Below, in pieces: positions 1 to 64,000 of a stretch of DNA of 64,000 nt. The position numbers and the translations under genes were made by a program. Below the pieces are notes generated by a model. The model made no database searches and had not been told where the DNA came from. It worked only from the letters and a program-made list of their open reading frames with translations. The DNA comes from Betaproteobacteria bacterium (lineage in GTDB: Bacteria > Pseudomonadota > Gammaproteobacteria > Burkholderiales > Casimicrobiaceae): assembly GCA_013298695.1 (NCBI GenBank), contig JAAFIS010000005.1, positions 62,001 through 126,000 on the forward strand, in the 5' to 3' direction. Numbering within the stretch: position 1 is the first letter of the stretch; each line of letters begins with the position of its first letter.

Positions 1-392
1 CACGGCCAAAACGGAAGTTTCAGCCAGCCAGCGACCGACGTGAGCGGATCACCCACTACCGGTAGAAACGCAAAGAAACATGCCTTTGGCCCAAGTCGCT
101 GTAGCCATGCAAGCGCTTTGGCCTGCACCGCTGAATGTTTGTAGGTTTCGTAGGCGCGTTTCGCACCGTAGCCGATCCACCAGTTAACAGCGCCACCGAT
201 AGCGTTGCCGGCCGTCGCTACAAAAACCGCCTGCCAAAAGACGTCTGGATTGAGTTTTACTAAGCCAAACACAGCGGGCTCAGAGCCCATCGGTAGCAGC
301 GTCGCTGAAACTAGCGCCACTACGAAAACGGTAGAAAGCCCAAAGCGTGGTAGCGCCATTGCCGCGATGATTGAACAGAGCCAAGCTTCCAT
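1..392 (-). CDS. YqaA-type membrane protein, C-terminus outside the window
   Basis: Partial gene; 130 codons are visible and the 3' end lies beyond position 1. The start is the ATG at 392-390. The product is hydrophobic, with an N-terminal membrane segment (MEAWLCSIIAAMALPRFGLS), a GNAIGGAVNWWIGYG block and a VVGDPLTSVAGWLKLPFW block. These are typical of the small YqaA/DedA-like inner-membrane proteins of the SNARE-associated superfamily, whose exact substrate is unknown. It begins 27 bp after the stop of the NadR-like kinase gene and is probably co-transcribed. Family assignment rests on the motifs; a role in the thiamine operon is not implied. Confidence 0.75.
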   Translation of the reverse strand, partial: MEAWLCSIIAAMALPRFGLSTVFVVALVSATLLPMGSEPAVFGLVKLNPDVFWQAVFVATAGNAIGGAVNWWIGYGAKRAYETYKHSAVQAKALAWLQRLGPKACFFAFLPVVGDPLTSVAGWLKLPFWP

Positions 393-419
393 GGGCGAGG
401 TTCTACCATGCGCCGTGAA

Positions 420-971
420 TCACGGCTCTTTCCGAAATGTCGCCAAGGCATCAATTGCGTAGCGCGCCGTTGCTACGCGAGCTTCACCGAACCCGCGCAC
501 CCATTCCCACGGCAGCTGGTGACGCGCAAGCTGATCCTGGATCATCGCGGTGACCGGTGCGCGAACGTGCGCGCCATCGCGCTGTATTCCATCGGCTTCC
601 CAAGCAAGATCGGGCGCGAGAAGCAAAGTAAGTGAATAGTCGCGATGCAATTTGATCGCGTCTGGGAACAACGACGAATCCGCGAAAACGTATTCGCTGT
701 AAACCGCTGTGAGCAAAGGCGCGGTGTCGCAGATCAAATAGCGTGCGCCACTTGATTGAGCAACGACGAGCGCGTTTTCTTCGCGCAGTTTTTGCTCAAG
801 AAGAATGCCTCGCTGTTCATCGAGCCGCGGCGGTCGTTGATGCTCAATGCAAAATTCACGCAAGTATTCTGGAACCCACGGGCACTTAAGCGACTCTGCG
901 AGGGCTTGCGCAAGCGTAGTTTTCCCCGTGCTTTCCGCACCGATGAGGCAGATCCGAGCGACCGAGTTCAT
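420..971 (-). CDS. NadR-like P-loop kinase, candidate thiamine kinase
   Basis: 183 aa. Residues 11-19 form a Walker A loop (GAESTGKTT), followed by a WVPEYLREF block typical of the ribosylnicotinamide kinase domain of NadR (AAA_28 family). The DNA-binding and adenylyltransferase domains of full NadR are absent. The start is taken at 971 because this ATG overlaps the TGA of the upstream permease (ATGA); the longer reading to 1115 would lie inside that gene. In most genomes such a kinase next to PnuC phosphorylates nicotinamide riboside. Here the operon is headed by a TPP riboswitch, so phosphorylation of thiamine or its hydroxyethylthiazole moiety is the better inference. The fold is secure; the substrate is not. 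Confidence 0.7.
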   Translation of the reverse strand: MNSVARICLIGAESTGKTTLAQALAESLKCPWVPEYLREFCIEHQRPPRLDEQRGILLEQKLREENALVVAQSSGARYLICDTAPLLTAVYSEYVFADSSLFPDAIKLHRDYSLTLLLAPDLAWEADGIQRDGAHVRAPVTAMIQDQLARHQLPWEWVRGFGEARVATARYAIDALATFRKEP

Positions 972-1570
972 GGCAGGCGCAACTTCGTTCTCCATTGCCG
1001 CCAACCCCATATCACCATCACGAAGAGGATTGCGTAAAGAATTGCTGTCAGCCAGAGTTGTTTGTAGATGAAAAGCGCAACACTTGCCGCGTTTACCACG
1101 AGCCAGACAGGCCAATTTTCAATGTGTTTTCGCGCGAGCAAAATCGTACCGGCAAAACTTCCCGCAGTAACGAACGCGTCTGCCCAAGGCACATCGCTAT
1201 CGGTGTAGCGCCATAGGTACAGCGACAGCGCAATCCAGCCTGCCTTCCATCCAGCGAGGGTCCAGCCCAAGCCCTTCGGAGACAAGGAATCAACTGCGAG
1301 AGGCGCGTTGGACTCGCCGCGCTTGCTAAACAGCCATTGCCTCCAGCCCCAGAGTCCGGCGATCACGAAAAAAACATTAACGAGCGTTTCGCCATAGAGC
1401 TTCGATGTGTAGAAAAGCCAGACGTAGAGTGCGGACGAAATGATGGCCAACGGCCACGTCGCACTCTTTTCATACACAGAGCAAACGACCATCGCTACCG
1501 CAAGGACAAAAGCGATAAGTTCAAGCCAGCTCACCGGTGCAGAAAATAGTGTGAACGCGGCGTCAAGCAT
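968..1570 (-). CDS. pnuT: PnuC/PnuT family vitamin permease, probably thiamine (PnuT)
   Basis: 200 aa, the usual length of PnuC-family carriers, which act as facilitators in the inner membrane with 7 helices and trap substrate by phosphorylation. Family marks are WPLAIISSALYVWLFY, LWGWRQWLF, the IENWPVWLVVN segment and a terminal WGWRQWR. PnuC homologues carry nicotinamide riboside, riboflavin (PnuX) or thiamine (PnuT). The TPP riboswitch at 3901-3990 and the upstream TonB receptor point to thiamine. The gene overlaps the kinase by 4 bp and sits 69 bp after the receptor. The symbol is given on context, since the paralogues cannot be told apart by eye. Confidence 0.75.
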   Translation of the reverse strand: MLDAAFTLFSAPVSWLELIAFVLAVAMVVCSVYEKSATWPLAIISSALYVWLFYTSKLYGETLVNVFFVIAGLWGWRQWLFSKRGESNAPLAVDSLSPKGLGWTLAGWKAGWIALSLYLWRYTDSDVPWADAFVTAGSFAGTILLARKHIENWPVWLVVNAASVALFIYKQLWLTAILYAILFVMVIWGWRQWRTKLRLP

Positions 1571-1639
1571 CTTGGGCCTCCAAGCGCTGAGCGCGGGCCA
1601 CAGGGTTTGCCGCGTGCGCCGATTGCGTCATACATTGCG

Positions 1640-3829
1640 TCATAGCTCTGCGCTCAAACTGAGTTTGACGGTTCGCGGCGTGGATGCGAACAGATAGGTC
1701 CCGCCCCACGAGGTCGTCGGCGCCTCACGCCAGTAGGCGCGGTTGGCCACGTTTTCTATGTTGAGCCGCGCAGTGACAACATGATTCGCGAACCGCCATT
1801 CGTGGCTTGCACCCAGATCAAGCTGTGTCGCGCGCGGCAGCACGACGCTGCCGTATGGGTCTGCACGTTTGCCCGAATGCATCCAGAGCAGGGCGTTAAT
1901 CGAGAAACCCGGGATAGCAGCAACTTTATAGTTAGCAAACACAGAAGCGGCGAGCGTTGGTACGTTTACCACGCGCTGCTCAACGAGCGCGGGGTTGAGT
2001 GCTCGTCTGTAGCGCGCGTCGAGATAGGCGGCACTGGCTTGAATCGACAGCTGTTCGCTTGCTCGACCGGCAGCGCTCATTTCAACGCCGCGATGACGCG
2101 CGAGCTTGCCGCCCGCGATTCGAGTGCTCAGCCCGTCCGCGTTGAAGGCGTCGTCCGAGAATGGTTTTTCAATGTCGAACGCGGCAAACGTAGCGTGTAA
2201 TCGCGAACCGATTTGCCATTTCAAACCTAGCTCGAACTGTTTGCTTTTCGCCCCGCTCAAAGTGGCGCCAGCGTTTGTAAACTGGCTAGGTCGGTTCGGA
2301 ACGAATTCCGCCTCGACGCCCTCAGAGAATTGGGCGTACACGGTGAGCGCCGGGGTGATCCCGTAGCTTGCTCCGAACCACGGCGTCACCAACGATTGTC
2401 GTAATGCTGCGGATTCACTAAGATCATTTTTTAGGCTCTCACGATTCAAGCGTACGGATTTCACACCGAAGAACGTATCCAAACGCGGCGACCAAGTTGA
2501 ACGAATGCCAAGCGCGACATCGCTCGCGCGTTCGTTGTTGTTTGTGTTGATAGTTGCGAGCGCTGCGTTTTCAGCGAGAGAAGTAGGGGCGTACACATTT
2601 GACGTTCCCACGAAGTTGTAGGCGCTCGCCAGAGGCAAACGTCTCGAGGCTGATTTTGTGCTGGCTGAGAGTTGAACGGTGTGTGCTGCGCTGAGAGCGT
2701 TTACGCGACCGGTAAGCGAGAGTTCGAAACTGTTTGAGCGGCGCTTCTCGTTATCGCTTCGGAAATCGTAGATGTCAACGTCACCATTTGCGCAAAGGCC
2801 GGGATAGACATAGTTTGAAGCGCTGCTGCAGCCGTCCGCGAAGGCGACGCGATCATTAATTCTTGATGCGAAGTGTGAAAGCGAGGCACGCGCGGTCCAC
2901 GTGTCAGACCAACGATGCGTCAATGAGGCTGTCGCTTGCGTAGTCGCGCTTTGCACCGGCTGCGACCATGTTTGCTGATTCAGATTCACACGCCATAGTC
3001 GACCCGCCGACGGTAATTTATCCGCAAAACCGTCACCATCGCTGTCAAGCAAACCGAGCGCAGGTACCGAAGGCTGCGACTGTCGGTGATGCTCAGCTTC
3101 AACATGCAACATTGTTTGCGTAGAAAAAGCGGTTTTGAATGCAATGCTCACTAGTGAGCGCTCTCCGCGATTACCGTCGAATTGATTCCGCAGCGCCTCG
3201 CCTACAAGATTTAGCCGCACCCCACCTGCCGCATACATCTGATTGATGTCGGCATGCAGTTTTGTTGCGCCCCATCGGTCAACGCTTGAATTGATGAGCA
3301 GTTGATTTTGTGCGAGCGGCTGTTTGGTGACGAAGTTGACCAAGCCGCCCGGTGCCGCAACGCCCGCTTGCAGCCCGACAACGCCTTTCAACACCTCAAT
3401 GCGCTCCTTGTTCTCAAGTGCGATTGGGGCGTAGTTTGAAGACGCCAGACCGTTGCGTCGGAAGTTACTCGCTTGATCCAATGCGAAACCGCGAACGCTC
3501 AGGCTTTCGAAGTAGCCCGTCGCGTTGTAGTTGTCACTGAGCGAAGCGTCTAGCTTGAGCACGCTCGCGAGACGATTGGGTGATACCGCGTCGAGAAGGT
3601 CGCGGCCAATGACCGAAACGCTGGCAGGGGTTTTGGACAGCGGGGCGTCGAATCCTGCGACGTCAGCGGCATCCGCTTCGAGCACTGGCGACGAGCGCGC
3701 GCTCACGGTCACGGCTTCGAGCTTGGTTGGGGGCGATTGCGCGTCCAACACATTTGCGACGCAGACGGAAAGCACGAGCGCGATCGCATGCGTGTAACGG
3801 CGATTCAGTGAGTTGGCTATAGTGGCCAT
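1640..3829 (-). CDS. TonB-dependent outer-membrane receptor under TPP riboswitch
   Basis: 729 aa with a signal peptide (cleavage likely after VANVLDA). A TonB-box-like EAVTVSA follows, then the plug domain (SVSVIGRDLLDAV, LSVRGFALDQ, ERIEVLKG, GGLVNFVTKQP) and a beta-barrel ending in an aromatic-rich strand with terminal L. Overall the plug resembles siderophore-type receptors. The thiamine riboswitch in its leader indicates uptake of thiamine or a thiamine precursor or phosphate across the outer membrane, as proposed for the Omr1 receptors of Bacteroidetes. The start ATG at 3829 has an AAAGGAAAG ribosome-binding site 6 bp upstream. Receptor function is certain by family; the ligand is inferred. 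Confidence 0.85.
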   Translation of the reverse strand: MATIANSLNRRYTHAIALVLSVCVANVLDAQSPPTKLEAVTVSARSSPVLEADAADVAGFDAPLSKTPASVSVIGRDLLDAVSPNRLASVLKLDASLSDNYNATGYFESLSVRGFALDQASNFRRNGLASSNYAPIALENKERIEVLKGVVGLQAGVAAPGGLVNFVTKQPLAQNQLLINSSVDRWGATKLHADINQMYAAGGVRLNLVGEALRNQFDGNRGERSLVSIAFKTAFSTQTMLHVEAEHHRQSQPSVPALGLLDSDGDGFADKLPSAGRLWRVNLNQQTWSQPVQSATTQATASLTHRWSDTWTARASLSHFASRINDRVAFADGCSSASNYVYPGLCANGDVDIYDFRSDNEKRRSNSFELSLTGRVNALSAAHTVQLSASTKSASRRLPLASAYNFVGTSNVYAPTSLAENAALATINTNNNERASDVALGIRSTWSPRLDTFFGVKSVRLNRESLKNDLSESAALRQSLVTPWFGASYGITPALTVYAQFSEGVEAEFVPNRPSQFTNAGATLSGAKSKQFELGLKWQIGSRLHATFAAFDIEKPFSDDAFNADGLSTRIAGGKLARHRGVEMSAAGRASEQLSIQASAAYLDARYRRALNPALVEQRVVNVPTLAASVFANYKVAAIPGFSINALLWMHSGKRADPYGSVVLPRATQLDLGASHEWRFANHVVTARLNIENVANRAYWREAPTTSWGGTYLFASTPRTVKLSLSAEL

Positions 3830-3900
3830 CGATTCTTTCCTTTCGATGGCAGGGCTGATGAGAACGCGACGCGCGCCGAAAGCGCGGAACCTCGTTCACA

Positions 3901-3990
3901 ACGCTTCCCTGCGCAAGTATTACCTTGATCAAGTTCTAGGGTGTTATCTCAGCCGCACGCGAAAAATCATTGCGCGCAGCACCCCTAGCG
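3901..3990 (-). promoter_or_regulatory. TPP (THI-box) riboswitch
   Basis: Read on the minus strand, the leader contains AGGGGTGCTGCGCGC, then GGCTGAGATAACACCCT, then GAACTTGATCAAGGTAATA and ACTTGCGCAGGGAAGCG, in the order and spacing of the thiamine pyrophosphate aptamer (CUGAGA, ACCCU, GAUC, GGUAAUA, GCGCAGGGAAGC). The 3' end lies about 70 nt before the receptor ATG. The intervening GC-rich stretch around 3865-3885 can pair locally, but there is no T-run, so control is more likely at translation initiation than by termination. In this class TPP binding turns expression off. Confidence 0.95.
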
Positions 3991-4031
3991 TTGTTGTTCG
4001 ATGCGAGCGAACCCGCGTCGAAGCCGTAATG

Positions 4032-5471
4032 TTACCGCGACGGAATCTCGTGATGTCTCGAAGGCACAGTTGATTGCGTCGCAAGACTCACAACAACCAT
4101 CGCAATCATGCTCGCGACGAGTCCGAACAGCTGCGCCGGAATCAGCACCGATCCGACCAATTCCGCCAGAATCCAGCTGCCAAGTCCGAAGAAAATTGCG
4201 GCAGCCGCGCCCGCGCTATTTGCTTTTTTCCAGAACACACCAAAGAACAGCGGCACAAAGGCACCCGCAAGCGTTACTTTGTAGGCGTTTTGGATCATTT
4301 CGTACATCGTGCTCTTCGAGTTGATGGCGAACACCAGCGCCACCGCGCAGAAGAACACCAAAATGATTCGCACCCACTTGAGCAGCTGGTGATCGGTCAT
4401 GTGCGGAACAAACGGCTTAATCACGTTGTTGGTGAAAAGCGCGGTCGGCGCGAGCAGTGCGCCGCTCGCCGTGGACATAATCGCCGAGAGTAGCGCACCA
4501 AAAAATAGGATTTGAATCCAGATCGGTGTCTTGTTCAAAATGATGTCGGGAAGGATTCGCTGGATTTCGCGCACATCTTCGCTTTTAAATAAATCACGCA
4601 AATTTGGATCAATCATCAGCGCGGCGTAGGCGATGAACATGGGGACAAACGCCATCACAAAATAGATGCTCGCGCCGATGACCGTGCCTTTCACCGCAGT
4701 GTCTTCATCTTTGGCGCTGGTCATGCGTTGAAAAACGTCTTGCTGTGGGATAGAGCCAAGCGCAATGGTGAGGAACGCCGCAATAAATGTGAGCCACTCG
4801 GCCAGGCCGCCAGTCGGCCAGAATTGGAATTTGCCATCGGCGCTTGCTTGCGAAATGACTTTTCCAGCGCCGCCTGCAAGATCGCCTACAAACACGGCCA
4901 CGATGATGAGGCCGACAACAATCACTACCGCCTGCAGCATGTCGGTAAACGCAATCGACCACATGCCTCCGAACACCGTGTAGACAAGTACGATCGCGGC
5001 GCCAATCAAGATGCCTTGGGTGAGCGTGATGCTGCCTGCTGAGAGAATCCAAATCACGAGTCCGAGCGCTGTGAGCTGCGCACTCGTCCAACCGAGATAA
5101 CTTACGACGACGCAAGTCGATGTAAGCACTTCAATTTTTGAGTCGTAGCGCTTGCGATAAAAGTCGCCAAGCGTCAGTAAGTTCATGCGATAAAAAATTC
5201 GCGCGAAACAGAGCGCAGCAATGAACAAACACGCTGAGGCACCAAACGGATCGCCCACCACGCCACCGGTGCCGTCACGGGCAAAGGTTGCGCTGATCGA
5301 AAGAACGGTTTCGGCGCCGAACCAAGTCGCAAACACTGTCGCCATGTTGACAGGCAACGGAAGCGCCCGCCCGGCGACCAAATAATCCTTCGAATTGTGA
5401 ACGTTTCGTGCAGCCCAGAGGCCGATAGCAATAGTGAGCGCCATGTAGATGACGACCGATGTAATAAGCAT
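4032..5471 (-). CDS. sodium:solute symporter (SSS family)
   Basis: 479 aa with about 13 hydrophobic segments and no signal peptide. Family features include the N-terminal AARNVHNSKDYLVAGRALP block, FATWFGAETVLSISATFARDG, FYRKRYDSKIEVLTS and WSIAFTDMLQAVVI. These place it in the SSS family of inner-membrane Na+-coupled carriers (proline, pantothenate, sugars, acetate). The substrate cannot be read from the sequence. It ends 42 bp before the riboswitch, so it belongs to a separate unit or reads into the thiamine operon through the aptamer. A thiamine-related role is possible but unsupported. It is divergent from the amino-sugar TonB receptor. Confidence 0.85.
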   Translation of the reverse strand: MLITSVVIYMALTIAIGLWAARNVHNSKDYLVAGRALPLPVNMATVFATWFGAETVLSISATFARDGTGGVVGDPFGASACLFIAALCFARIFYRMNLLTLGDFYRKRYDSKIEVLTSTCVVVSYLGWTSAQLTALGLVIWILSAGSITLTQGILIGAAIVLVYTVFGGMWSIAFTDMLQAVVIVVGLIIVAVFVGDLAGGAGKVISQASADGKFQFWPTGGLAEWLTFIAAFLTIALGSIPQQDVFQRMTSAKDEDTAVKGTVIGASIYFVMAFVPMFIAYAALMIDPNLRDLFKSEDVREIQRILPDIILNKTPIWIQILFFGALLSAIMSTASGALLAPTALFTNNVIKPFVPHMTDHQLLKWVRIILVFFCAVALVFAINSKSTMYEMIQNAYKVTLAGAFVPLFFGVFWKKANSAGAAAAIFFGLGSWILAELVGSVLIPAQLFGLVASMIAMVVVSLATQSTVPSRHHEIPSR

Positions 5472-5659
5472 GAAGTCCCCGTGGTCGAAGGCAGTTAAAA
5501 CTGGCTGCGATTATAGGTAGCGACTGAAAAGTTCGCGCCTGTTCACTCAAGAAGTTTCTCGACGAATATAGCAACCAACTACGTCGATTTAACGCTCTCG
5601 AACTAGCCTTACTCTCACGTAAAAGCTATTTCACGGTATAAACAATAAACTGCGATTAC

Positions 5660-5742
5660 GCCCCATTAAAATGGGCTTTTCTAGCTAGAGTTGAATCAGC
5701 AATCCGCCAACCGGATTAGTTATTACAGACCGCCTTCGGTCC
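5660..5742. repeat. divergent copy of the paired palindrome element (copy G)
   Basis: The first palindrome GCCCCATTAAAATGGGC (5660-5676) matches the GCCCAATTAAATTGGGC repeat found elsewhere in the window. A second hairpin, GACCG-CCTT-CGGTC, lies at 5729-5742 with its centre about 67 bp away, the same spacing as in the better copies. The second half has little sequence match, so this copy is weaker than A-E. Confidence 0.45.
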
Positions 5743-5799
5743 ACTTTAAGCGGTTCACGGCTGCATTTGCCACTCTGCGAGTTTTCTGATGTTGTAATT

Positions 5800-5817
5800 T
5801 GGTATTAATCTGGTATT
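5800..5817 (+). promoter_or_regulatory. candidate NagR/NagQ operator, TGGTATT-N4-TGGTATT
   Basis: Two identical 7-bp half-sites in direct orientation, separated by AATC, lie 140 bp before the TonB receptor start. A GntR-family regulator is encoded in the same cluster, and from memory a direct repeat of this form has been described as the binding site of GntR-type GlcNAc regulators in Xanthomonas; this could not be checked. No second copy was seen before the downstream genes, which fits control of the whole cluster from this point. Confidence 0.5.
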
Positions 5818-5943
5818 GTTGTTTAATCGCGATGGGAGACGCAAGTTTTTCGATGGCTCTATCGCGGTAAGGCGCAATGCGCAGGGTCGATACACAGCGA
5901 GTCGTGGCACCTAGACCGCGCTCGAGTTTTATCCATTTGAATT

Positions 5944-5949
5944 GAGGAG
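5944..5949 (+). promoter_or_regulatory. ribosome-binding site fixing the TonB receptor start
   Basis: GAGGAG lies 7 bp before the ATG at 5957. The in-frame TTG at 5942 sits upstream of this site and is therefore unlikely to be the real start. Confidence 0.7.
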
Positions 5950-5956
5950 AGCGGCG

Positions 5957-8719
5957 ATGGTCGGGGAAATCAAAGGTGCGTCACGCACCGCGGCAAGGGT
6001 TCAATTTCTGGCGATAAGAACCACATTGAGTGCTGCGGTCGCGGCGGCGCTCGTTGCGCAAGTGGGCGCGCAAACGCCAACGCCGCCAACGGCAAACGCC
6101 GAAAAAGTTGAGACCGTGGTGGTCACCGGTTCGCGCATCAAAGCCGCTGGTCTCACGTCAACGAGCCCAATCAGTCAGTTAAGCGCTGAGGAGATCGCGA
6201 TGCAGCGAGCGATCACTGTTGAAGATTTTTCGGTGAAACTTCCTCAGCTTGCGGGCGGCGTCAACAGTACTTCTGTGGGCAGCGACGCTTTCGGTGCGCA
6301 AACACTCGATCTGCGCAATCTCGGGCAAAACCGCACGCTGGTGTTGATCAACGGCACTCGCGCGGTGCCATTTTCATTTCGTAACGCAGTCGACGTTAAT
6401 TTCATTCCTGCGCCCTTGCTGAAACGAGTTGACGTGCTAACCGGCGGCGCAGCTGCGGTCTATGGTGCCGACGCGATGGCGGGCGTGGTGAACTTCATCA
6501 TCAACGACGGATTTCGCGGCCTGCAAGCGTCTGCGAATCACCGCGCCGCAAACGGTGGTGGATCGCAGTCGGGCGTCAACCTTACCGGCGGCTGGGCGCT
6601 GGGCAACCGCGGCAGCGTAGTTGGATATCTCGAATACACCGATCGCGTAGCGCTGTACGCGGGTGATCGTGATTGGGCACTACGCAATCCAACGCGGCTT
6701 GCAGGAAACGGCGGCAACTTTACCGACGTTGCCAGCGGTAGAACATTTTCATTTGATTCGGCGGGAAATTTCACCACGACGCCGCAGACGACCGACTACA
6801 CAGCAGGCTACATCCTTGCGCAGCCGCTGCAACGCGTCAACGCTTCTGCGTTCGGTCGTTTTGACATCACCGATTCAGTGCAAGCCTATGGCCGCGCGAT
6901 GTATTCGAACGTAAAAACAACGGGCGCATCGCGAAGTGGTCAAGCGCCAGTGGTCGCAAACGAAGTCGTAAAAATTAGCAACACCAACGCGTTTCTCCCG
7001 CAATCAGCACGCGATCTGCTTACGTTTGATGCCACCGGGTTCGCGAACGTGCGAGTACAGCGCTCGCTGGGGGAGCTCGGAACGGTGCGCGCGAGCAATG
7101 ATCGTGATACGAGTCAGCTGCAACTAGGCGTTCGTGGTTCGTTTACGCCGTCGATTGACTGGGATCTCTACGCGCAGACCGGCCGCTCCGCAGAATCGGT
7201 CACGATCAATGGCGACGGTTCGAAGGCGCGATTTATCGAGCTCGCAAACACAATTGATTTGTTCGGACCTGGCGCGGATTTATCCAAAGTTGCGCAAGAA
7301 TTTAAGTACGGAGACCGCAAGCGCACGCAAAATGTTTACGCGTTTAATCTCAGTGGTGATAGCGCTGACGTGTTCAAGCTCCCGGCGGGCGCGGTCGGTT
7401 TTGCGCTCGGCTTCGAGGCGCGCCGCGAGAAGGGCACGTTTGACTACAACGCGAGTTTGGGGCAGTCGTTTGCACAAGGTGTTGAATCTGGACCAACCAA
7501 GCCGCCGTTTTTCAACGCTAACGAAATCTACGGCGAGCTTCGCGTACCGTTGTTGAGAGACCTACCGTTCGTAAAAGAGCTCTCAATTGAAGGGGCATAT
7601 CGCAGCTCAGACTACAAAAAATCAGTCGGAGCAGATAACCGTTACGGCTCAGACAAACTAGGCGCTTCGTGGACTGTGAGTGATGATTTCCGGGTTCGCG
7701 CAACCAGCCAATCAGTGATTCGTGAACCCAACTTCGGCGAGTTTGCGAATCCAGTGTTTTCGATTCCGTTTAGCCGTTTAGTCACGGTTGCGCGTCTGAA
7801 GCCGCGCTACGCGGGCGACCCGTGCGTTTTAGGCACCGGAAACGCGGAGCAATGCGCGAGGTTTAAAGCCCCTGCAGTGGGTTCTTACGACTCGTTCGAC
7901 GCCAACCTACTCACCGGCGGATACTTCTTCGGAGGAAATCCAGACATTCGTGCTGAAACCGGGAAAACGACGACCTTCGGTTTTGTTGTAACGCCGCGCG
8001 CGATGCCTGGTTTGAATGTGACGCTTGACTACTACGACATCAAAATTTCAGACGCCGTGGGCGTGATTCAGCCCGTCGACGCGCTCACCAGTTGCTACAT
8101 CACTGACCCACGAGCAGACAATCCTTTGTGTCTCGCCGTCACCCGCAATCCGACGACCGGACGGATTCAGGACGGATTTCCCGTTGATCGAAATCTAGCG
8201 CTTATCCGTCAAAAGGGCGTTGACATCGACAGCTCGTTTAAACACGATCTAAATGTCGGTGTGCGCGGGGCAAAGCTCACGTGGCGTTATCAAGCCGCTA
8301 TCGTGCAGAGCTACACCATTCAGCGCAACGCTGTGCTCAAGCCGGTGGATTGCAAAGGCACTTATGGCTCGGCGTGTTCGTCCGACGCGGTGTCATTGGT
8401 TGCCCCCGCTTATCGACATCGTTTATCCGCGATGTGGTCGGTGGATTCGTTAAGCGCTGAGTTCGGATGGAAGCGAATCGGCAAAGTTCGCGACAGCGCG
8501 TTTGGAAGCACCGAAACTATTGGCGCACAAGACTATTTTGATCTGAACTTTTCTTGGAAGCCCACGAAAATTAAGGGGCTAAGCGTAAATTTTGGCGTAG
8601 ACAATATCGCCGACAAACAACCGCCGCTGCCAAAGAATTTCGGCGTTTTCAACACCTATCCAGATACCTATAACATTCTTGGCCGCACCTACGGTCTTTC
8701 ACTTACCTACAAAATGTAG
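5957..8719 (+). CDS. TonB-dependent receptor for amino-sugar / peptidoglycan fragments
   Basis: 920 aa. A signal peptide ends near LVAQVGAQ, followed by the TonB-box region EKVETVVVTGSRI. The plug contains DLRNLGQNRTLVLINGTR, VDVNFIPAPLLKRVDVLTGG and AVYGADAMAGVVNFI, typical of the large TonB receptors of carbohydrate-utilisation loci in Xanthomonas, Caulobacter and Alteromonas. The barrel ends GRTYGLSLTYKM. It is the first gene of the cluster, downstream of a possible NagR operator, and is followed by a GH84 enzyme. The likely cargo is chito-oligosaccharide or peptidoglycan glycan fragments. Class is certain; cargo is inferred from neighbours. A hairpin overlaps its stop codon. Confidence 0.85.
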   Translation: MVGEIKGASRTAARVQFLAIRTTLSAAVAAALVAQVGAQTPTPPTANAEKVETVVVTGSRIKAAGLTSTSPISQLSAEEIAMQRAITVEDFSVKLPQLAGGVNSTSVGSDAFGAQTLDLRNLGQNRTLVLINGTRAVPFSFRNAVDVNFIPAPLLKRVDVLTGGAAAVYGADAMAGVVNFIINDGFRGLQASANHRAANGGGSQSGVNLTGGWALGNRGSVVGYLEYTDRVALYAGDRDWALRNPTRLAGNGGNFTDVASGRTFSFDSAGNFTTTPQTTDYTAGYILAQPLQRVNASAFGRFDITDSVQAYGRAMYSNVKTTGASRSGQAPVVANEVVKISNTNAFLPQSARDLLTFDATGFANVRVQRSLGELGTVRASNDRDTSQLQLGVRGSFTPSIDWDLYAQTGRSAESVTINGDGSKARFIELANTIDLFGPGADLSKVAQEFKYGDRKRTQNVYAFNLSGDSADVFKLPAGAVGFALGFEARREKGTFDYNASLGQSFAQGVESGPTKPPFFNANEIYGELRVPLLRDLPFVKELSIEGAYRSSDYKKSVGADNRYGSDKLGASWTVSDDFRVRATSQSVIREPNFGEFANPVFSIPFSRLVTVARLKPRYAGDPCVLGTGNAEQCARFKAPAVGSYDSFDANLLTGGYFFGGNPDIRAETGKTTTFGFVVTPRAMPGLNVTLDYYDIKISDAVGVIQPVDALTSCYITDPRADNPLCLAVTRNPTTGRIQDGFPVDRNLALIRQKGVDIDSSFKHDLNVGVRGAKLTWRYQAAIVQSYTIQRNAVLKPVDCKGTYGSACSSDAVSLVAPAYRHRLSAMWSVDSLSAEFGWKRIGKVRDSAFGSTETIGAQDYFDLNFSWKPTKIKGLSVNFGVDNIADKQPPLPKNFGVFNTYPDTYNILGRTYGLSLTYKM

Positions 8720-8775
8720 GTGAGTCGTGAAGCGCGTTGTGTGGAACCCTCCACCCGCACAGCGCGCAATTTTTG
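8701..8775 (+). terminator. stop-codon hairpin followed by a terminator-like hairpin
   Basis: ACTTACCTAC-AAAAT-GTAGGTGAGT (8701-8725) forms a 10-bp stem with one wobble pair around the receptor's TAG stop (8717-8719). A second imperfect GC-rich stem (8732-8767, GCGCG...CGCGC) is followed by AATTTTTGTTT. Together they could attenuate transcription between the receptor and the catabolic genes, a common way to make more receptor than enzyme. Function is inferred. Confidence 0.45.
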
Positions 8776-8795
8776 TTTGAAATCTGCGAGTACAG

Positions 8796-9878
8796 TTGCC
8801 CCCTAAAAGCGCCGTCCCACCACTTGGCATCGTCGAAGGATTCTTTGGTCCGGCTTGGCAGTGGTCGTCTCGCGAGCGCGTGATGCAGACTCTTGCGCCG
8901 TATGGGTTCGTACGCTACTTGTATGCGCCGAAAGGCGATGCTGCGTTACGCCGCAACTGGCGCGCGCCATTTACCAGCGCTTGGCGATCACAGCTTCTTG
9001 AGTTTCGCGACGCTTGCCGCAAGCAGGGCGTGGCGCTAGGTATCGGGCTCTCGCCGTGCGGGTTGCATGAGAACTTTACCGCCGAATGGCGGCACGATTA
9101 CGCTCGAAAACTTGAAGAGATAAAGTCATTAGAACTCGATTGTGTTGGAATTTTGTTTGATGATTTCGAGCGTGGACACGGCGATATCGTCGCTGCGCAA
9201 CGTGAAATTGTTCAGTGCGCGGTTGAAATGCAAGTCGCACCCCACCTGATCGTGTGTCCGAGTTACTACAGCGACGACATCGTGTTGGATCGTGTTTTTG
9301 GCGAGCGCCCTGCCGATTACTTGCACGGCCTTTGCGCGAACCTTGCGCCGGACGTTGAAGTTTTCTGGACGGGCGAGGAAGTGTGTGCGCGTCAGTTCGA
9401 TAAATCTCACTTAACGCGTATCGCCTCGCAGATGGGGCGCAAGCCAACGCTCTGGGATAACTATCCGGTGAACGACGGACCGCGCATGTCGGAGCGCCTC
9501 CATCTACGCGCGTTTACCGGGCGCTCCCATCAAATCGCCGGATCAATTGCCGCGCATTACATCAACCCCGCACTGCAGCCGATGCTCACGCTCATTCCTG
9601 CGATCACGTTGGCAATGAGCTATGAGCGCGGTGATGAGTATGCTTACGCGCAAGCATTTTCCGATGCTGCGGAAACGGTTGTTGGACGCTCACTGGCCCG
9701 AGCGCTTCGCGAAGATCTGCTAGCACTTCAAGATGTGGGTCGACTCCAGCTTGGCCCCGAGCGCAGTGATCAGCTGCGCGACCGCTACAGACAATACGGG
9801 CATCCTGCCGCAATGGAAATCATCGGTTGGTTGGACGGGAAGTATCGAGTCTCCGCCGACGACGTAAAAACACAGTAA
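8796..9878 (+). CDS. GH84-type beta-N-acetylglucosaminidase
   Basis: 360 aa without a signal peptide, so probably cytoplasmic. The N-terminal GIVEGFFGPAWQW block, the YAPKGD motif and the adjacent catalytic aspartates D122-D123 in GILFDDFE match the O-GlcNAcase/hyaluronidase-type GH84 catalytic domain, which uses substrate-assisted catalysis through the 2-acetamido group. LWDNYPVNDGP is another family block. Only the barrel domain is present, so it is short for GH84. It would release GlcNAc from imported beta-linked fragments. The start is a TTG at 8796 with no strong ribosome-binding site, so the exact N-terminus is uncertain. The GntR gene follows after 9 bp. Confidence 0.85.
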   Translation: MPPKSAVPPLGIVEGFFGPAWQWSSRERVMQTLAPYGFVRYLYAPKGDAALRRNWRAPFTSAWRSQLLEFRDACRKQGVALGIGLSPCGLHENFTAEWRHDYARKLEEIKSLELDCVGILFDDFERGHGDIVAAQREIVQCAVEMQVAPHLIVCPSYYSDDIVLDRVFGERPADYLHGLCANLAPDVEVFWTGEEVCARQFDKSHLTRIASQMGRKPTLWDNYPVNDGPRMSERLHLRAFTGRSHQIAGSIAAHYINPALQPMLTLIPAITLAMSYERGDEYAYAQAFSDAAETVVGRSLARALREDLLALQDVGRLQLGPERSDQLRDRYRQYGHPAAMEIIGWLDGKYRVSADDVKTQ

Positions 9879-9887
9879 AGAGTACGC

Positions 9888-10652
9888 ATGGACGCAGTTC
9901 AACTTGAAGCCCTAAAACCCAGCGATCTCGATCCAACACCAAAGTATTTGCAGATCGCGCGCAAGATGACTGATCTCATCGAAAAGCAGGTCTGGCAACA
10001 AGATCACGGCATACCCTCCGAGCGACAACTCGTTGAGCTGCTCGATGTTTCGCGAGTCACTGCAAGGCGTGCACTACAGGTCGTGGAAGAAAAGGGCTTA
10101 CTCGTGCGCCGACCCGGATCGGGCACCTTCGTCGCGCCGCACCTGAATCAAACGCTGTCTCGCTTATCGAGTTTCAGCGAAGAATTGAAACTGCGTGGCA
10201 TGACGTCAAACGCGAGTTGGTTGATGCGTGACATCGCGCAGGCCTCATCACAGGAGCTCATCGCGCTCGGCTTGCCGCGCGGTGCACGCGTCGCTCGGGT
10301 GAAACGCCTGCGCATCGCCGATGACACGCCGATGGCCATCGAATATTGCCGTGTGCCGGAAACGGTGTTGCCCGATCCCAACGCGATTGAGGCATCGCTC
10401 TACGCGCTGCTTGATGCGCGCGGCACACCGGTCGTTCGCGCGCTACAAACGATCAGCGCAGTCAACGCCACACCGGATCATGCAACGCTACTCGACGTTG
10501 ACGTGGGCGAGGCTGTGTTGTTCGTGACCCGCCTCGGCTACGGCCGCGACGGGCGCCCCATCGAATTTACCGAATCGTATTGTCGACCAGATGTCTATGA
10601 ATTCGTCGCTGAGTTGTCGCGATCTCCAGCGCCCGCGAAAAGCGCAGGCTAG
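9888..10652 (+). CDS. nagR: GntR/HutC-family regulator of the amino-sugar cluster (NagR-like)
   Basis: 254 aa. Residues about 17-80 are the winged helix of GntR proteins (PSERQLVELLDVSRVTARRA, then GSGTFVA). Residues about 95-245 are the UTRA effector domain that in HutC/NagR regulators binds a phosphorylated sugar such as GlcN6P. Two bp separate its stop from nagA. It most likely represses the cluster through the TGGTATT repeat at 5800-5817 and releases it when GlcNAc-6-P or GlcN-6-P accumulates. The symbol reflects context; NagQ is the name used in some proteobacteria. Confidence 0.85.
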   Translation: MDAVQLEALKPSDLDPTPKYLQIARKMTDLIEKQVWQQDHGIPSERQLVELLDVSRVTARRALQVVEEKGLLVRRPGSGTFVAPHLNQTLSRLSSFSEELKLRGMTSNASWLMRDIAQASSQELIALGLPRGARVARVKRLRIADDTPMAIEYCRVPETVLPDPNAIEASLYALLDARGTPVVRALQTISAVNATPDHATLLDVDVGEAVLFVTRLGYGRDGRPIEFTESYCRPDVYEFVAELSRSPAPAKSAG

Positions 10653-10655
10653 CCG

Positions 10656-11792
10656 ATGTCGCGCACTCAGCAACTCAAAGGCTACATCGTTACGCCCGCG
10701 GGGATCGTTCGCGGCAGCGTCGGCTTTGCGTCCGGCTTTATCCAAGAGATTGGCGGGCAATCTGTATCTGAACAAGAGGCACGGGAGTCGCGAGAGCCGA
10801 TCATCGTTCCCGGCTTTGTTGACCTGCATGTTCACGGCGGTGGCGGGTTTGACACGATGGATGGCAACGACGCTGCCCTTGCGATTGCTCAGCAACACGC
10901 GAAGCACGGCACCACCTCGCTGCTGGCAACTACGTTGACCGCGCCGCGCGAAGATTTAACAGCTGCCTTCGTAGGCGTCGCTCGCGCGATGGCTAAGCAA
11001 ACAAGCGATGCCGCGCCGGGGGCGGCGATCATGGGGATTCATCTTGAAGGCCCCTACATTAATGATGCCAAACTGGGTGCGCAACCGCCGTTCACGCGCG
11101 ACTTTGACGATACGGAGCTGCGTGCGCTGCATGACATCGCACCAATCAAATTGGTGACGCTCGCGCCGGAGATTCCAGACGCACTGCGGATCGTACGTGC
11201 GCTCAACGATGCCGGTATTGTTGTTCAGTTGGGCCATAGCGATGCGACTTACGAAGTGGCGCGCACCGCGTTCGCAGGCGGCGCGCGCGGTGTCACCCAT
11301 CTCTATAACGCGATGAGCGGACTGCACCATCGCAAACCCGGTTTGGTCGGCGCGGCGCTAGCGCATGCCAAATATTGCGAAATCATCCCTGATTTATTGC
11401 ATGTTCACGAAGGTGCGATTCGCGTGGCAATGCGCGCGATTGATGGGGTTTATTGCGTGACTGATTCGACATCGGCCGCCGGTATGCCGGACGGCGACTA
11501 CAAGCTCGGACGACACACGGTTACCAAGTGCATGGGTGGCGTGCGACTTGCCGACGGAACGCTTGCCGGATCGACGCTTACGATGGACGCTGCGTTTAGG
11601 AATTTGATCAACGTGCTTGAACTCGATTTGAACGCGGCGGTTCGGCGAACATCTACGTTGGCGTGCGAATTTTTACGTTTAACCGATCGCGGACAAATCG
11701 CTACTGGAATGCGCGCGGATTTGGTCGTTTTGAACCACGAACTGACACCACGAGCCGTCTACGTGGCCGGTGTAGAACAGGGCATCCAATGA
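10656..11792 (+). CDS. nagA: N-acetylglucosamine-6-phosphate deacetylase
   Basis: 378 aa, normal length for NagA. It converts GlcNAc-6-P to GlcN-6-P and acetate in the cytoplasm. Metal-ligand and active-site blocks are present: DLHVHGGGGFDTMDG, GIHLEGPYIN with the metal-binding Glu, VQLGHSDATYEVA and GVTHLYNAMSGLHHR, with the catalytic Asp in CVTDSTSAAG. Its TGA overlaps the ATG of the next gene (ATGA), which suggests translational coupling with the deaminase that uses its product. Confidence 0.97.
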   Translation: MSRTQQLKGYIVTPAGIVRGSVGFASGFIQEIGGQSVSEQEARESREPIIVPGFVDLHVHGGGGFDTMDGNDAALAIAQQHAKHGTTSLLATTLTAPREDLTAAFVGVARAMAKQTSDAAPGAAIMGIHLEGPYINDAKLGAQPPFTRDFDDTELRALHDIAPIKLVTLAPEIPDALRIVRALNDAGIVVQLGHSDATYEVARTAFAGGARGVTHLYNAMSGLHHRKPGLVGAALAHAKYCEIIPDLLHVHEGAIRVAMRAIDGVYCVTDSTSAAGMPDGDYKLGRHTVTKCMGGVRLADGTLAGSTLTMDAAFRNLINVLELDLNAAVRRTSTLACEFLRLTDRGQIATGMRADLVVLNHELTPRAVYVAGVEQGIQ

Positions 11793-12823
11793 CGACGCAC
11801 ATGTTGACCGAAGCGCGGTCAGCCCCTGCAAAGATAGCCAGTCAATTGGCGGCTAACAAGCCCATTGTTGCTGATTTCGCTAATCAACTAAAAAGGCAGT
11901 CTCGCCCACATATTGTGACGATTGCACGCGGTAGCTCGGATCACGCTGCCAGTTATTTTTCGTATCTTGTTATGGCGCGTGTTGGGCGTTGGGTGACGTC
12001 GCTACCCATGTCGTTGGTGACTATGGAAAATGCGCCGCTCACTGGCGCCGGTGTTGCGTCGTTCGCGTTCTCGCAGTCCGGTCGAAGCCCAGATCTCATC
12101 GCACCGACGGAGCATTTGCGACGCACGGGCGCACTCACAGCGGCGTTTGTGAACGTCGAACAGTCGCCGCTGGCAAGCGCCGCTGAAATTTGCATCCCGC
12201 TCCACGCGGGTGCTGAACAAAGCGTCGCAGCCACCAAAAGCTTCATTGCGCAATTAGTGGCCGGGGCGCATCTCGTGGCGGAATGGACAGAAGACGCGTC
12301 GCTGATGAATGCTATTTGCGAACTCCCTGCAGCGCTCGCGCAAGCCGTAAACCAAGATTGGACGGCAGCGATTGCTCCGCTCACCAACGTCGAGAGGCTA
12401 TTTGTGATCGGACGAGGTACCGGTCTTGCAATCGCGCAAGAGGCAGCTCTCAAATTTAAGGAAACCTGCGGCATCCAAGCCGAAGCGTTCTCGGGGGCTG
12501 AGGTGAAACACGGTCCGATGGCTTTAATCAAAGGAGGCTACCCGTTGATCGTGTTCGCTCCGCGCGGTGCAACTCAGGCAGGGCTTGTTTCGTTGGCGCA
12601 AGAGATGCGATTGCGAGGCGCAAATGTGTGGCTTGTTGCGCCCACGGATGGATCACTTCCTGGCGTGAAAGTAGACCTACCGCTCGCGACCACGGGCGCG
12701 CCAGCGCTCGACGCGATTTCCTGCGTGCAAAGCTTCTATCCGCTGGTTGAAGCACTCGCTCGCGCGCGCGGATATGATCCCGATACACCGAGCTTTCTGT
12801 CAAAAGTGACGCTAACGCAATGA
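11789..12823 (+). CDS. nagB-II: glucosamine-6-phosphate deaminase, SIS-domain type (NagB-II)
   Basis: 344 aa from the ATG that overlaps the nagA stop. It has two SIS sugar-isomerase domains: residues about 35-175 (TIARGSSDHAASYF, SQSGRSPDLI, EQSVAATKSF) and about 195-335 (VIGRGTGLAIAQEAALKFKE, EVKHGPMALI). This is the isomerase half of GlmS without the glutaminase domain, the form called NagB-II that replaces classic NagB in many proteobacteria. It produces fructose-6-phosphate and ammonia. A longer reading to 11663 overlaps nagA and is not needed. Confidence 0.93.
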   Translation: MTTHMLTEARSAPAKIASQLAANKPIVADFANQLKRQSRPHIVTIARGSSDHAASYFSYLVMARVGRWVTSLPMSLVTMENAPLTGAGVASFAFSQSGRSPDLIAPTEHLRRTGALTAAFVNVEQSPLASAAEICIPLHAGAEQSVAATKSFIAQLVAGAHLVAEWTEDASLMNAICELPAALAQAVNQDWTAAIAPLTNVERLFVIGRGTGLAIAQEAALKFKETCGIQAEAFSGAEVKHGPMALIKGGYPLIVFAPRGATQAGLVSLAQEMRLRGANVWLVAPTDGSLPGVKVDLPLATTGAPALDAISCVQSFYPLVEALARARGYDPDTPSFLSKVTLTQ

Positions 12824-12830
12824 GTGCCGA

Positions 12831-13739
12831 ATGAATCCTCTCAATTTATTGCGCACTGAGTCGCCGAACGAGCTGCATCGTGCGCTCGACACCTACACCA
12901 CCGAGGCGATGGTGGCCGCGTTTGTCGATGATCAAACCAACGCGGTCGCATCGGTACGAGCTATTGCGGGCGAACTCGCGCGCGCGGTCGACGCCGCTCT
13001 TCCACTCATTGACGCTGGCGGGCGGCTCATCTATGCAGGCGCCGGCACTTCAGGGCGACTTGGTTTACTCGATAGCGTAGAGCTATTGCCGACGTTCTCC
13101 TGGGCGCAAGATCGCGCGATTGCCGTTCTTGCCGGCGGGCGCGACGCGGTGTATCGCGCAATCGAAGGCGCGGAAGACAGCTCCGACGCGGGTGTTGCCG
13201 ATATTCGGGTGTTAAAGCTCACCGAAAACGATGTGGTTTTAGTGCTCGCTGCGTCGGGCTCAACCCCGTATGCGATTGGTGCGATTGAAGCTGCGAACGC
13301 CGCGGGCGCGCTCACCATTGGGTTTGCCAACAATCGCGGCGCGGCAGTGACATCAAAGGCGAAGATCGGCATCACTTTGGACACCGGCCCGGAGATCATT
13401 TCAGGCAGCACACGCCTGAAAGCCGGAACCTCGCAGAAGATCGCGCTGAACACATTCTCAAGCGCGCTGATGGTTCGCTTGAACAAGGTGTACGGCAACT
13501 TAATGGTTGACGTCAAGCCAACCAACACTAAGCTCATTCAACGCTGCGTTAATCTCACCGTGCTGGCCACGGCTTGCAGCGATGCCGTGGCGCGGCAAGC
13601 GCTGAGTGCCTGTGGGTTTCATGTGAAAACTGCGATCGTAATGATCGAGCGCAAAATCGATGCTGCAGCCGCTCGAAAACTTCTTGCGCAGGTCAACGGC
13701 AGCGTGCGCAGAGCGCTGGACGCCCCACGTGATGAATGA
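12831..13739 (+). CDS. murQ: N-acetylmuramic acid 6-phosphate etherase
   Basis: 302 aa, standard length. It cleaves the lactyl ether of MurNAc-6-P to give GlcNAc-6-P and D-lactate. The SIS-type signature YAGAGTSGRLGLLDSVEL and the IEGAEDSSDAG block carrying the catalytic Glu are present, as is SGSTRLKAGTSQKIALN. Its presence between nagB-II and an AmpG-like carrier shows that the cluster handles muropeptide sugars and not only chitin. The stop overlaps the next start by 8 bp. Confidence 0.97.
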   Translation: MNPLNLLRTESPNELHRALDTYTTEAMVAAFVDDQTNAVASVRAIAGELARAVDAALPLIDAGGRLIYAGAGTSGRLGLLDSVELLPTFSWAQDRAIAVLAGGRDAVYRAIEGAEDSSDAGVADIRVLKLTENDVVLVLAASGSTPYAIGAIEAANAAGALTIGFANNRGAAVTSKAKIGITLDTGPEIISGSTRLKAGTSQKIALNTFSSALMVRLNKVYGNLMVDVKPTNTKLIQRCVNLTVLATACSDAVARQALSACGFHVKTAIVMIERKIDAAAARKLLAQVNGSVRRALDAPRDE

Positions 13740-15021
13740 GCGCGCGCCTTCCGGCGGCAGCCCCTGGCGCTGGATTCCAACGCTTTATTTCGGACAAGGC
13801 ATTCCGTATGTAGTGGTGATGACGCTCTCAGTCATCATGTACAAAAACTTGAATCTGTCGAACACTGAAATAGCGCTCTACACGAGCTGGTTGTATCTAC
13901 CGTGGGTGATCAAACCACTATGGTCGCCGTTAGTTGACATGTTCCGCACCAAACGTTTTTGGATCGTCGCGCTGCAGTTCGCAGTCGCGGTTGCGCTTGC
14001 GTTTGTGGCGTTCACGCTGCCGATGTCACATTTTTTTCAGATCACGCTAGCGGTGTTTTGGCTGATGGCATTTGCGTCCGCCACTCACGACATTGCGGCC
14101 GACGGGTTTTACATGCTCGGCTTAGAGCAGCATCAGCAAGCGGCGTTTGTGGGTGTACGCAGCGTGTTTTGGCGAATCGCCAATATTGCGGGGCAGGGAC
14201 TGCTCGTGGTGCTAGCCGGTACGCTTGCTGAGCAAACCGGAAACATTGTGCTAGCGTGGCAAATTGTATTCATCGTGCTGGCGGGCATGTTTCTACTGCT
14301 CGGTGCGTATCACTTTTTCATGCTTCCGAAGCCCGCAAGCGATGTCACCGTCCGAGGTAGCGGTGGTGCGATCGCGGATTTCCTCGAAACCTTTGCGACG
14401 TTTTTCAAGAAGAAAGAGATCCGGGTGGCGCTAGCGTTTCTGCTGACCTATCGGTTGGCGGAAGCGCAGTTGGTCAAACTGGGTTCACCGTTTTTACTGG
14501 ATGCGCAAAGCAAAGGTGGTCTCGCGCTCACCACCGCACAGGTCGGCTGGGTGTACGGAACGATTGGCGTCCTCGCGCTCACCATCGGCGGCATCGCAGG
14601 CGGCTACGCGATTTCGCGCAAGGGCCTGCGCTTTTGGCTCTGGCCGATGCTGCTTGCGATTCACGTGCCGAATCTTGCTTACGTCTTTCTCGCCTACGCG
14701 CAGCCCACCAGCATGCCGATCATCGCCAGTGCAATCGCAGTCGAGCAACTCGGCTACGGTTTCGGATTTGCGGCGTATTTGCTTTTCATGATCATGATCG
14801 CTGATGGCGCGCATAAAACAGCGCATTACGCCCTATGCACCGGATTCATGGCGCTTGGCATGATGCTTCCGGGGATGGCGAGCGGCTGGATTCAAACAGA
14901 GCTCGGCTACGTCAATTTCTTTGTCTGGGTTTGCATCTGCACCCTCCCGTCGATGGCAATCGCGTTCTTTTTAAAGATCGATCCGGCGTTCGGCAAGAAG
15001 CGCGAGGAAGTAAAGCCGTGA
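13732..15021 (+). CDS. AmpG-like MFS transporter for muropeptides or amino sugars
   Basis: 429 aa from the ATG inside the end of murQ. About 12 membrane segments. The N-terminal WIPTLYFGQGIPYVVVMTLS and YTSWLYLPWVIKPLWSPLVD blocks and FASATHDIAADGFYMLGL are typical of the AmpG branch of MFS, which imports GlcNAc-anhydroMurNAc (peptides). In some amino-sugar loci related carriers import GlcNAc. The murQ neighbour favours a muropeptide-type substrate. The next gene starts at an overlapping GTG. Confidence 0.82.
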   Translation: MNERAPSGGSPWRWIPTLYFGQGIPYVVVMTLSVIMYKNLNLSNTEIALYTSWLYLPWVIKPLWSPLVDMFRTKRFWIVALQFAVAVALAFVAFTLPMSHFFQITLAVFWLMAFASATHDIAADGFYMLGLEQHQQAAFVGVRSVFWRIANIAGQGLLVVLAGTLAEQTGNIVLAWQIVFIVLAGMFLLLGAYHFFMLPKPASDVTVRGSGGAIADFLETFATFFKKKEIRVALAFLLTYRLAEAQLVKLGSPFLLDAQSKGGLALTTAQVGWVYGTIGVLALTIGGIAGGYAISRKGLRFWLWPMLLAIHVPNLAYVFLAYAQPTSMPIIASAIAVEQLGYGFGFAAYLLFMIMIADGAHKTAHYALCTGFMALGMMLPGMASGWIQTELGYVNFFVWVCICTLPSMAIAFFLKIDPAFGKKREEVKP

Positions 15022-16166
15022 GCAGCGAGCGTTTGGTGTCGCTCGACGCTTTCCGTGGTTTCACGATTGCGGCAATGGTGCTCGTAAATAATCCTGGCGA
15101 TTGGAATAACGCCTACAGCCAGCTGTTGCATGCGAAATGGCATGGCTGGACATTTACCGACTGGATTTTTCCATTCTTTCTTTTCATCGTCGGCGTGTCG
15201 ATGGTTTTTTCGCTTGCGAAAAAACCAGTGGCGTCGACGCAGCGGTTTGCAACGGTGCTGTTGTTATGGAAGCGCGCCGCGATCATTTTCGTGATTGGGC
15301 TCACACTCAATTTCATCCCGAGCTTTAGTCTCGAGACACTGCGAGTGCCTGGCGTTTTGCAACGCATCGCGTTGTGCACCGCCGTTGCCGCGCCGCTTGT
15401 GGTCTATTTTGGTTGGCGGGTTTGGCTGGTTGCCATTTTCCTTTTGTTTGTCGCATACGCCGCTCCGATGCTATTCATTCCAACTCTTGGCGCGGACGGC
15501 GTTAGCGCTGCAGGTCGACTCGAGCCCGGCCTTGATTTCGGCGCATCGATTGATCGCGCGTTGCTATCGGGGCATCTCTGGGCGTCGGCGAAAACGTGGG
15601 ATCCGGAAGGCTTGTTTTCAACGCTTTCAGCGGTCACAACGCTTCTCTTCGGTGCACTTGCGGGCAGAGCGTTGCTGGCAGACGCAAACCGCTCTGACAA
15701 AACGATTTGGATGCTGCTGATCGGATTGCTGCTGGTGTGGATCGGTGCGATGCTCGATGTGATCTTGATGCCGATAAACAAGCCGCTGTGGACTGTTTCT
15801 TACAGTGTGTTTATGTCGGGTTGGGCGCTAGTGGTGTTCGCTGCCTTCTACTGGTTGATCGACGCCTGCGCGGATAGCCGTGTCACCAAACGAGCTCGCG
15901 TCTGGTTTTTGCCACTCACTATTTACGGCATGAACGCGCTGTTTATTTTCGCGCTTTCCAGCCTGATTGCGAAAGGATTGAACGCGATCAAATTCGCCGA
16001 TGCTGCGGGCGTAAGTGTGTCTCTGAAAATGAAGTTATTCGAACCGATCAAAGCCTTGCCCATCGCGGCGGTTAACGCGTCACTCGCGTTCGCAATTGCC
16101 TTTAACCTTGTAATGTTTGCGATCGCCTGGTTTATGTGGAAGAAAAAGTGGTTCGTCAAAGTTTGA
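15018..16166 (+). CDS. nagX: NagX-like DUF5009 membrane protein
   Basis: 382 aa from a GTG that overlaps the preceding TGA. Multi-pass membrane protein, beginning with LVSLDAFRGFTIAAMVLVNN and WTFTDWIFPFFLFIVGVSM, the marks of the DUF5009/heparan-alpha-glucosaminide N-acetyltransferase-like family. Such proteins (NagX) recur in proteobacterial GlcNAc loci, where transmembrane acetylation or transport of glucosamine has been suggested but not settled. The 5' end could be drawn at 14835, but that extension lies inside the carrier gene. Confidence 0.82.
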   Translation: MSSERLVSLDAFRGFTIAAMVLVNNPGDWNNAYSQLLHAKWHGWTFTDWIFPFFLFIVGVSMVFSLAKKPVASTQRFATVLLLWKRAAIIFVIGLTLNFIPSFSLETLRVPGVLQRIALCTAVAAPLVVYFGWRVWLVAIFLLFVAYAAPMLFIPTLGADGVSAAGRLEPGLDFGASIDRALLSGHLWASAKTWDPEGLFSTLSAVTTLLFGALAGRALLADANRSDKTIWMLLIGLLLVWIGAMLDVILMPINKPLWTVSYSVFMSGWALVVFAAFYWLIDACADSRVTKRARVWFLPLTIYGMNALFIFALSSLIAKGLNAIKFADAAGVSVSLKMKLFEPIKALPIAAVNASLAFAIAFNLVMFAIAWFMWKKKWFVKV

Positions 16167-17893
16167 TCCAATGGTTCACGCGTTTGTGTGCAGTCGTGAC
16201 CGCCTTTGCCTTAGCGTCTTGCACAACGTTGGACACAACACCCACCACAGCAAATACGGTATCAAATGGGTTGAGTCAATGCCCGTTGAACGCAACGAGC
16301 GCTGATTGCCCGCCGCCGTCGCCGCGTGAATTCCGTGCGGTATGGGTCGCAACGGTGGCAAACATCGATTGGCCAACAAAACCAGGACTCGCCACCGCGC
16401 AGCAACAAGCCGAGGTGATCGCGATATTGAATCGAGTGCAATCGCTCAATATGAATGCAGTGCTGCTACAAGTCCGCCCGAGTGCGGACGCGATTTATCC
16501 CTCATCGCTTGAGCCGTGGGCTGAATGGCTCACCGGCGAGCAGGGACGCGCCCCCGGTTACGATCCGCTCGCATTTTGGGTAAGCGAAGCGAAAAAGCGT
16601 GGGATTGAACTACACGCTTGGTTCAATCCGTACCGCGCGCGACACACGAAGGCCGTATCGCCGATTGCGAAAGAGCACATCGCGAATCGCCTCCCGCAAG
16701 CGGTGAAATCCTATGGCGGCTTTTTGTGGCTTGATCCGGGAGAGAAAGCTGCGCAAGATCACTCGTTTAACGTGATCATGGATGTTCTGCGTCGCTATGA
16801 CATTGATGGCGTGCATTTCGATGATTACTTCTATCCCTATCCGGTGGTTGAAACACCGGGTACGCAGCAACCGACCGCTGGACAAAATGCTGTTGCCAAC
16901 GCGCTCGGTTCGTCTTCGCCCGCGCCTGCATTGGTGCAACGCACTCCGGAGCGTGAACTCGACTTTCCGGATGAACCGTCGTGGCGTGCGTATGTCGCAA
17001 GCGGTGGAAAATTAACTCGCGCCGATTGGCGACGCGACAACGTGAACCGCTTTGTAGAACGCGTCTACAACGGTGTGAAGGCTGAAAAACCGTGGGTGCG
17101 CTTTGGCATCTCGCCATTTGGCATCGGCCGCCCGGATCGTCGGCCTGCGGGTATTGTCGGGTTTTCGCAATACGACAAACTCTATGCGGATGTTGAGCTC
17201 TGGTTGCAACGCGGATGGCTCGACTACCTTGCGCCACAACTCTATTGGTCGATCGATCAAGCGCCGCAAGCGTTTGCCACGTTACTCGAATATTGGCATG
17301 CGCAAAACACGTTAAAACGCGACATTTTTCCTGGACTCTACACCAGTCGAATTGACGATTCAGCGCGAAGCTGGTTGCCCAAAGAAATCGAAAATCAAAT
17401 CGCGCTGATGCGCGTGAAAAAGGATGTCGCCCTTGGACACATCCATTTCAGCATGGCACCGCTCACTCAAAATCGGCGCGAGATCAACACCGCGTTAGCG
17501 AGCGCGTATGCAAATCCAGCTTTAAGCAGTATCGCCCAATTGCGCTGGGCTAAGCCACAATTTACTACCGATATCGAGATAATTTTAGAAGCAAATGGCC
17601 GCCCAGACTTTCTAGGCGTTCGGGTGCGAAGTTCAGACTCTTCGCTGTCAACGCGAACACAGTCTCTGAGCGGCGAAAATGCAGCGCTCGTAGCGCTTCA
17701 TTTGCGATACGGTGAGAAGTGGCAGTTTGCGGTGCTGCCAGCGATTGTTGGCAGCGACGGCACCCTGGTGACCACGTCGATCGCAAAAAAAACGAGCGAC
17801 GGTGATCTCAATAGGATTGGCGCTTCACTCGTTGATCGTTATGCCCGCGAAAGTGCGCGCTTCGTGCGCGAGGTCGCTGGAGCTGCACAATGA
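16136..17893 (+). CDS. DigH-like GHL10 glycoside hydrolase lipoprotein
   Basis: 585 aa. A lipoprotein signal ends at LASC (residues about 26-29). The core has FRAVWVATVANIDWP, QVRPSADAIYPSSLEPW, GYDPLAFW, ELHAWFNPYRAR and DIDGVHFDDYFYPYP. This is the GHL10 (DUF187) fold of E. coli DigH/YddW, an envelope enzyme that cuts peptide-free ('denuded') peptidoglycan glycan strands. A C-terminal domain of about 100 residues follows. In this cluster it would supply glycan fragments to the importer. The start at 16136 overlaps the end of nagX; GTG 16148 is an alternative. It overlaps the following kinase gene by 4 bp. Confidence 0.85.
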   Translation: MEEKVVRQSLIQWFTRLCAVVTAFALASCTTLDTTPTTANTVSNGLSQCPLNATSADCPPPSPREFRAVWVATVANIDWPTKPGLATAQQQAEVIAILNRVQSLNMNAVLLQVRPSADAIYPSSLEPWAEWLTGEQGRAPGYDPLAFWVSEAKKRGIELHAWFNPYRARHTKAVSPIAKEHIANRLPQAVKSYGGFLWLDPGEKAAQDHSFNVIMDVLRRYDIDGVHFDDYFYPYPVVETPGTQQPTAGQNAVANALGSSSPAPALVQRTPERELDFPDEPSWRAYVASGGKLTRADWRRDNVNRFVERVYNGVKAEKPWVRFGISPFGIGRPDRRPAGIVGFSQYDKLYADVELWLQRGWLDYLAPQLYWSIDQAPQAFATLLEYWHAQNTLKRDIFPGLYTSRIDDSARSWLPKEIENQIALMRVKKDVALGHIHFSMAPLTQNRREINTALASAYANPALSSIAQLRWAKPQFTTDIEIILEANGRPDFLGVRVRSSDSSLSTRTQSLSGENAALVALHLRYGEKWQFAVLPAIVGSDGTLVTTSIAKKTSDGDLNRIGASLVDRYARESARFVREVAGAAQ

Positions 17894-18816
17894 ACCGAGT
17901 TGCGCTCGGCCTAGACGCGGGCGGAACGAGCACGCGCTGGGTGGCGATTAGCGACGCCGATGAGGTTCGAGCGCAGGGCGAAGTGATTGGATTAACGGCA
18001 CTTCTTTTGCACTCAAGTGAAGGCGTTGAAAAACTTAAAGCTGCGTTTGAGCAAATCGCCGATGCGCTCTCTGCACATCGAAGCGCGGGCGACACGCTTA
18101 CCGTGTGCGCGGGGTTTACCGGGATTGACGGCCATTCGCAACCGCTTGCGCAATTGATCGCAAACGCGTTTGCAATTGACGCAAATGACGTTCAAATTTT
18201 GAGCGACATCGAGCTGGCCTATCGCGGCGCATTTAAAGCGGGTGAAGGCTACGTTGTCTACGCGGGCACGGGCTCAATTGCGGCGTTCGTCGATGAACGT
18301 AATGTGTTTCATCGAGCGGGAGGACGTGGTGTGGGGTTGGACGACGGTGGTGGCGGATACTGGATGGCTCGCGAAGCGCTGCGCGCGGTGTGGCGACGCG
18401 AAGACGAACTACCGGGCGCGTGGGTCGGCTCCGCACTTGCACACGCGCTATTCGCTCGCATCGGCGGCAGCAATTGGGATCATTCGCGCACCTTTTTCTA
18501 TTCGCGCGAACGCGGCGAAATTGGAAAGCTCGCGCTCGCCGTGCAAGAAACCGCGGATTCCGACCCACTCTCGCGAGACATTCTGCGCCGTGCTGGAATC
18601 GAGCTTGCGCGCTTAGCTCAGGCGCTCATCAATCAGTTCGGCGCGCGCCCGATCGCGCTTGCAGGTCGTGCGTTTCGGCTTCATCCGATCATCGAAGCGT
18701 CGTTTCGTGAACGTCTGCCTGGGGCGAAAATTTCGTTTGTTGATACTTTCGCCGCAATGACAGCCGCGCGGCTTGCGCTAAATTCAACTTCACGCAGGAA
18801 GAGAGCAGATCAATGA
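17890..18816 (+). CDS. nagK: BadF-type N-acetylglucosamine / MurNAc kinase
   Basis: 308 aa of the BadF/BadG/BcrA/BcrD ATPase family (actin-like fold). Seen: phosphate-1 loop LGLDAGGTSTRWV, FTGIDGHSQPL, DIELAYRGAF, VVYAGTGSIAAF and GLDDGGGGYWMAREA. It phosphorylates GlcNAc at O6 in this type of locus. No separate MurNAc kinase is visible although murQ needs MurNAc-6-P; the family includes the clostridial MurK, which accepts both GlcNAc and MurNAc, so dual specificity is a reasonable inference. Coupled to both neighbours by 4-bp overlaps. Confidence 0.85.
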   Translation: MNRVALGLDAGGTSTRWVAISDADEVRAQGEVIGLTALLLHSSEGVEKLKAAFEQIADALSAHRSAGDTLTVCAGFTGIDGHSQPLAQLIANAFAIDANDVQILSDIELAYRGAFKAGEGYVVYAGTGSIAAFVDERNVFHRAGGRGVGLDDGGGGYWMAREALRAVWRREDELPGAWVGSALAHALFARIGGSNWDHSRTFFYSRERGEIGKLALAVQETADSDPLSRDILRRAGIELARLAQALINQFGARPIALAGRAFRLHPIIEASFRERLPGAKISFVDTFAAMTAARLALNSTSRRKRADQ

Positions 18817-19730
18817 CCGCAGAGACGACGCATGCCCCGATAAAAACGGGTGCGCCTTGGGGATCGGCGGAAGTGGCAGCGTGGCGCAGCGAGCGAACGC
18901 GGCAGCGCAGTTATGAGGACGACGTGTTGCGGGTGATCGAGCGATTTCGAACACGCTTTACAGTGGTTGAATACGGTCGGCTGTCGTATGGCGCAGAGAC
19001 ATATCCGCTGGTCGCAGTCAAGACGCTTCACTGGCGCGGTGATAGGCCAACAGTGCTAGTGACAGGTGGCGTTCATGGTTACGAAACCAGCGGTGTGCAC
19101 GGGGCGCTGCAATTCATCGAGCAGCACGCAGAACGCTACAGCGAACAGGTCAATGTCGTCGTCGCGCCGTGCGTCAGCCCGTGGGCGTATGAGCGCGTGC
19201 AGCGCTGGAATCCCGAGGCGATTGATCCTAATCGATCGTTTCGCGAGAACAGCTCGGTGCAGGAATCAGCAGCATTGATGCGCTTTGTAGCGACACTGCG
19301 AAATCATTTTTTGCTGCACATTGATTTGCACGAAACTACCAATACCGACGAATCAGAATTTCGCCCGACGCTTGCGGCACGCGACGATGTGACGTTTGAG
19401 CCAGGAGAAATCCCCGATGGCTTTTATTTGTGCGGTGACGCCGTGAATCCGCAACTTCTTTTTCAGCAAGCGGTGATCGAATCCGTGGCCAAGGTCACGC
19501 ACATCGCGCCACCAGACGCTCAACAAAGGATCATCGGCTCGCCAGTGGTTGCGCCGGGCGTGATCCTTTATCCCTATCGCGAACTCGGTTTGTGTGCGGG
19601 TATGACTGACGCACGCTACACAACGACCACCGAGGTCTACCCGGATAGTGCGCGTGTTACGCCTGAGCAGTGCAACGCCGCGCAAGTGGCGGCAGTGTGT
19701 GCAGCCATTAATTTCGCGTTAACGCACTAA
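18813..19730 (+). CDS. M14-family metallopeptidase, possible murein-peptide amidase
   Basis: 305 aa, no signal peptide. Zinc ligands fit the M14 pattern: GGVHGYETSG (H-x-x-E) and the later HIDLHETTNTDESEF, with DPNRSF as in small M14 amidases. Relatives include DUF2817-like proteins and MpaA, which removes diaminopimelate from murein tripeptide in peptidoglycan recycling. As last gene of a locus with murQ, an AmpG-like carrier and a DigH-like hydrolase, a role in trimming imported muropeptides fits. Class is clear; substrate is inferred. Confidence 0.78.
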   Translation: MTAETTHAPIKTGAPWGSAEVAAWRSERTRQRSYEDDVLRVIERFRTRFTVVEYGRLSYGAETYPLVAVKTLHWRGDRPTVLVTGGVHGYETSGVHGALQFIEQHAERYSEQVNVVVAPCVSPWAYERVQRWNPEAIDPNRSFRENSSVQESAALMRFVATLRNHFLLHIDLHETTNTDESEFRPTLAARDDVTFEPGEIPDGFYLCGDAVNPQLLFQQAVIESVAKVTHIAPPDAQQRIIGSPVVAPGVILYPYRELGLCAGMTDARYTTTTEVYPDSARVTPEQCNAAQVAAVCAAINFALTH

Positions 19731-19876
19731 AGACACAACCTGAGTTGCTGTGTCGCGGCCAGGACGAACTGCCTTAAACCTTCTATCCGCACGTCGAGTC
19801 GGACAACGTCACCGAGATCGACATCCCCAAAGCAATCTGCGGACAAATTCTTTCGCGATTGCCTAAACCGCCAAGC

Positions 19877-19893
19877 GCCCAATTTAATTGGGC
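19877..19893. repeat. single GCCC-AT-GGGC palindrome (copy F)
   Basis: GCCCAATTTAATTGGGC is a near-perfect palindrome, the best match in the window to the paired palindrome family. Its partner is not found at the expected 66 bp on either side; on the right that position falls inside the hemA 3' fragment. It lies between the M14 gene and the fragment's stop. Confidence 0.7.
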
Positions 19894-19929
19894 GAACAAC
19901 GCGGATTAGTGCTCTGTCAACTAAAGCAG

Positions 19930-20477
19930 TTACGCCGCTATGCGCACCATTTCTTTGGGTAGCCCGAGCATGATCCATTCAGTCACTAGCGCTTCCACGA
20001 GTGCGTCAACCATCTCACTTGTGTGACAAGGCCCGGGCGCGATGCGAATGCGCTCCGTGCCGCGCGCAACCGTTGGATAGTTGATCGGTTGCAGATAAAT
20101 ATTGTGGTTTTGCAATAGGCGGTCGGTGAGCGTTTTCACCTTCACCGGATCACCGACGAATACCGGAACAATATGTGATGGGTTGTCCATTACCGGCAAG
20201 CCACGCGCTGTGAGTTTGGATTTCACTTCCGCCACGCGTTCGCGCTGCAATCGACGCTCTTCTTGCGAGCGCATCAGATGCGACACGCTGGCGATTGCGC
20301 CCGCACAAAGTACCGGCGCGAGTGAGGTGGAAAAAATAAACGATGCGCCAAAGCTGCGAATGCAATCGACCATTGCTGCGCTGCCGGTGACGTAGCCACC
20401 CTGCATGCCAAAGGCTTTACCCAGCGTGCCTTGAATAATGTCGATTTGGTCAGCTACGCCTTGCTCCTGCGATACAC
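19930..20477 (-). pseudogene. hemA': duplicated 3' end of hemA (ALAS), 5' part missing
   Basis: From 19932 to 20477 this matches 23816-24361, the last 182 codons of the intact hemA, in the same orientation. By eye there are 12 nucleotide differences in 546 bp; 10 are silent and the two replacements fall in the last five residues. Homology stops abruptly at GATACAC, within the codons corresponding to residue 246 of the intact protein, after which the reading frame runs into unrelated sequence to 20523. Lacking the PLP site half and any start signal, it cannot make ALAS. It bounds, together with hemA, a two-gene inserted segment. Confidence 0.95.
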
Positions 20478-20766
20478 AGCCGCAGACTGCGGTCGGGTAG
20501 AGGAACTCTAGGTCACCCAACACTCACAACAGCAAAGCAAACTTTCTGAGATTACGCCCGTTTTTTTCGACTCTTTCCAACAAACTGGAATTTTCGTAGT
20601 CGCTTGCTTTTTTTGTTGCTAGAAGGCGACACTCAGAAAAATACTCGTTGATTAGGGTTGTATTTGCCGCAGGTGGCACTCAGACTAGGCTTACTGTCCT
20701 GGCAGTTTAGGGCTGATACGAGTGGTTTAACACGCAACGGCAGTTCTACTTCGGGGGAAACGAATC
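20478..20766. other. left edge of the inserted segment; leader of the repeat protein gene
   Basis: 289 bp without a gene. A small hairpin CCGCA-GAC-TGCGG lies at the very junction with the hemA fragment (about 20479-20492). ATTACGCCCGTTTTTTT (from about 20551) resembles half of the GCCC palindrome repeat. T-runs and low GC suggest a promoter area for the following gene, but no clear -35/-10 pair can be named. Confidence 0.5.
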
Positions 20767-22674
20767 ATGTTCGGACAGATTTTTTTTGCGAGTCGCAAAG
20801 GTATATTTTTCGACGCTTTGTCGAGCGTCTCTGCATCCTGTGTACGATGTTTCCTCGTGGCGGCATTGTGGTTTGGCACTGCCAACGCAGTGGTTCCGCA
20901 AAAGATCAACTATCAGGGCTATCTGACGAGCCCGCCGCCGGCCAGCGTCCCGGTTACGGGCGTGGTGGCGATGACGCTGAACATCTACAACGTCGCTGTG
21001 GCCGGGACGTCGCTCTATACGGAAACGCAAAACGTCTCGGTGACCGGGGGATTGTTCAATGTCGTCATCGGCGATGTGACGCCGCTGACGCTACCGTTCA
21101 ACGCACAATATTTCCTAGGCATCACGATTGCGCCGACGGCTGAGTTAGCACCACGCCAGCCGCTCCTGTCGGCGCCTTACGCGCTAAACGCACGTACCGC
21201 AGAGACTATGGTCGGTGGGGTTGCGGGCGAAATAATGGCGGTTCCCGGCGGTGTCGCCGGTTTCACTAGCAATCCGTTTATCAGCGGCAACTTGGGCGTT
21301 GGAACAGCGACGCCGAGCCATAAGTTAGAGGTCAATCACGGGGGTTCAACCGGTGTCGCAGTTAGATCGACCGCCAGTTTCTCAGTAATTGATATCGATG
21401 CTCAAAGCGGCGACGCGGCGCTGCGTTTTGCAAAAGCGGGTGTCAATCAATGGAATATTCGTAATCGCCCCTCCGACGACTACCTTGAAATATTCGAACT
21501 CGGTGGCGGCGGTAGTCGCGTGGTGATTCAGGATGCGACTGGAAACGTCGGTATCGGTGAAACAACCAGTCCCACCTACAAGTTGGACGTTTTGCACGCT
21601 GGCTCAACGGGTATTCGCAACAAATCAAGCAGTAGCTTTTCGGTCATCGACATTGATGCAGCGAGTGGCGATGCGGCGTTGCGTTTTGCGAAAGCGGGCG
21701 TGAATCAATGGAACGTTCGCAATCGACCAGGCGATGATTACTTCGAGATTTTCGAATTGGGTGGTGGTGGTAGTCGTTTTGTGATTCAAGACGGCACCGG
21801 CAACGTAGGGATTGGTGAAACTACTAGCCCGGCGTATAAGTTGGATGTATTGCATGCTGGCTCAACGGGTATTCGTAACAAATCAAGCGGCAGCTTTTCC
21901 GTCATTGACATTGATGCTGCAAGCGGCGACGCGGCACTGCGTTTTGCTCGGGCGGGTGTCAATCAGTGGAACATTCGGAACAACCCAGCTACTGACGATC
22001 TCCAAATTTTCGAACTCGGCGGCGGCGGCGAGCGTTTGCGGATTGAAAACGGCACAGGGACAGTTGTAATCCCTGGAAATCTAACCGTCGTGGGCACGAA
22101 GGCGTTTACGATGGATCACCCGCTCGATCCATTGAACAAACTGCTGGTGCACGCTGCAATAGAGAGTAACGAAGTGCTCAACGCCTACAGCGGAAACATC
22201 ACGACCGATAGCTCGGGCAAAGCAATGGTTTCGCTCCCGGATTACTTCGAGGCGCTGAACAAGGACTTCCGGTATCAACTAACCGTCGTTGGCGGTGGTT
22301 TTGCGCAGGCGATTGTCAGCCGCGAGGTGAAAGGCAATCAGTTCGAGGTTGCAACTAATCAGCCCAACATCAAGGTGAGCTGGGAAGTCAAAGGCGTTCG
22401 CAATGACGAGCGTATGAAGAAATTCCCATTCGTTGCCGAAGCTGAGAAGGTCGGCGCGATGAAGGGGAAATACTTTGACGCGGTTGCGTACAACGTTGCA
22501 AGACCCAAAGCGGCTAACGTCAACCCTGGAGCACCCTCATCGGTCGACGACGTCGCACCTAGAGCGCCAGTAGCACCGAAACCCGACAACCTGAGCGGCG
22601 GCAGCCTCACGGATCCACCGAGAACCACCGTACGTCCTCCAAACCCGATCGACTCGAACGGCAGCACCAAGTAA
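20767..22674 (+). CDS. secreted protein with three 86-residue tail-fibre-like repeats
   Basis: 635 aa, signal peptide ending near FGTANA. Residues about 40-140 contain KINYQGYLT and SAPYALNA, marks of a family of extracellular proteins often paired with IPTL-CTERM proteins. Three repeats of 86 residues follow (DNA periods starting 21286, 21541 and 21799), each with KLxVxHxGSTG, SFSVIDIDA.SGDAALRFA, AGVNQWN.RN and IFELGGGG. They resemble the beta-helical 'GNVGIGT' repeats of phage tail fibres and their chaperone-domain proteins. A Pro/Asn-rich C-terminus follows (about 590-635). No S74 autoprotease domain was seen. Function unknown; cell-surface or extracellular structural role likely. Confidence 0.75.
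   Translation: MFGQIFFASRKGIFFDALSSVSASCVRCFLVAALWFGTANAVVPQKINYQGYLTSPPPASVPVTGVVAMTLNIYNVAVAGTSLYTETQNVSVTGGLFNVVIGDVTPLTLPFNAQYFLGITIAPTAELAPRQPLLSAPYALNARTAETMVGGVAGEIMAVPGGVAGFTSNPFISGNLGVGTATPSHKLEVNHGGSTGVAVRSTASFSVIDIDAQSGDAALRFAKAGVNQWNIRNRPSDDYLEIFELGGGGSRVVIQDATGNVGIGETTSPTYKLDVLHAGSTGIRNKSSSSFSVIDIDAASGDAALRFAKAGVNQWNVRNRPGDDYFEIFELGGGGSRFVIQDGTGNVGIGETTSPAYKLDVLHAGSTGIRNKSSGSFSVIDIDAASGDAALRFARAGVNQWNIRNNPATDDLQIFELGGGGERLRIENGTGTVVIPGNLTVVGTKAFTMDHPLDPLNKLLVHAAIESNEVLNAYSGNITTDSSGKAMVSLPDYFEALNKDFRYQLTVVGGGFAQAIVSREVKGNQFEVATNQPNIKVSWEVKGVRNDERMKKFPFVAEAEKVGAMKGKYFDAVAYNVARPKAANVNPGAPSSVDDVAPRAPVAPKPDNLSGGSLTDPPRTTVRPPNPIDSNGSTK
21286..22056 (+). repeat. three tandem 258-bp coding repeats
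   Basis: Units start at 21286 (one codon shorter), 21541 and 21799. Units 2 and 3 are nearly identical in protein and still close in DNA, while unit 1 is more diverged. The period of exactly 258 bp keeps frame, which suggests growth and loss by unequal recombination. Confidence 0.9.
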
Positions 22675-22737
22675 ATCTCGACCGTGGGTCGCTGGTTTAT
22701 CGAGCGTTAGTCAAACAAGTCGCAAACGGAGGGCATT

Positions 22738-23730
22738 ATGGTTAGGTACTACATCGCAAGGGCGGCACTGGCCATCGCCACGGCGGGTTGGTCTCTGGCG
22801 TGGGCCGCGCCGCCGTCGAACGCGCAGTACTCGATACCTTCGAGCGCACGCAATTCCGGGGTGGGAGACATGAGCTCGGCCCAGCACAAATTGTCGTCAT
22901 CGGTCGGCGATGGTTTTGGTGAATTTGCGATGAACGGTGCTAGCTATACGTTAAGTCCAGGCTTTTGGGGGGGTGTACTGAAGGTAGCACCTGCGTTGGC
23001 GACTATTTCCGTTTCTCCGACCTCAGTGCCCGACAACGGCACGCCGCTGGTGTTTACGGTCACGCTCAATCCACCGCCTGCGGTGGCAACACCGGTGGCC
23101 ATTGCTTCCGCTCTGATTACCGGGCCTGCAATGACGGGTGTGACTAACAACTGCATAGGTCCCGTCTTGGTGGCGCCGACTGGCGTTGGAACATGTACGA
23201 TTTCGGCGAACAACACTGTCGGCCTTGACAGTTCGGTGACGGCGACCGTTACCCTCGCAGCGGGCGCTGGCTGGGTACTAGGCTCGCCTAGTGTCGCGTC
23301 GGGAACGATAACCGACGACGACAGCGTCGTCGGTGTGACCGCGCCGAACACAACGATCAACGACGGCGCGAACGCGGTGTTCGAAATCACCTGTAGAGGT
23401 GCGCCTACGGCAACTGTGAGCTACAGTTTTAGTGGTGACTACTCGCCGCTGCCGCCGAATGCTGGACCGACTGTCGTCACCTGCGGGACGCCGCTAATCA
23501 TCACGATTCCAACTGTCGGCGACCCCATCTTGAACTTACGCACGCTCAGGCTAACGCTTGCTGATCCATCGCCGTTTATATTGGCACCGGGTGCGGGCTT
23601 TGCCACCATCCTCGTTGTGGACGAAGCGTTCTTTGCGCGGCCAATTCCGACCTTGAGCGCGTTCGGGTTGATGTTGCTTGCGCTGCTGATCTTTGTGGCG
23701 GGTCAAATGGGCGTCCGCCGAAAGATGTAA
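22738..23730 (+). CDS. IPTL-CTERM sorted surface protein
   Basis: 330 aa. Signal peptide (cleavage near WAAPPSNA), then NSGVGDMSSAQHKLSSSVGDGFGE, which looks like an exposed N-terminal segment, then one or two beta-sandwich regions rich in Thr/Val (Calx-beta/Ig-like, about 85-200 and 200-290). The C-terminus has IPTLSAFGLMLLALL followed by a short helix and RRKM, the IPTL-CTERM sorting signal recognised by exosortase-type enzymes. GGAGGG lies 8 bp before the ATG. No exosortase gene is in the window. It pairs with the preceding repeat protein inside the inserted segment. Confidence 0.85.
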   Translation: MVRYYIARAALAIATAGWSLAWAAPPSNAQYSIPSSARNSGVGDMSSAQHKLSSSVGDGFGEFAMNGASYTLSPGFWGGVLKVAPALATISVSPTSVPDNGTPLVFTVTLNPPPAVATPVAIASALITGPAMTGVTNNCIGPVLVAPTGVGTCTISANNTVGLDSSVTATVTLAAGAGWVLGSPSVASGTITDDDSVVGVTAPNTTINDGANAVFEITCRGAPTATVSYSFSGDYSPLPPNAGPTVVTCGTPLIITIPTVGDPILNLRTLRLTLADPSPFILAPGAGFATILVVDEAFFARPIPTLSAFGLMLLALLIFVAGQMGVRRKM

Positions 23731-23813
23731 GTCCGCCTTACGTTGATCGGTCCCGTCTACTTGAAAAGGAAATACTCTTTACATCCGTTGGTGGAATCGC
23801 TCACAGCCAATGA

Positions 23814-25097
23814 TCACGCCGCTACGCGCGCCATTTCTTTGGGCAGACCGAGCATGATCCATTCAGTCACTAGCGCTTCCACGAGTGCGTCAACCATCTC
23901 ACTCGTGTGACAAGGCCCGGGCGCGATGCGAATGCGCTCCGTGCCGCGCGCAACCGTTGGATAGTTGATCGGTTGCAGATAAATATTGTGGTTTTGCAAT
24001 AGGCGGTCGGTGAGCGTTTTCACCTTCACCGGATCACCGACGAATACCGGAACAATATGTGATGGGTTGTCCATTACCGGCAAGCCGCGCGCTGTGAGTT
24101 TGGATTTCACTTCCGCCACGCGTTCGCGCTGCAATCGACGCTCTTCTTGCGAGCGCATCAGATGCGACACGCTGGCGATTGCGCCCGCACAAAGCACCGG
24201 CGCTAGCGAGGTTGAAAAAATAAACGATGCGCCAAAGCTGCGAATGCAATCGACCATTGCTGCGCTGCCGGTGACGTAGCCACCCTGCATGCCAAACGCT
24301 TTACCCAACGTGCCTTGAATAATGTCGATTTGGTCAGCTACGCCTTGCTCCTGCGATACACCGCCGCCGCGATTGCCGTACATGCCTACCGCGTGAACTT
24401 CGTCGAGGTAAGTCATCGCGCCGTATTTTTTTGCGATTCGCGCAAATTCACCGATGGGCGCGATGTTGCCACTCATCGAATAGACGCTTTCAAACACCAC
24501 TAATTTCGGACGCGATGGATCAATCGCCGCGAGCTTTGCTTCAAGGTCTTTTGGATCGTTATGGGCGAAGATCATGCGCTCGGTATTTGCCCGGCGGATG
24601 CCTTCGATCATCGAGTTGTGATTGTCGCCGTCGGACAAGATCACCGTGTTTGGCAATAGCGAGCCGAGCACCGAAAGCGCGGCGAGATTGGCGCTATAGC
24701 CCGAGGTGAAAGTGAGGGCGGCAGGTTTGTCGTGCAGCGCGGCTAACAAGCGTTCGAGCTCGATGTGTAGCGCGTTTGTGCCACCGATGTTGCGTGTGCC
24801 GCCTGCGCCCGTTGCGCCTTCGTTGACAGCGGCAACCATCGCATCGCGCACGGCGGGATGATGACCCATCCCTAGATAATCGTTTGAACACCAGGTGATC
24901 ACATCGCGAAGCTGTTCGCCGCCATGCCACTCAACGCGGGGGAACTGCCCGCGTGGCCGCGAAAGCTCTGCGAAAATGCGGTAACGACCTTCGCGCTTTA
25001 AAGCGTCGATGCGGTCGGCGAAGAGTTGGGTGTAGTTCGGAGTGGTCGACAAGGTGCACACCAATGAGGAATACGTTGCAATTTTATGCTGGTTCAC
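23814..25097 (-). CDS. hemA: 5-aminolevulinate synthase
   Basis: Up to 427 aa. It condenses glycine and succinyl-CoA to 5-aminolevulinate (Shemin route). ALAS marks: [67 protein letters not shown] with PLP lysine about K266, and [13 protein letters not shown], which distinguish it from Kbl and BioF. The first residues are uncertain: GTG 25097 overlaps the divergent folP start by 12 bp, while GTG 25061 or TTG 25052 would give a more usual N-terminus; none has a clear ribosome-binding site. ALAS is unusual in betaproteobacteria, which normally use glutamyl-tRNA. Confidence 0.95.
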
Positions 25098-25970
25098 GAC
25101 AAAACTACCCTTGCGCTAGATCAATCCAGAGGCTGGAAATGTGCTGATTTCGAATTTTCGACATCAAAAACAGACCCTATAGTCGTTATGGGCATCATTA
25201 ACGTGACGCCCGATTCGTTTTCTGACGGCGGTCAATTCAGCGAAACCAGCAGAGCGTTGAAGCACGCCGAGCAATTGGTGTACGACGGCGCGCACATTTT
25301 GGATGTCGGCGGCGAATCAACGCGGCCGGGCGCCGCACCGGTGAGTGTTGAACAAGAGCTCTCTCGCGTAATTCCCTTGATTGAGCAGCTTGCGAAGGCG
25401 GGGCATTGCGTTTCAGTGGACACGCGAAAGCCTGAGGTCATGCGCGCGGCAATTGCCTCTGGTGCGGCGATTGTTAACGACGTGTATGCACTGCGCGCGC
25501 CTGGCGCGGTTGAGGTTTGTGCCGCGAGCGACGTCGGCGTTGTGCTCATGCACATGCAGGGCGAACCGTCAACCATGCAAGCCGAGCCGATTTACGAAAA
25601 CGTGGCGCGTGAGGTGTCTGAGTTTTTGCATAAGCGCGCAACAGCCTGCGAGGCCTCAGGCATTGCCCGCGCCCGTATCGCGCTAGATCCGGGCTTCGGT
25701 TTTGGCAAAACGACTGCGCACAATCTCGAACTCACGCAAAAGCTCGATCAATTGGTTCAGCTAGGTTTCCCGATTGTCGCGGGTTGGTCGCGCAAGCGCA
25801 CGATCGGTGAGCTCACCGGGCGCAGCGTTGCGGCGGAGCGCGTGAGCGGCAGCGTGGCCGCGGCTCTAGCCTGCGTTGCGCGGGGTGCGCGAATTGTGAG
25901 GGTTCATGATGTGAAAGAAACCGTGGAAGCACTGCGCGTATGGCGAGCGCTGGGCCCGTCTCTACAATAG
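25086..25970 (+). CDS. folP: dihydropteroate synthase
   Basis: 294 aa. It joins p-aminobenzoate to dihydropterin pyrophosphate in folate synthesis. Motifs: [52 protein letters not shown] and [11 protein letters not shown]. The first ~30 residues before the core are longer than usual, so the start may lie nearer 25150. It is divergent from hemA and 33 bp before glmM; folP-glmM is a widely conserved pair. Confidence 0.96.
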
Positions 25971-26003
25971 GCCGCGCCGGGAACAATAAAAAGGAATAGC
26001 TTG

Positions 26004-27347
26004 ATGGCGAACAGAAAATATTTCGGCACCGATGGTGTGCGTGGCGAAGTCGGTGTCGCTCCGATCACGCCCGAGTTCATCATGCGCCTAGGCCATGCAA
26101 CCGGACGCGTATTGAAACGCCATTGGAAATCGAGCTCTCACCCCGCCGTTTTGATCGGCAAAGACACGCGTATTTCTGGCTACATGCTCGAAGCGGCTCT
26201 CGAAGCGGGGCTGTCTGCAGCGGGCGTTGACGTGGTGCTCACCGGGCCGCTGCCGACCCCTGCAATTGCGTATCTCACGCGCGCGCAACGCCAGGCGGCG
26301 GGCCTGGTGATCTCAGCATCGCACAACCCGTATCAAGACAACGGCATCAAATTTTTTAATCACAACGGCGACAAACTCTCCGATGACGCAGAGCTAGAAA
26401 TTGAAGCTGAATTTGACGCGGGCATTCGCTGCGTTCCATCAAACGAGCTCGGTAAGGCAAAACGCTTGAACGACGCACAAGGTCGCTATGTTGAGTTCTG
26501 CAAGCGCGGATTCCCTTCAGATCTCACGTTGCGCGGCTTAAAGATCGTCGTTGACTGCGCGAATGGCGCGGCGTATCAGGTCACGCCTGCTGTGTTACAC
26601 GAACTGGGCGCAGACGTGGTGACGATTGGCGCGTCGCCTGATGGGCTCAATATCAACAAAGGCGTTGGCGCGCTCTATCCTGAATATCTGGCCGAAAAGG
26701 TGATTCATCACAAAGCCGACGTAGGGATTGCAGTAGACGGCGACGCGGATCGGTTGGTGATTGTTGACGCGAAAGGCAATATCTACGACGGGGATCAGTT
26801 GGTGTACATCATCGCCGCGCATCGCGCCGCACGAGGCGATTTAGGTGGCGGTGTTGTGGGTACCCAAATGACGAACTACGGGCTTGAACGCGCGTTCGCC
26901 AAACGCAACATTCCGTTCGCTCGCGCAAAAGTCGGTGATCGCTATGTGCTCGAAATTTTGCGAGAAAAGAAATGGTTGATCGGCGGTGAAAATTCGGGTC
27001 ACATTTTGTGCCTGGATCGTCATACCACGGGTGACGCAACCATCGCTGCGCTCGAAGTGCTTGGCGCACTGGTGCAGCAAGGCAAGTCGCTTGCCGATGC
27101 GTCGGCTGATGTTCAATTGCTGCCACAACATTTGATTAACGTGCGGATTGACAAAGCCTCACCGTGGGCTGACAAAGCCGCGGTGAAATCAACGCTCGCC
27201 GATTGGGAAAAATCGCTCGCTGGACGCGGTCGCATCTTGTTGCGCCCGTCTGGCACCGAACCCGTCGTTCGCGTAATGGTGGAAGCAGAAGACGAATCGC
27301 TTGCACGCACTGGCGCAGAGGCAATTGCAGCAGCGGTCGCTGCCTAA
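26004..27347 (+). CDS. glmM: phosphoglucosamine mutase
   Basis: 447 aa. It interconverts GlcN-6-P and GlcN-1-P for UDP-GlcNAc synthesis. The N-terminal [11 protein letters not shown], the phosphoserine loop [16 protein letters not shown] (Ser at about residue 102, as in the family), the metal loop DGDADR and the C-terminal [14 protein letters not shown] are all present. ATG 26004 has AAAAGGAA 7 bp upstream; the TTG at 26001 is less likely. Its substrate GlcN-6-P is also the product of NagA in the cluster upstream, though the two are not in one operon. Confidence 0.97.
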
Positions 27348-27353
27348 CTTCCG

Positions 27354-27420
27354 TGTAGGCGCGGGCTTGACCGCGCTTTCGGATGCAACTACCTCTAGCG
27401 CGGTCAAGCCCGCGCCTACA
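27354..27420. repeat. REP-like inverted pair (24-bp perfect arms)
   Basis: Arms 27354-27377 and 27397-27420 are exact reverse complements (each contains GGCGCGGGCTTGACCGCGC), separated by 19 bp, with further partial matching outside. The GCGGGCTTG-CCGCG type core recalls the REP sequences of Pseudomonas and other proteobacteria. It fills the gap between glmM and the DUF599 gene and could end glmM transcription. Confidence 0.85.
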
Positions 27421-27430
27421 TCCGGAACTT

Positions 27431-28135
27431 ATGAAGCTCCCTTATTCACATCTTGATTTGATCGCACTCGCGGTGTTCATCGCTTGCTGGTTTGGCTACG
27501 ATTGGTTTGCCAAGCGCCACGCCAATGACCGCCCGAGCTTGATCACCGTGATGAATCCGTTTCGCGAGCGCTGGTTCGCGCAAACGCTCTCGCGCGAGAA
27601 TCGCATCGTTGACTCCGCGCTCGTGAGCAACCTGCTGCATAGCGCCACGTTTTTTTCATCAACCACGACGCTTGTGTTGGGCGGATTGATTGCGCTCTTT
27701 GGATCGGTCGAGAAGAGCGTTGATGTGTTTGACAATCTCCCGTTCGGTCAACGCAGTTCGCAGCAATTACTCGAAGCCAAAATCATCCTGATGATCTTGC
27801 TTTTTATTTACGCGCTAGTGAAATTTACGTGGTCGGTTCGCCAGTTCAATTTCGTCACGATTCTTGTCGGTTCATTCGCACCCAAGGATGAATTGATCGA
27901 TGAAGACCGATCAAGCGCCATGCGCGCAGCAGGCATTTTGAAGTTAGCCGGCGAGAACTTCGGACAAGGGCTGCGCGCCTACTACTTCGCACTCGCCGTG
28001 CTCATGTGGTTCGTGCAACCGCTCTTCTTCGTCGCGGGCACCGTCATCGTCACCATCATGCTCTACCGAATGGAATTTCATTCGAGAACGCTGGATGTGT
28101 TGTCCGGGAAAATGGACGGCAGCTCTTCGCCGTAA
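27431..28135 (+). CDS. DUF599 inner-membrane protein
   Basis: 234 aa. The start is ATG 27431, just after the REP-like hairpin; a longer reading to 27383 would run through the hairpin. There are four hydrophobic segments, with DWFAKRHAND, ENRIVDSALVSNLLHSATFFSSTT and LVKFTWSVRQFNF typical of DUF599 proteins of unknown function. The stop codon is followed directly by repeat copy A. Confidence 0.8.
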   Translation: MKLPYSHLDLIALAVFIACWFGYDWFAKRHANDRPSLITVMNPFRERWFAQTLSRENRIVDSALVSNLLHSATFFSSTTTLVLGGLIALFGSVEKSVDVFDNLPFGQRSSQQLLEAKIILMILLFIYALVKFTWSVRQFNFVTILVGSFAPKDELIDEDRSSAMRAAGILKLAGENFGQGLRAYYFALAVLMWFVQPLFFVAGTVIVTIMLYRMEFHSRTLDVLSGKMDGSSSP

Positions 28136-28136
28136 C

Positions 28137-28220
28137 GCCCAATTTAATTCGGCAAACAAGTAATTTATTTGCTTTTACGAAAAAGTCTATTTTTGCGGAT
28201 TTCGCCCAATTAAATTGGGT
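28137..28220. repeat. paired palindrome element, copy A
   Basis: GCCCAATTTAATTCGGC (28137-28153) and GCCCAATTAAATTGGGT (28204-28220) have centres 67 bp apart. The AT-rich spacer contains CGAAAAA...TTTTTGCG that could pair. A third weak unit, GCCCCGATTAATTGACGC, begins near 28268. It lies between the convergent DUF599 and antitoxin-fragment genes, 1 bp after the DUF599 stop. Confidence 0.8.
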
Positions 28221-28284
28221 ATTGCGGTGCGTAGTTTGATTCATGCAGCACGCTGATTTTGTGGATTGCCCCGATTAATTGACG

Positions 28285-28527
28285 CTAGCTTTCTGCCGCT
28301 GGTGGATGAGATATCCGTTTCCCGTTCAAGCTGGTTGCGCGTGCAATGTCGCCCAGCGCGCGGGCAATGCCAGATGCATCGTCAGGCGCATCAGTGAGCC
28401 ACGCATCAAGGTAAGCCGCCATTTCCTCGGGCGTGCGAAGCTGCTCGGATACGTCATAAGGCCCCGTCTTTGTTTTCGCTTTTGTAGTGGCTCTAGCACT
28501 CGCTGCCACTGATCTGGGCTTAGTCAT
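28285..28527 (-). pseudogene. truncated antitoxin of the HigA-like 'addiction module antidote' family
   Basis: 80 aa. YDVSEQLRTPEEMAAYLDAWL and GIARALGDIARA match the N-terminal half of the antidote proteins that accompany HigB/ParE-type toxins (usually about 100 aa). After ALGDIARA the expected helix-turn-helix is replaced by an unrelated tail (TSLNGKRISHPPAAES) at the junction with repeat-bearing intergenic DNA. No toxin gene is adjacent. Probably a remnant; it may still be translated since the frame is open. Confidence 0.6.
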
Positions 28528-28533
28528 GCTGCG

Positions 28534-29046
28534 TTACTCCTCAAGGCCTTTGCTAGCGCGCTTGGGTATTGGCGCCACGCCCAACCTTACAGCCTCGATA
28601 ACCGCCACTAAGCGCTTCTCCACAGTGCGCGGGGTCTTTGCGCTAGCAACAGAATAAGCTAGTCCTCGCCGTTTGCCCGGGCTGAGTTTGTCCCACTTGA
28701 CCCGCAACGACGGGTCTGTATTTAGAGCGTGCACTAGCGGCTGGGGAATATCCACAGCGTCTTGTGGTGCCAGATTAAAGCTAACCTCTACCAAGTCGCC
28801 CAACGTAATCTCAGCGTCTTTAATCAGTTTCGCGTTGACCATTGCGTAATAGGTGCCGACCCCTGATGGTTGCCACGCCGCTCGAATAGGGTAGGCTGCA
28901 ATTTCGCCAATGAACCGCAGTCGCGAATGTTGCGCAAACGGCAGCTGGGCAGCTATCGCCTCCGGTAAGAAAACGGCTTTGTACGCGTAGGTGCCCACAT
29001 AGTGAGTCGTAAGCGAGGCCGTGAATGAATAACGGTAGTAGGACAA
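28534..29046 (-). CDS. DUF1905 / YdeI-OmpD-associated protein
   Basis: 170 aa. Residues about 1-95 look like the DUF1905 beta-barrel (FIGEIAAYPIRAAWQPSG, YYAMVNAKLIKDAEITLGD). Residues about 100-160 look like the YdeI/OmpD-associated helical domain (WDKLSPGKRRGLAYSVASAKTPRTVEKR). Function is unknown. It lies 10 bp downstream of the MarR gene and 6 bp before the antitoxin remnant. Confidence 0.75.
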   Translation of the reverse strand: MSYYRYSFTASLTTHYVGTYAYKAVFLPEAIAAQLPFAQHSRLRFIGEIAAYPIRAAWQPSGVGTYYAMVNAKLIKDAEITLGDLVEVSFNLAPQDAVDIPQPLVHALNTDPSLRVKWDKLSPGKRRGLAYSVASAKTPRTVEKRLVAVIEAVRLGVAPIPKRASKGLEE

Positions 29047-29056
29047 ATTGAAATCC

Positions 29057-29545
29057 TCAGCGGCTAGTCAGTTTTGGAGGTTCTGGTGTACTTAATTCTT
29101 CGACTGCGGACTCAAACGATTGAGCAAAGATGCTGAGCACGACTGCAGCTTGATCTAGTGCCTGCGCGTCGAAGTGTGCAAAACTTTCGCCGAGAAGCGT
29201 TGCGCTTCGGCGGTAAATGTGCGCCGTACGCTGATATGGCAAGGGAGACATTTCCACGAGTACCGAGCGCCTATCGCTAGAGGCTGGCACCCGCTGAACG
29301 AAGCCGACTTGTTCCAGTCGATCTATCAATGCGGTTACTGCCCCACTTGAAATGCGCAATTTTTCACCGATCGATTTCGGGCTGACCCCACCTTGTTCGA
29401 GCAGGTTTAGGCAACGCAAGTCGCTACGGTGTACACCCAAGGTGCTGGCCACAGCGGCATCAAACGCGTCAAGCGCCGAGTGAACCCTGCGGCCAGATTT
29501 CATCAACACAGACAGTGCGACCTGGGCATTTACGCTACTTGACAT
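29057..29545 (-). CDS. MarR-family transcriptional regulator
   Basis: 162 aa. The winged helix lies at about residues 40-110 (LRCLNLLEQGGVSPKSIGEK, SSGAVTALIDRLEQVGFVQR, SDRRSVLVEMS). It is divergent from the SnoaL-like gene, with 118 bp between, and probably controls that gene and its own operon through the inverted TATCTTGAT...ATTAAGATA in the gap. Confidence 0.88.
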   Translation of the reverse strand: MSSSVNAQVALSVLMKSGRRVHSALDAFDAAVASTLGVHRSDLRCLNLLEQGGVSPKSIGEKLRISSGAVTALIDRLEQVGFVQRVPASSDRRSVLVEMSPLPYQRTAHIYRRSATLLGESFAHFDAQALDQAAVVLSIFAQSFESAVEELSTPEPPKLTSR

Positions 29546-29564
29546 CGCATTTTCCTCTGAGTAT

Positions 29565-29599
29565 TATCTTGATTGTAGAGATACTCGTTCATTAAGATA
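29565..29599. promoter_or_regulatory. possible MarR operator
   Basis: TATCTTGAT (29565-29573) and ATTAAGATA (29591-29599) are inverted with 8 of 9 matches and a 17-bp gap, midway between the divergent MarR and SnoaL-like genes. The gap is longer than in most MarR operators, so this is a weak call. Confidence 0.3.
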
Positions 29600-29663
29600 T
29601 TCGAGCACAATAGCTTGAGCTGTTTTGCTGTCCGATTTAACCAAACCTTGAAAGATTACATCC

Positions 29664-30023
29664 ATGATAACTACCCATCAAATCGCCCGCGCCTTCACCG
29701 CTCTCTGCAAGGAGGGCAAGTTGGCAGAGGCGGGTCAGCAGTTTTGGTCTGACGATATCGTTAGCATCGAAGCATTTCCTGGTGAGCACGCAATACAAAA
29801 AGGCCGCGTTGCTGTCTTAGAAAAACAAGCTCAGTGGGGCAAAACCACTACGGTTCACGGCATGCAAGTGCAAGGCCCTTTTCTAAATGGCGAGCAGTTC
29901 GCGGTGCGCTTTAGCCTTGATTGCACAGGGCCTGATGGCAAGCGCGGCACGATGGAAGAGGTGGCGCTCTACACCGTAGCGAACGGCGCAGTAGCGGAGG
30001 AACGCTTCTTCTTTGCTATGTGA
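29664..30023 (+). CDS. SnoaL-like / NTF2-fold protein
   Basis: 119 aa, single alpha+beta cone domain. HQIARAFTALCKEGKLAEAGQQFW, then DDIVSIEAFPG, and a C-terminal EVALYTVANGAVAEERFFF fit the SnoaL-like branch of the NTF2 superfamily, small enzymes or binding proteins with a hydrophobic pocket. No catalytic function can be assigned. Divergent from the MarR regulator, which may control it. Confidence 0.75.
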   Translation: MITTHQIARAFTALCKEGKLAEAGQQFWSDDIVSIEAFPGEHAIQKGRVAVLEKQAQWGKTTTVHGMQVQGPFLNGEQFAVRFSLDCTGPDGKRGTMEEVALYTVANGAVAEERFFFAM

Positions 30024-30122
30024 TGTGCAGCTTGCGTTGACCAACACGTGGGTATCCGCGTCGGGCCGTTTTGCATGGACGGTTGTGTCTAAGTATTGCG
30101 GCGACACTGACGCACCGGCGGG

Positions 30123-31175
30123 TTACTCGCCGGCCATCTGCAAAACCAACTTCCCAAAATTCTTGCCTTCAAAAAGCATCAGCAGCGCTTCGGGGAACTT
30201 CTCTACGCCGACGACTACGTCTTCCTTCGATTTCATCTTGCCTGCTTTCAAATAGCCTGCCATTTCAGCGACGGCTAAGTGATAGCGATCTGCGTAATCG
30301 AAGACGACGATGCCTTCCATGCGGGCGCGGTTGACGAGTAGCGAGAGGTAATTTTTTGGGCCTTGCACGGCGGTGGTGTTGTTGTACTGGCTGATCGCGC
30401 CGCAGATGATGATGCGGGCTTTTTTGTTGATGCGCGTGAGTACGGTGTCGAGAATTTCGCCGCCGACGTTGTCGAAATAGACGTCGATGCCTTCGGGGCA
30501 ATGCTGTTTCAATCCTTCCTTCACTGACGAGGGCGAGGCTTTGTAATCGATGCAGGCATCAAAGCCGAGTTCGCTCACAACCCAATCGCATTTCTCTTTG
30601 CCGCCTGCGATCCCGACGACGCGGCAGCCTTTGATCTTCGCGAGCTGGCCGACGGTTTGCCCGACTGCGCCTGCTGCTCCGGAGACGACGACGGTTTCGC
30701 CTTGTTTCGTCAAATTCGGTTGACCGACATCCATCAAACCGAAGTAACCGGTCATGCCGGGCATGCCGAGCACGTTGAGCCACTGCGTGAGCGAGCCCGC
30801 GCGCAAATCGACTTTGGTAATGCCTTGGCGCTTAATTTGTTTCTCATCAAAACTCGCGTATTGCTGCACATCCATGCCGCCAATCACCACGTCGCCCACG
30901 GCAAACGCCGCGTTGTTCGATTCGATCACGCGACCGATGCCGCCCGCGCGCATCACCGCGCCGATTTCAACCGGGGCGATATAGCTTTTGCCTTCGTTCA
31001 TCCAGCCGCGCATCGCGGGGTCGATTGAAATCGAGAGCACTTTTACGACGATACCGCCGCTTGCCGCAGGTGCGACTTTTTCTTCGGTGAATTGCCACAC
31101 ATTGGGCGTTGGCGTGCCGATGGGGCGTTTGGCGAGGCGGACTTGCTGGTTGTTCAGATTGGCTGTGGCGCTCAT
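30123..31175 (-). CDS. NADP-dependent zinc-free oxidoreductase (CurA/YncB type)
   Basis: 350 aa of the medium-chain dehydrogenase/reductase superfamily. It lacks zinc ligands. The catalytic domain begins RLAKRPIGTPTPNVWQF, followed by SIDPAMRGWMNEGKSY. The Rossmann part has VVSGAAGAVGQTVGQLAKIKG and VVGIAGGKEKCDWV, as in curcumin reductase CurA and leukotriene B4 dehydrogenase-type enone reductases, which reduce C=C bonds with NADPH. Single gene, convergent with the SnoaL-like gene. Confidence 0.88.
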   Translation of the reverse strand: MSATANLNNQQVRLAKRPIGTPTPNVWQFTEEKVAPAASGGIVVKVLSISIDPAMRGWMNEGKSYIAPVEIGAVMRAGGIGRVIESNNAAFAVGDVVIGGMDVQQYASFDEKQIKRQGITKVDLRAGSLTQWLNVLGMPGMTGYFGLMDVGQPNLTKQGETVVVSGAAGAVGQTVGQLAKIKGCRVVGIAGGKEKCDWVVSELGFDACIDYKASPSSVKEGLKQHCPEGIDVYFDNVGGEILDTVLTRINKKARIIICGAISQYNNTTAVQGPKNYLSLLVNRARMEGIVVFDYADRYHLAVAEMAGYLKAGKMKSKEDVVVGVEKFPEALLMLFEGKNFGKLVLQMAGE

Positions 31176-31305
31176 GGGAATTCCTCCATTTCAATAGGCA
31201 ATGATGGTAGCGCAGGCGAGCTCGTTCGTCGTTCGTCGCGCAACGTTTGGCGCGCCGCAGGATTAACACTATCCTCCCGCTGAGTCTGACTTCAATCCGA
31301 TCTGC

Positions 31306-32460
31306 ATGCAAACCACTATCTTCGCACGCTCCGCGCTTCTCTCCGCGATATTTGTGCTGGCCTCGTGCGCAACACTTGAGCCGCTGACTCGCGTATCCGC
31401 TAGCGCGGCTTTCAGCGTTGATTCCGCAGCGTTCGCTAAGACTCAGTGGAAAAAAACCTCCGCGATCTCCTTTGCTGGCAAACAAGACGACGTGTATTTC
31501 ATTGACGTGAAAACGGGTTGGTATGTCAACGGCAGCGGCAAACTCTATGGCACAAAAGACGGCGGCACGACGTGGACTTTACTTCACGAAAAGAAGGGGA
31601 CTTTTTTTCGAACGGTCGCGTTCCTCGACGCAAATCACGGCTTCATCGGCAACGTTGGCACCGACTATTTTCCGGGCGTGACCGATGAAACGCCGCTCTA
31701 CGAAACTCGCGATGGCGGGGTGACGCTTAGCGAAGTGAAACTGCCTGCAAAAATCAAAGGACTTTGCGCAATTGATATTGTGCGCACGAAGTTTGTGAAT
31801 CACGGCGTCCTCGCTGAACGAACGATGATTCATGCGGCAGGGCGCGTCGGCGGTCCGCCGCATTTGCTGCGCTCCCTCGATGGCGGCGCAACCTGGAAAT
31901 TCATCGATCTTTCCGCGCAAGCCGGGCCGATTCTCGATGTGAAATTCTTCAGCGAAATGGAAGGCTTCGTGTTCGCGGGCACGTCGGGCGATACTGAAAA
32001 ATCAAACGCATCGATTCTTAAAACGAACGACGGTGGCGTGACGTGGAAAGAGGTCTATCGCAGCAATCGCCCCTTTGAAATCACGTGGAAAGCATCGTTT
32101 CCGACGCGCGACATCGGCTACGTCACCGTGCAGAACTACGACCCTGACAAAACGAAATCCCAACGCTACGTTGCGAAGACTATCGACGGCGGCAACACAT
32201 GGAAACAGCTTCCGCTTGTGGATGATCATGCAGTGCGCGAATTTGGCGTTGCGTTTGTGACGCCCAACATCGGCTGGATCGGCGTGATCGACGGTGCGTA
32301 TCAAACGATTGATGCGGGCGCGACATGGAGCAAAGTGAAGAGCGACGACATCGGCCGCGCGGTCAACAAGATTCGCGTCGTGCCTGATGAAACGAATCCA
32401 GCGAAGTTCGTTGCGTTTGCTATCGGAACGCACGTTTCCAAGTTTGAAATCGCGAGGTGA
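31306..32460 (+). CDS. Ycf48-like beta-propeller lipoprotein
   Basis: 384 aa. A lipoprotein signal ends at LASC (residues about 18-21). Repeated 'DGGTTW' type motifs (KDGGTTWTLL, DGGATWKF, NDGGVTWKEV, IDGGNTWKQL, DAGATWSKV) mark a BNR/sialidase-like propeller similar to Ycf48/HCF136, whose bacterial homologues are of unknown role outside photosystem assembly. No photosynthesis genes are nearby. Envelope location is likely from the lipobox. Followed by repeat copy E. Confidence 0.78.
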   Translation: MQTTIFARSALLSAIFVLASCATLEPLTRVSASAAFSVDSAAFAKTQWKKTSAISFAGKQDDVYFIDVKTGWYVNGSGKLYGTKDGGTTWTLLHEKKGTFFRTVAFLDANHGFIGNVGTDYFPGVTDETPLYETRDGGVTLSEVKLPAKIKGLCAIDIVRTKFVNHGVLAERTMIHAAGRVGGPPHLLRSLDGGATWKFIDLSAQAGPILDVKFFSEMEGFVFAGTSGDTEKSNASILKTNDGGVTWKEVYRSNRPFEITWKASFPTRDIGYVTVQNYDPDKTKSQRYVAKTIDGGNTWKQLPLVDDHAVREFGVAFVTPNIGWIGVIDGAYQTIDAGATWSKVKSDDIGRAVNKIRVVPDETNPAKFVAFAIGTHVSKFEIAR

Positions 32461-32497
32461 GCAGAGGCGCATAAGACGTAACGGCTAAACATCTACG

Positions 32498-32581
32498 CGC
32501 CTGACTTTAATCGGCGATAGCGGAAGTTATGCTTATTTGCGAATAACATGTAAATATGCCTTATCGCCCAGTGTAGTAAGC
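32498..32581. repeat. paired palindrome element, copy E, in the pyrG leader
   Basis: CGCCTGACTTTAATCGGCG (about 32497-32515) and GCCCAGTGTAGTAAGC (32566-32581) have centres 67 bp apart; the spacer holds GTTAT...ATAAC. The 10 bp GCATAAGACG at 32469 recurs as GCATAAGACA before copy C, so the conserved region reaches about 30 bp further upstream. The rest of the 357-bp gap (to 32817) shows no gene; TTCCAA (32763) and TAGAAT (32787), 18 bp apart, are a weak promoter candidate for pyrG. Confidence 0.65.
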
Positions 32582-32796
32582 AATAGCGTTGATTTATTAA
32601 TACTTGGTTTGAATCCTCTGTCCCTCTGCTTTGAGCGCAGGCTGCGTTGCTCGTTTGCAGTTGGCGCGCACCAGAAATAGCGCTCAATTCGAATCTTGAA
32701 CGGGCGAGGCGCTTGGATCGTCGTCGCGAAACCCGCATGCAGCCGTAGATTGCGCATCGCGCTTCCAAGATCATCACGCGCTTCGTTAGAATTTGA

Positions 32797-34458
<1,662 letters not shown>

Positions 34459-34472
34459 TTTCTATGCTGTCT

Positions 34473-34573
34473 TCCTCGCGAAGGCGGGGACCCAGACCGG
34501 GCGCATTAAGCTTTACTTTTACGATTGAATCACTCGCAATCGCTCGGGGTCTGGGTCCCCGCCTCCGCGGGGA
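34473..34573. repeat. inverted repeat with GGCGGGGACCCAGACC arms, between pyrG and kdsA
   Basis: The arm at 34473-34498 and its reverse complement at 34548-34573 agree at 24 of 26 positions (perfect over 34483-34498 / 34548-34563) with a 49-bp spacer. The CCCCGCCTCCGCGGGGATGACA end recalls the widespread proteobacterial repeat with core ATTCCCGC...GCGGGAATGAC. A smaller hairpin CGAGGCT-CC-AGCCTCG follows at 34586-34601, just before the kdsA start. Confidence 0.85.
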
Positions 34574-34615
34574 TGACAATAGTGACGAGGCTCCAGCCTC
34601 GCGAGGCAAGAAACT

Positions 34616-35473
34616 ATGAATCTCTGCGGCTTCAACGTTGGCCTCGACCAACCCTTCTTCTTAATCGCCGGCCCGTGCGTGGTCGAGAGCGAACAACTAC
34701 AAATCGATACAGCGGGTACGCTTGCTGAAATGTGCAAATCGCTCGGCATTCCGTTCATCTTCAAATCGAGTTTCGATAAAGCGAATCGGTCGAGCGGCAA
34801 ATCGTTTCGCGGTCCGGGCATGAAAGAAGGCTTGCGCATATTGTCCGAAGTGCGTCGCCAACTCAAGGTGCCGGTGCTTACCGATGTGCACGAAATCGAG
34901 GGTCTTGACGAAGTGTGTGCGGCGGTGGATGTGTTGCAAACGCCCGCGTTTCTTTGCCGCCAAACTGACTTTATTCATGCGGTCGCGGCGACGGGCAAAC
35001 CCGTGAACATCAAAAAGGGGCAGTTCCTCGCACCGGGTGACATGAAAAATGTCGCACAAAAGGCAAGAGACGCCAACGGTGGCAAAGACACCATCATGGT
35101 GTGTGAGCGTGGTGTCACCTTCGGCTACAACAATTTGGTGAGCGATATGCGCTCGCTTGCAATCATGCGCGAAACCAACTGTCCGGTCGTGATGGACGTG
35201 ACGCACTCGGTGCAGCTTCCCGGCGGGCAGGGCACGTCGAGTGGCGGGCAGCGCGAATTCGTCCCGGTGCTCGCGCGCGCAGCGACCGCCGTTGGTGTCG
35301 CGGGGCTCTTTATGGAAACCCATCCTTCGCCCGATAAAGCGTTGAGTGATGGCCCGAACGCGTGGCCGCTGCCCCGCATGAAAGCGCTATTAACGCAGTT
35401 AAAAGAACTTGATTTGATCGTTAAAAAATCGGGTTTTGTGGAACACGAATTAGTCGGCGAACATCGCCTTTAA
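34616..35473 (+). CDS. kdsA: 3-deoxy-D-manno-octulosonate 8-phosphate synthase
   Basis: 285 aa. It condenses arabinose-5-phosphate with phosphoenolpyruvate for lipopolysaccharide core. Motifs: [60 protein letters not shown] and [13 protein letters not shown]. Standard length. Its leader contains the repeat pair at 34473-34573, which may separate its expression from pyrG. PEP supply links it in function to the downstream eno. Confidence 0.98.
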
Positions 35474-35494
35474 CCTGCCACAAGGATTCGGCCA

Positions 35495-35785
35495 ATGACC
35501 GCATTTGTAATCGCCTCTGTAAACGTCACCGATCCCGAAAAATATAAGGGATACATGGCGTTGACGCCTGACGCTATCGCTAAACACGGCGGCAAATTTG
35601 TGGTGCGCGGCGGCAATCCAGAAGTGCTCGAAGGCGAGTGGCCGAGGCCACGCGTGGTGGTGATTGAGTTTGCTTCGCGCGAAGCCGCGAAGACGTTTTA
35701 TAACTCGGTTGATTACACGGCTGCGCGCGCTGCGCGCGCAGGAGCGGCGGAGTTCTCGATGATTGTTGTCGACGCGATTTCCTGA
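35495..35785 (+). CDS. DUF1330 protein
   Basis: 96 aa, ferredoxin-like small protein. TAFVIASVNVTDPEKYKGYMA, GGKFVVRGGNPEVLEGEWP, VVIEFASREAAKTFYNS and a terminal alpha-beta unit match DUF1330, common between kdsA and eno in betaproteobacteria. Function unknown. 21 bp after kdsA. Confidence 0.9.
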   Translation: MTAFVIASVNVTDPEKYKGYMALTPDAIAKHGGKFVVRGGNPEVLEGEWPRPRVVVIEFASREAAKTFYNSVDYTAARAARAGAAEFSMIVVDAIS

Positions 35786-35835
35786 GTAACCCGCGCTGCG
35801 GTTGCTTAAACAGTTTTGTGTTTAGTTTTGAATAG

Positions 35836-37140
<1,305 letters not shown>

Positions 37141-37200
37141 CGCTCGCGGATTGCCAACGAGTTGAGTAACCCAACGCCTTTAGTCGGACCGCCTGCCAGC

Positions 37201-37518
37201 ATGATTGGACGCCTCATATTCGCGCTGCTTGTCGTTATGTTCTTTGTGCTGCAATACAAATTGTGGTTCGACAAGGGCTCGATTCCACGCGCGCATGCGC
37301 TAGAGAACGATCTGAAAGATATCCGCGCGAAAAACGACGAAATGAAACGCAACAACGCACGCCTTGATGCCGACGTTAAGGATTTAGAGAAGGCGGGCGA
37401 GGCCATTGAAGAGCGCGCACGCAGCGAACTTGGCATGGTGAAAAAAGGTGAAACTTTGATCCAGGTGAAAGAGCGCGCAACCCCGCAACCTGCTGTGCCC
37501 GAGTCGCCGAAAAAATAG
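37201..37518 (+). CDS. ftsB: cell division protein FtsB
   Basis: 105 aa from ATG 37201; a TTG at 37162 would add 13 residues before the membrane segment and is less usual. One N-terminal membrane helix (LIFALLVVMFFVLQYKLWF), GSIPRAHALENDLKDIRAKN starting a coiled coil to about residue 75, then ARSELGMVKKGETLIQV as in FtsB. It forms the FtsQLB complex at the septum. eno-ftsB is a conserved pair. Confidence 0.92.
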   Translation: MIGRLIFALLVVMFFVLQYKLWFDKGSIPRAHALENDLKDIRAKNDEMKRNNARLDADVKDLEKAGEAIEERARSELGMVKKGETLIQVKERATPQPAVPESPKK

Positions 37519-37527
37519 CGCGTCGAA

Positions 37528-38349
37528 ATGCGCAACAAACACGTTACTTCGCGCGACAACCCGGTCGTTAAACAACTCACTGCGCTTACGAAATCCGCTA
37601 GCGCTCGCCGCAGTGGAGGCATGTGTTTGCTTGAAGGCGAGCATCTCGCGCAAAGCTACGTTCAAAGCGGTCGTCGACTGAGTCAACTGGTGCTTCGAGA
37701 CGAGGGCGATTCAAGCCATTTGAAGAACACTGGGCACGACGCATTGATCGTATCCGCAGACGAAACGATTTGGCTTGCGCCTAATGTGTTTGATTCACTT
37801 TCATCGCTTTCAACGCCGAGCGGAGTGCTCGCGATCGCCAGCGTGCCCACTGCGCCGCGACCGTTTACGAAAGGCTTCATCCTTGCGCTCGATCATGTGC
37901 AAGATCCCGGCAACGTCGGTACGTTGATTCGCACCGCTGCGGCAGCCGGTGCGTCGCAGGTGTGGCTCTCAAAAGGTTGTGCGTTTGCGTGGAGCGTGAA
38001 AACTTTGCGCGCCTCGCAAGGGGCACACTTTCTGATCGACATCGTCGACGAGCTTGAGTTGGCGACAGCGCTCGGCGAATTTCGTGGTGCACGCGTCGCG
38101 ACGTTGCCGCGCGTATTGCCAGGCATGTCATCAAACGTGAAAGTAACGTCGATCAACGATACGAAATTCGGCCAAGACGTCGCCTTAATCCTGTCCAACG
38201 AGGGCGCTGGGCTCTCACACGAGCTCTATCCTGCGATCACTCACGGTGTATCGATTCCGATGGCGCGCGGCGTCGAATCGCTGAACGTGGCGACGGCTGG
38301 AGCCATCGCGCTCTATGCGGTAGCAAAAGGTTTTCAACTTTCCGGTTGA
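37528..38349 (+). CDS. SPOUT-class 2'-O RNA methyltransferase (TrmH family)
   Basis: 273 aa. An N-terminal substrate-binding domain (ITSRDNP-type start SRDNPVVKQLTALTKS, then EGEHLAQSYV) is followed by the SpoU domain with FILALDHVQDPGNVGTLIRT (motif 1), VALILSNEGAGLS (motif 2) and VSIPMARGVESLNVATAGAI (motif 3), forming the trefoil-knot SAM site. It methylates rRNA or tRNA ribose; the exact nucleotide is not deducible. Starts 9 bp after ftsB; followed directly by repeat copy B. Confidence 0.9.
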   Translation: MRNKHVTSRDNPVVKQLTALTKSASARRSGGMCLLEGEHLAQSYVQSGRRLSQLVLRDEGDSSHLKNTGHDALIVSADETIWLAPNVFDSLSSLSTPSGVLAIASVPTAPRPFTKGFILALDHVQDPGNVGTLIRTAAAAGASQVWLSKGCAFAWSVKTLRASQGAHFLIDIVDELELATALGEFRGARVATLPRVLPGMSSNVKVTSINDTKFGQDVALILSNEGAGLSHELYPAITHGVSIPMARGVESLNVATAGAIALYAVAKGFQLSG

Positions 38350-38351
38350 CC

Positions 38352-38434
38352 GCCCAACGCAATTGGGCGATGACGTTCGTAACGTATCAACGCGAAAATA
38401 CAATTAACGCGCTTTATTGCCCAATTAAATAGCG
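38352..38434. repeat. paired palindrome element, copy B
   Basis: GCCCAACGCAATTGGGC (38352-38368) and GCCCAATTAAATAGCG (38419-38434) have centres 66 bp apart. The spacer has ACGTT-CGT-AACGT and GCGAAAATAC, the latter also in copy D. Lies 2 bp after the methyltransferase stop and before the iron-binding protein promoter region. Confidence 0.8.
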
Positions 38435-38563
38435 GTTTAGCAGGTTAAGCCAATCAGTTGTGATAGGAAACCAAGCGCAAACGCGAATCGTTCGTATTTG
38501 TGTATACTGCGGTCATCGCCAACTTCCTTCAGCGCGGATTCGTCCACGCGAACAGCAAATCCG

Positions 38564-39601
38564 ATGTTTCTCTCCTCCTTTAAGTACGTCACTGCAGCGT
38601 TGGCCGCGTCGGCTGCGTTGGTAGCGTTTTCCGCGAGCGCGCAAGACAAAGTGCTCAACCTTTATTCCGCGCGTCACTACAGCACGGACGAAGCGCTGTA
38701 CTCGAATTTCACCAAAGCAACCGGAATCAAGATCAATCGCATCGAAGCGGGCGAAGACGCTCTTCTTCAACGGATAAAAGCCGAGGGCGCGAATTCGCCT
38801 GCCGACGTGTTCTTAACCGTTGATGCAGGCCGTCTATGGATCGCCGATCAAGACGGCATCTTCGCGCCGATTCAGTCGAAGGTATTGAACGAGCGTATTC
38901 CTGCGACCTATCGACTCGCCAGCGGCACCTGGTACGGATTTTCAACGCGCGCTCGCGTGATGGTTGTCGACAAACTGAAAGTGAAGCCCGGCGACATTGC
39001 GACCTACGAAGACCTCGCCGATCCGAAATGGAAAGGTCAGATCTGCACGCGCTCGGGTTCACATGTTTATATGCTCTCGCTGCTGTCTTCGATCATCGAA
39101 CACGCAGGTGCGGAAAAAGCTGAGGCTTGGGCGAAAGGCGTTGTCGCAAACCTCGCGCGGCAGCCTAAAGGCGGTGATACCGATCAAATCAAAGCGGTCG
39201 CAGCAGGAGAATGCTCAATCGCTCTCTCTAACACGTATTACATTGCACGCTTGCTGAAATCCGATAAGCCAGATGAGCGCGCAGTGATGGAGAAGGTGCG
39301 GGTCGTGTGGCCGAACACCAACGGGCGCGGCGTCCACATGAACGTTTCTGGTGGTGGCGTTTTGAAGAATGCTCCGAATAAAGAAAGCGCCATCAAGTTT
39401 ATGGAATACCTTGCGAGCGACGAAGCGCAAGGCTATTTCGCCAATGGCAACAATGAATGGCCGACTGTGAAATCTGCGGCCGTTAAAAACGAAGCCCTCG
39501 ATTCGCTCGGGAAATTCAAGGAAGACACCATCAACATGATCGCGCTCGGCAAAAATCAACGGCTAGCGCAGGAAATTGTGAACCGCGTTGGATGGAAATA
39601 G
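38564..39601 (+). CDS. iron(III) ABC transporter substrate-binding protein (FbpA/FutA type)
   Basis: 345 aa from ATG 38564, which starts a clean signal peptide ending ALVAFSASA; the longer frame from 38498 runs through a TATACT -10-like box (38503) and is unlikely. KVLNLYSARHYSTDEALYSNF, GEDALLQRIKAEG, PADVFLTVDAG and LSNTYYIARLL (paired tyrosines that ligate Fe(III) in this family) fit periplasmic ferric-binding proteins. The matching permease is at 49544-51259; no ATPase gene is in the window. It ends at a strong terminator. Confidence 0.88.
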   Translation: MFLSSFKYVTAALAASAALVAFSASAQDKVLNLYSARHYSTDEALYSNFTKATGIKINRIEAGEDALLQRIKAEGANSPADVFLTVDAGRLWIADQDGIFAPIQSKVLNERIPATYRLASGTWYGFSTRARVMVVDKLKVKPGDIATYEDLADPKWKGQICTRSGSHVYMLSLLSSIIEHAGAEKAEAWAKGVVANLARQPKGGDTDQIKAVAAGECSIALSNTYYIARLLKSDKPDERAVMEKVRVVWPNTNGRGVHMNVSGGGVLKNAPNKESAIKFMEYLASDEAQGYFANGNNEWPTVKSAAVKNEALDSLGKFKEDTINMIALGKNQRLAQEIVNRVGWK

Positions 39602-39617
39602 CGCGCCAGCGGCGCGC
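39601..39617. repeat. perfect GCGCGCC-AGC-GGCGCGC hairpin after the iron-binding protein
   Basis: A 7-bp perfect stem starts on the last base of the stop codon and directly precedes the first GACGACGC array. Confidence 0.75.
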
Positions 39618-39618
39618 A

Positions 39619-39660
39619 AGGACGACGCTTCGCTAAGACGACGCGCTTCGCGCTAGGACG
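39619..39660 (+). repeat. GACGACGC hairpin array, 2-3 units
   Basis: Units AAGGACGACGCTTCGCT, AAGACGACGCGCTTCGCGCT and AGGACG in tandem. The same unit type is found in longer arrays at 42409-42552 (same orientation) and 42639-42709 (inverted), so copies lie on both sides of mutS. Confidence 0.85.
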
Positions 39661-39674
39661 AAATTGAAAAAAAG

Positions 39675-39702
39675 AGAGCCGCAGTTGCGGCTCTTGTTCT
39701 CT
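39675..39702 (+). terminator. Rho-independent-type terminator after the iron-binding protein
   Basis: AGAGCCGCA-GT-TGCGGCTCT is a perfect 9-bp stem followed by TGTTCTCT, with an A-run on the other side, so it may work in both directions. Confidence 0.75.
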
Positions 39703-39706
39703 GTGG

Positions 39707-39800
39707 GGTGCGACCCTATCGCACCTCGTGTAATACGCGCAAAGCGCAAGTCTCCAATCCGACTTGATTCGGATTAATTTGGGTGCGATAGGATCGCACC
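39707..39800. repeat. REP-like inverted pair GGTGCGA...TCGCACC at the mutS 3' end
   Basis: GGTGCGACCCTATCGCACC (39707-39725) and GGTGCGATAGGATCGCACC (39782-39800) are each hairpins and near reverse complements of each other; the second abuts the mutS stop at 39801. Between them AATCCG-ACTTGATT-CGGATT (39756-39775) is another stem that could end mutS transcription. Confidence 0.8.
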
Positions 39801-42395
39801 TTACGTGCGTCTCGCGAGTTCAATCAACTCCGTTAACTTCGCGTGCGCCTCGCGTGGACTTAGGTCGTCTGCGTCGATGGCTTTGATCGCATCTATAAGC
39901 GGTGACGTCGCAAGTGCTTCATCTAACGTGACAGGCGCCGCAGCAAACAAATCTGCTTGCGGTGCTTCGTGCGTACGCTCTTTCTCCAAACGTTCTAACT
40001 CTCGCCGCGCGTCGCGAATCACTTCTGCGGGAAGCCCCGCCAATTTCGCAACGTCGATTCCGTAACTTCGGCTCGCAGGGCCCGCCTTTACTTCATGCAA
40101 AAACACGACTTTGTCACCGTGTTCAACGACGCTCACGTGATGATTCAAGCAACTTGAAAACTCATTGGCAAGTTCGGTGAGTTCGAAGTAATGCGTTGCA
40201 AACAGCGTTAGGCTTTTTGTTTTTGCGATGAGACGACGCGCGATGGCGGTGGCTAGCGCGAGGCCATCAAACGTCGACGTGCCGCGTCCGATTTCATCGA
40301 CGATCACCAACGAATTAGGCGTTGCACGCTGCAAAATCGCAGCAGCTTCAGTCATTTCCACCATGAATGTAGATCGCCCAGAGGCCAAGTCGTCGCTCGC
40401 ACCAATGCGAGTGAGCACGCGGTCAATTGGTCCGATCACGGCAGCGTTTGCCGCCACGTAGCCGCCCGCAAACGCCATGATGACAGCGAGCGCCGCCTGT
40501 CGCATATAGGTGCTCTTACCGCCCATGTTGGGTCCGGTAAGTACTACGCAGGAACGTTTCGAATCGACGCGCAGATCGTTTGGAATAAATTGATCGACGA
40601 GCGACTCGATCACCGGATGCCGCGCGCTTGATAATTCAAGACACGGCAGCGTTGTGAAGTTCGGGCGGACGAGTTTCAAGCTCTCGGCGCGCTCTGCAAA
40701 GTTGGAAAGCACATCGAGTTCGGCAAGCGCTGCACCTGCGCGCCGGAGCGCGTCACACGCGGGCGCAAGCAATTGCAAGAGTTCGTCGAACAATCGCTTT
40801 TCCAACGCGAGTGATCGATCATTCGCAGCGAGCGCTTTGTCTTCAAACGATTTGAGTTCGGGCGTAATGAAACGCTCTGCGTTTTTAAGCGTTTGCCGTC
40901 GCTTGTATTCAACCGGCACTTGGCTCAAATAACTCGGCGTGATTTCGATATAAAACCCGTGAACCTTGTTGTATTCAACGCGCAGATTCGGAATGCCTGT
41001 GCGCTCGCGCTCCGCGATTTCCATTTTGGCAAGGAATGCGCCGCTGTCGGTTTGAATCGCACGCAACTCGTCTAGATCCGCGTTGTAGCCGTTCGCGATA
41101 ACGCCGCCATCACGCACGTTGAGCGCGGGCTCATCTGCGACGGCGCGAGCAAGTAAATCGTGCCACGATGAATCGATCGAAAGCGCGCTGCCAATCGCGG
41201 CGAGCGTTGCGTTCTGCGATTGCCGGAGTGAGCTCGCAAGCGCTGGCAACGCCGCGAGGGTTGCACGCAAACCGGTGAGTTCGCGCGGGCGCACACTCGC
41301 GATCGCAATGCGAGTTGCTATACGTTCGATGTCAGAAAGTCCGCGCAAGTGATCTTGCACAGTGCGGTAGTCGAGGGGAGTGTTCGCGACGCCATTGCGT
41401 TCAAGTGCGGCAACTGCATCATGTCGCGCCGCCGCTTTCGCTTGATCGCGTGGCGGTTCTGTGAGCAGCGCGCGAAGCAGACGCGAGCCCGCTGCAGTTT
41501 CGCAGCGATCTAACAAAGAAAACAACGTTGGCGATTCCGCGCCTGATAGCGTTTGCGTGACTTCGAGATTACGCAGCGTTGCGTTGTCGAGTTCGAGCGA
41601 TTCGTTCGCGCGTTCGACGTTCACTGTTGAAATCGGAAGACGCGTTCCGCCATTGACTAAACGCGTGAACGCAAGCGCTGCGCCACTTGCCAAGAACGCG
41701 AGCGGGACGCGCTCTAAGTCAAGATGCGCCAGCGTTGCAGTGCCCAGAGCTTGCGTCAATTCTTTCGTTGCGCGAACGCTCGTGAATTCGTATTCAGGTC
41801 GGGCGCGCAGCGTGAATGATTGCAAATTCGTACTGCCAGAGAGCAATTCGCGCAGCGCTTGCTGCGTCCCCTCCGAGCAAACAAATTCAGCAGGATCTTT
41901 GCGCAGTAAGTATGCGGCCAACTCACTTGTTTGCACATCACGCAGCGTGACTGCGCCGCCCGCAGCATTCACCATCGCAACGCCCGCGCGCGCGCTATCG
42001 ATGACGATCGACGCGAGGAGCGTTTCTTTACGTGCGTCCACCAAATTAGCATCGGTGACTGTGCCAGGCGTCACGATTCGTGCGAGTTTTCGCTCAACCG
42101 GGCCCTTCGTTTGCCCAACGATACCAACTTGTTCAACGATGGCGACGGTTTCGCCAGCCCGAACGAGCTTGGCGAGATAACTATCGAGCGAATGAAACGG
42201 CACGCCAGCGAGCGGAATCGGAGCCCCCCCAGCTTCACCGCGCTGCGTGAGCGTGATGTCTAGAAGTTTCGCCGCTTTCTTTGCGTCGTCATAGAACAAC
42301 TCATAAAAATCGCCCATGCGATACAGCACCAATTTATCTGGATGCTCCGCTTTGAGCGCCAGATATTGCTGCATCATTGGAGTCGGGCCTTTCAT
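39801..42395 (-). CDS. mutS: DNA mismatch repair protein MutS
   Basis: 864 aa, full length. The mismatch-reading motif with Phe-X-Glu is in [17 protein letters not shown] near the N-terminus (about residues 22-38). Connector, clamp and lever regions follow. The ATPase has Walker [14 protein letters not shown] (about 620), [16 protein letters not shown], Walker [16 protein letters not shown] and [12 protein letters not shown]. It recognises mispairs and recruits MutL. The start ATG 42395 has an internal alternative at 42377. The gene is flanked on both sides by GACGACGC hairpin arrays. Confidence 0.98.
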
Positions 42396-42408
42396 GCTTC
42401 AAGGCCCT

Positions 42409-42552
42409 TAGGACGACGCTGCTTCGCAGCTAGGAAGACGCTTCGCTATGACGTCGCGCTTCGCGCTAGGACGCAAGTTCGCTTTGCGAAAGGACGACGC
42501 TTCGCTATGACGACGCTCCGCTATGACGACGCGCTTCGCGCTAAGACGCGAG
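42409..42552 (+). repeat. GACGACGC hairpin array, about 8 units
   Basis: Eight tandem units of 16-23 bp, each starting A(G/T/A)GACG and containing a small TTCG-looped stem, for example AGGACGACGCTTCGCT, ATGACGACGCTCCGCT and ATGACGACGCGCTTCGCGCT. The conserved part is AGGACGACGC..TTCG..GCT; stem length varies. It occupies the upstream side of mutS, within 15-160 bp of its start. Between this array and the inverted one, 42553-42638 shows no gene. Confidence 0.88.
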
Positions 42553-42638
42553 CAGATGTTGAGGGCTTTTTGCTTTCTCAATGTAATCGTCTGCGGAAGA
42601 TAGTTCATTGATCGGCGAAAACTGATTGTGAAGCTTTG

Positions 42639-42709
42639 CGTCATAGCGAGCGAATGCGAGCGTCGTCTTAGCCGAAGGCGTCGTCCTAGTCGCGAAGCGA
42701 CGTCGTCCT
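42639..42709 (-). repeat. GACGACGC hairpin array, inverted, 3-4 units
   Basis: Read on the minus strand: AGGACGACGTCGCTTCGCGACT, AGGACGACGCCTTCGGCT, AAGACGACGCTCGC... and ATGACGC. It faces the plus-strand array 86 bp away, so the two could pair in a long cruciform or RNA stem between suhB and mutS. Confidence 0.85.
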
Positions 42710-42749
42710 GTTGAAAGTTCTTCAGGCTTTCGCCTGAAGAACTTTCAAC
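42710..42749. terminator. perfect 18-bp hairpin spanning the suhB stop
   Basis: GTTGAAAGTTCTTCAGGC (42710-42727), loop TTTC, and the exact reverse complement at 42732-42749. The suhB stop (42722-42724) and its last codons lie inside the stem. There is no T-run on the minus strand directly after it, so it may be an mRNA 3'-end stabiliser as much as a terminator. Confidence 0.8.
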
Positions 42750-43513
42750 AACTCGGGAAATATCTTTGGTGTTCCCGCGACAATCGAACCGCTTTGCATA
42801 TATGTGTCTTCGCCGTCAATTCCAGTGACCAATCCGCCTGCTTCTTGAATGAGTAGCGCACCCGCGGCCATGTCCCACTGGTTGAGTTTCATCTCCCAGA
42901 AGCCGTCGAAATAGCCTGCGGCGACGTAGGCGAGATCGAGTGCCGCAGCGCCAGGACGGCGCAATCCCGCGCATTTGGGCATGATGTTTTTGAGTTGAAC
43001 GAGGTATTCGTCAAACGCCGCGCCGTCGCGAAACGGGAAGCCAGTGCCAATTAGGCTGTCGCGCAGCTTCAGTTGTTTTGAAACCCGAATGCGGCGGTTG
43101 TTCATGAACGCGCCTGCGCCGCGTGTTGCGGTGAAAAGATCATTGCGGCTGGGGTCGTAGATCACGCCTTGCGTAAGCACGCCTTTCACCGTGAGGCCGA
43201 TGGACACGCAGTATTGCGGCACGCCGTGTAAAAAGTTCGTGGTGCCATCGAGTGGATCGATGATCCAGAGGTAATCGCTCTTGGGGTCACCTTGCGTTGT
43301 GCCGGTGCCTTCTTCGGCGATGATGCCGTGGTTTGGAAACGCCGCGAGCAGCACGTCGACAATCGCTTTTTCAGCGTTGCGATCAATTTCACTCACATAA
43401 TCGCCCGGGCCCTTGCTATCAATCGTCAAGCGATCAAGATTGCGAGCGCCATACTGAATAATGTCGGCGGCTTCGCGCGCGGCTTTGACCGCGATGTTTA
43501 GCATCGGATGCAT
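42722..43513 (-). CDS. suhB: inositol-1-monophosphatase family protein SuhB
   Basis: 263 aa. MHPMLNIAVKAAREAADII, then metal-site motifs AEEGTG, WIIDPLDGTTNFLHG and NQWDMAAGALLIQEAGG are those of the Mg-dependent, Li-sensitive phosphatase family. Besides inositol phosphate hydrolysis, SuhB takes part in rRNA transcription antitermination in enterobacteria. Its start overlaps that of the divergent trmJ (M4 at 43504 is an alternative). The last ten codons form one arm of a perfect hairpin. Confidence 0.95.
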   Translation of the reverse strand: MHPMLNIAVKAAREAADIIQYGARNLDRLTIDSKGPGDYVSEIDRNAEKAIVDVLLAAFPNHGIIAEEGTGTTQGDPKSDYLWIIDPLDGTTNFLHGVPQYCVSIGLTVKGVLTQGVIYDPSRNDLFTATRGAGAFMNNRRIRVSKQLKLRDSLIGTGFPFRDGAAFDEYLVQLKNIMPKCAGLRRPGAAALDLAYVAAGYFDGFWEMKLNQWDMAAGALLIQEAGGLVTGIDGEDTYMQSGSIVAGTPKIFPELLKVLQAKA

Positions 43514-44323
43514 GAGATAAGGACCTTTTCGAGCGTGTCAAAGAGCAATTTAGCCACCGATTTTAGCGAGACTGAGAGCGGGCGCGGTTCAGCGGCGCTC
43601 GCGAACATATGCGTGGTGCTTTCGCACACCTCTCATCCGGGCAACATCGGCGCGGCGGCGCGGGCGATGAAAACGATGGGGTTGAGCGATTTACGACTGG
43701 TCAATCCCGATGTATTTCCGAGCGAGGTGGCGACCGCGCGCGCGAGTGGCGCGACCGATTTGCTCGACAGCGCTCGTGTTTTTACAACGCTCGAGGCTGC
43801 GATTTCCGACTGCGTTTACGTTGTGGGTTCGTCTGCTCGCGGTCGCGAATTTGCGGGTGAAACGATGGACGTGCGCAGCGCCTGCGTCAACGCCATTGAG
43901 CAGACCGCAAACGGCAAAATTGCTATCGTGTTCGGCTGCGAAATGAGCGGCATGACGAACGCGGAAGTTTCGCTCTGCCAAACCCTCGCATTCATCCCTG
44001 CAAACGACGCGTATTCGTCACTCAATTTAGGCAGTGCCGTGCAGGTGTTTTCGCACGAACTTCGTATGGCTGCCGGGCTCACAAAAGGCTATGCCGCATC
44101 CGAATTTCAACTCGCAACACAAGACGAAATCGAGCGCATGTTTGCGCATATGGAACACGCACTAACCGTGTCTGGTTTCTTCAATCCTCAGAATCCGAAG
44201 CGACTATTTCCACGACTGCGCCGACTCTTCAATCGAACGCGATTAGAGAAAGAAGAGGTGGATATCTTTCGCGGTATTTTGCGCACGCTCGAAGAGAAAA
44301 GTGCGAAAGATACGTCGCAGTAA
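43508..44323 (+). CDS. trmJ: tRNA (cytidine/uridine-32 2'-O)-methyltransferase TrmJ
   Basis: 271 aa. SPOUT domain with VVLSHTSHPGNIGAAARAMK (motif 1), SGATDLLDSARVF, IVFGCEMSGMTNAEV (motif 2) and DAYSSLNLGSAVQVFSHEL (motif 3), then a C-terminal helical part (RLFNRTRLEKEEVDIFRGIL) as in TrmJ. It modifies the wobble-adjacent position 32 of the tRNA anticodon loop. The ATG at 43508 overlaps the divergent suhB start by 6 bp, so the true start may be later, at the GTG near 43535. Confidence 0.9.
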   Translation: MHEIRTFSSVSKSNLATDFSETESGRGSAALANICVVLSHTSHPGNIGAAARAMKTMGLSDLRLVNPDVFPSEVATARASGATDLLDSARVFTTLEAAISDCVYVVGSSARGREFAGETMDVRSACVNAIEQTANGKIAIVFGCEMSGMTNAEVSLCQTLAFIPANDAYSSLNLGSAVQVFSHELRMAAGLTKGYAASEFQLATQDEIERMFAHMEHALTVSGFFNPQNPKRLFPRLRRLFNRTRLEKEEVDIFRGILRTLEEKSAKDTSQ

Positions 44324-44358
44324 AGGCCGCATAAGACAAAGCAGCTATATATTATTTC

Positions 44359-44441
44359 GCCCGTATTATATGGGCGGTACACGTAAAAAAAGAGTTTATT
44401 GAAATTTACATAAAAACCCCAGTTGGCCCAATTAAATAGGC
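44359..44441. repeat. paired palindrome element, copy C
   Basis: GCCCGTATTATATGGGC (44359-44375) and GCCCAATTAAATAGGC (44426-44441) have centres 66 bp apart. Upstream GCATAAGACA (44330) matches the flank of copy E. It fills the gap between the convergent trmJ and rnfH genes. Confidence 0.8.
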
Positions 44442-44459
44442 AATAGAGCAATAAAGCTG

Positions 44460-44816
44460 TTACGTATTTTCAGTTTTCGCTGCGCGCCGTGTGCGACCTT
44501 GCCAACGATAACCTTGTTCGCTCGCACGTTTGAGTCGCGCCGATTTCGCGTCTGCAACTAACTCGCGATAAAGCTCAATACGATCACCGTCGTTTAGCGG
44601 CGTGTTGAGTAACGCGCGACGGCCCCAGATGCCAACAAAACTATCCGCAACGTGATCGACGGACTGCATTTGCGTGAGGAGCTCTCGCCCTCGAGCGAGG
44701 CCGCAAATCGAGAGCGCATCGCGCATGCACGCACCCGCAGGAACTAGCAAGCGCTCGACCTGCATTTGATCTGCGTGCGCCTCAACCATCGTTACTTCAA
44801 TCGCAGCGTCGCTCAT
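44460..44816 (-). CDS. rnfH: RnfH/RatB family protein (UPF0125)
   Basis: 118 aa with a ubiquitin-like beta-grasp: IEVTMVEAHADQMQVERLLV, GACMRDALSICGL and GIWGRRALLNTPLNDGDRIELYRELVADAK. The C-terminus has a basic KRASEQGYRWQGRTRRA tail. It overlaps ratA by 4 bp (ATGA). The pair ratA-rnfH next to smpB is conserved in proteobacteria; the function of RnfH is unsettled. Confidence 0.9.
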   Translation of the reverse strand: MSDAAIEVTMVEAHADQMQVERLLVPAGACMRDALSICGLARGRELLTQMQSVDHVADSFVGIWGRRALLNTPLNDGDRIELYRELVADAKSARLKRASEQGYRWQGRTRRAAKTENT

Positions 44817-45241
44817 AAATGAAGCTCATCCGCACGCTTCACAAAGGCATCCACAAAGCTCGCAGCGATTCGATCAAACACGGGTGCGACCAACACTTCG
44901 AGCAATCCTTCAAACGAATAGTGCAATTCGAATTCCACCTTCGCGCCTGCGTCGCCTAACTGCGTAAATCGCCATTCGCCGGTTAGTTTCGAAAACGGCC
45001 CGCTCACCAACTTCAAATCGATTTTTTTGTTCAATTCAAGCGTGTTGTCCGTTGTGAAACTCTGATGTAGTCCAAGATACGCGATGTCAACGCGCGCTTT
45101 CATGTGCGTCGGCGTTTGCTCTAATATCTCGGCACCGCCGCACCAAGGCAAGAACGCCGGATATGAGGGCACATCGTTTACCAACGCATACATTTTTTCC
45201 GCGCTGTGCGGGACGAGAATCGAGCGGATGACGTGTTTCAT
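44813..45241 (-). CDS. ratA: RatA / COQ10-like START domain protein
   Basis: 142 aa. KHVIRSILVPHSAEKMYALVNDV, YPAFLPWCGGAEILEQ and ALELNKKIDLKLV-like strands form a START/polyketide-cyclase domain, ending IAASFVDAFVKRADELHL. Described as RatA (inhibitor of ribosome subunit joining in E. coli) and as a homologue of the coenzyme Q chaperone COQ10; the second role is more general in the family. Confidence 0.9.
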   Translation of the reverse strand: MKHVIRSILVPHSAEKMYALVNDVPSYPAFLPWCGGAEILEQTPTHMKARVDIAYLGLHQSFTTDNTLELNKKIDLKLVSGPFSKLTGEWRFTQLGDAGAKVEFELHYSFEGLLEVLVAPVFDRIAASFVDAFVKRADELHL

Positions 45242-45277
45242 AGTTTGCTCGATTATTTCATCGAGTAGACTGTTTCC

Positions 45278-45661
45278 ATGGGAAACTCGATATTGCGCGG
45301 CTTTACGTTGCTTCTACTGCTGCAATTGGCGGGTGAAGCGCTCTCTCGCGGGCTATCTCTGCCGATAGCCGGGCCAATCGTTGGTTTTGTGCTCGCTTTG
45401 ATTGCTTTGGCTTGGTTGCCACCGATCAGAGTGGCCCTCAAAGCAGCCGCTGATTCAATTTTGCCGCATCTGTCGCTGCTGTTCGTGCCTGCGGGGGTTG
45501 GCGTCGTTTTGTTCTTGAAAGAACTTGCGCAAGACGGTTTTGCACTCACGGTCGCGATCATTGCATCGACGTGGGTGGGACTTGCGGTGACCGCGTGGGT
45601 TGGGGAAAGGCTCTTAAAGCGTCGCGACGGCACCGAGACGGGCTCAGAGACGCAGCCGTGA
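45278..45661 (+). CDS. cidA: CidA/LrgA family membrane protein
   Basis: 127 aa, four hydrophobic segments. LLLLLQLAGEALSRGLSLPI, PGPIVG-like AGPIVGFVLALIALAW and LSLLFVPAGVGVV match the holin-like CidA/LrgA family. Its TGA overlaps the GTG of the LrgB-like partner. Family members influence murein hydrolase activity or carry pyruvate and related acids. Confidence 0.9.
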   Translation: MGNSILRGFTLLLLLQLAGEALSRGLSLPIAGPIVGFVLALIALAWLPPIRVALKAAADSILPHLSLLFVPAGVGVVLFLKELAQDGFALTVAIIASTWVGLAVTAWVGERLLKRRDGTETGSETQP

Positions 45662-46377
45662 CTGATGACCTCTTTCGCATTTGGGTGTACCTGTCCGCCA
45701 CGCCGCTACTCGGACTAACACTTACGCTCGTGGCGTATCAATTTGGCTTATGGTGCGCCGTGCGTGCGCAATTTCATCCGTTTGCCAATCCCGTACTGAT
45801 TGCAATGACGTTGATTGCACTGCTCTTGTGGTTAACGAAAACTCCGTACAAAACCTATTTTGAGGGCGCGCAGTTTGTGCACTTCCTTCTCGGCACTGCG
45901 ACCGTGGCTCTCGCTGTTCCCTTCTTCGAGCGAATTGCTGCGCTTAGGCGGGACGCTTTTGCGCTCACCGTAGGGCTTGTAGCCGGTGCAGTGTCGACCT
46001 TAATCGTCGCGATCTTTTTTGCGAAACTATTCGGCGCATCCAGTGCAAGCATCGCGTCTTTGATCCCCAAGGCTGTTACCGCGCCGATCGCAATGGGAAT
46101 CAGTGAAGCGATAGGAGGCATACCTACGCTATCTGCGGTGTTTTGTATCGTTACGGGCATTGTGGGTGCGGCGTCTGGCAAACTCATTTTTGACGCACTC
46201 GGAATCAAAAGTATGTCTGTGCGCGGATTCTCGTTAGGCGCTAATGCCCACGGAATCGGCACCGCTCGCGCCTATCTGGTAAGCGCCGAGGCAGGCGCGT
46301 TTGCCGGGCTCGCGCTCGGACTCCACGGCATCGTTGCCTCTCTAGCGCTGCCGTGGATTGCAAGATGGATACTGTGA
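45658..46377 (+). CDS. lrgB: CidB/LrgB family membrane protein
   Basis: 239 aa from the GTG overlapping cidA; the longer frame from 45571 lies within cidA. Hydrophobic throughout, with NPVLIAMTLIALLLWL, LGTATVALAVPFFERI, SLIPKAVTAPIAMGISEAIGG and GANAHGIGTARAYLVSAEAGAFAGL, the LrgB signature region. Works with CidA/LrgA. Confidence 0.92.
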   Translation: MTDDLFRIWVYLSATPLLGLTLTLVAYQFGLWCAVRAQFHPFANPVLIAMTLIALLLWLTKTPYKTYFEGAQFVHFLLGTATVALAVPFFERIAALRRDAFALTVGLVAGAVSTLIVAIFFAKLFGASSASIASLIPKAVTAPIAMGISEAIGGIPTLSAVFCIVTGIVGAASGKLIFDALGIKSMSVRGFSLGANAHGIGTARAYLVSAEAGAFAGLALGLHGIVASLALPWIARWIL

Positions 46378-46396
46378 GCGCACCTAAAATCTAGTG

Positions 46397-46855
46397 ATGA
46401 GTATTGTTGACAACAAAAAAGCGTTCTTTGATTACTTTATCGAAGACCGATATGAAGCTGGGCTCGAACTTGAAGGTTGGGAAGTGAAAGCCATACGCGC
46501 CGGGCGCGTGCACATCAAAGAAGCGTACGTGCGTGTGATTCGCTCACAAGTTTTTTTAGTTGGCGCAACGATCACGCCACTGCCCAGCGCATCAACTCAC
46601 ATCACACCCGATCCGACGCGATCGCGGCGCTGTTTGTTGCATCGAAACGAGATCAACAAGTTGATCGGCAAAGTAAAAGAACGCGGCTACACCTTGGCAC
46701 CGATCAATTTGCACTGGAAGGGCAGCAACGTGAAGCTAGAAATCGGCCTCGCCAAAGGCAAAAAAGATCACGATAAACGCGCCGCGATTAAGGATCGCGA
46801 GGGCCAGCGCGATGCTCAGAATGCGATGAAGAAGTCGCGAAAAGAAGTGGCTTAG
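46397..46855 (+). CDS. smpB: SsrA-binding protein SmpB
   Basis: 152 aa from ATG 46397 (GTG 46394 is also in frame). [37 protein letters not shown] and PLNLHW-like [21 protein letters not shown], then the lysine-rich [15 protein letters not shown] tail that enters the ribosomal decoding site. It brings tmRNA to stalled ribosomes. tmRNA itself is not in the window. Confidence 0.97.
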
Positions 46856-46878
46856 ATCAAGGCCAACCGGGCGATGTC

Positions 46879-47310
46879 TTAATGCAAGCGCGCTCGGCTT
46901 GCCAATCCAGCCTTGAGTCCGCCGATCAGCAGCGCCACAAAGCTGCTCATCCAAACGTAGTAGCCGATCGCGAAACCGGACACTCGGGAAACGCTGCCTA
47001 ACGATGCCGGTACCTCGGTGGTGCGAAGCGCGAGTAAGCCAAGCGCGATACAAGCGACCGCGACTAGGCAAGCTGCAAGGTTTTGCCGAGTAAAAAGCGC
47101 GACGAGCCCCGGCAGTAGCAAGAGGTTTGCGATCCAAGCGAACTCGCCCTTGAACATCCCGAACCACCCGTAAAGCAAAATCGCAAAACCGTAGTGATTT
47201 TGGTTGTCTGGCAGATTGATCGCGGGCAACCCGAGAGACGCGACATACAAAATGATGGAAGCCGCTAGCGCGAGCGATGTCGCGTTTCCTAATTTAGGCG
47301 TCGGATTCAG
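46879..47310 (-). CDS. small membrane protein, probable CTG start
   Basis: 143 aa if translation begins at CTG 47310-47308, which has AGGA 6 bp upstream (47317-47320) and gives a clean N-terminus (MNPTPKLGNATSLALAASII) with a complete first membrane segment. The next in-frame start, TTG 47250, lacks a ribosome-binding site and cuts into that segment. Four hydrophobic segments: IILYVASLG, FAWIANLLLLPGLVALF, CLVAVACIALGLLAL and YYVWMSSFVALLIGG. No family recognised. Lies between smpB (convergent) and the LEA-like lipoprotein, after its terminator. Confidence 0.65.
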   Translation of the reverse strand: MNPTPKLGNATSLALAASIILYVASLGLPAINLPDNQNHYGFAILLYGWFGMFKGEFAWIANLLLLPGLVALFTRQNLAACLVAVACIALGLLALRTTEVPASLGSVSRVSGFAIGYYVWMSSFVALLIGGLKAGLASRARLH

Positions 47311-47314
47311 AGAT

Positions 47315-47320
47315 TTTCCT
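47315..47320 (-). promoter_or_regulatory. ribosome-binding site before a CTG start
   Basis: AGGAAA on the minus strand, 5 bp of spacer region before CTG 47310. It is the main reason to prefer CTG over the downstream TTG. Confidence 0.5.
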
Positions 47321-47326
47321 TTGAGC

Positions 47327-47358
47327 CAAAAAAAAGCCGATCACTAGGATCGGCTTTT
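47327..47358 (-). terminator. bidirectional terminator below the LEA-like gene
   Basis: GCCGATC-ACTAG-GATCGGC (47336-47354) is flanked by an A-run on the left (47327-47335) and TTTT on the right. Orientation of the long run makes it a terminator for the minus-strand lipoprotein gene. Confidence 0.9.
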
Positions 47359-47382
47359 AGATGTGACGTTAACTTGAAGCAA

Positions 47383-47733
47383 TTACGGCTTCTTCACGGC
47401 ATCCTTAGCTGCGTCTTTGGCGGCGTCAACCGCTTTACCAGCAGCATCTTTAGCTGCGTCGACGGTTTTTGCAGCTGCGTCTTTCGTTGCATCTGCGGCT
47501 TTTGCACCAGCATCTTTAGCAGCGTCAACTGCTTTGGAACCAGCGTCTTTAGCGGCGTCGACTGCCTTAGCGGCAGCATCTTTTGCAGCATCCATCGGAG
47601 CGGGTGCAGTAGCAGCTGGAGCAGGAGCGGCAGCCGGTGCTGGTGCACTTGCTTCCTTCTTCGGCTCTTCTTTCTTACCGCAAGCTACGAGGCTGACCGC
47701 AACAAGCGCGGCGACCAGGAGGGATTTTTTCAT
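47383..47733 (-). CDS. small lipoprotein with LEA-like Ala/Lys/Asp repeats
   Basis: 116 aa. The lipobox LVACG lies at about residues 14-18. A charged KKEEPKKEA and Pro/Ala linker (about 20-45) follow, then nine or so imperfect 7-11-residue repeats of the type DAAKDAGSKAV to the end. The pattern resembles group 3 LEA proteins and apolipoprotein-like amphipathic helices, which are unfolded in solution and fold on drying or at membranes. The mature protein is anchored by lipid, probably in the outer membrane. AGGAAA precedes the ATG and a strong terminator follows, so it is a single-gene unit that may be well expressed. Confidence 0.8.
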   Translation of the reverse strand: MKKSLLVAALVAVSLVACGKKEEPKKEASAPAPAAAPAPAATAPAPMDAAKDAAAKAVDAAKDAGSKAVDAAKDAGAKAADATKDAAAKTVDAAKDAAGKAVDAAKDAAKDAVKKP

Positions 47734-47883
47734 TTCTATTTCCTAATACGTGAATCGTTAACGAATGTGTGTGCCTTAAGGAGAATCTCCCTCAGTGGAG
47801 ACCACACCAGTGAGCGAAACCGGGGTGAAACTGAGTGAGGAACGAAAGTATATCGAAAACCCGGGCGCTGAAATCGTGACAAT

Positions 47884-48372
47884 TTAGAGTCCAAATGCCT
47901 CCGGAAACACATGAACGCCTCCAACCTGCCAAACTACTTCAAAAGTGGATGCGTAAGTGCTTGATTTTCTTATGTCTTCAGTTTCATATCGTCCACCAGA
48001 CCGCACCAAAACGGGGCGAAAAATTGACTGTTGTCGGTCTGCAACAGCCATAAATTGAGTCGGTTTTGGGCTTGCGCGAGTACGTAAAACGATTAAGCGA
48101 TGACCATACGTTTTGAGCAAATTCACTAGTCGCGGCATCTCAGTCGGCAGGTGCGCCGTGTCCAAAAGCGCGATGCGGATTTGCACTCTTCTGTCGCGCA
48201 TTGCGCGCGTTAGCGCATCGGTGCGCTGCGTCGAGTTCCAGCCTTGATGCCGTAAATCTGCGTCAAAAACATCAATCGATCGTGTCGCAGATCCAATCAA
48301 TTCATCTAGCGCGACGGCGTTGTCGTTCCAAGTCAATAACGTTCTGGAGGGGGGCAGCGATGAAGCGCTCAT
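47884..48372 (-). CDS. PLD-like (DUF7931-type) protein without HKD motif
   Basis: 162 aa. TRSIDVFDADLRHQGW, RRVQIRIALLDTAHL and VLRTRASPKPTQFMAVADRQ have the strand-helix order of a phospholipase D-like half-domain, but the HxKxxxxD catalytic motif is not present. Betaproteobacterial proteins of this size are listed as DUF7931. Function unknown; enzymatic activity is unlikely. 33 bp after roxA. Confidence 0.65.
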   Translation of the reverse strand: MSASSLPPSRTLLTWNDNAVALDELIGSATRSIDVFDADLRHQGWNSTQRTDALTRAMRDRRVQIRIALLDTAHLPTEMPRLVNLLKTYGHRLIVLRTRASPKPTQFMAVADRQQSIFRPVLVRSGGRYETEDIRKSSTYASTFEVVWQVGGVHVFPEAFGL

Positions 48373-48405
48373 CTTGACTACGGCAGACTTGGTGGCAAAT
48401 AGTTC

Positions 48406-49557
48406 TCACCCGCTGACCGCGCGAAGACTTACCCAACCTTCGCAGTACCAGTCGTACAGCGCGTCCAAGGTCTCATTTGCGAGCGTGGACGGAACTTGAC
48501 ATTCGCGGGCGTCTGCAAGGCTGTGCCAGAACGCAGCATCACCCAAGAGTTCAAAGGCTTCACCGTTGATAAACAAATGCTTGTGGTCGTACAAACACAG
48601 TGCTGCTGGGTGGAGCGCGATGCCTTGTTTAGCGGCGCGCGTCGCAAATTGTGCGCGCGACAGCGATTTTTCTGGCGGCTCGAAACTGATGCTCGGTTTC
48701 GGCTCGGTTGCGAAACAACCCGCAAATTGAGCGATCGCTTCGTCGTCGATTCGCATCGCGGTAATCGCTTGTTTGAACGTTGCCAAATAACTATCGGGGA
48801 TTTTGCCTGGCGTTGAAGTTGCGGTAAGTGAAGGGTCGCTTAACCTGCCTTCCACCTCGGTGGTGTCGGTGACCCAATGCGCGAACGCATCGACGATCTC
48901 TTGATTCGTCGGCGCGCGGAATCCGATCGAATAAGTGGTGCAATACCCGTCGGTTTGCGCTGCCACGCCATCGTGGGCAACCTGCGGTGGCAGATACAAC
49001 ATGTCGCCGGCGACCAAATCGTGAGTTTGCGTACCTTGCATGCGCTTCAAAAGTTTTAGCGGTGCGTTCTCGATGAGTTCTAAGTCTGTTTGCTCCGATA
49101 GCGCCCAGCGGCGGATGCCCATGCCCTGCAGTAAAAATACATCGTACGAGTCAAAATGCGGTCCAACACCGCCGCCGGGCGCGGCCAGGGACACCATCAA
49201 GTCGTCGAGGCGCGCATGCGCAATGAACGAGAACTTGCGCAGCAGTTCATCTGCAGCGGGTAGGTGTAGATTGAGCCCCTGAACGAGAAGCGTCCAGTTC
49301 TTTTTCGGCAATAGCTTCCAGCGGGTTGACTTGAAGGGGCCGTGCTCAAGTTTCCACGTCTTGCCTTCTTTGAGTATCAATCGAGATTCAACAGCCTTGT
49401 TCGTCGCGAGCTTCATGATCTCGTTAGGCGTTAATAAGTCACTGAACGCCGGAATCGCGCCTCGGATCACGCGCATCCGTTTGTGCCAATGGTCGCGCAT
49501 AAATTGCGCGGGGCTTAGATCTCCAAGCAACGGGATCGCGGTATCAATGGGTTGCAT
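48406..49557 (-). CDS. roxA: ribosomal oxygenase, RoxA/YcfD type JmjC cupin
   Basis: 383 aa from ATG 49557 (MQPIDTAIPL), which overlaps the upstream permease stop by 14 bp; the frame open to 49653 is inside that gene. PAQFMRDHWHKRMRVIRGA is the typical N-terminus, and the Fe(II) ligands H134-x-D136 lie in GPHFDSYDVFLLQ, with the third His in PPQVAHDGVA. E. coli YcfD/RoxA hydroxylates an arginine of ribosomal protein L16 using 2-oxoglutarate. The C-terminal winged-helix-like domain is present. Confidence 0.92.
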   Translation of the reverse strand: MQPIDTAIPLLGDLSPAQFMRDHWHKRMRVIRGAIPAFSDLLTPNEIMKLATNKAVESRLILKEGKTWKLEHGPFKSTRWKLLPKKNWTLLVQGLNLHLPAADELLRKFSFIAHARLDDLMVSLAAPGGGVGPHFDSYDVFLLQGMGIRRWALSEQTDLELIENAPLKLLKRMQGTQTHDLVAGDMLYLPPQVAHDGVAAQTDGYCTTYSIGFRAPTNQEIVDAFAHWVTDTTEVEGRLSDPSLTATSTPGKIPDSYLATFKQAITAMRIDDEAIAQFAGCFATEPKPSISFEPPEKSLSRAQFATRAAKQGIALHPAALCLYDHKHLFINGEAFELLGDAAFWHSLADARECQVPSTLANETLDALYDWYCEGWVSLRAVSG

Positions 49558-51259
49558 CTTGCTTTCTCGCGAGCCATGCGATGGCCGGCAAACTGATGAG
49601 GACGATGAGCAGTGACGGAAGCGCAGCTTCGCCCAGGCGCTCGTCTTTAACAAAGTTGTAAGTGACGGTCGCTAGTGTCTCGAAATTGAATGGGCGAAGT
49701 GTGAGCGTGGCGGGCAGCTCTTTCACCGTGTCGATAAATAAGAGAAGCAGGGCCGCAGCGCTCGCACGGCGCAGGATAGGCCAGTGCACTCGACGAAAGG
49801 TTTCGCGTTTGTTTGCGCCGAGCACTCGTGCGCTATCGTCCAAACTCACAGGTAGCGTCGCGTATCCCGCCGTAATATTTGCCGAAGCTACTCCGTAAAA
49901 CCTGAGCGCCGCCGCGTAAATCAGCGCGACTACACTGCCTGTCAGAATAAGCCCGGGATTTGCGTTAAACGCGGACTTTGCAAACTCGATCATGCGATTG
50001 TCTAGCCATGCAAGCGGCAGCAAAATCCCGATGGCGAGTACCGCGCCTGGAACTGCATAGGCAAACGAGAGTAGCCGCTCAATCGCGGGCGCCAGCGGAT
50101 GTTTTGATAGGCGCGATTGGCTGTGCAACCAAAGCGACACGGCGACGGCAACGAGCGCCGCACCAACGCCGACCCAAACGGTGTTGAGCACCCAGGTGAA
50201 GGTTTGTCCGGAAAACGCAAGGGATGCATCGCGCCAAAGCAAACGTAGTAGCAGCGCGACTGGCAATACAAACCCCAAAATAAGTGGTGCCGTGCAAAGT
50301 GCTGTACGGGCCCAACCGCTTGCTCCACGAGAGACTGCAACGCGAGCGACGCGTTTGCTTCGCGCGCTCGCGTAGCGGGCGCGCGCACGTGCTCGCTTTT
50401 CGATCCAGACGATCAACACGACGATCACCAGAAGAGAGAGCGCGAGTTGCGCCGCGGCCACCAAATTACCCATGTTCTGCCACGCGCGGTAGATGCCCAC
50501 GGTCAGCGTTTCAACACCAAAATAGCTGACTGCGCCGAAATCGGCGAGCGTTTCCATCATCACCAACAGCGCTGCGCCCGCAATCGCCGGTCTTGCGGTC
50601 GGCACAACCGCGCGCCACCACGCTCTACGCTTTGAGAGGCCGAGCGTGCGAGCGGCTTCAAACAACTCAGTGCCGCGCTCGGCGAACGACACTCGCGCCA
50701 GCATGTACACATACGGAAACAACGAAAGTGAAAACACAAAAATTGCGCCCTGCATCGACGCAATTTCAGGAAACCAGTAATCACCTTTCACCCACTGAAA
50801 GGTATGACGCAGCCAAGTCTGCGCTGGTCCGCTGAACTGAAAGAAATCCGACAACGCGTACGCTGAAACATAAGCGGGCATTGCCATTGGCAGTAGCAGC
50901 GCCCACGCTAACCAACGCCTACCGGGAAATTCGTAACGCTCGACTTGCCAGGCGCAGAAAACGCCGATGACAACGGCAAACGTTGCCACGGCGATCGCAA
51001 GGATTGCAGAGTTGAGAACGTAGCGCGGCAACACGGTCGCCGCGTAATGATCAAACCAGGCAGACGACTGCGATGCATCGCGGCTCAAAAACGCTGTGTA
51101 AACAATTGCGGCTAGCGGCAATATCGCAGCGAGCGCAATGGGCAGATATACAAGCCAATGCTTCGCCGGAGCGCGACGCTCGACGATGATGGGGGTTGAC
51201 GGATGCGCTGGAATCAACAATCGCGGTCTTAATTTGAAGCCATCTGAGCTGCCGCACAT
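49544..51259 (-). CDS. fbpB: iron(III) ABC transporter permease (FbpB type, two-domain)
   Basis: 571 aa with about 12 membrane segments in two homologous halves, each with an EAA-like loop (ELFEAARTLGLSKRRAWWRAV near residue 240; DSARVLGANKRETFRRVHWP near 515). This is the fused permease of FbpABC/AfuABC ferric transporters. The likely binding protein is at 38564-39601, 10 kb away; no ATPase is adjacent. Divergent from surE. Confidence 0.88.
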   Translation of the reverse strand: MCGSSDGFKLRPRLLIPAHPSTPIIVERRAPAKHWLVYLPIALAAILPLAAIVYTAFLSRDASQSSAWFDHYAATVLPRYVLNSAILAIAVATFAVVIGVFCAWQVERYEFPGRRWLAWALLLPMAMPAYVSAYALSDFFQFSGPAQTWLRHTFQWVKGDYWFPEIASMQGAIFVFSLSLFPYVYMLARVSFAERGTELFEAARTLGLSKRRAWWRAVVPTARPAIAGAALLVMMETLADFGAVSYFGVETLTVGIYRAWQNMGNLVAAAQLALSLLVIVVLIVWIEKRARARARYASARSKRVARVAVSRGASGWARTALCTAPLILGFVLPVALLLRLLWRDASLAFSGQTFTWVLNTVWVGVGAALVAVAVSLWLHSQSRLSKHPLAPAIERLLSFAYAVPGAVLAIGILLPLAWLDNRMIEFAKSAFNANPGLILTGSVVALIYAAALRFYGVASANITAGYATLPVSLDDSARVLGANKRETFRRVHWPILRRASAAALLLLFIDTVKELPATLTLRPFNFETLATVTYNFVKDERLGEAALPSLLIVLISLPAIAWLARKQDATH

Positions 51260-51301
51260 CGCGAAAATTGCGGATGAAACAAGCGATTCACAGGTGCTCT
51301 C

Positions 51302-51307
51302 TATAAT
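51302..51307 (+). promoter_or_regulatory. -10 box placing surE on a near-leaderless mRNA
   Basis: A perfect TATAAT ends 8 bp before the GTG start codon of surE, so transcription would begin at or within a few bases of the GTG. No Shine-Dalgarno sequence is present in the short gap. The -35 region (about 51279-51284) is weak. Confidence 0.6.
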
Positions 51308-51315
51308 TTTGATCT

Positions 51316-52065
51316 GTGAGGATTCTAGTTTCTAACGACGACGGCTACCAAGCGCCGGGCATTGAGGCACTTGTTGCCTCGCTCAGTGATATTGCAGAAG
51401 TAACCGTTGTCGCCCCATCGCGTGATCGCTCCGCGACTTCTAATTCAATAACGGTTCATCGCGCGCTCACCATTGAGCGCGCCAGCAACGGCTTTTATTT
51501 TGTCGACGGGAAGCCTGCCGATTGCGTCCACATTGCGGTGACTGGCTTTCTCGGTTTCAAACCGGATTTGGTGGTTTCCGGTATCAATAACGGATCAAAT
51601 CTGGGGGACGACACGATCTATTCGGGCACCGTAGCCGCCGCGATGGAAGGTTTTTTGCTGGGTATTCCCGCGATTGCGTTGTCGATGACACACAAGCCAG
51701 CGCAACATTTTGATTCCGGAGCGCGCGTCGCGCGAACTTTGGTGAAACAGTTCATGTCGTCGCGACCGGCGGCGCCGTGGTTGCTAAACGTGAACATTCC
51801 CGATATCCCGCATGCTTCATTGCACGGCATGCGCACAGTGCGGCTCGGGCGGCGTCACCAGGCTGAACCTGTCGCGCGTGTTTACGCCGCTGATGGAGCC
51901 GAGCAATGGAAAATTGGTGGCGTCGGTGCAGCGGCCGACGCGGGGCCCGACACCGATTTCGGCGCCGTGGCTGAGGGATTTGTCTCAGTGACTCCGTTGA
52001 CCGTTGATCTCACGCAGTATCGCCAGCTTGAAGATGTCTCTCGCTGGATAGGAACGGCGGCGTAA
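51316..52065 (+). CDS. surE: 5'/3'-nucleotidase SurE
   Basis: 249 aa from GTG 51316. [10 protein letters not shown] carries the metal-binding aspartates D8-D9; [47 protein letters not shown] and NVNIPD are further family blocks. It dephosphorylates nucleoside monophosphates and polyphosphate in stationary phase. A TATAAT just upstream suggests a leaderless transcript. The stop overlaps the pcm start. Confidence 0.96.
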
Positions 52066-52748
52066 TGGTTGGCTCAGACCGCCCCACCGTCTCTCGGAGC
52101 GCTGCGGGTATCGGCATGGCCTCCGAACGTACGCGTTTGCGAATGATCGCGCGGCTGCGAGAACAGGGCATCGCGGATGAAGTCGTGCTCGCAGCGATGG
52201 CTGCAGTGCCGCGACATTTATTTGTCGATGAAGCGTTGGCCTCGCGCTCGTATGAAGATACCGCGCTTCCGATTGGTTTCGGCCAAACTATCTCTCAACC
52301 TTATGTTGTCGCCCGATCCTGCGAATTAGCCAGGGCGGGACGCCAGTTATCCCTAGTACTCGAGATCGGTGCAGGATGTGGTTATCAGGCCGCTGTATTG
52401 GGGCGATTGGCGAAAGAGGTGTATACGATCGAGCGTATTGGTGCGTTAGCCGCAAAGGCGCGGCAAACGCTCTCGAGCATCGGAGCGAGCAACGTCAAGG
52501 TGCGCAACGCGGATGGGCAGGCAGCCACGTCAAACGTGGTGCAGTTTGACGCGATCGTCGTCGCAGCCGGATCCGCGCAAGTCCCGCCAAACCTTCCGTT
52601 GCTGCTTGCTGAGGGCGGGCGATTGATCATCCCGATCGGCTCGCCCGACCGTCAGCGGCTCACGCTGGTGACGCGTTCTGGGGACAGCTTTACGCAACAG
52701 GCATACGAAGAAGTGGTCTTTGTGCCGCTTAAATCAGGTCAGGAATAG
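52065..52748 (+). CDS. pcm: protein-L-isoaspartate O-methyltransferase
   Basis: 227 aa. [54 protein letters not shown] and the SAM-binding [16 protein letters not shown] are standard Pcm motifs. It starts repair of isoaspartyl residues in aged proteins. Overlaps surE by one base (TAATG) and precedes nlpD by 3 bp. Confidence 0.96.
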
Positions 52749-52751
52749 TTC

Positions 52752-53909
52752 ATGATTTCATTGAAAACGCCGCGCGCGCCACTTTTCGCCTCGCTCGCCA
52801 CGATCGCCGCTGCGCTGGTTTTGTCAGCTTGCACAACAAGTGTTCCTGCGCCCGTCGTGGATCGCGCAGCAGATCGATCACCGCCGCGTTCAGCGCCGCC
52901 AGCGGTGCCCGCGCCGATGCAGTTTCCGCCACCGTCCACTCAGTCGCCAGGGGTAACGACCTCCGGCGCGCCGAGCCCGGTGATTTCGGAGCGTTCGGCG
53001 CCGCCCTCAAGCAGCGCAGGCACGCCGCTCGCGCCAGGTGCGCAAGCCGGAAACACAGCGGGCTCGGCATTTCACGTCGTGCAGCGTGGCGAAACACTGT
53101 ACCGAATTGCGCTGAATAACGGATTGAGCGCTGATGCGCTCGCGGCTTGGAATGGATTGCCCGCTGGCGGCACGATTCGCGAAGGGCAAGTGCTTCGCCT
53201 GCGCCCCCCCGAAGGCGCGATCACCAGCGTGACGCCGATCACCAGTGCCGCATCTGCTGCGTCGGTTGTGCCCGACGGGCGTAGCGCGCCGCCAGCGGGG
53301 GTTGGAACGACTGAACCGCCCCGCGTCACCGAGCCCCGCGCTCAGCGAACGCCGTACAGCGACGCCGCCTACGCACAAATCCAGCGCGGTGACGCGCCGC
53401 GACCTACCGGCGGCCCGACCTCCGCACCTGCGCAACCGAACGCGGGCGTTACTAGCAGCGACCCCATGCCAGCCCCGGCTGCGTCTGCGGTTACCGCCGC
53501 CGCGAACGAACCGGAAATCAAACCAGGCAACGGCGTCGACCGTGAAGGGGTGATGTGGACGTGGCCGACGACTGGACGTGTTGCCAGTAAATTCAATGAT
53601 CGTGCGCCGATGAAAGGAATCGACATCGCCGCGAAATCGGGGAACGCGGTCGTGGCGGCTGCGCCTGGAAAAGTGATCTACGTCGGCAAAGAACCACGTG
53701 GATATGGGCAAATGATCGTAGTTAGCCACGCCAAAGAAACGGTGAGCGTGTATTTCCACACCGACAAAGTGCTGGTGAAAGAACAGCAACGCGTCACCCT
53801 TGGCCAGCGCATTGCGGAGGTGTCCGACACGTCTGGCAACAAAATGCATTTTGAAGTGCGCAAACAGGGACGACCGATTGATCCAGTCACATTGATGCCG
53901 GCGCGATAG
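52752..53909 (+). CDS. nlpD: NlpD-type lipoprotein, LysM plus degenerate M23 domain
   Basis: 385 aa. Lipobox LSAC at about residues 23-26; a Pro/Ala/Ser-rich linker; LysM at about 106-150 (FHVVQRGETLYRIALNNGLS, WNGLPAGGTIREGQVLRL); a second low-complexity linker; M23 domain at about 275-385 (KGIDIAAKSGNAVVAAAPGK, RGYGQMIVVSHAKETVSVYF). The zinc-ligand positions are replaced (PMKGID for HxGxD-type, YFHTDK for HxH), as in E. coli NlpD, which activates the amidase AmiC instead of cutting peptidoglycan. The rpoS gene that usually follows nlpD is absent; repeat copy D and a porin follow. Confidence 0.95.
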   Translation: MISLKTPRAPLFASLATIAAALVLSACTTSVPAPVVDRAADRSPPRSAPPAVPAPMQFPPPSTQSPGVTTSGAPSPVISERSAPPSSSAGTPLAPGAQAGNTAGSAFHVVQRGETLYRIALNNGLSADALAAWNGLPAGGTIREGQVLRLRPPEGAITSVTPITSAASAASVVPDGRSAPPAGVGTTEPPRVTEPRAQRTPYSDAAYAQIQRGDAPRPTGGPTSAPAQPNAGVTSSDPMPAPAASAVTAAANEPEIKPGNGVDREGVMWTWPTTGRVASKFNDRAPMKGIDIAAKSGNAVVAAAPGKVIYVGKEPRGYGQMIVVSHAKETVSVYFHTDKVLVKEQQRVTLGQRIAEVSDTSGNKMHFEVRKQGRPIDPVTLMPAR

Positions 53910-53933
53910 GGTCAACTGCTAAGCTCGACAATA

Positions 53934-54016
53934 TCCAATTCATTTGGGCTAACAGAGCGAAAATACGTATTCTCGATAGTTTGCAAAATATCGATTGCTG
54001 CCCATATAAAACGGCC
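53934..54016. repeat. paired palindrome element, copy D, between nlpD and the porin
   Basis: ATCCAATTCATTTGGGCT (53935-53951) and GCCCATATAAAACGGC (54001-54016) have centres 66 bp apart. The spacer shares GCGAAAATAC with copy B and has AATACGTATT. It starts 25 bp after the nlpD stop. The remainder of the 308-bp gap, to the porin ATG at 54218, holds no gene; AAGGAGG lies 8 bp before that ATG. Confidence 0.75.
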
Positions 54017-54217
54017 ATTAAGCGATCGAGTTGATGCGGTAGGGTCTAACGATTTACATATCGAATCGTGGTGCGGTTGCACCTGAGCAACACCCATAGC
54101 GTTTGAACTTTCGCGTGTTGCGAACGCGTCCGTTTTTCTGCGTTTTCCGTGCCACAATGCGGTGCATTAGCGCGGTGCCTTTACGGTTCTTGCGCAGCAA
54201 AATTCTAAGGAGGCTCT

Positions 54218-55462
54218 ATGACACTTCAACATCGCACTGCACGCGCAAACGTGCTCGCTGTCGCCATCGCTTCAGCGCTCGGTTTCGGTGCAGCAAATGC
54301 ACAAACCGCGAACGTTACGCTGTACGGCATTCTCGACGTTGGCATCCAGCATGTCAGCGGTGCAAAAGGTGGCAGCGTCACCCAAGTTGCAAGCGGCATC
54401 ATGGAAGGCAGCCGCTTCGGCCTGCGCGGTACTGAAGATCTAGGCAACGGTTTCAAGGCCACATTCGTCGCCGAAGCTCGCTTCGAAGGCGACACTGGCG
54501 CACTCGGTAATCGACCCATTAGCGGCAATCAGCTGCCGGATCGCTTAACCGCCGGTTTGCCTCCCGCTGTCGCTGCCGCACTGACCAACGTAGCCGTCGG
54601 TCCTTCGCTCGGCGTTAACACCGGCGGACGATTGTTTGATCGCCAGGTGTTTGTTGGGCTCATCACACCGGTCGGCGCGATTCTCGCCGGGCGTCAATAC
54701 ACCCCAGCATTTGAAATTAGCAATCGCTACGACGCGTTTGCTAATGCAACTGCCGCGTCGCCAGGTCAAATTATCTCGATCCCCGCAGGCGTTGATATTC
54801 GCGCCGACAATTCGGTGCTGTACCGCATCGAAAAAGACGGTTTCTACGGCGGCGTAATGTTTGCCTCAGGCGAGAGCACCGCAGGCACCAAACGCGGCTC
54901 GTTGATGGCGGCGAATATCGGCTATCAGTCTGGCAAATTCGGCGCGGGTGTCGGCTACAACGAACGCCGCAATAGCGCCGGTTTGAAAGCGCTCAACACG
55001 TTAGCTGTTGGCGCGAATTACGACTTTGGTTTTGCCAACGTTTTCGGTTTGGCCGTTCAGGTGAAAGAGCCTAACGTAACGTCTGGCCCCGAGCTTCGCG
55101 CAGGATTGGTTGCTGCAGGTGTGCCTGGCTTGCTCGTCGACACCGGCATCCTTCCACGTCTGCAGCAAGACCTTCGTCTGTACCACGGCGGCGTGCGAAT
55201 TCCGCTGGGTGTAGGCATGTTCACGGTGGGTTACTCGAAGTCTGATGACCGCCGTAATTCGAACGCTGACTCACAATCATATGGTGCGCTCTACACCTAT
55301 CCGCTCTCTAAGCGCACCGATTTGAATCTCGCTATTACCGAAGTTAAAAACGACGGCAACGCGCAAGCGCTGCCCGGTGGCAATGGCTTCTTGGGTGGTG
55401 TAACTGCGTTCGCTGGTAAAGACGCACGCTCGATCCAGTTCTCGGTGCGTCATCGCTTCTAA
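54218..55462 (+). CDS. Gram-negative porin (Burkholderia/Neisseria type)
   Basis: 414 aa. Signal peptide ends GFGAANAQ. VTLYGILDVGIQHVSG, EGSRFGLRGTEDLGNGFKA, GRLFDRQVFVGLI and NSVLYR are typical of the 16-strand trimeric porins of betaproteobacteria; the C-terminus RSIQFSVRHRF ends in Phe as required for Bam-mediated insertion. AAGGAGG ribosome-binding site. Followed by a strong terminator, as expected for a highly expressed single gene. Confidence 0.95.
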   Translation: MTLQHRTARANVLAVAIASALGFGAANAQTANVTLYGILDVGIQHVSGAKGGSVTQVASGIMEGSRFGLRGTEDLGNGFKATFVAEARFEGDTGALGNRPISGNQLPDRLTAGLPPAVAAALTNVAVGPSLGVNTGGRLFDRQVFVGLITPVGAILAGRQYTPAFEISNRYDAFANATAASPGQIISIPAGVDIRADNSVLYRIEKDGFYGGVMFASGESTAGTKRGSLMAANIGYQSGKFGAGVGYNERRNSAGLKALNTLAVGANYDFGFANVFGLAVQVKEPNVTSGPELRAGLVAAGVPGLLVDTGILPRLQQDLRLYHGGVRIPLGVGMFTVGYSKSDDRRNSNADSQSYGALYTYPLSKRTDLNLAITEVKNDGNAQALPGGNGFLGGVTAFAGKDARSIQFSVRHRF

Positions 55463-55510
55463 ACGAGTTGAAAATTTAACAATACGCTTTTCAAGGCACA
55501 CGAACATTGA

Positions 55511-55535
55511 AACCGCCCGAGAGGGCGGTTTTTTT
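55511..55535 (+). terminator. porin terminator
   Basis: ACCGCCC-GAGA-GGGCGGT followed by seven T's; a textbook intrinsic terminator 50 bp after the porin stop. Confidence 0.95.
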
Positions 55536-55617
55536 ATGAGCTATATCGTTCAAGCGGCAAGTAAACTAGGCAATGCGCCGAATTTAGCTAGAAGTCGGAG
55601 GCTCGTACAATTAAGCG

Positions 55618-56238
55618 ATGGATCAATTCGTTTACACGCTCGCGGTCAACGCGATTCCGTTCTTGCTCGCGATCACGCTGCACGAAGCCGCACACGGGTA
55701 CGCTGCGCGCGTGTTCGGTGATCGCACGGCTGAAATGATGGGCCGAATTTCCCTGAACCCGATTAAGCATATAGATTGGATTGGCACGGTTGCGATTCCG
55801 TCGCTCACGCTGCTAATTGGTGGCGTGTTTTTTGGGTGGGCGAAGCCCGTCCCGGTGAACACGAATAACCTGCGCAATCCCAAGACCGACATGATTTGGG
55901 TGGCGGCGGCTGGTCCTGCGGCTAATCTAGTCATGGCGATCGGCTGGGCGTTGGTGTTTAAGTTCAGCGAGTCGAGCGCGCTGAGCGCAATTGCTCGCGC
56001 GGGTATGCTCTGGAATGTGGGTTTGATGGCGCTTAACCTGCTGCCGATTCTTCCGCTGGACGGAGGCCGAATTGTTGCGGGGCTGCTGCCCGGCCCACTG
56101 TCCTACAAATTCTCCCGCCTCGAACCCTATGGGCTGTTTATCGTGCTCGGTCTCGCCGTCGCGGGATTGCTCGGTGTGATCCTTGCGCCGCTGTACAACC
56201 TTGGTTTCGGCGCGTTGAATGCGCTCATCGGTAACTAG
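55618..56238 (+). CDS. site-2-protease-like M50 membrane protease
   Basis: 206 aa. The zinc motif is in ITLHEAAHGYAARVFGD (HEAAH), and the third ligand in NLLPILPLDGGRIV (LDGG). Several membrane segments, no PDZ domain, so this is the short M50 class widely found next to trpS in betaproteobacteria. Substrate unknown. 18 bp before trpS. Confidence 0.9.
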   Translation: MDQFVYTLAVNAIPFLLAITLHEAAHGYAARVFGDRTAEMMGRISLNPIKHIDWIGTVAIPSLTLLIGGVFFGWAKPVPVNTNNLRNPKTDMIWVAAAGPAANLVMAIGWALVFKFSESSALSAIARAGMLWNVGLMALNLLPILPLDGGRIVAGLLPGPLSYKFSRLEPYGLFIVLGLAVAGLLGVILAPLYNLGFGALNALIGN

Positions 56239-56256
56239 CTCTAGCTCGACTTCGTT

Positions 56257-57459
56257 ATGTTTAAAGATCGCGTTCTCTCCGGCATGCGCCCGACGGGCTA
56301 CATGCACATTGGTCACTATCACGGTGCCCTCAAGAACTGGATTGCGTTGCAATCACAGATGGAGTGCTTCTATTTCGTCGCCGATTGGCACGCCCTGACA
56401 ACCAATTACGACGATCCGCGTGTGGTGGCTAAATCAACATTCGAGATGGTCGCCGATTGGCTAGGTGCGGGGCTCAATCCCGACCAATGCACGATTTTTT
56501 TGCAGAGCCAAGTGCCACAACATGCAGAGCTTTCTTTGCTGCTCGGCATGATCACGCCGCTCGGCTGGCTGGAGCGCGTTCCGACCTATAAAGAACAGCA
56601 AGACAACTTGAACGAGAAAGACCTCACGACCTACGGGTTTCTGGGTTACCCGCTGATGCAAACGGCAGACATCATCGTCTACCGCGCAAATAAAGTGCCG
56701 GTCGGCGAAGATCAGGTTTCGCATTTGGAAATTTCGCGTGAAATTGCGCGTCGGTTCAATCACATTTACGGTCGCGAGCCCGGGTTTGAGGAAAAGGCGG
56801 TGCTCGCCACCAAGAAGCTTGGCGGAAAGCTCGCGAAAGAGTACGAATCGTTCAAAACTGCGTACAACCAAGATGGGAACGCGGAGGCGCTCGACAAAGC
56901 GAAAAAGCTTGTCGTCGCTGCCGGCTCGCTGTCAAATGCAGAAAAAGAAATGCTCGTAGGTTTTCTGACAGGTGCGCGAAAAACAATCCTCCCCGAACCG
57001 CAAGCGCTGTTAACGCCAACCTCGAAATTGATCGGTCTAGATGGCCGCAAAATGAGTAAGAGCTACGGCAACGCAATCGATTTGCGCGAACCTGCCGCGT
57101 CGGTCGAGAAAAAAGTACGCGCAATGAAAACTGATCCAAAGCGCGCGCGCCGCACGGATCCGGGCAACCCCGACGATTGCCCCGTGTGGACGCTACATGA
57201 GGTGTACTCCGACGACGCACGCAAGGCCTGGGTGCGCGAAGGCTGCACGACAGCGGGCATTGGCTGCCTTGAGTGTAAGCAGCCGGTGATTGAGGCGATT
57301 AACGCAGAGCTCGCCCCAATTCAGGCGCGGATCGCCGAGATCGAGGCGAAGCCAGATTACGTGAAAGACGTGCTTCGCGCAGGCTGCGCGCGCGCTCGCG
57401 AGGTGACCGAGACGACGATGCGCGACGTGCGCGACGCGATGGGTTTGGCGGAACTCTAA
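56257..57459 (+). CDS. trpS: tryptophanyl-tRNA synthetase
   Basis: 400 aa. The class I signatures are MHIGHYHGALKNW (HIGH) and GLDGRKMSKSYGNAID (KMSKS). GEDQVSHLEISREIARRFN is the tryptophan-site helix. It is longer than the common 330-aa form because of an insertion at about residues 185-250, as in betaproteobacterial TrpS. Confidence 0.97.
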   Translation: MFKDRVLSGMRPTGYMHIGHYHGALKNWIALQSQMECFYFVADWHALTTNYDDPRVVAKSTFEMVADWLGAGLNPDQCTIFLQSQVPQHAELSLLLGMITPLGWLERVPTYKEQQDNLNEKDLTTYGFLGYPLMQTADIIVYRANKVPVGEDQVSHLEISREIARRFNHIYGREPGFEEKAVLATKKLGGKLAKEYESFKTAYNQDGNAEALDKAKKLVVAAGSLSNAEKEMLVGFLTGARKTILPEPQALLTPTSKLIGLDGRKMSKSYGNAIDLREPAASVEKKVRAMKTDPKRARRTDPGNPDDCPVWTLHEVYSDDARKAWVREGCTTAGIGCLECKQPVIEAINAELAPIQARIAEIEAKPDYVKDVLRAGCARAREVTETTMRDVRDAMGLAEL

Positions 57460-57470
57460 GTAGACGATCC

Positions 57471-57878
57471 ATGGCACGCGCAGGTCTTCTTCATCACGTC
57501 GAAATCTACGTTTCTTCGCTGGAGAGCTCGAAACGTTTTTGGGGTGGCTTTTTGGCAAGACTGGGCTATGAAGCGACTCAACAGTGGCCGCAGGGCGCAA
57601 CCTACAAATTGGGCGAAACCTACATCACGTTTGTGCAAACGGAAGCCGCTTTTCTGGAGCCGACGTATCATCGCAAGCGCGTCGGGTTGAACCACCTCGC
57701 GTTTCACGCTGAGTCGCGTGCACAGGTTGATTCGATGACGGAATGGTTGCGAAGTGAAGGTCACCACGTGCTCTACAACGACCGGCACCCTTTCGCGGGG
57801 GGTGAGAACTACTACGCTGTGTTCTTTGAGGATCCAGACCGCATCAAAGTAGAGTTAGTCGCGCCGTTCAACGATTGA
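57471..57878 (+). CDS. VOC-family (glyoxalase/dioxygenase-like) protein
   Basis: 135 aa. LLHHVEIYVSSLESSKRFW starts the first beta-alpha-beta-beta-beta module, and NHLAFHAESRAQVDSM with YYAVFFEDPDRIKVELV the second, with His and Glu positions that could bind a metal. No substrate can be assigned. 11 bp after trpS. Confidence 0.85.
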   Translation: MARAGLLHHVEIYVSSLESSKRFWGGFLARLGYEATQQWPQGATYKLGETYITFVQTEAAFLEPTYHRKRVGLNHLAFHAESRAQVDSMTEWLRSEGHHVLYNDRHPFAGGENYYAVFFEDPDRIKVELVAPFND

Positions 57879-57926
57879 GCGCGAGCGCTTTCAAAATCAA
57901 GCTTCGCATTTCAAGGAGGAAGTACG

Positions 57927-58451
57927 ATGAAAACAGGTGTTGAAAATCTAACGACGTACGCGGCGTATCACCGCGATAAGCGCAACATCGCCACACATTT
58001 TTTTGGTGTTCCGCTGATCGTGCTCGCCGTAGTGATTCTTCTATCGCGACCGGCGTTTGCGCAGGTTGGCGTCATCGCAGTGACGCCCGCGTTAGTGCTT
58101 TCTGCGATTGCTGCAATCTATTATTTGTTACAAGACTTTTGGCTTGGCCTCGTTTTAACGGCGTTTCTTGCGGGCTGTGTCGCGATCGGTCAATCGACGA
58201 TTGAATACGACTGGTTGACCTGGTTGATTCGCGGCGTAAGCCTTTTTGTGATCGGCTGGGTGCTGCAGTTTATCGGCCACTATTTTGAGCAGCGCAAGCC
58301 CGCCTTTGTAGACGATCTCATCGGGCTAATGATTGGCCCGATGTTTGTTGCAGCTGAGATCGCTTTCGCGCTTGGGCTGCGTAAGGATTTACGCGTGCAG
58401 ATTGAAAACGCGGTCGGCCCAACGCAAATTCGCGCGCCGAAACCCGCATAA
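57927..58451 (+). CDS. DUF962 / Mpo1-like membrane protein
   Basis: 174 aa. TTYAAYHRDKRNIATHFFGVP and IGWVLQFIGHYFEQRKPAF carry the conserved histidines of the DUF962 family. Yeast Mpo1 of this family is a dioxygenase in alpha-oxidation of 2-hydroxy fatty acids. Four hydrophobic segments place it in the inner membrane. AAGGAGGAAG ribosome-binding site. Confidence 0.85.
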   Translation: MKTGVENLTTYAAYHRDKRNIATHFFGVPLIVLAVVILLSRPAFAQVGVIAVTPALVLSAIAAIYYLLQDFWLGLVLTAFLAGCVAIGQSTIEYDWLTWLIRGVSLFVIGWVLQFIGHYFEQRKPAFVDDLIGLMIGPMFVAAEIAFALGLRKDLRVQIENAVGPTQIRAPKPA

Positions 58452-58499
58452 AAATACTGGCGGCTAGCTGAGTCTGGCCGCAACTGATTGGATGAGTTG

Positions 58500-59375
58500 A
58501 TGAATATAGAAGTTAGCGACGCCACCGTGGACGCGCCAGCCGTGTTGCTGCCGCATTCGTACGGCAAGGTGTACGGTCAATCGATTTCTGAGCTACCAAA
58601 GGATCTCTACATTCCGCCGGAAGCGCTGGAAATTATTCTGGATGCGTTTGAGGGGCCGCTGGATTTGCTGCTGTATCTGATTCGCAAACAGAACTTAAAT
58701 ATTCTCGACATCCCAATGGCGAACTTGACTCGCCAGTATCTGGAATACGTGGAAGCAATGAAGTCGACGCAGCGTTTTGAGCTGGCGGCAGAATATCTGT
58801 TGATGGCGGCGATGTTGATTGAAATCAAGTCGCGAATGCTTCTGCCGCGTCCGCCCGCCGCCGAGAAGGAAGAGCTCGATCCACGCGCGGAGCTGGTTCG
58901 CCGTCTGCTCGAATATGAGCAGATGAAGGTGGCGGCAGCTGGGCTCGATGATTTGCCAATGGCCGAGCGCGACTTCGCGATCATTCACGTGATTTTTCAA
59001 AAACAAGCGGCGATGAGGATGCCGGACGTTGAGCCGGAAGACTTTTTGCGCGCTTGGGGCTGGATTCTGGCGCGAGCAAAGGTCAACCGCGCGCACTTGA
59101 TTTCACGCGACGAACTTTCCGTGCGCGCACGGATGTCAAACGTGCTTCGCAGGCTAAAACCGGGCGTGCATGTAGAATTCGTGAGTCTGTTCGAGGAAGA
59201 GGCCAATGTGCCGATGGTAATCGTGACCTTCCTCGCGATTTTGGAGTTATCGCGCGAACGCCTAATCACCGTTGCGCAAACCGAACCCTACAGCCCCATT
59301 TACGTGCAACTCGTCGGCGACGGCGGGATCATGGTCGCGGCCAGCACCGATGCGGCAAACGACGAAGCGATGTAA
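58500..59375 (+). CDS. scpA: segregation and condensation protein ScpA
   Basis: 291 aa from ATG 58500 (TTG 58488 is also in frame). EIILDAFEGPLDLLLYLIRKQ, NILDIPMANLTRQYLEYVE and AAEYLLMAAMLIEIKSRMLL form the N-terminal kleisin domain that binds SMC; the C-terminal winged helix has VTFLAILELSRERLITVAQ. It bridges the SMC dimer with ScpB in chromosome organisation. Confidence 0.96.
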   Translation: MNIEVSDATVDAPAVLLPHSYGKVYGQSISELPKDLYIPPEALEIILDAFEGPLDLLLYLIRKQNLNILDIPMANLTRQYLEYVEAMKSTQRFELAAEYLLMAAMLIEIKSRMLLPRPPAAEKEELDPRAELVRRLLEYEQMKVAAAGLDDLPMAERDFAIIHVIFQKQAAMRMPDVEPEDFLRAWGWILARAKVNRAHLISRDELSVRARMSNVLRRLKPGVHVEFVSLFEEEANVPMVIVTFLAILELSRERLITVAQTEPYSPIYVQLVGDGGIMVAASTDAANDEAM

Positions 59376-59457
59376 CCAATTTTCGCTTTCTCGTTGAAGC
59401 GCTTTACAACGGCGTAAGGGCTGCTCGCAACCGCAGTATGTGTTGCTGTAAACCACA

Positions 59458-60207
59458 TTGAGTACATCGTTGGACGAACTCACCCACGCAAAACGCGTCT
59501 TGGAAGCAGTGCTTATGGCAAGCCGTGAACCGCTTCCTCTTGAAGAACTTACTAAAGTATTTGACCCGCCGGTTCCCACGGAAACGGTGCGCTTGCTGCT
59601 TGCTGACCTTACCGCAGAATGGAAAGAACGCGGAAGTTGTGAGCTGGTGCAAGTCGCGACGGGCTATCGCTTTCAAACGCGCGGCGAGATGCAAATGCAT
59701 CTTGACCGACTCGCGCCAGAAAAGCCGCCGAAATATTCGCGCGCAGTCATGGAAACTCTTGCCATCATCGCCTACCGCCAACCCGCTACGCGCGGCGAAA
59801 TCGAAGCAATTCGCGGCGTTGCGGTCTCAAGCAACATTGTCAAAGCGCTCGAAGATCGGGGCTGGGTCGAAACGATCGGTCATAAAGATACGCCGGGTCG
59901 CCCTGCACTCTACGCAACGACCAAACAGTTTTTGAACGATTTGAATCTGCGTTCGCTCGCAGAGTTACCGCCGCTAGCCGAACTCGACGCTCATCCAGCA
60001 CTGGAAATTCCTGAAGTGCCACAAGAGCCGGTTTACCCAGCTCAAGACCGCATTGATTCGGCGATCGATTCCGCGCTCGACGCAGAACGCGTTTCCGCAA
60101 CGACTGACGATGGCGCAGATGCCGGTTTGTTCGAGGACGCCGACGCCACTACTGCGCACGCATCAGCCAACGCGCTGGTTCAACCTTCCACCCCGACTGT
60201 GCACTAA
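59458..60207 (+). CDS. scpB: segregation and condensation protein ScpB
   Basis: 249 aa from a TTG at 59458. Two winged helices: AKRVLEAVLMASREPLPLEEL and ETLAIIAYRQPATRGEIEAIRG, with LEDRGWVETIGHKDTPGRPA. An acidic, disordered C-terminus of about 60 residues follows. It works with ScpA and SMC. rluB starts 3 bp after its stop. Confidence 0.95.
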   Translation: MSTSLDELTHAKRVLEAVLMASREPLPLEELTKVFDPPVPTETVRLLLADLTAEWKERGSCELVQVATGYRFQTRGEMQMHLDRLAPEKPPKYSRAVMETLAIIAYRQPATRGEIEAIRGVAVSSNIVKALEDRGWVETIGHKDTPGRPALYATTKQFLNDLNLRSLAELPPLAELDAHPALEIPEVPQEPVYPAQDRIDSAIDSALDAERVSATTDDGADAGLFEDADATTAHASANALVQPSTPTVH

Positions 60208-60210
60208 TCC

Positions 60211-62550
60211 ATGAACGATATGAACGACAACTCGGGCGACGGCGCGGATGACCACGAACCGGGCGATGTGAACGGCAATGTTGATCCGGCATGGGCAAAG
60301 AAGCAATCGAGAGCAGGGCAACGACCGCCGTCTGTCCCTCGCGATGGCGGCACCGCGGGCGCACGTCCGCCGAGGCAGCGCCGCCCGCGGCGAGATGCGC
60401 CAACCGAAGGGGTGCAAGAGCCGTCGGCAGTTGCTAGAGCGGGCGATTTCGCACCCAGCCTTGCTCCGTCAGAGCATGAACCGTCTTCCGGCAATCCGGA
60501 TTTCGTCTCGACTTCAAGTGAGACGGTCGAGCCCGGAGCCGGTCCGCAATTAACTGACGACGCGAGTTCGCCTCGGCAACCGGGCGGCGAGCGTCGCTCG
60601 CGGGGCATGCGTCGCTCGCGCCGCGGCGATCGCGAACGTGCGCCGCAGGCTAGTGACAATCGGCAGCAAGCCGCTGTTTTATTGGGCGACGATGCTACTT
60701 TAGCCGGTGAACGAGATGACCGCTTAACGAGCGTTACGCCCAACTTAAACGAGGAAAATAGCGAGATAGCTAATCCTGCAAACCCAGGCGCGTTTGGCGA
60801 TCCGTCGCGGCCGATGGATCGCTCTGCTCGGCGCAATCGCAATCGCAATCGTCATCGAGAATCGCATGAGGCGCGCCGTGAGCGCGAAGCGATTCGAGCC
60901 GGCGCAGAAGCACCGCTTGATTTGATCGACGAGACGACCGGGGAATCGGTAGAGAACACTGCGGAGGGCGAGCGACTACACAAAGTGCTCGCGCAACAGG
61001 GGTTGGGTTCACGTCGCGAAATGGAATCGCTGATCCAAGCCGGTGCCATTGAAGTTAACGGCAAACCTGCGCAAGTCGGTCAAGTGGTCAACGAAAGCGA
61101 TCGTGTTTTTGTGAAGCGCCGCAAGGTCAACATCAAACTGGGTGACGATAAACCTCGCATCCTGATCTATCACAAGCCGCCCGGCGAAATCGTTTCGCGC
61201 GATGATCCAGAACAACGCGACACTGTGTTTGATCGATTGCCGAAACCCGATCACGGGAAATGGGTCGCGATGGGGCGACTTGATTACAACACTGAAGGTT
61301 TGCTGCTGTTCACCACGTACGGCGAATTGGCTAACCGCATGATGCACCCGCGCTACGAAATCATGCGCGAGTATTCGGTGCGAATTCTGGGCGAACTCAC
61401 ACCCGAGCAAGAAGACGAGTTGATTGACGGCATCGAACTCGATGACGGTCCCGCGCGCGTGCTCTCTTTGGATCGAATCGATCGCGACAGCGAGGGGGCG
61501 AATCATTGGTATCGAATCACCATTAACGAAGGCCGAAATCGCGAAGTGCGGCGCATGTTCGAACACCTTGGTTTAACCGTCAGCCGACTGCTACGTACTC
61601 GTTATGGCGTGGTGAACATGCCGTCGTGGCTTAAACGTGGGCAGTACAAATTGCTCGATGAAAACGACACCTTCAACGTTCTCGAGTCAGTCGGTCTACG
61701 TTCACGCAAAAAGTTAGAGAAGGCCGCGCGGTTTGGCGGTGCACGCGGAAAAATACCGCAGGGACCTGTGGGCCCAATGCGCTCAGCGTCCGAACACGAT
61801 GCGATCTGGACCGGCGCACCAGCGCCAGGCGCTGGCCTGCCGGGCGCGCGTGATCGCCGTGGTGCGAATTCGCGCACCGGTCGCGACGGCCGCGTGCGCG
61901 GACGTGGTGGCGATGGCGAGAACTTCGGCGCATCGCTTTCGCTGCAGCAACAACAGTTTCCTGGCTTCGGTGGTGGCGCAGCCGCCGCTGCTGACGCAGC
62001 CGCACCTCGGCGCGGACGCCCACAGCACCGCGTGCGTGGTCCGGGTGGCGACGTCAATGGAAACGTTGCGCCAGGCTATCGTGCGGGCGGCGGTCAAGCC
62101 AATCCTCGTGGACGCAATCAAGCGCGGCGCGGACGCGGCCCGAGTCAAAACCCTAACGTGGGCGCCAACGAATTTGATCCAAACAACGCAGTTCAGGGCG
62201 GCGCTGCGGTCGAAGGTGCGGCGGGCAATGCGCCGAATCAGCGCAATGGTCGCGGTCGTAATGATCGACGCGGCCGCAATAACCAAGGTGGGCGCAGACA
62301 GAGTGCGCCGCCGAACGCTCGGTTTGCTGCAGACGGCACGCCTTTGCCTGCGGCAAGCGGAGATGCACCTGCCGTCGGTGGCGATGCTCGGGCGTTCGCA
62401 CCGGACGGAACGCCGAATGCCGGCAACAACCGCCGTCGCAATAACCGCGGTCGCCGTAACAACGGACGTGGACCGCGTGAGCCTCGCGTTGACGGGGGCG
62501 CTGGCGGCGAGCCAAGTGCGCCAGTGCCTCCGGCATCAAGCGACGAGTAA
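60211..62550 (+). CDS. rluB: 23S rRNA pseudouridine synthase RluB with long basic extensions
   Basis: 779 aa, about three times the length of a bare RluB. Residues 1-250 are low complexity and highly charged. An S4 domain begins near 253 (RLHKVLAQQGLGSRREMESL). The catalytic domain runs to about 495, with the active Asp in GRLDYNTEGLLLFT and INEGRNREVRRMFEHLGL. Residues about 500-779 are Arg/Gly/Asn-rich with many RGR and RRG runs. RluB modifies a uridine near 2605 in 23S rRNA. The tails probably bind RNA without fixed structure. Confidence 0.95.
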   Translation: MNDMNDNSGDGADDHEPGDVNGNVDPAWAKKQSRAGQRPPSVPRDGGTAGARPPRQRRPRRDAPTEGVQEPSAVARAGDFAPSLAPSEHEPSSGNPDFVSTSSETVEPGAGPQLTDDASSPRQPGGERRSRGMRRSRRGDRERAPQASDNRQQAAVLLGDDATLAGERDDRLTSVTPNLNEENSEIANPANPGAFGDPSRPMDRSARRNRNRNRHRESHEARREREAIRAGAEAPLDLIDETTGESVENTAEGERLHKVLAQQGLGSRREMESLIQAGAIEVNGKPAQVGQVVNESDRVFVKRRKVNIKLGDDKPRILIYHKPPGEIVSRDDPEQRDTVFDRLPKPDHGKWVAMGRLDYNTEGLLLFTTYGELANRMMHPRYEIMREYSVRILGELTPEQEDELIDGIELDDGPARVLSLDRIDRDSEGANHWYRITINEGRNREVRRMFEHLGLTVSRLLRTRYGVVNMPSWLKRGQYKLLDENDTFNVLESVGLRSRKKLEKAARFGGARGKIPQGPVGPMRSASEHDAIWTGAPAPGAGLPGARDRRGANSRTGRDGRVRGRGGDGENFGASLSLQQQQFPGFGGGAAAAADAAAPRRGRPQHRVRGPGGDVNGNVAPGYRAGGGQANPRGRNQARRGRGPSQNPNVGANEFDPNNAVQGGAAVEGAAGNAPNQRNGRGRNDRRGRNNQGGRRQSAPPNARFAADGTPLPAASGDAPAVGGDARAFAPDGTPNAGNNRRRNNRGRRNNGRGPREPRVDGGAGGEPSAPVPPASSDE

Positions 62551-62807
62551 CGGCAAGCAGCCACATCGGCGCGCAGTCGTTGCTGCGCAGCGCACTCACA
62601 TGCCGCAGTGAGCCACAGACCGGGGCACGCGGCGAGCTCACGCGACCACGCGGCGCGTCGCTCAGCAGTCGATCTGTATAAAGACTCGCTCAACCGTACC
62701 CGACTCAATCCGCACGTAGGACGCGGCCAAGATCACTCGCGCCCCGCCGCGCTTAACGAATAAGCATCTGCGCGGGGCGGTGATTTATGGGGCGTGGGAA
62801 AAAGGGG
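62551..62807. other. gap downstream of rluB and of tRNA-Thr
   Basis: No gene seen. A long imperfect hairpin (ATCAC/GTGAT plus CGCCCCGC/GCGGGGCG, 62732-62784) lies just past the 3' end of the minus-strand tRNA and could mark its termination or processing; CTTTTTCCC follows the tRNA CCA on the minus strand. Confidence 0.55.
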
Positions 62808-62883
62808 TGGTGCCGATGAAGAGAGTCGAACTCCCGACCTTCGCATTACGAATGCGCTGCTCTACCAACTGAGCTACATCGGC
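62808..62883 (-). tRNA. thrT: tRNA-Thr, anticodon CGU
   Basis: 76 nt including encoded CCA. The acceptor stem GCCGATG pairs with CATCGGC, the discriminator is A, and CCA is encoded (62808-62810). D-arm GCTCAGTTGGTAGAGC, anticodon stem-loop with loop TTCGTAA (anticodon CGT at positions 34-36, reading ACG), and T-arm with GTTCGA are all present. The identity threonine follows from the anticodon. Confidence 0.97.
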
Positions 62884-62976
62884 ATTTCTAGACCGCGATC
62901 AGACGAATTCTGATGGGTTTCGAACTAGCATGAAATGCGCGCTTAACGCGCATCCAACCTAGCCCATAATTATGCC

Positions 62977-63738
62977 ATGAAACTATCCCGTGTTTTCGGC
63001 TTCCATGCCGTGCTTGCCCGCCTGCAGCGTCGCCCCGAATCCGTCGTCGAAATCTACGCCAGCGCAGATCGCGCGGACGCGCGGATGGACTCGCTCAACG
63101 CGGCAGCGGCAGCAGCTGACGTAGAAATCAGTCGAGTCGATAGCGGGCGTTTGCGTGCGCTTGCGCAATCCGACGAGCATCAGGGCGTTGTTGCATTGGT
63201 GGAAAGTGTCGATCACGTTGAGACGTTTGAGACGGTATTGCGCAGCGCATCCGAGCGATTTAAGGCGGGCGGTGTGCCGCCCTTGTTTTTGCTGCTAGAT
63301 CAAGTGCAAGACCCGCACAATTTGGGCGCGTGCATTCGCTCAGCCGACGCGTTTGGTGCCGATGCGGTCATCGTGCCTAAGCACGGTTCGGCACCCGTTT
63401 CAGCCGTCGCGATGAAAGCTGCAAGCGGCGCAACCGAGACAACGCCCGTTTGCGAGGTGACCAATCTCGCTCAGTGCATCGAGACATTGAAGCAAGCCGG
63501 CGTTTGGGTGCTGGGTGCCGAGATGGAGACCGACGCTACGTTGTTCAACACGCGGCTCGACGGCGCCCTGGCGTGGGTGCTTGGCAACGAGGGCCGCGGC
63601 CTACGTCGTCTCACTCGCGAAAAATGTGATGCGTTGGTGGCCATCCCGATGCAGGGTGCGGTTGAGAGTTTGAACGTTTCGAACGCTGCCGCAGTGTGCT
63701 TGTTTGCTACGCAGGCGGCGCGTCATGCGGCGCGATAG
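62977..63738 (+). CDS. rlmB: 23S rRNA (guanosine-2251 2'-O)-methyltransferase RlmB
   Basis: 253 aa. An N-terminal L30e-like domain (SRVFGFHAVLARLQRRP, then SDEHQGVVALV) and the SPOUT domain with FLLLDQVQDPHNLGACIRSA, HGSAPVSAVAMKAASGATE, AWVLGNEGRGLR and VAIPMQGAVESLNVSNAAAV match RlmB, which methylates G2251 in the ribosomal P-loop. The usual upstream rnr gene is not adjacent. Confidence 0.95.
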   Translation: MKLSRVFGFHAVLARLQRRPESVVEIYASADRADARMDSLNAAAAAADVEISRVDSGRLRALAQSDEHQGVVALVESVDHVETFETVLRSASERFKAGGVPPLFLLLDQVQDPHNLGACIRSADAFGADAVIVPKHGSAPVSAVAMKAASGATETTPVCEVTNLAQCIETLKQAGVWVLGAEMETDATLFNTRLDGALAWVLGNEGRGLRRLTREKCDALVAIPMQGAVESLNVSNAAAVCLFATQAARHAAR

Positions 63739-63868
63739 TTTGACGTTTGGTCGGAGCGTGGACCTGAAAAAAAACCGAGTTCGCGCACGTGCGGGCGTGT
63801 CCACGCATGAATGTTGCTTAGCAGCAAGCTAAACTCCGCCTTTCACTTTTTTAGCGCTCTTCGCTCGC

Positions 63869-64000
63869 ATGCTCGCGTTTATTCTTCGTCGCCTCGTTCA
63901 AGCCATGTTGGTCATGCTCGCCGTCGGGCTTGTGGCATTCTCTTTATTCAACTACGTGGGCGACCCGGTGAACTTGATGCTCGGTCAAGATGCGACACCG
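63869..64000 (+). CDS. Dpp/Opp-type ABC permease, N-terminus only
   Basis: 44 codons up to the window end. MLAFILRRLVQAMLVMLAVG followed by FSLFNYVGDPVNLMLGQDAT is the typical start of the DppB/OppB family of peptide or nickel transporter permeases (first membrane helix, then the periplasmic GDP segment). The substrate cannot be judged. Confidence 0.85.
   Translation, partial: MLAFILRRLVQAMLVMLAVGLVAFSLFNYVGDPVNLMLGQDATP

Follow-up and report, generated by a model that had tools for sequence, protein, structure and literature searches.

A TPP riboswitch-led operon of a TonB-dependent receptor, a PnuC-family permease, and a NadR-type kinase is predicted to salvage thiamine in a Burkholderiales bacterium

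Results

The stretch of DNA analyzed here, called the window (64,000 nucleotides), carries near its beginning three genes and a regulatory leader on the reverse (minus) strand. Listed by position, and thus from the last gene up to the leader, these features are as follows.

420..971, minus strand: stand-alone NadR-type kinase (AAA_28), predicted thiamine kinase, 183 aa (PF13521, 106.4 bits; cut-off, 27)
968..1570, minus strand: PnuC-family permease, predicted thiamine facilitator (PnuT-like), 200 aa (PF04973, 164.8 bits)
1640..3829, minus strand: TonB-dependent outer-membrane receptor, predicted thiamine receptor, 729 aa (PF00593 and PF07715)
3825..3850, minus strand: predicted start-codon hairpin (arms 3843-3850 and 3825-3832) that takes in the ribosome-binding stretch and the start codon of the receptor gene, likely expression platform
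3889..3996, minus strand: TPP riboswitch aptamer (RF00059; Rfam 63.1 bits; gathering score, 54.3; E 5e-10)

A TPP riboswitch, a TonB receptor, and a PnuC permease are therefore found in one operon, the arrangement of the Omr1/OMthi-PnuT type. By homology alone, as the preliminary description had it, the transport genes would be named a nicotinamide riboside (NR) permease and a siderophore receptor. The first of these names agrees with TIGR01528, the NCBI model for NR transporters, which the permease passes with 69.5 bits (cut-off, 42.45); in addition, the best fold match of its structure model (pLDDT 90.7) is the PnuC structure 4qtn. The second name is borderline because the receptor scores just under the cut-off of TIGR01783, "TonB-dependent siderophore receptor" (219.8 versus 223.5 bits). 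As for the kinase, the best Foldseek matches of its structure model (pLDDT 93.4) are NadR chains, and its nearest solved relatives are NadR. However, it matches TIGR01526 (nadR) with its kinase part only and at 65 bits against a cut-off of 341.15, and so does not qualify as NadR under this model. It is without the NMN adenylyltransferase domain (183 aa compared with 347-379 aa in the solved NadR chains) and has EYLR where Escherichia coli NadR has EYGR. The ThiK model TIGR02721 was absent among its family matches (E 0.001). Judging from the sequence, the likely start of the kinase is ATG 971-969, where the start codon and the stop codon of pnuC overlap in ATGA. A 231-aa ORF from TTG 1115 was rejected as too long, because the initial 48 codons run over pnuC in a different frame and, of the 13 genus matches extending into this extra part, 7 have stops.

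The preliminary description had also placed a TPP leader with all conserved blocks at 3901-3990. The curated Rfam covariance model bore this out with a match above its cut-off (63.1 versus 54.3 bits), which is wider than the region first given (3889-3996) and in which the conserved blocks are present and the P3 arm is without ten consensus positions. No other TPP element was found in the source genome (99.5% complete). The hairpin sequence over the receptor start, CCCTGCC[A/G]TCGA ... TCGATGGC, is kept in 14 of 14 genus leaders, and this conservation suggests translational control. A pairing between the aptamer segment GCAGGG (3907-3912) and CCCUGC (3849-3854) is possible. Equilibrium folding of the 14 leaders put the start hairpin at a mean probability of 0.79 when the aptamer strand was free and 0.93 when that strand was sequestered; the start codon was paired in both states of the two-state folding, and the hairpin was favored with little switching. 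A thermodynamic switch was thus not accepted as a demonstrated mechanism and is kept only as a guess.

The operon is not a rarity of one genome. The kinase is present in all 17 genus genomes and has relatives beyond them, and the order of receptor, permease, and kinase is the same in the genus wherever the contig reaches. Of the 17 genomes, 14 have the riboswitch at this position (13 of 16 apart from the window's own), and in the remaining three the contig ends first. Neither ThiC nor ThiE was detected in 16 of the 17; the exception, G283, has both on one contig. The thiamine pyrophosphokinase (TPK) domain was found in none of the 17 genomes. Likewise, the ThiK model TIGR02721 gave no match in any of the 17, in a search whose control passes the cut-off in only 1 of 14 genomes, so that remote ThiK relatives could be missed. 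ThiL scored above the cut-off in 14 of 17 genomes; G279, G281, and G282 have none over it, and G279 is without any ThiL match. In the source genome itself, no ThiE, TPK, or ThiK match was found, and ThiL is kept. Among genomes from other genera of the family, 35 of 47 have a ThiC match. Because ThiC, ThiE, TPK, and ThiK were undetected while ThiL is kept, the missing step is the conversion of thiamine to TMP, for which the NadR-type kinase of the operon is, on genomic grounds, the best candidate. An ABC permease elsewhere in the window (49544-51259) was considered as ThiP and rejected, as no ThiP model was among its NCBIfam matches at E 1e-10.

We surveyed the neighborhoods of the kinase in 80 related loci from Burkholderiales. 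One of them, L080, belongs to Corticibacter populi DSM 105136, which has the operon, no ThiC match, and five TPP matches, of which three score above the cut-off. In 7 of these, six named Rhodoferax, the kinase relative lies near a TPP-led gene for ThiB (thiamine ABC transporter), directly before the TPP element in 5 of the 7; in 3 others, it stands behind a TPP-receptor arrangement with no PnuC. The kinase is accordingly found with TPP-led thiamine genes and no PnuC in 10 of 80 loci, and the kinases from these ThiB and PnuC-less loci group with those of the operon (43 rows, support 93). In another 38 of the 80 loci, pnuC and the kinase gene are paired, and the surrounding stretch has no TPP match and no related receptor. 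These unlinked pairs, such as those of Variovorax and Paucibacter, may serve NR, or they may serve thiamine in a form detached from the riboswitch. ThiC is present in 9 of 14 genomes with such pairs. A homologous receptor behind a TPP element was found elsewhere in all 11 of the unlinked-pair genomes looked at: the receptor follows directly in 10, with three of these elements scoring below the Rfam cut-off, and in a Variovorax genome it lies farther downstream on that strand. The stretches around these receptors (∼7 kb each, one of 2.6 kb and one of 9.4 kb) yielded no gene for PnuC, a NadR-like kinase, ThiB, or a ThiK-like protein. The presence of a TPP-led receptor and an unlinked pair in one genome is co-occurrence, not linkage. 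The kinase positions that separate the groups were considered as a substrate signature and set aside; they do not tell the substrate.

These loci were compared with 40 stretches that hold PnuC in other families of the class. In 24 of them, PnuC is preceded by a TPP match on its own strand; a long ORF lies in between in 20 of the 24, and a TonB plug domain was present in 10 of the 10 such ORFs tested. The kinase beside TPP-linked PnuC was ThiK-like in 11 of 24 cases and NadR-like in none; pairs of PnuC with a NadR-like kinase occurred in 4 of the 40 stretches, none with a TPP match. The locus had been proposed to be an independent version of known thiamine systems. This stands in part: the kinase sets the locus apart, and the transport half is not new, since PnuC loci with a linked TPP element occur broadly across the class.

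The placement of the permease in a tree had been suggested as a check on its substrate. Burkholderiales PnuC proteins are separate from the principal group of TPP-linked PnuC in the class, but a tree joining E. coli PnuC and the 4qtn protein to them was not rejected (p-AU 0.588, with three long-branch rows, L128, L206, and L209, left out and no tested PnuT included; an initial PnuC tree was without E. coli PnuC owing to a length filter). The trees are hence not taken as substrate proof either way, nor as showing a separate origin of thiamine specificity in the permease. At positions 64, 65, and 142 of PnuC, V-N-T is shared by 29 of the 30 Burkholderiales proteins that are riboswitch-linked or whose loci are cut by a contig end, and 33 of the 35 unlinked proteins have L-Q-Q. 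This signature was dropped because Q is found at 142 in type B and in several TPP-linked class proteins; it is further weakened by an N aligned with position 65 in the NR transporter 4qtn, and no significance was reached with independent pairs.

Discussion

Overall, the results make it likely that a predicted thiamine auxotroph uses this operon for thiamine salvage under the control of TPP; for the operon, we infer the substrates, the trapping, and the direction and mechanism of the switch. As read from sequence, the products of the three genes most likely bring vitamin B1 into the cell and keep it there, and the enzyme for the second step resembles a NAD-salvage kinase that auxotrophs would have turned to phosphorylating vitamin B1. 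The TonB-dependent receptor would carry scarce thiamine over the outer membrane, and the PnuC-type permease would allow its facilitated diffusion through the inner membrane. The co-translated NadR-type kinase would then trap thiamine by converting it to TMP, from which ThiL, encoded elsewhere in the genome, would form TPP. Binding of TPP to the leader would lower expression, probably at initiation of receptor translation, via the hairpin over the start codon. The earlier proposal that the riboswitch reassigns all three genes to thiamine is well supported, with transport and phosphorylation as predicted activities, because the TPP element is the sole one found in the genome, the gene order is conserved in the genus, and ThiL is kept where ThiC, ThiE, TPK, and ThiK were undetected; it is also supported because relatives of the kinase lie next to a thiamine ABC transporter.

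It is conceivable, albeit unlikely, that receptor and permease serve thiamine while the kinase is still an NR kinase travelling with PnuC, the thiamine kinase being an unrecognized enzyme. Such a kinase would fit the closeness of its fold to NadR and the frequency of riboswitch-free pairs of PnuC and NadR-like kinase in Burkholderiales (38 of 80 loci), with such pairs also in 4 of 40 class stretches, none of these 4 having a TPP match, but would leave the source genome with ThiL and no ThiE, TPK, or ThiK match. Moreover, the kinase gene closes the riboswitch-led operon and overlaps with pnuC, and 10 of 80 loci pair it with TPP-led thiamine genes and no PnuC. We think it improbable that the substrate is instead a relative of thiamine, i.e. 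a precursor (HMP or thiazole), TMP, or a degradation product. Although precursor transporters are also found under TPP riboswitches, as stated in PMC3766115, HMP and thiazole could not be joined without ThiE, which was undetected in 16 of 17 genomes, and imported TMP needs no kinase, yet the kinase is present in 17 of 17. An NR/NAD-precursor or siderophore system with a chance or repurposed TPP element, as the homology-only names (siderophore-like receptor, NR transporter, NadR kinase) would have it, is very hard to reconcile with an element above the cut-off at the same place in 14 of 17 genomes, the conserved start-codon hairpin behind it, and the undetected ThiC and ThiE.

Returning to thiamine salvage, a close known counterpart is OMthi (Omr1)-PnuT-Tnr3 of Bacteroides thetaiotaomicron, which, according to PMC5613172, likewise comprises a TPP riboswitch, a TonB receptor, a PnuC-family permease, and a thiamine-phosphorylating enzyme. 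That enzyme is Tnr3, whereas the window operon has an AAA_28 NadR-type kinase and so departs from a Tnr3/TPK system. The same paper reports that receptor and permease were genetically tested in B. thetaiotaomicron and that their transcripts change little with thiamine; the functions of the window operon are predicted. The TPP-receptor-PnuC loci of the class share the layout of the window operon and differ in the kinase, which is ThiK-like in 11 of 24 and NadR-like in 0 of 24; PnuT of Shewanella woodyi (Jaehme et al. 2018, as cited in PMC7749635) may be a comparable case. With PnuC-NadR salvage of NR, the operon has in common the permease family, the kinase family, and the logic of import followed by phosphorylation, to which the TPP riboswitch and the receptor are added. 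ThiBPQ with ThiK, the E. coli type, has the same predicted reaction, thiamine to TMP and then ThiL, but ThiK belongs to a kinase family unrelated to that of the window. Finally, in thiamine-auxotrophic acI Actinobacteria, a PnuC-annotated gene lies behind a TPP element and is read by the authors as PnuT; neither a receptor nor a NadR-type kinase is described at that locus in the sections of PMC5301498 available.

The new part is thus the predicted non-orthologous thiamine kinase, and the transport half is of a known kind. With less confidence than for the operon itself, we favor a broader view, in which stand-alone NadR-type kinases would be further non-orthologous thiamine kinases across Burkholderiales, common to PnuC and ThiBPQ importers and the only visible thiamine-to-TMP route in the auxotroph genus, and the PnuC and NadR-kinase module for NAD-salvage import and trapping would have been taken over for B1 by a riboswitch and a TonB receptor. 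Among the literature matches listed, thiamine kinase and NadR were not joined, and NadR and PnuT came together only with PnuT in the reference list or with each under a different vitamin; subscription papers (the PnuT paper, Rodionov et al. 2002) may hold an earlier mention.

If this view is correct, annotation pipelines would mislabel Burkholderiales genes as NAD salvage, given that the permease passes the NCBI PnuC cut-off, and would miss the thiamine kinase of environmental auxotrophs. Vitamin B1 would gain a further kinase family, and one transport module would be seen to be completed by different kinases in different lineages. The operon would then also be a case of the nucleoside-kinase fold moving from nicotinamide riboside to thiamine.

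A TPP riboswitch precedes a receptor-permease-kinase operon

The preliminary description placed a TPP riboswitch ahead of genes for a TonB-dependent receptor, a PnuC-type permease and a NadR-like kinase, and Rfam and family matches confirmed that this arrangement is real. The Rfam check of the leader gave a TPP match above the cut-off and, besides it, the sole over-cut-off Rfam match in the 64-kb window is a tRNA. The elements of the operon are as follows.

3889-3996, minus strand: TPP riboswitch aptamer (Rfam TPP model, 63.1 bits versus a cut-off of 54.3, E 5e-10)
3825-3850, behind the aptamer: predicted conserved hairpin around the ribosome site and start codon, also in 13 other genus leaders
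1640-3829, minus strand, behind the riboswitch: TonB-dependent receptor (domain and family matches)
968-1570, minus strand, behind the riboswitch: PnuC-family permease (domain and family matches)
420-971, minus strand, behind the riboswitch: AAA_28 kinase (AAA_28 match; start re-set to the ATG at 971)

The receptor and pnuC genes are spaced by 69 bases. The listed kinase reading frame starts at a TTG within pnuC; because the part within pnuC contains stops in 7 of the 13 genus matches reaching that far, and because an ATG at 971 overlaps the stop codon of pnuC in the sequence ATGA, the gene was taken as 420-971. The AlphaFold model of the kinase (pLDDT 93.4) is closest among solved folds to NadR (8x7f, 1lw7, 6gzo and 6gyf), followed by thymidylate kinases, and the protein retains GAESTGKT and has EYLR at the place of EYGR in E. 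coli NadR. The permease model (pLDDT 90.7) is closest to 4qtn PnuC. Neither of the two models singles out a substrate.

Beside the operon, a sodium:solute symporter gene (4032-5471, minus strand) and a second TonB receptor gene (5942-8719, plus strand) point away from each other. The latter is followed by genes for a NAGidase (8880-9878) and a GntR/UTRA regulator (9888-10652) and, in the same cluster, a SIS-domain protein (12831-13739) and GHL10 (16136-17893). The region from 4032 to 17893 looks like an uptake cluster for amino sugars or cell-wall fragments.

The operon is conserved in a genus with a gap in the thiamine pathway

The window's genome (4,076,941 bases, 22 contigs, 99.47% complete) contains the window's TPP element as its sole TPP match. 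The kinase is present in 17 of 17 genus genomes, the window's own counted, and in the other genera of the family a single weak match was found among 47 genomes. An over-cut-off TPP match is present in 13 of the 16 stretches taken around the kinase in the other genus genomes; in loci L036, L040 and L043 the contig stops short of the expected TPP position. Wherever the contig extends far enough, the receptor-permease-kinase order is constant across the genus, with aligned identities to the window of 42-58% for the receptor (14 loci), 54-70% for the permease (16 loci) and 46-59% for the kinase (15 loci, leaving out L046, whose kinase is cut by the contig end and matches the window at 86% over 35 residues).

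No ThiC match was found in the window's genome by a search that detected ThiC in 13 of 14 known genomes, and both ThiC and ThiE went undetected in 16 of the 17 genus genomes. The sole exception, G283, carries both on one contig (C41, locus L057), which is either that of a real prototroph or misbinned. In the other genera of the family, ThiC was matched in 35 of 47 genomes, 34 of them over the cut-off. The TPK catalytic domain was undetected in all 17 genus genomes (control, 7 of 14), as was ThiK, for which remote relatives could be missed because the control search, with matches in 6 of 14 genomes, passed the cut-off in one only. ThiL exceeded the cut-off in 14 of the 17, including the window's genome, and was below it or absent in G279, G281 and G282. 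In G279 (98% complete) no ThiL match of any kind was found, and since even the weaker second match common in most others is missing, the absence may reflect a gap in the search or the assembly; a real absence would leave the route to TPP in that genome without an explanation. The loci of G279 and G282 (L033 and L036), both genomes without over-cut-off ThiL, pair as sisters in the permease tree as well as in the kinase tree.

Where ThiL is present and ThiE is not, TMP has to come from thiamine via a kinase, or by import. Because ThiL is kept while ThiE, TPK and ThiK are undetected, the kinase of the operon is the strongest candidate for the missing thiamine-to-TMP step and would be a new element, a predicted non-orthologous thiamine kinase. 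Overall, evidence from the pathway and the gene context gives good support to the assignment of receptor, permease and kinase to thiamine in the preliminary description, with the functions themselves predicted.

The kinase is the variable part of TPP-linked PnuC loci

Of 369 genomes of the class, 41 had a match to a PnuC profile, and 40 of the 49 non-window match rows were taken. With a TPP model built from 14 genus aptamers (matches accepted at E up to 0.05), 24 of the 40 stretches showed a TPP match ahead of PnuC and in the same orientation (weakest E 0.0087). An open reading frame of 670-775 residues lies between the two in 20 of these 24; of ten tested, all had a TonB plug and nine a receptor barrel. 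A ThiK-like kinase was found in 11 of the 24 (phmmer, one query; weakest 26 bits), two such proteins scoring 92.1 and 73.1 bits against TIGR02721, under its cut-off of 299, and a NadR-like kinase in none. In 4 of the 40, none of them with a TPP match, PnuC comes with a NadR-like kinase. Receptor plus PnuC is thus a widespread kind of locus, with the kinase as its variable part. At L013, an FMN riboswitch is present in the stretch around a weak NadR-like kinase match.

Scanning the kinase alignment against a collection of genome contigs gave at least 558 related stretches, of which the best 80 were kept; 9 of these 80 contigs are probably genus contigs already counted, so that both sets of counts overlap.

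Table. Placement and context of the kinase in the best 80 of at least 558 stretches
Placement: Burkholderiales, 59; no order on record, 21
TPP, receptor and PnuC: 20 (17 in the window's order; L092, L120 and L128 with pnuC and kinase ahead of the riboswitch and receptor behind)
TPP and receptor without PnuC: 3
TPP and ThiB: 7 (L074, L081, L088, L090, L093, L096, L105)
Receptor without a TPP match, contig starting inside the receptor gene: 4 (L063, L071, L086, L091)
pnuC-kinase without TPP or related receptor in the stretch taken ("unlinked"): 38
None of these contexts: 8

Locus L049 is a fourth with the arrangement of L092, L120 and L128 (type B). At L074, the riboswitch is followed by a gene for a thiamine-binding protein (TIGR01254, 308.7 bits, cut-off 93.4) and by genes for a permease and an ATPase with below-cut-off ThiP and ThiQ matches. 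The NadR-like kinase lies ahead of the riboswitch in all seven ThiB loci, directly so in five, and is therefore a neighbour there rather than a riboswitch-controlled gene.

In a quick kinase tree with SH-aLRT support only and many weak forks, one group (43 rows, support 93) is made up of 21 window-type, 8 contig-cut, 7 ThiB-neighbour, 3 PnuC-less, one type B and three unlinked rows, and a second (40 rows, support 97) unites L048 with 39 of the 43 unlinked-labelled rows. The genus kinases of L041 and L047 place beside this second, mostly unlinked group. By locus type, in genomes of unstated completeness, ThiC was found in 9 of 14 unlinked, 1 of 4 window-type, 4 of 6 ThiB-neighbour, none of 3 PnuC-less and none of 3 type B genomes. 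A TPP match was found in all 20 searched genomes with such kinase loci and exceeds the cut-off in 19 of them, and in 11 of 11 unlinked genomes (L241-L243 and L245-L251 among the loci) a homologue of the window's receptor lies behind a TPP element elsewhere. This is co-occurrence rather than linkage and suggests that the unlinked pairs may also serve thiamine.

The leader points to translational control

All 14 genus leaders contain CCCTGCC[A/G]TCGA, then a short stretch with a likely ribosome site, then TCGATGGC enclosing the start codon. A search pattern allowing loops of 5-14 bases recovers 13 of them, the loop in L041 being 15. Of 20 loci of the best 80 that have TPP, receptor and kinase, either in the window's order or without PnuC, 19 have the first half of the motif and 18 both. 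The motif was found in none of the seven ThiB leaders, and its exact form is missing from the four type B leaders, those of L092 and L120 having close variants by eye. The start-codon hairpin is well supported and, because it covers both start codon and ribosome site, translational control is predicted. Two-state folding gave no clear switch, and switching of the leader, unlike the hairpin, is not well supported.

Relation to known thiamine uptake systems

Earlier papers describe an OMthi-PnuT-Tnr3 system in Bacteroidetes (PMC5613172), interpret TPP-linked PnuC of acI Actinobacteria as PnuT (PMC5301498), and cite S. woodyi PnuT as transporting thiamine, remarking that the specificity of PnuC-like transporters is predicted by the class of the riboswitch (PMC7749635). 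A TPP regulon survey gives Burkholderia and Ralstonia as lacking thiamine transporter genes under TPP control (PMC3766115). In the openly accessible literature searched, we found no mention of a NadR-like thiamine kinase. Overall, a receptor and a PnuC permease under TPP control are a widespread and known combination, and the predicted NadR-type thiamine kinase is the new part.
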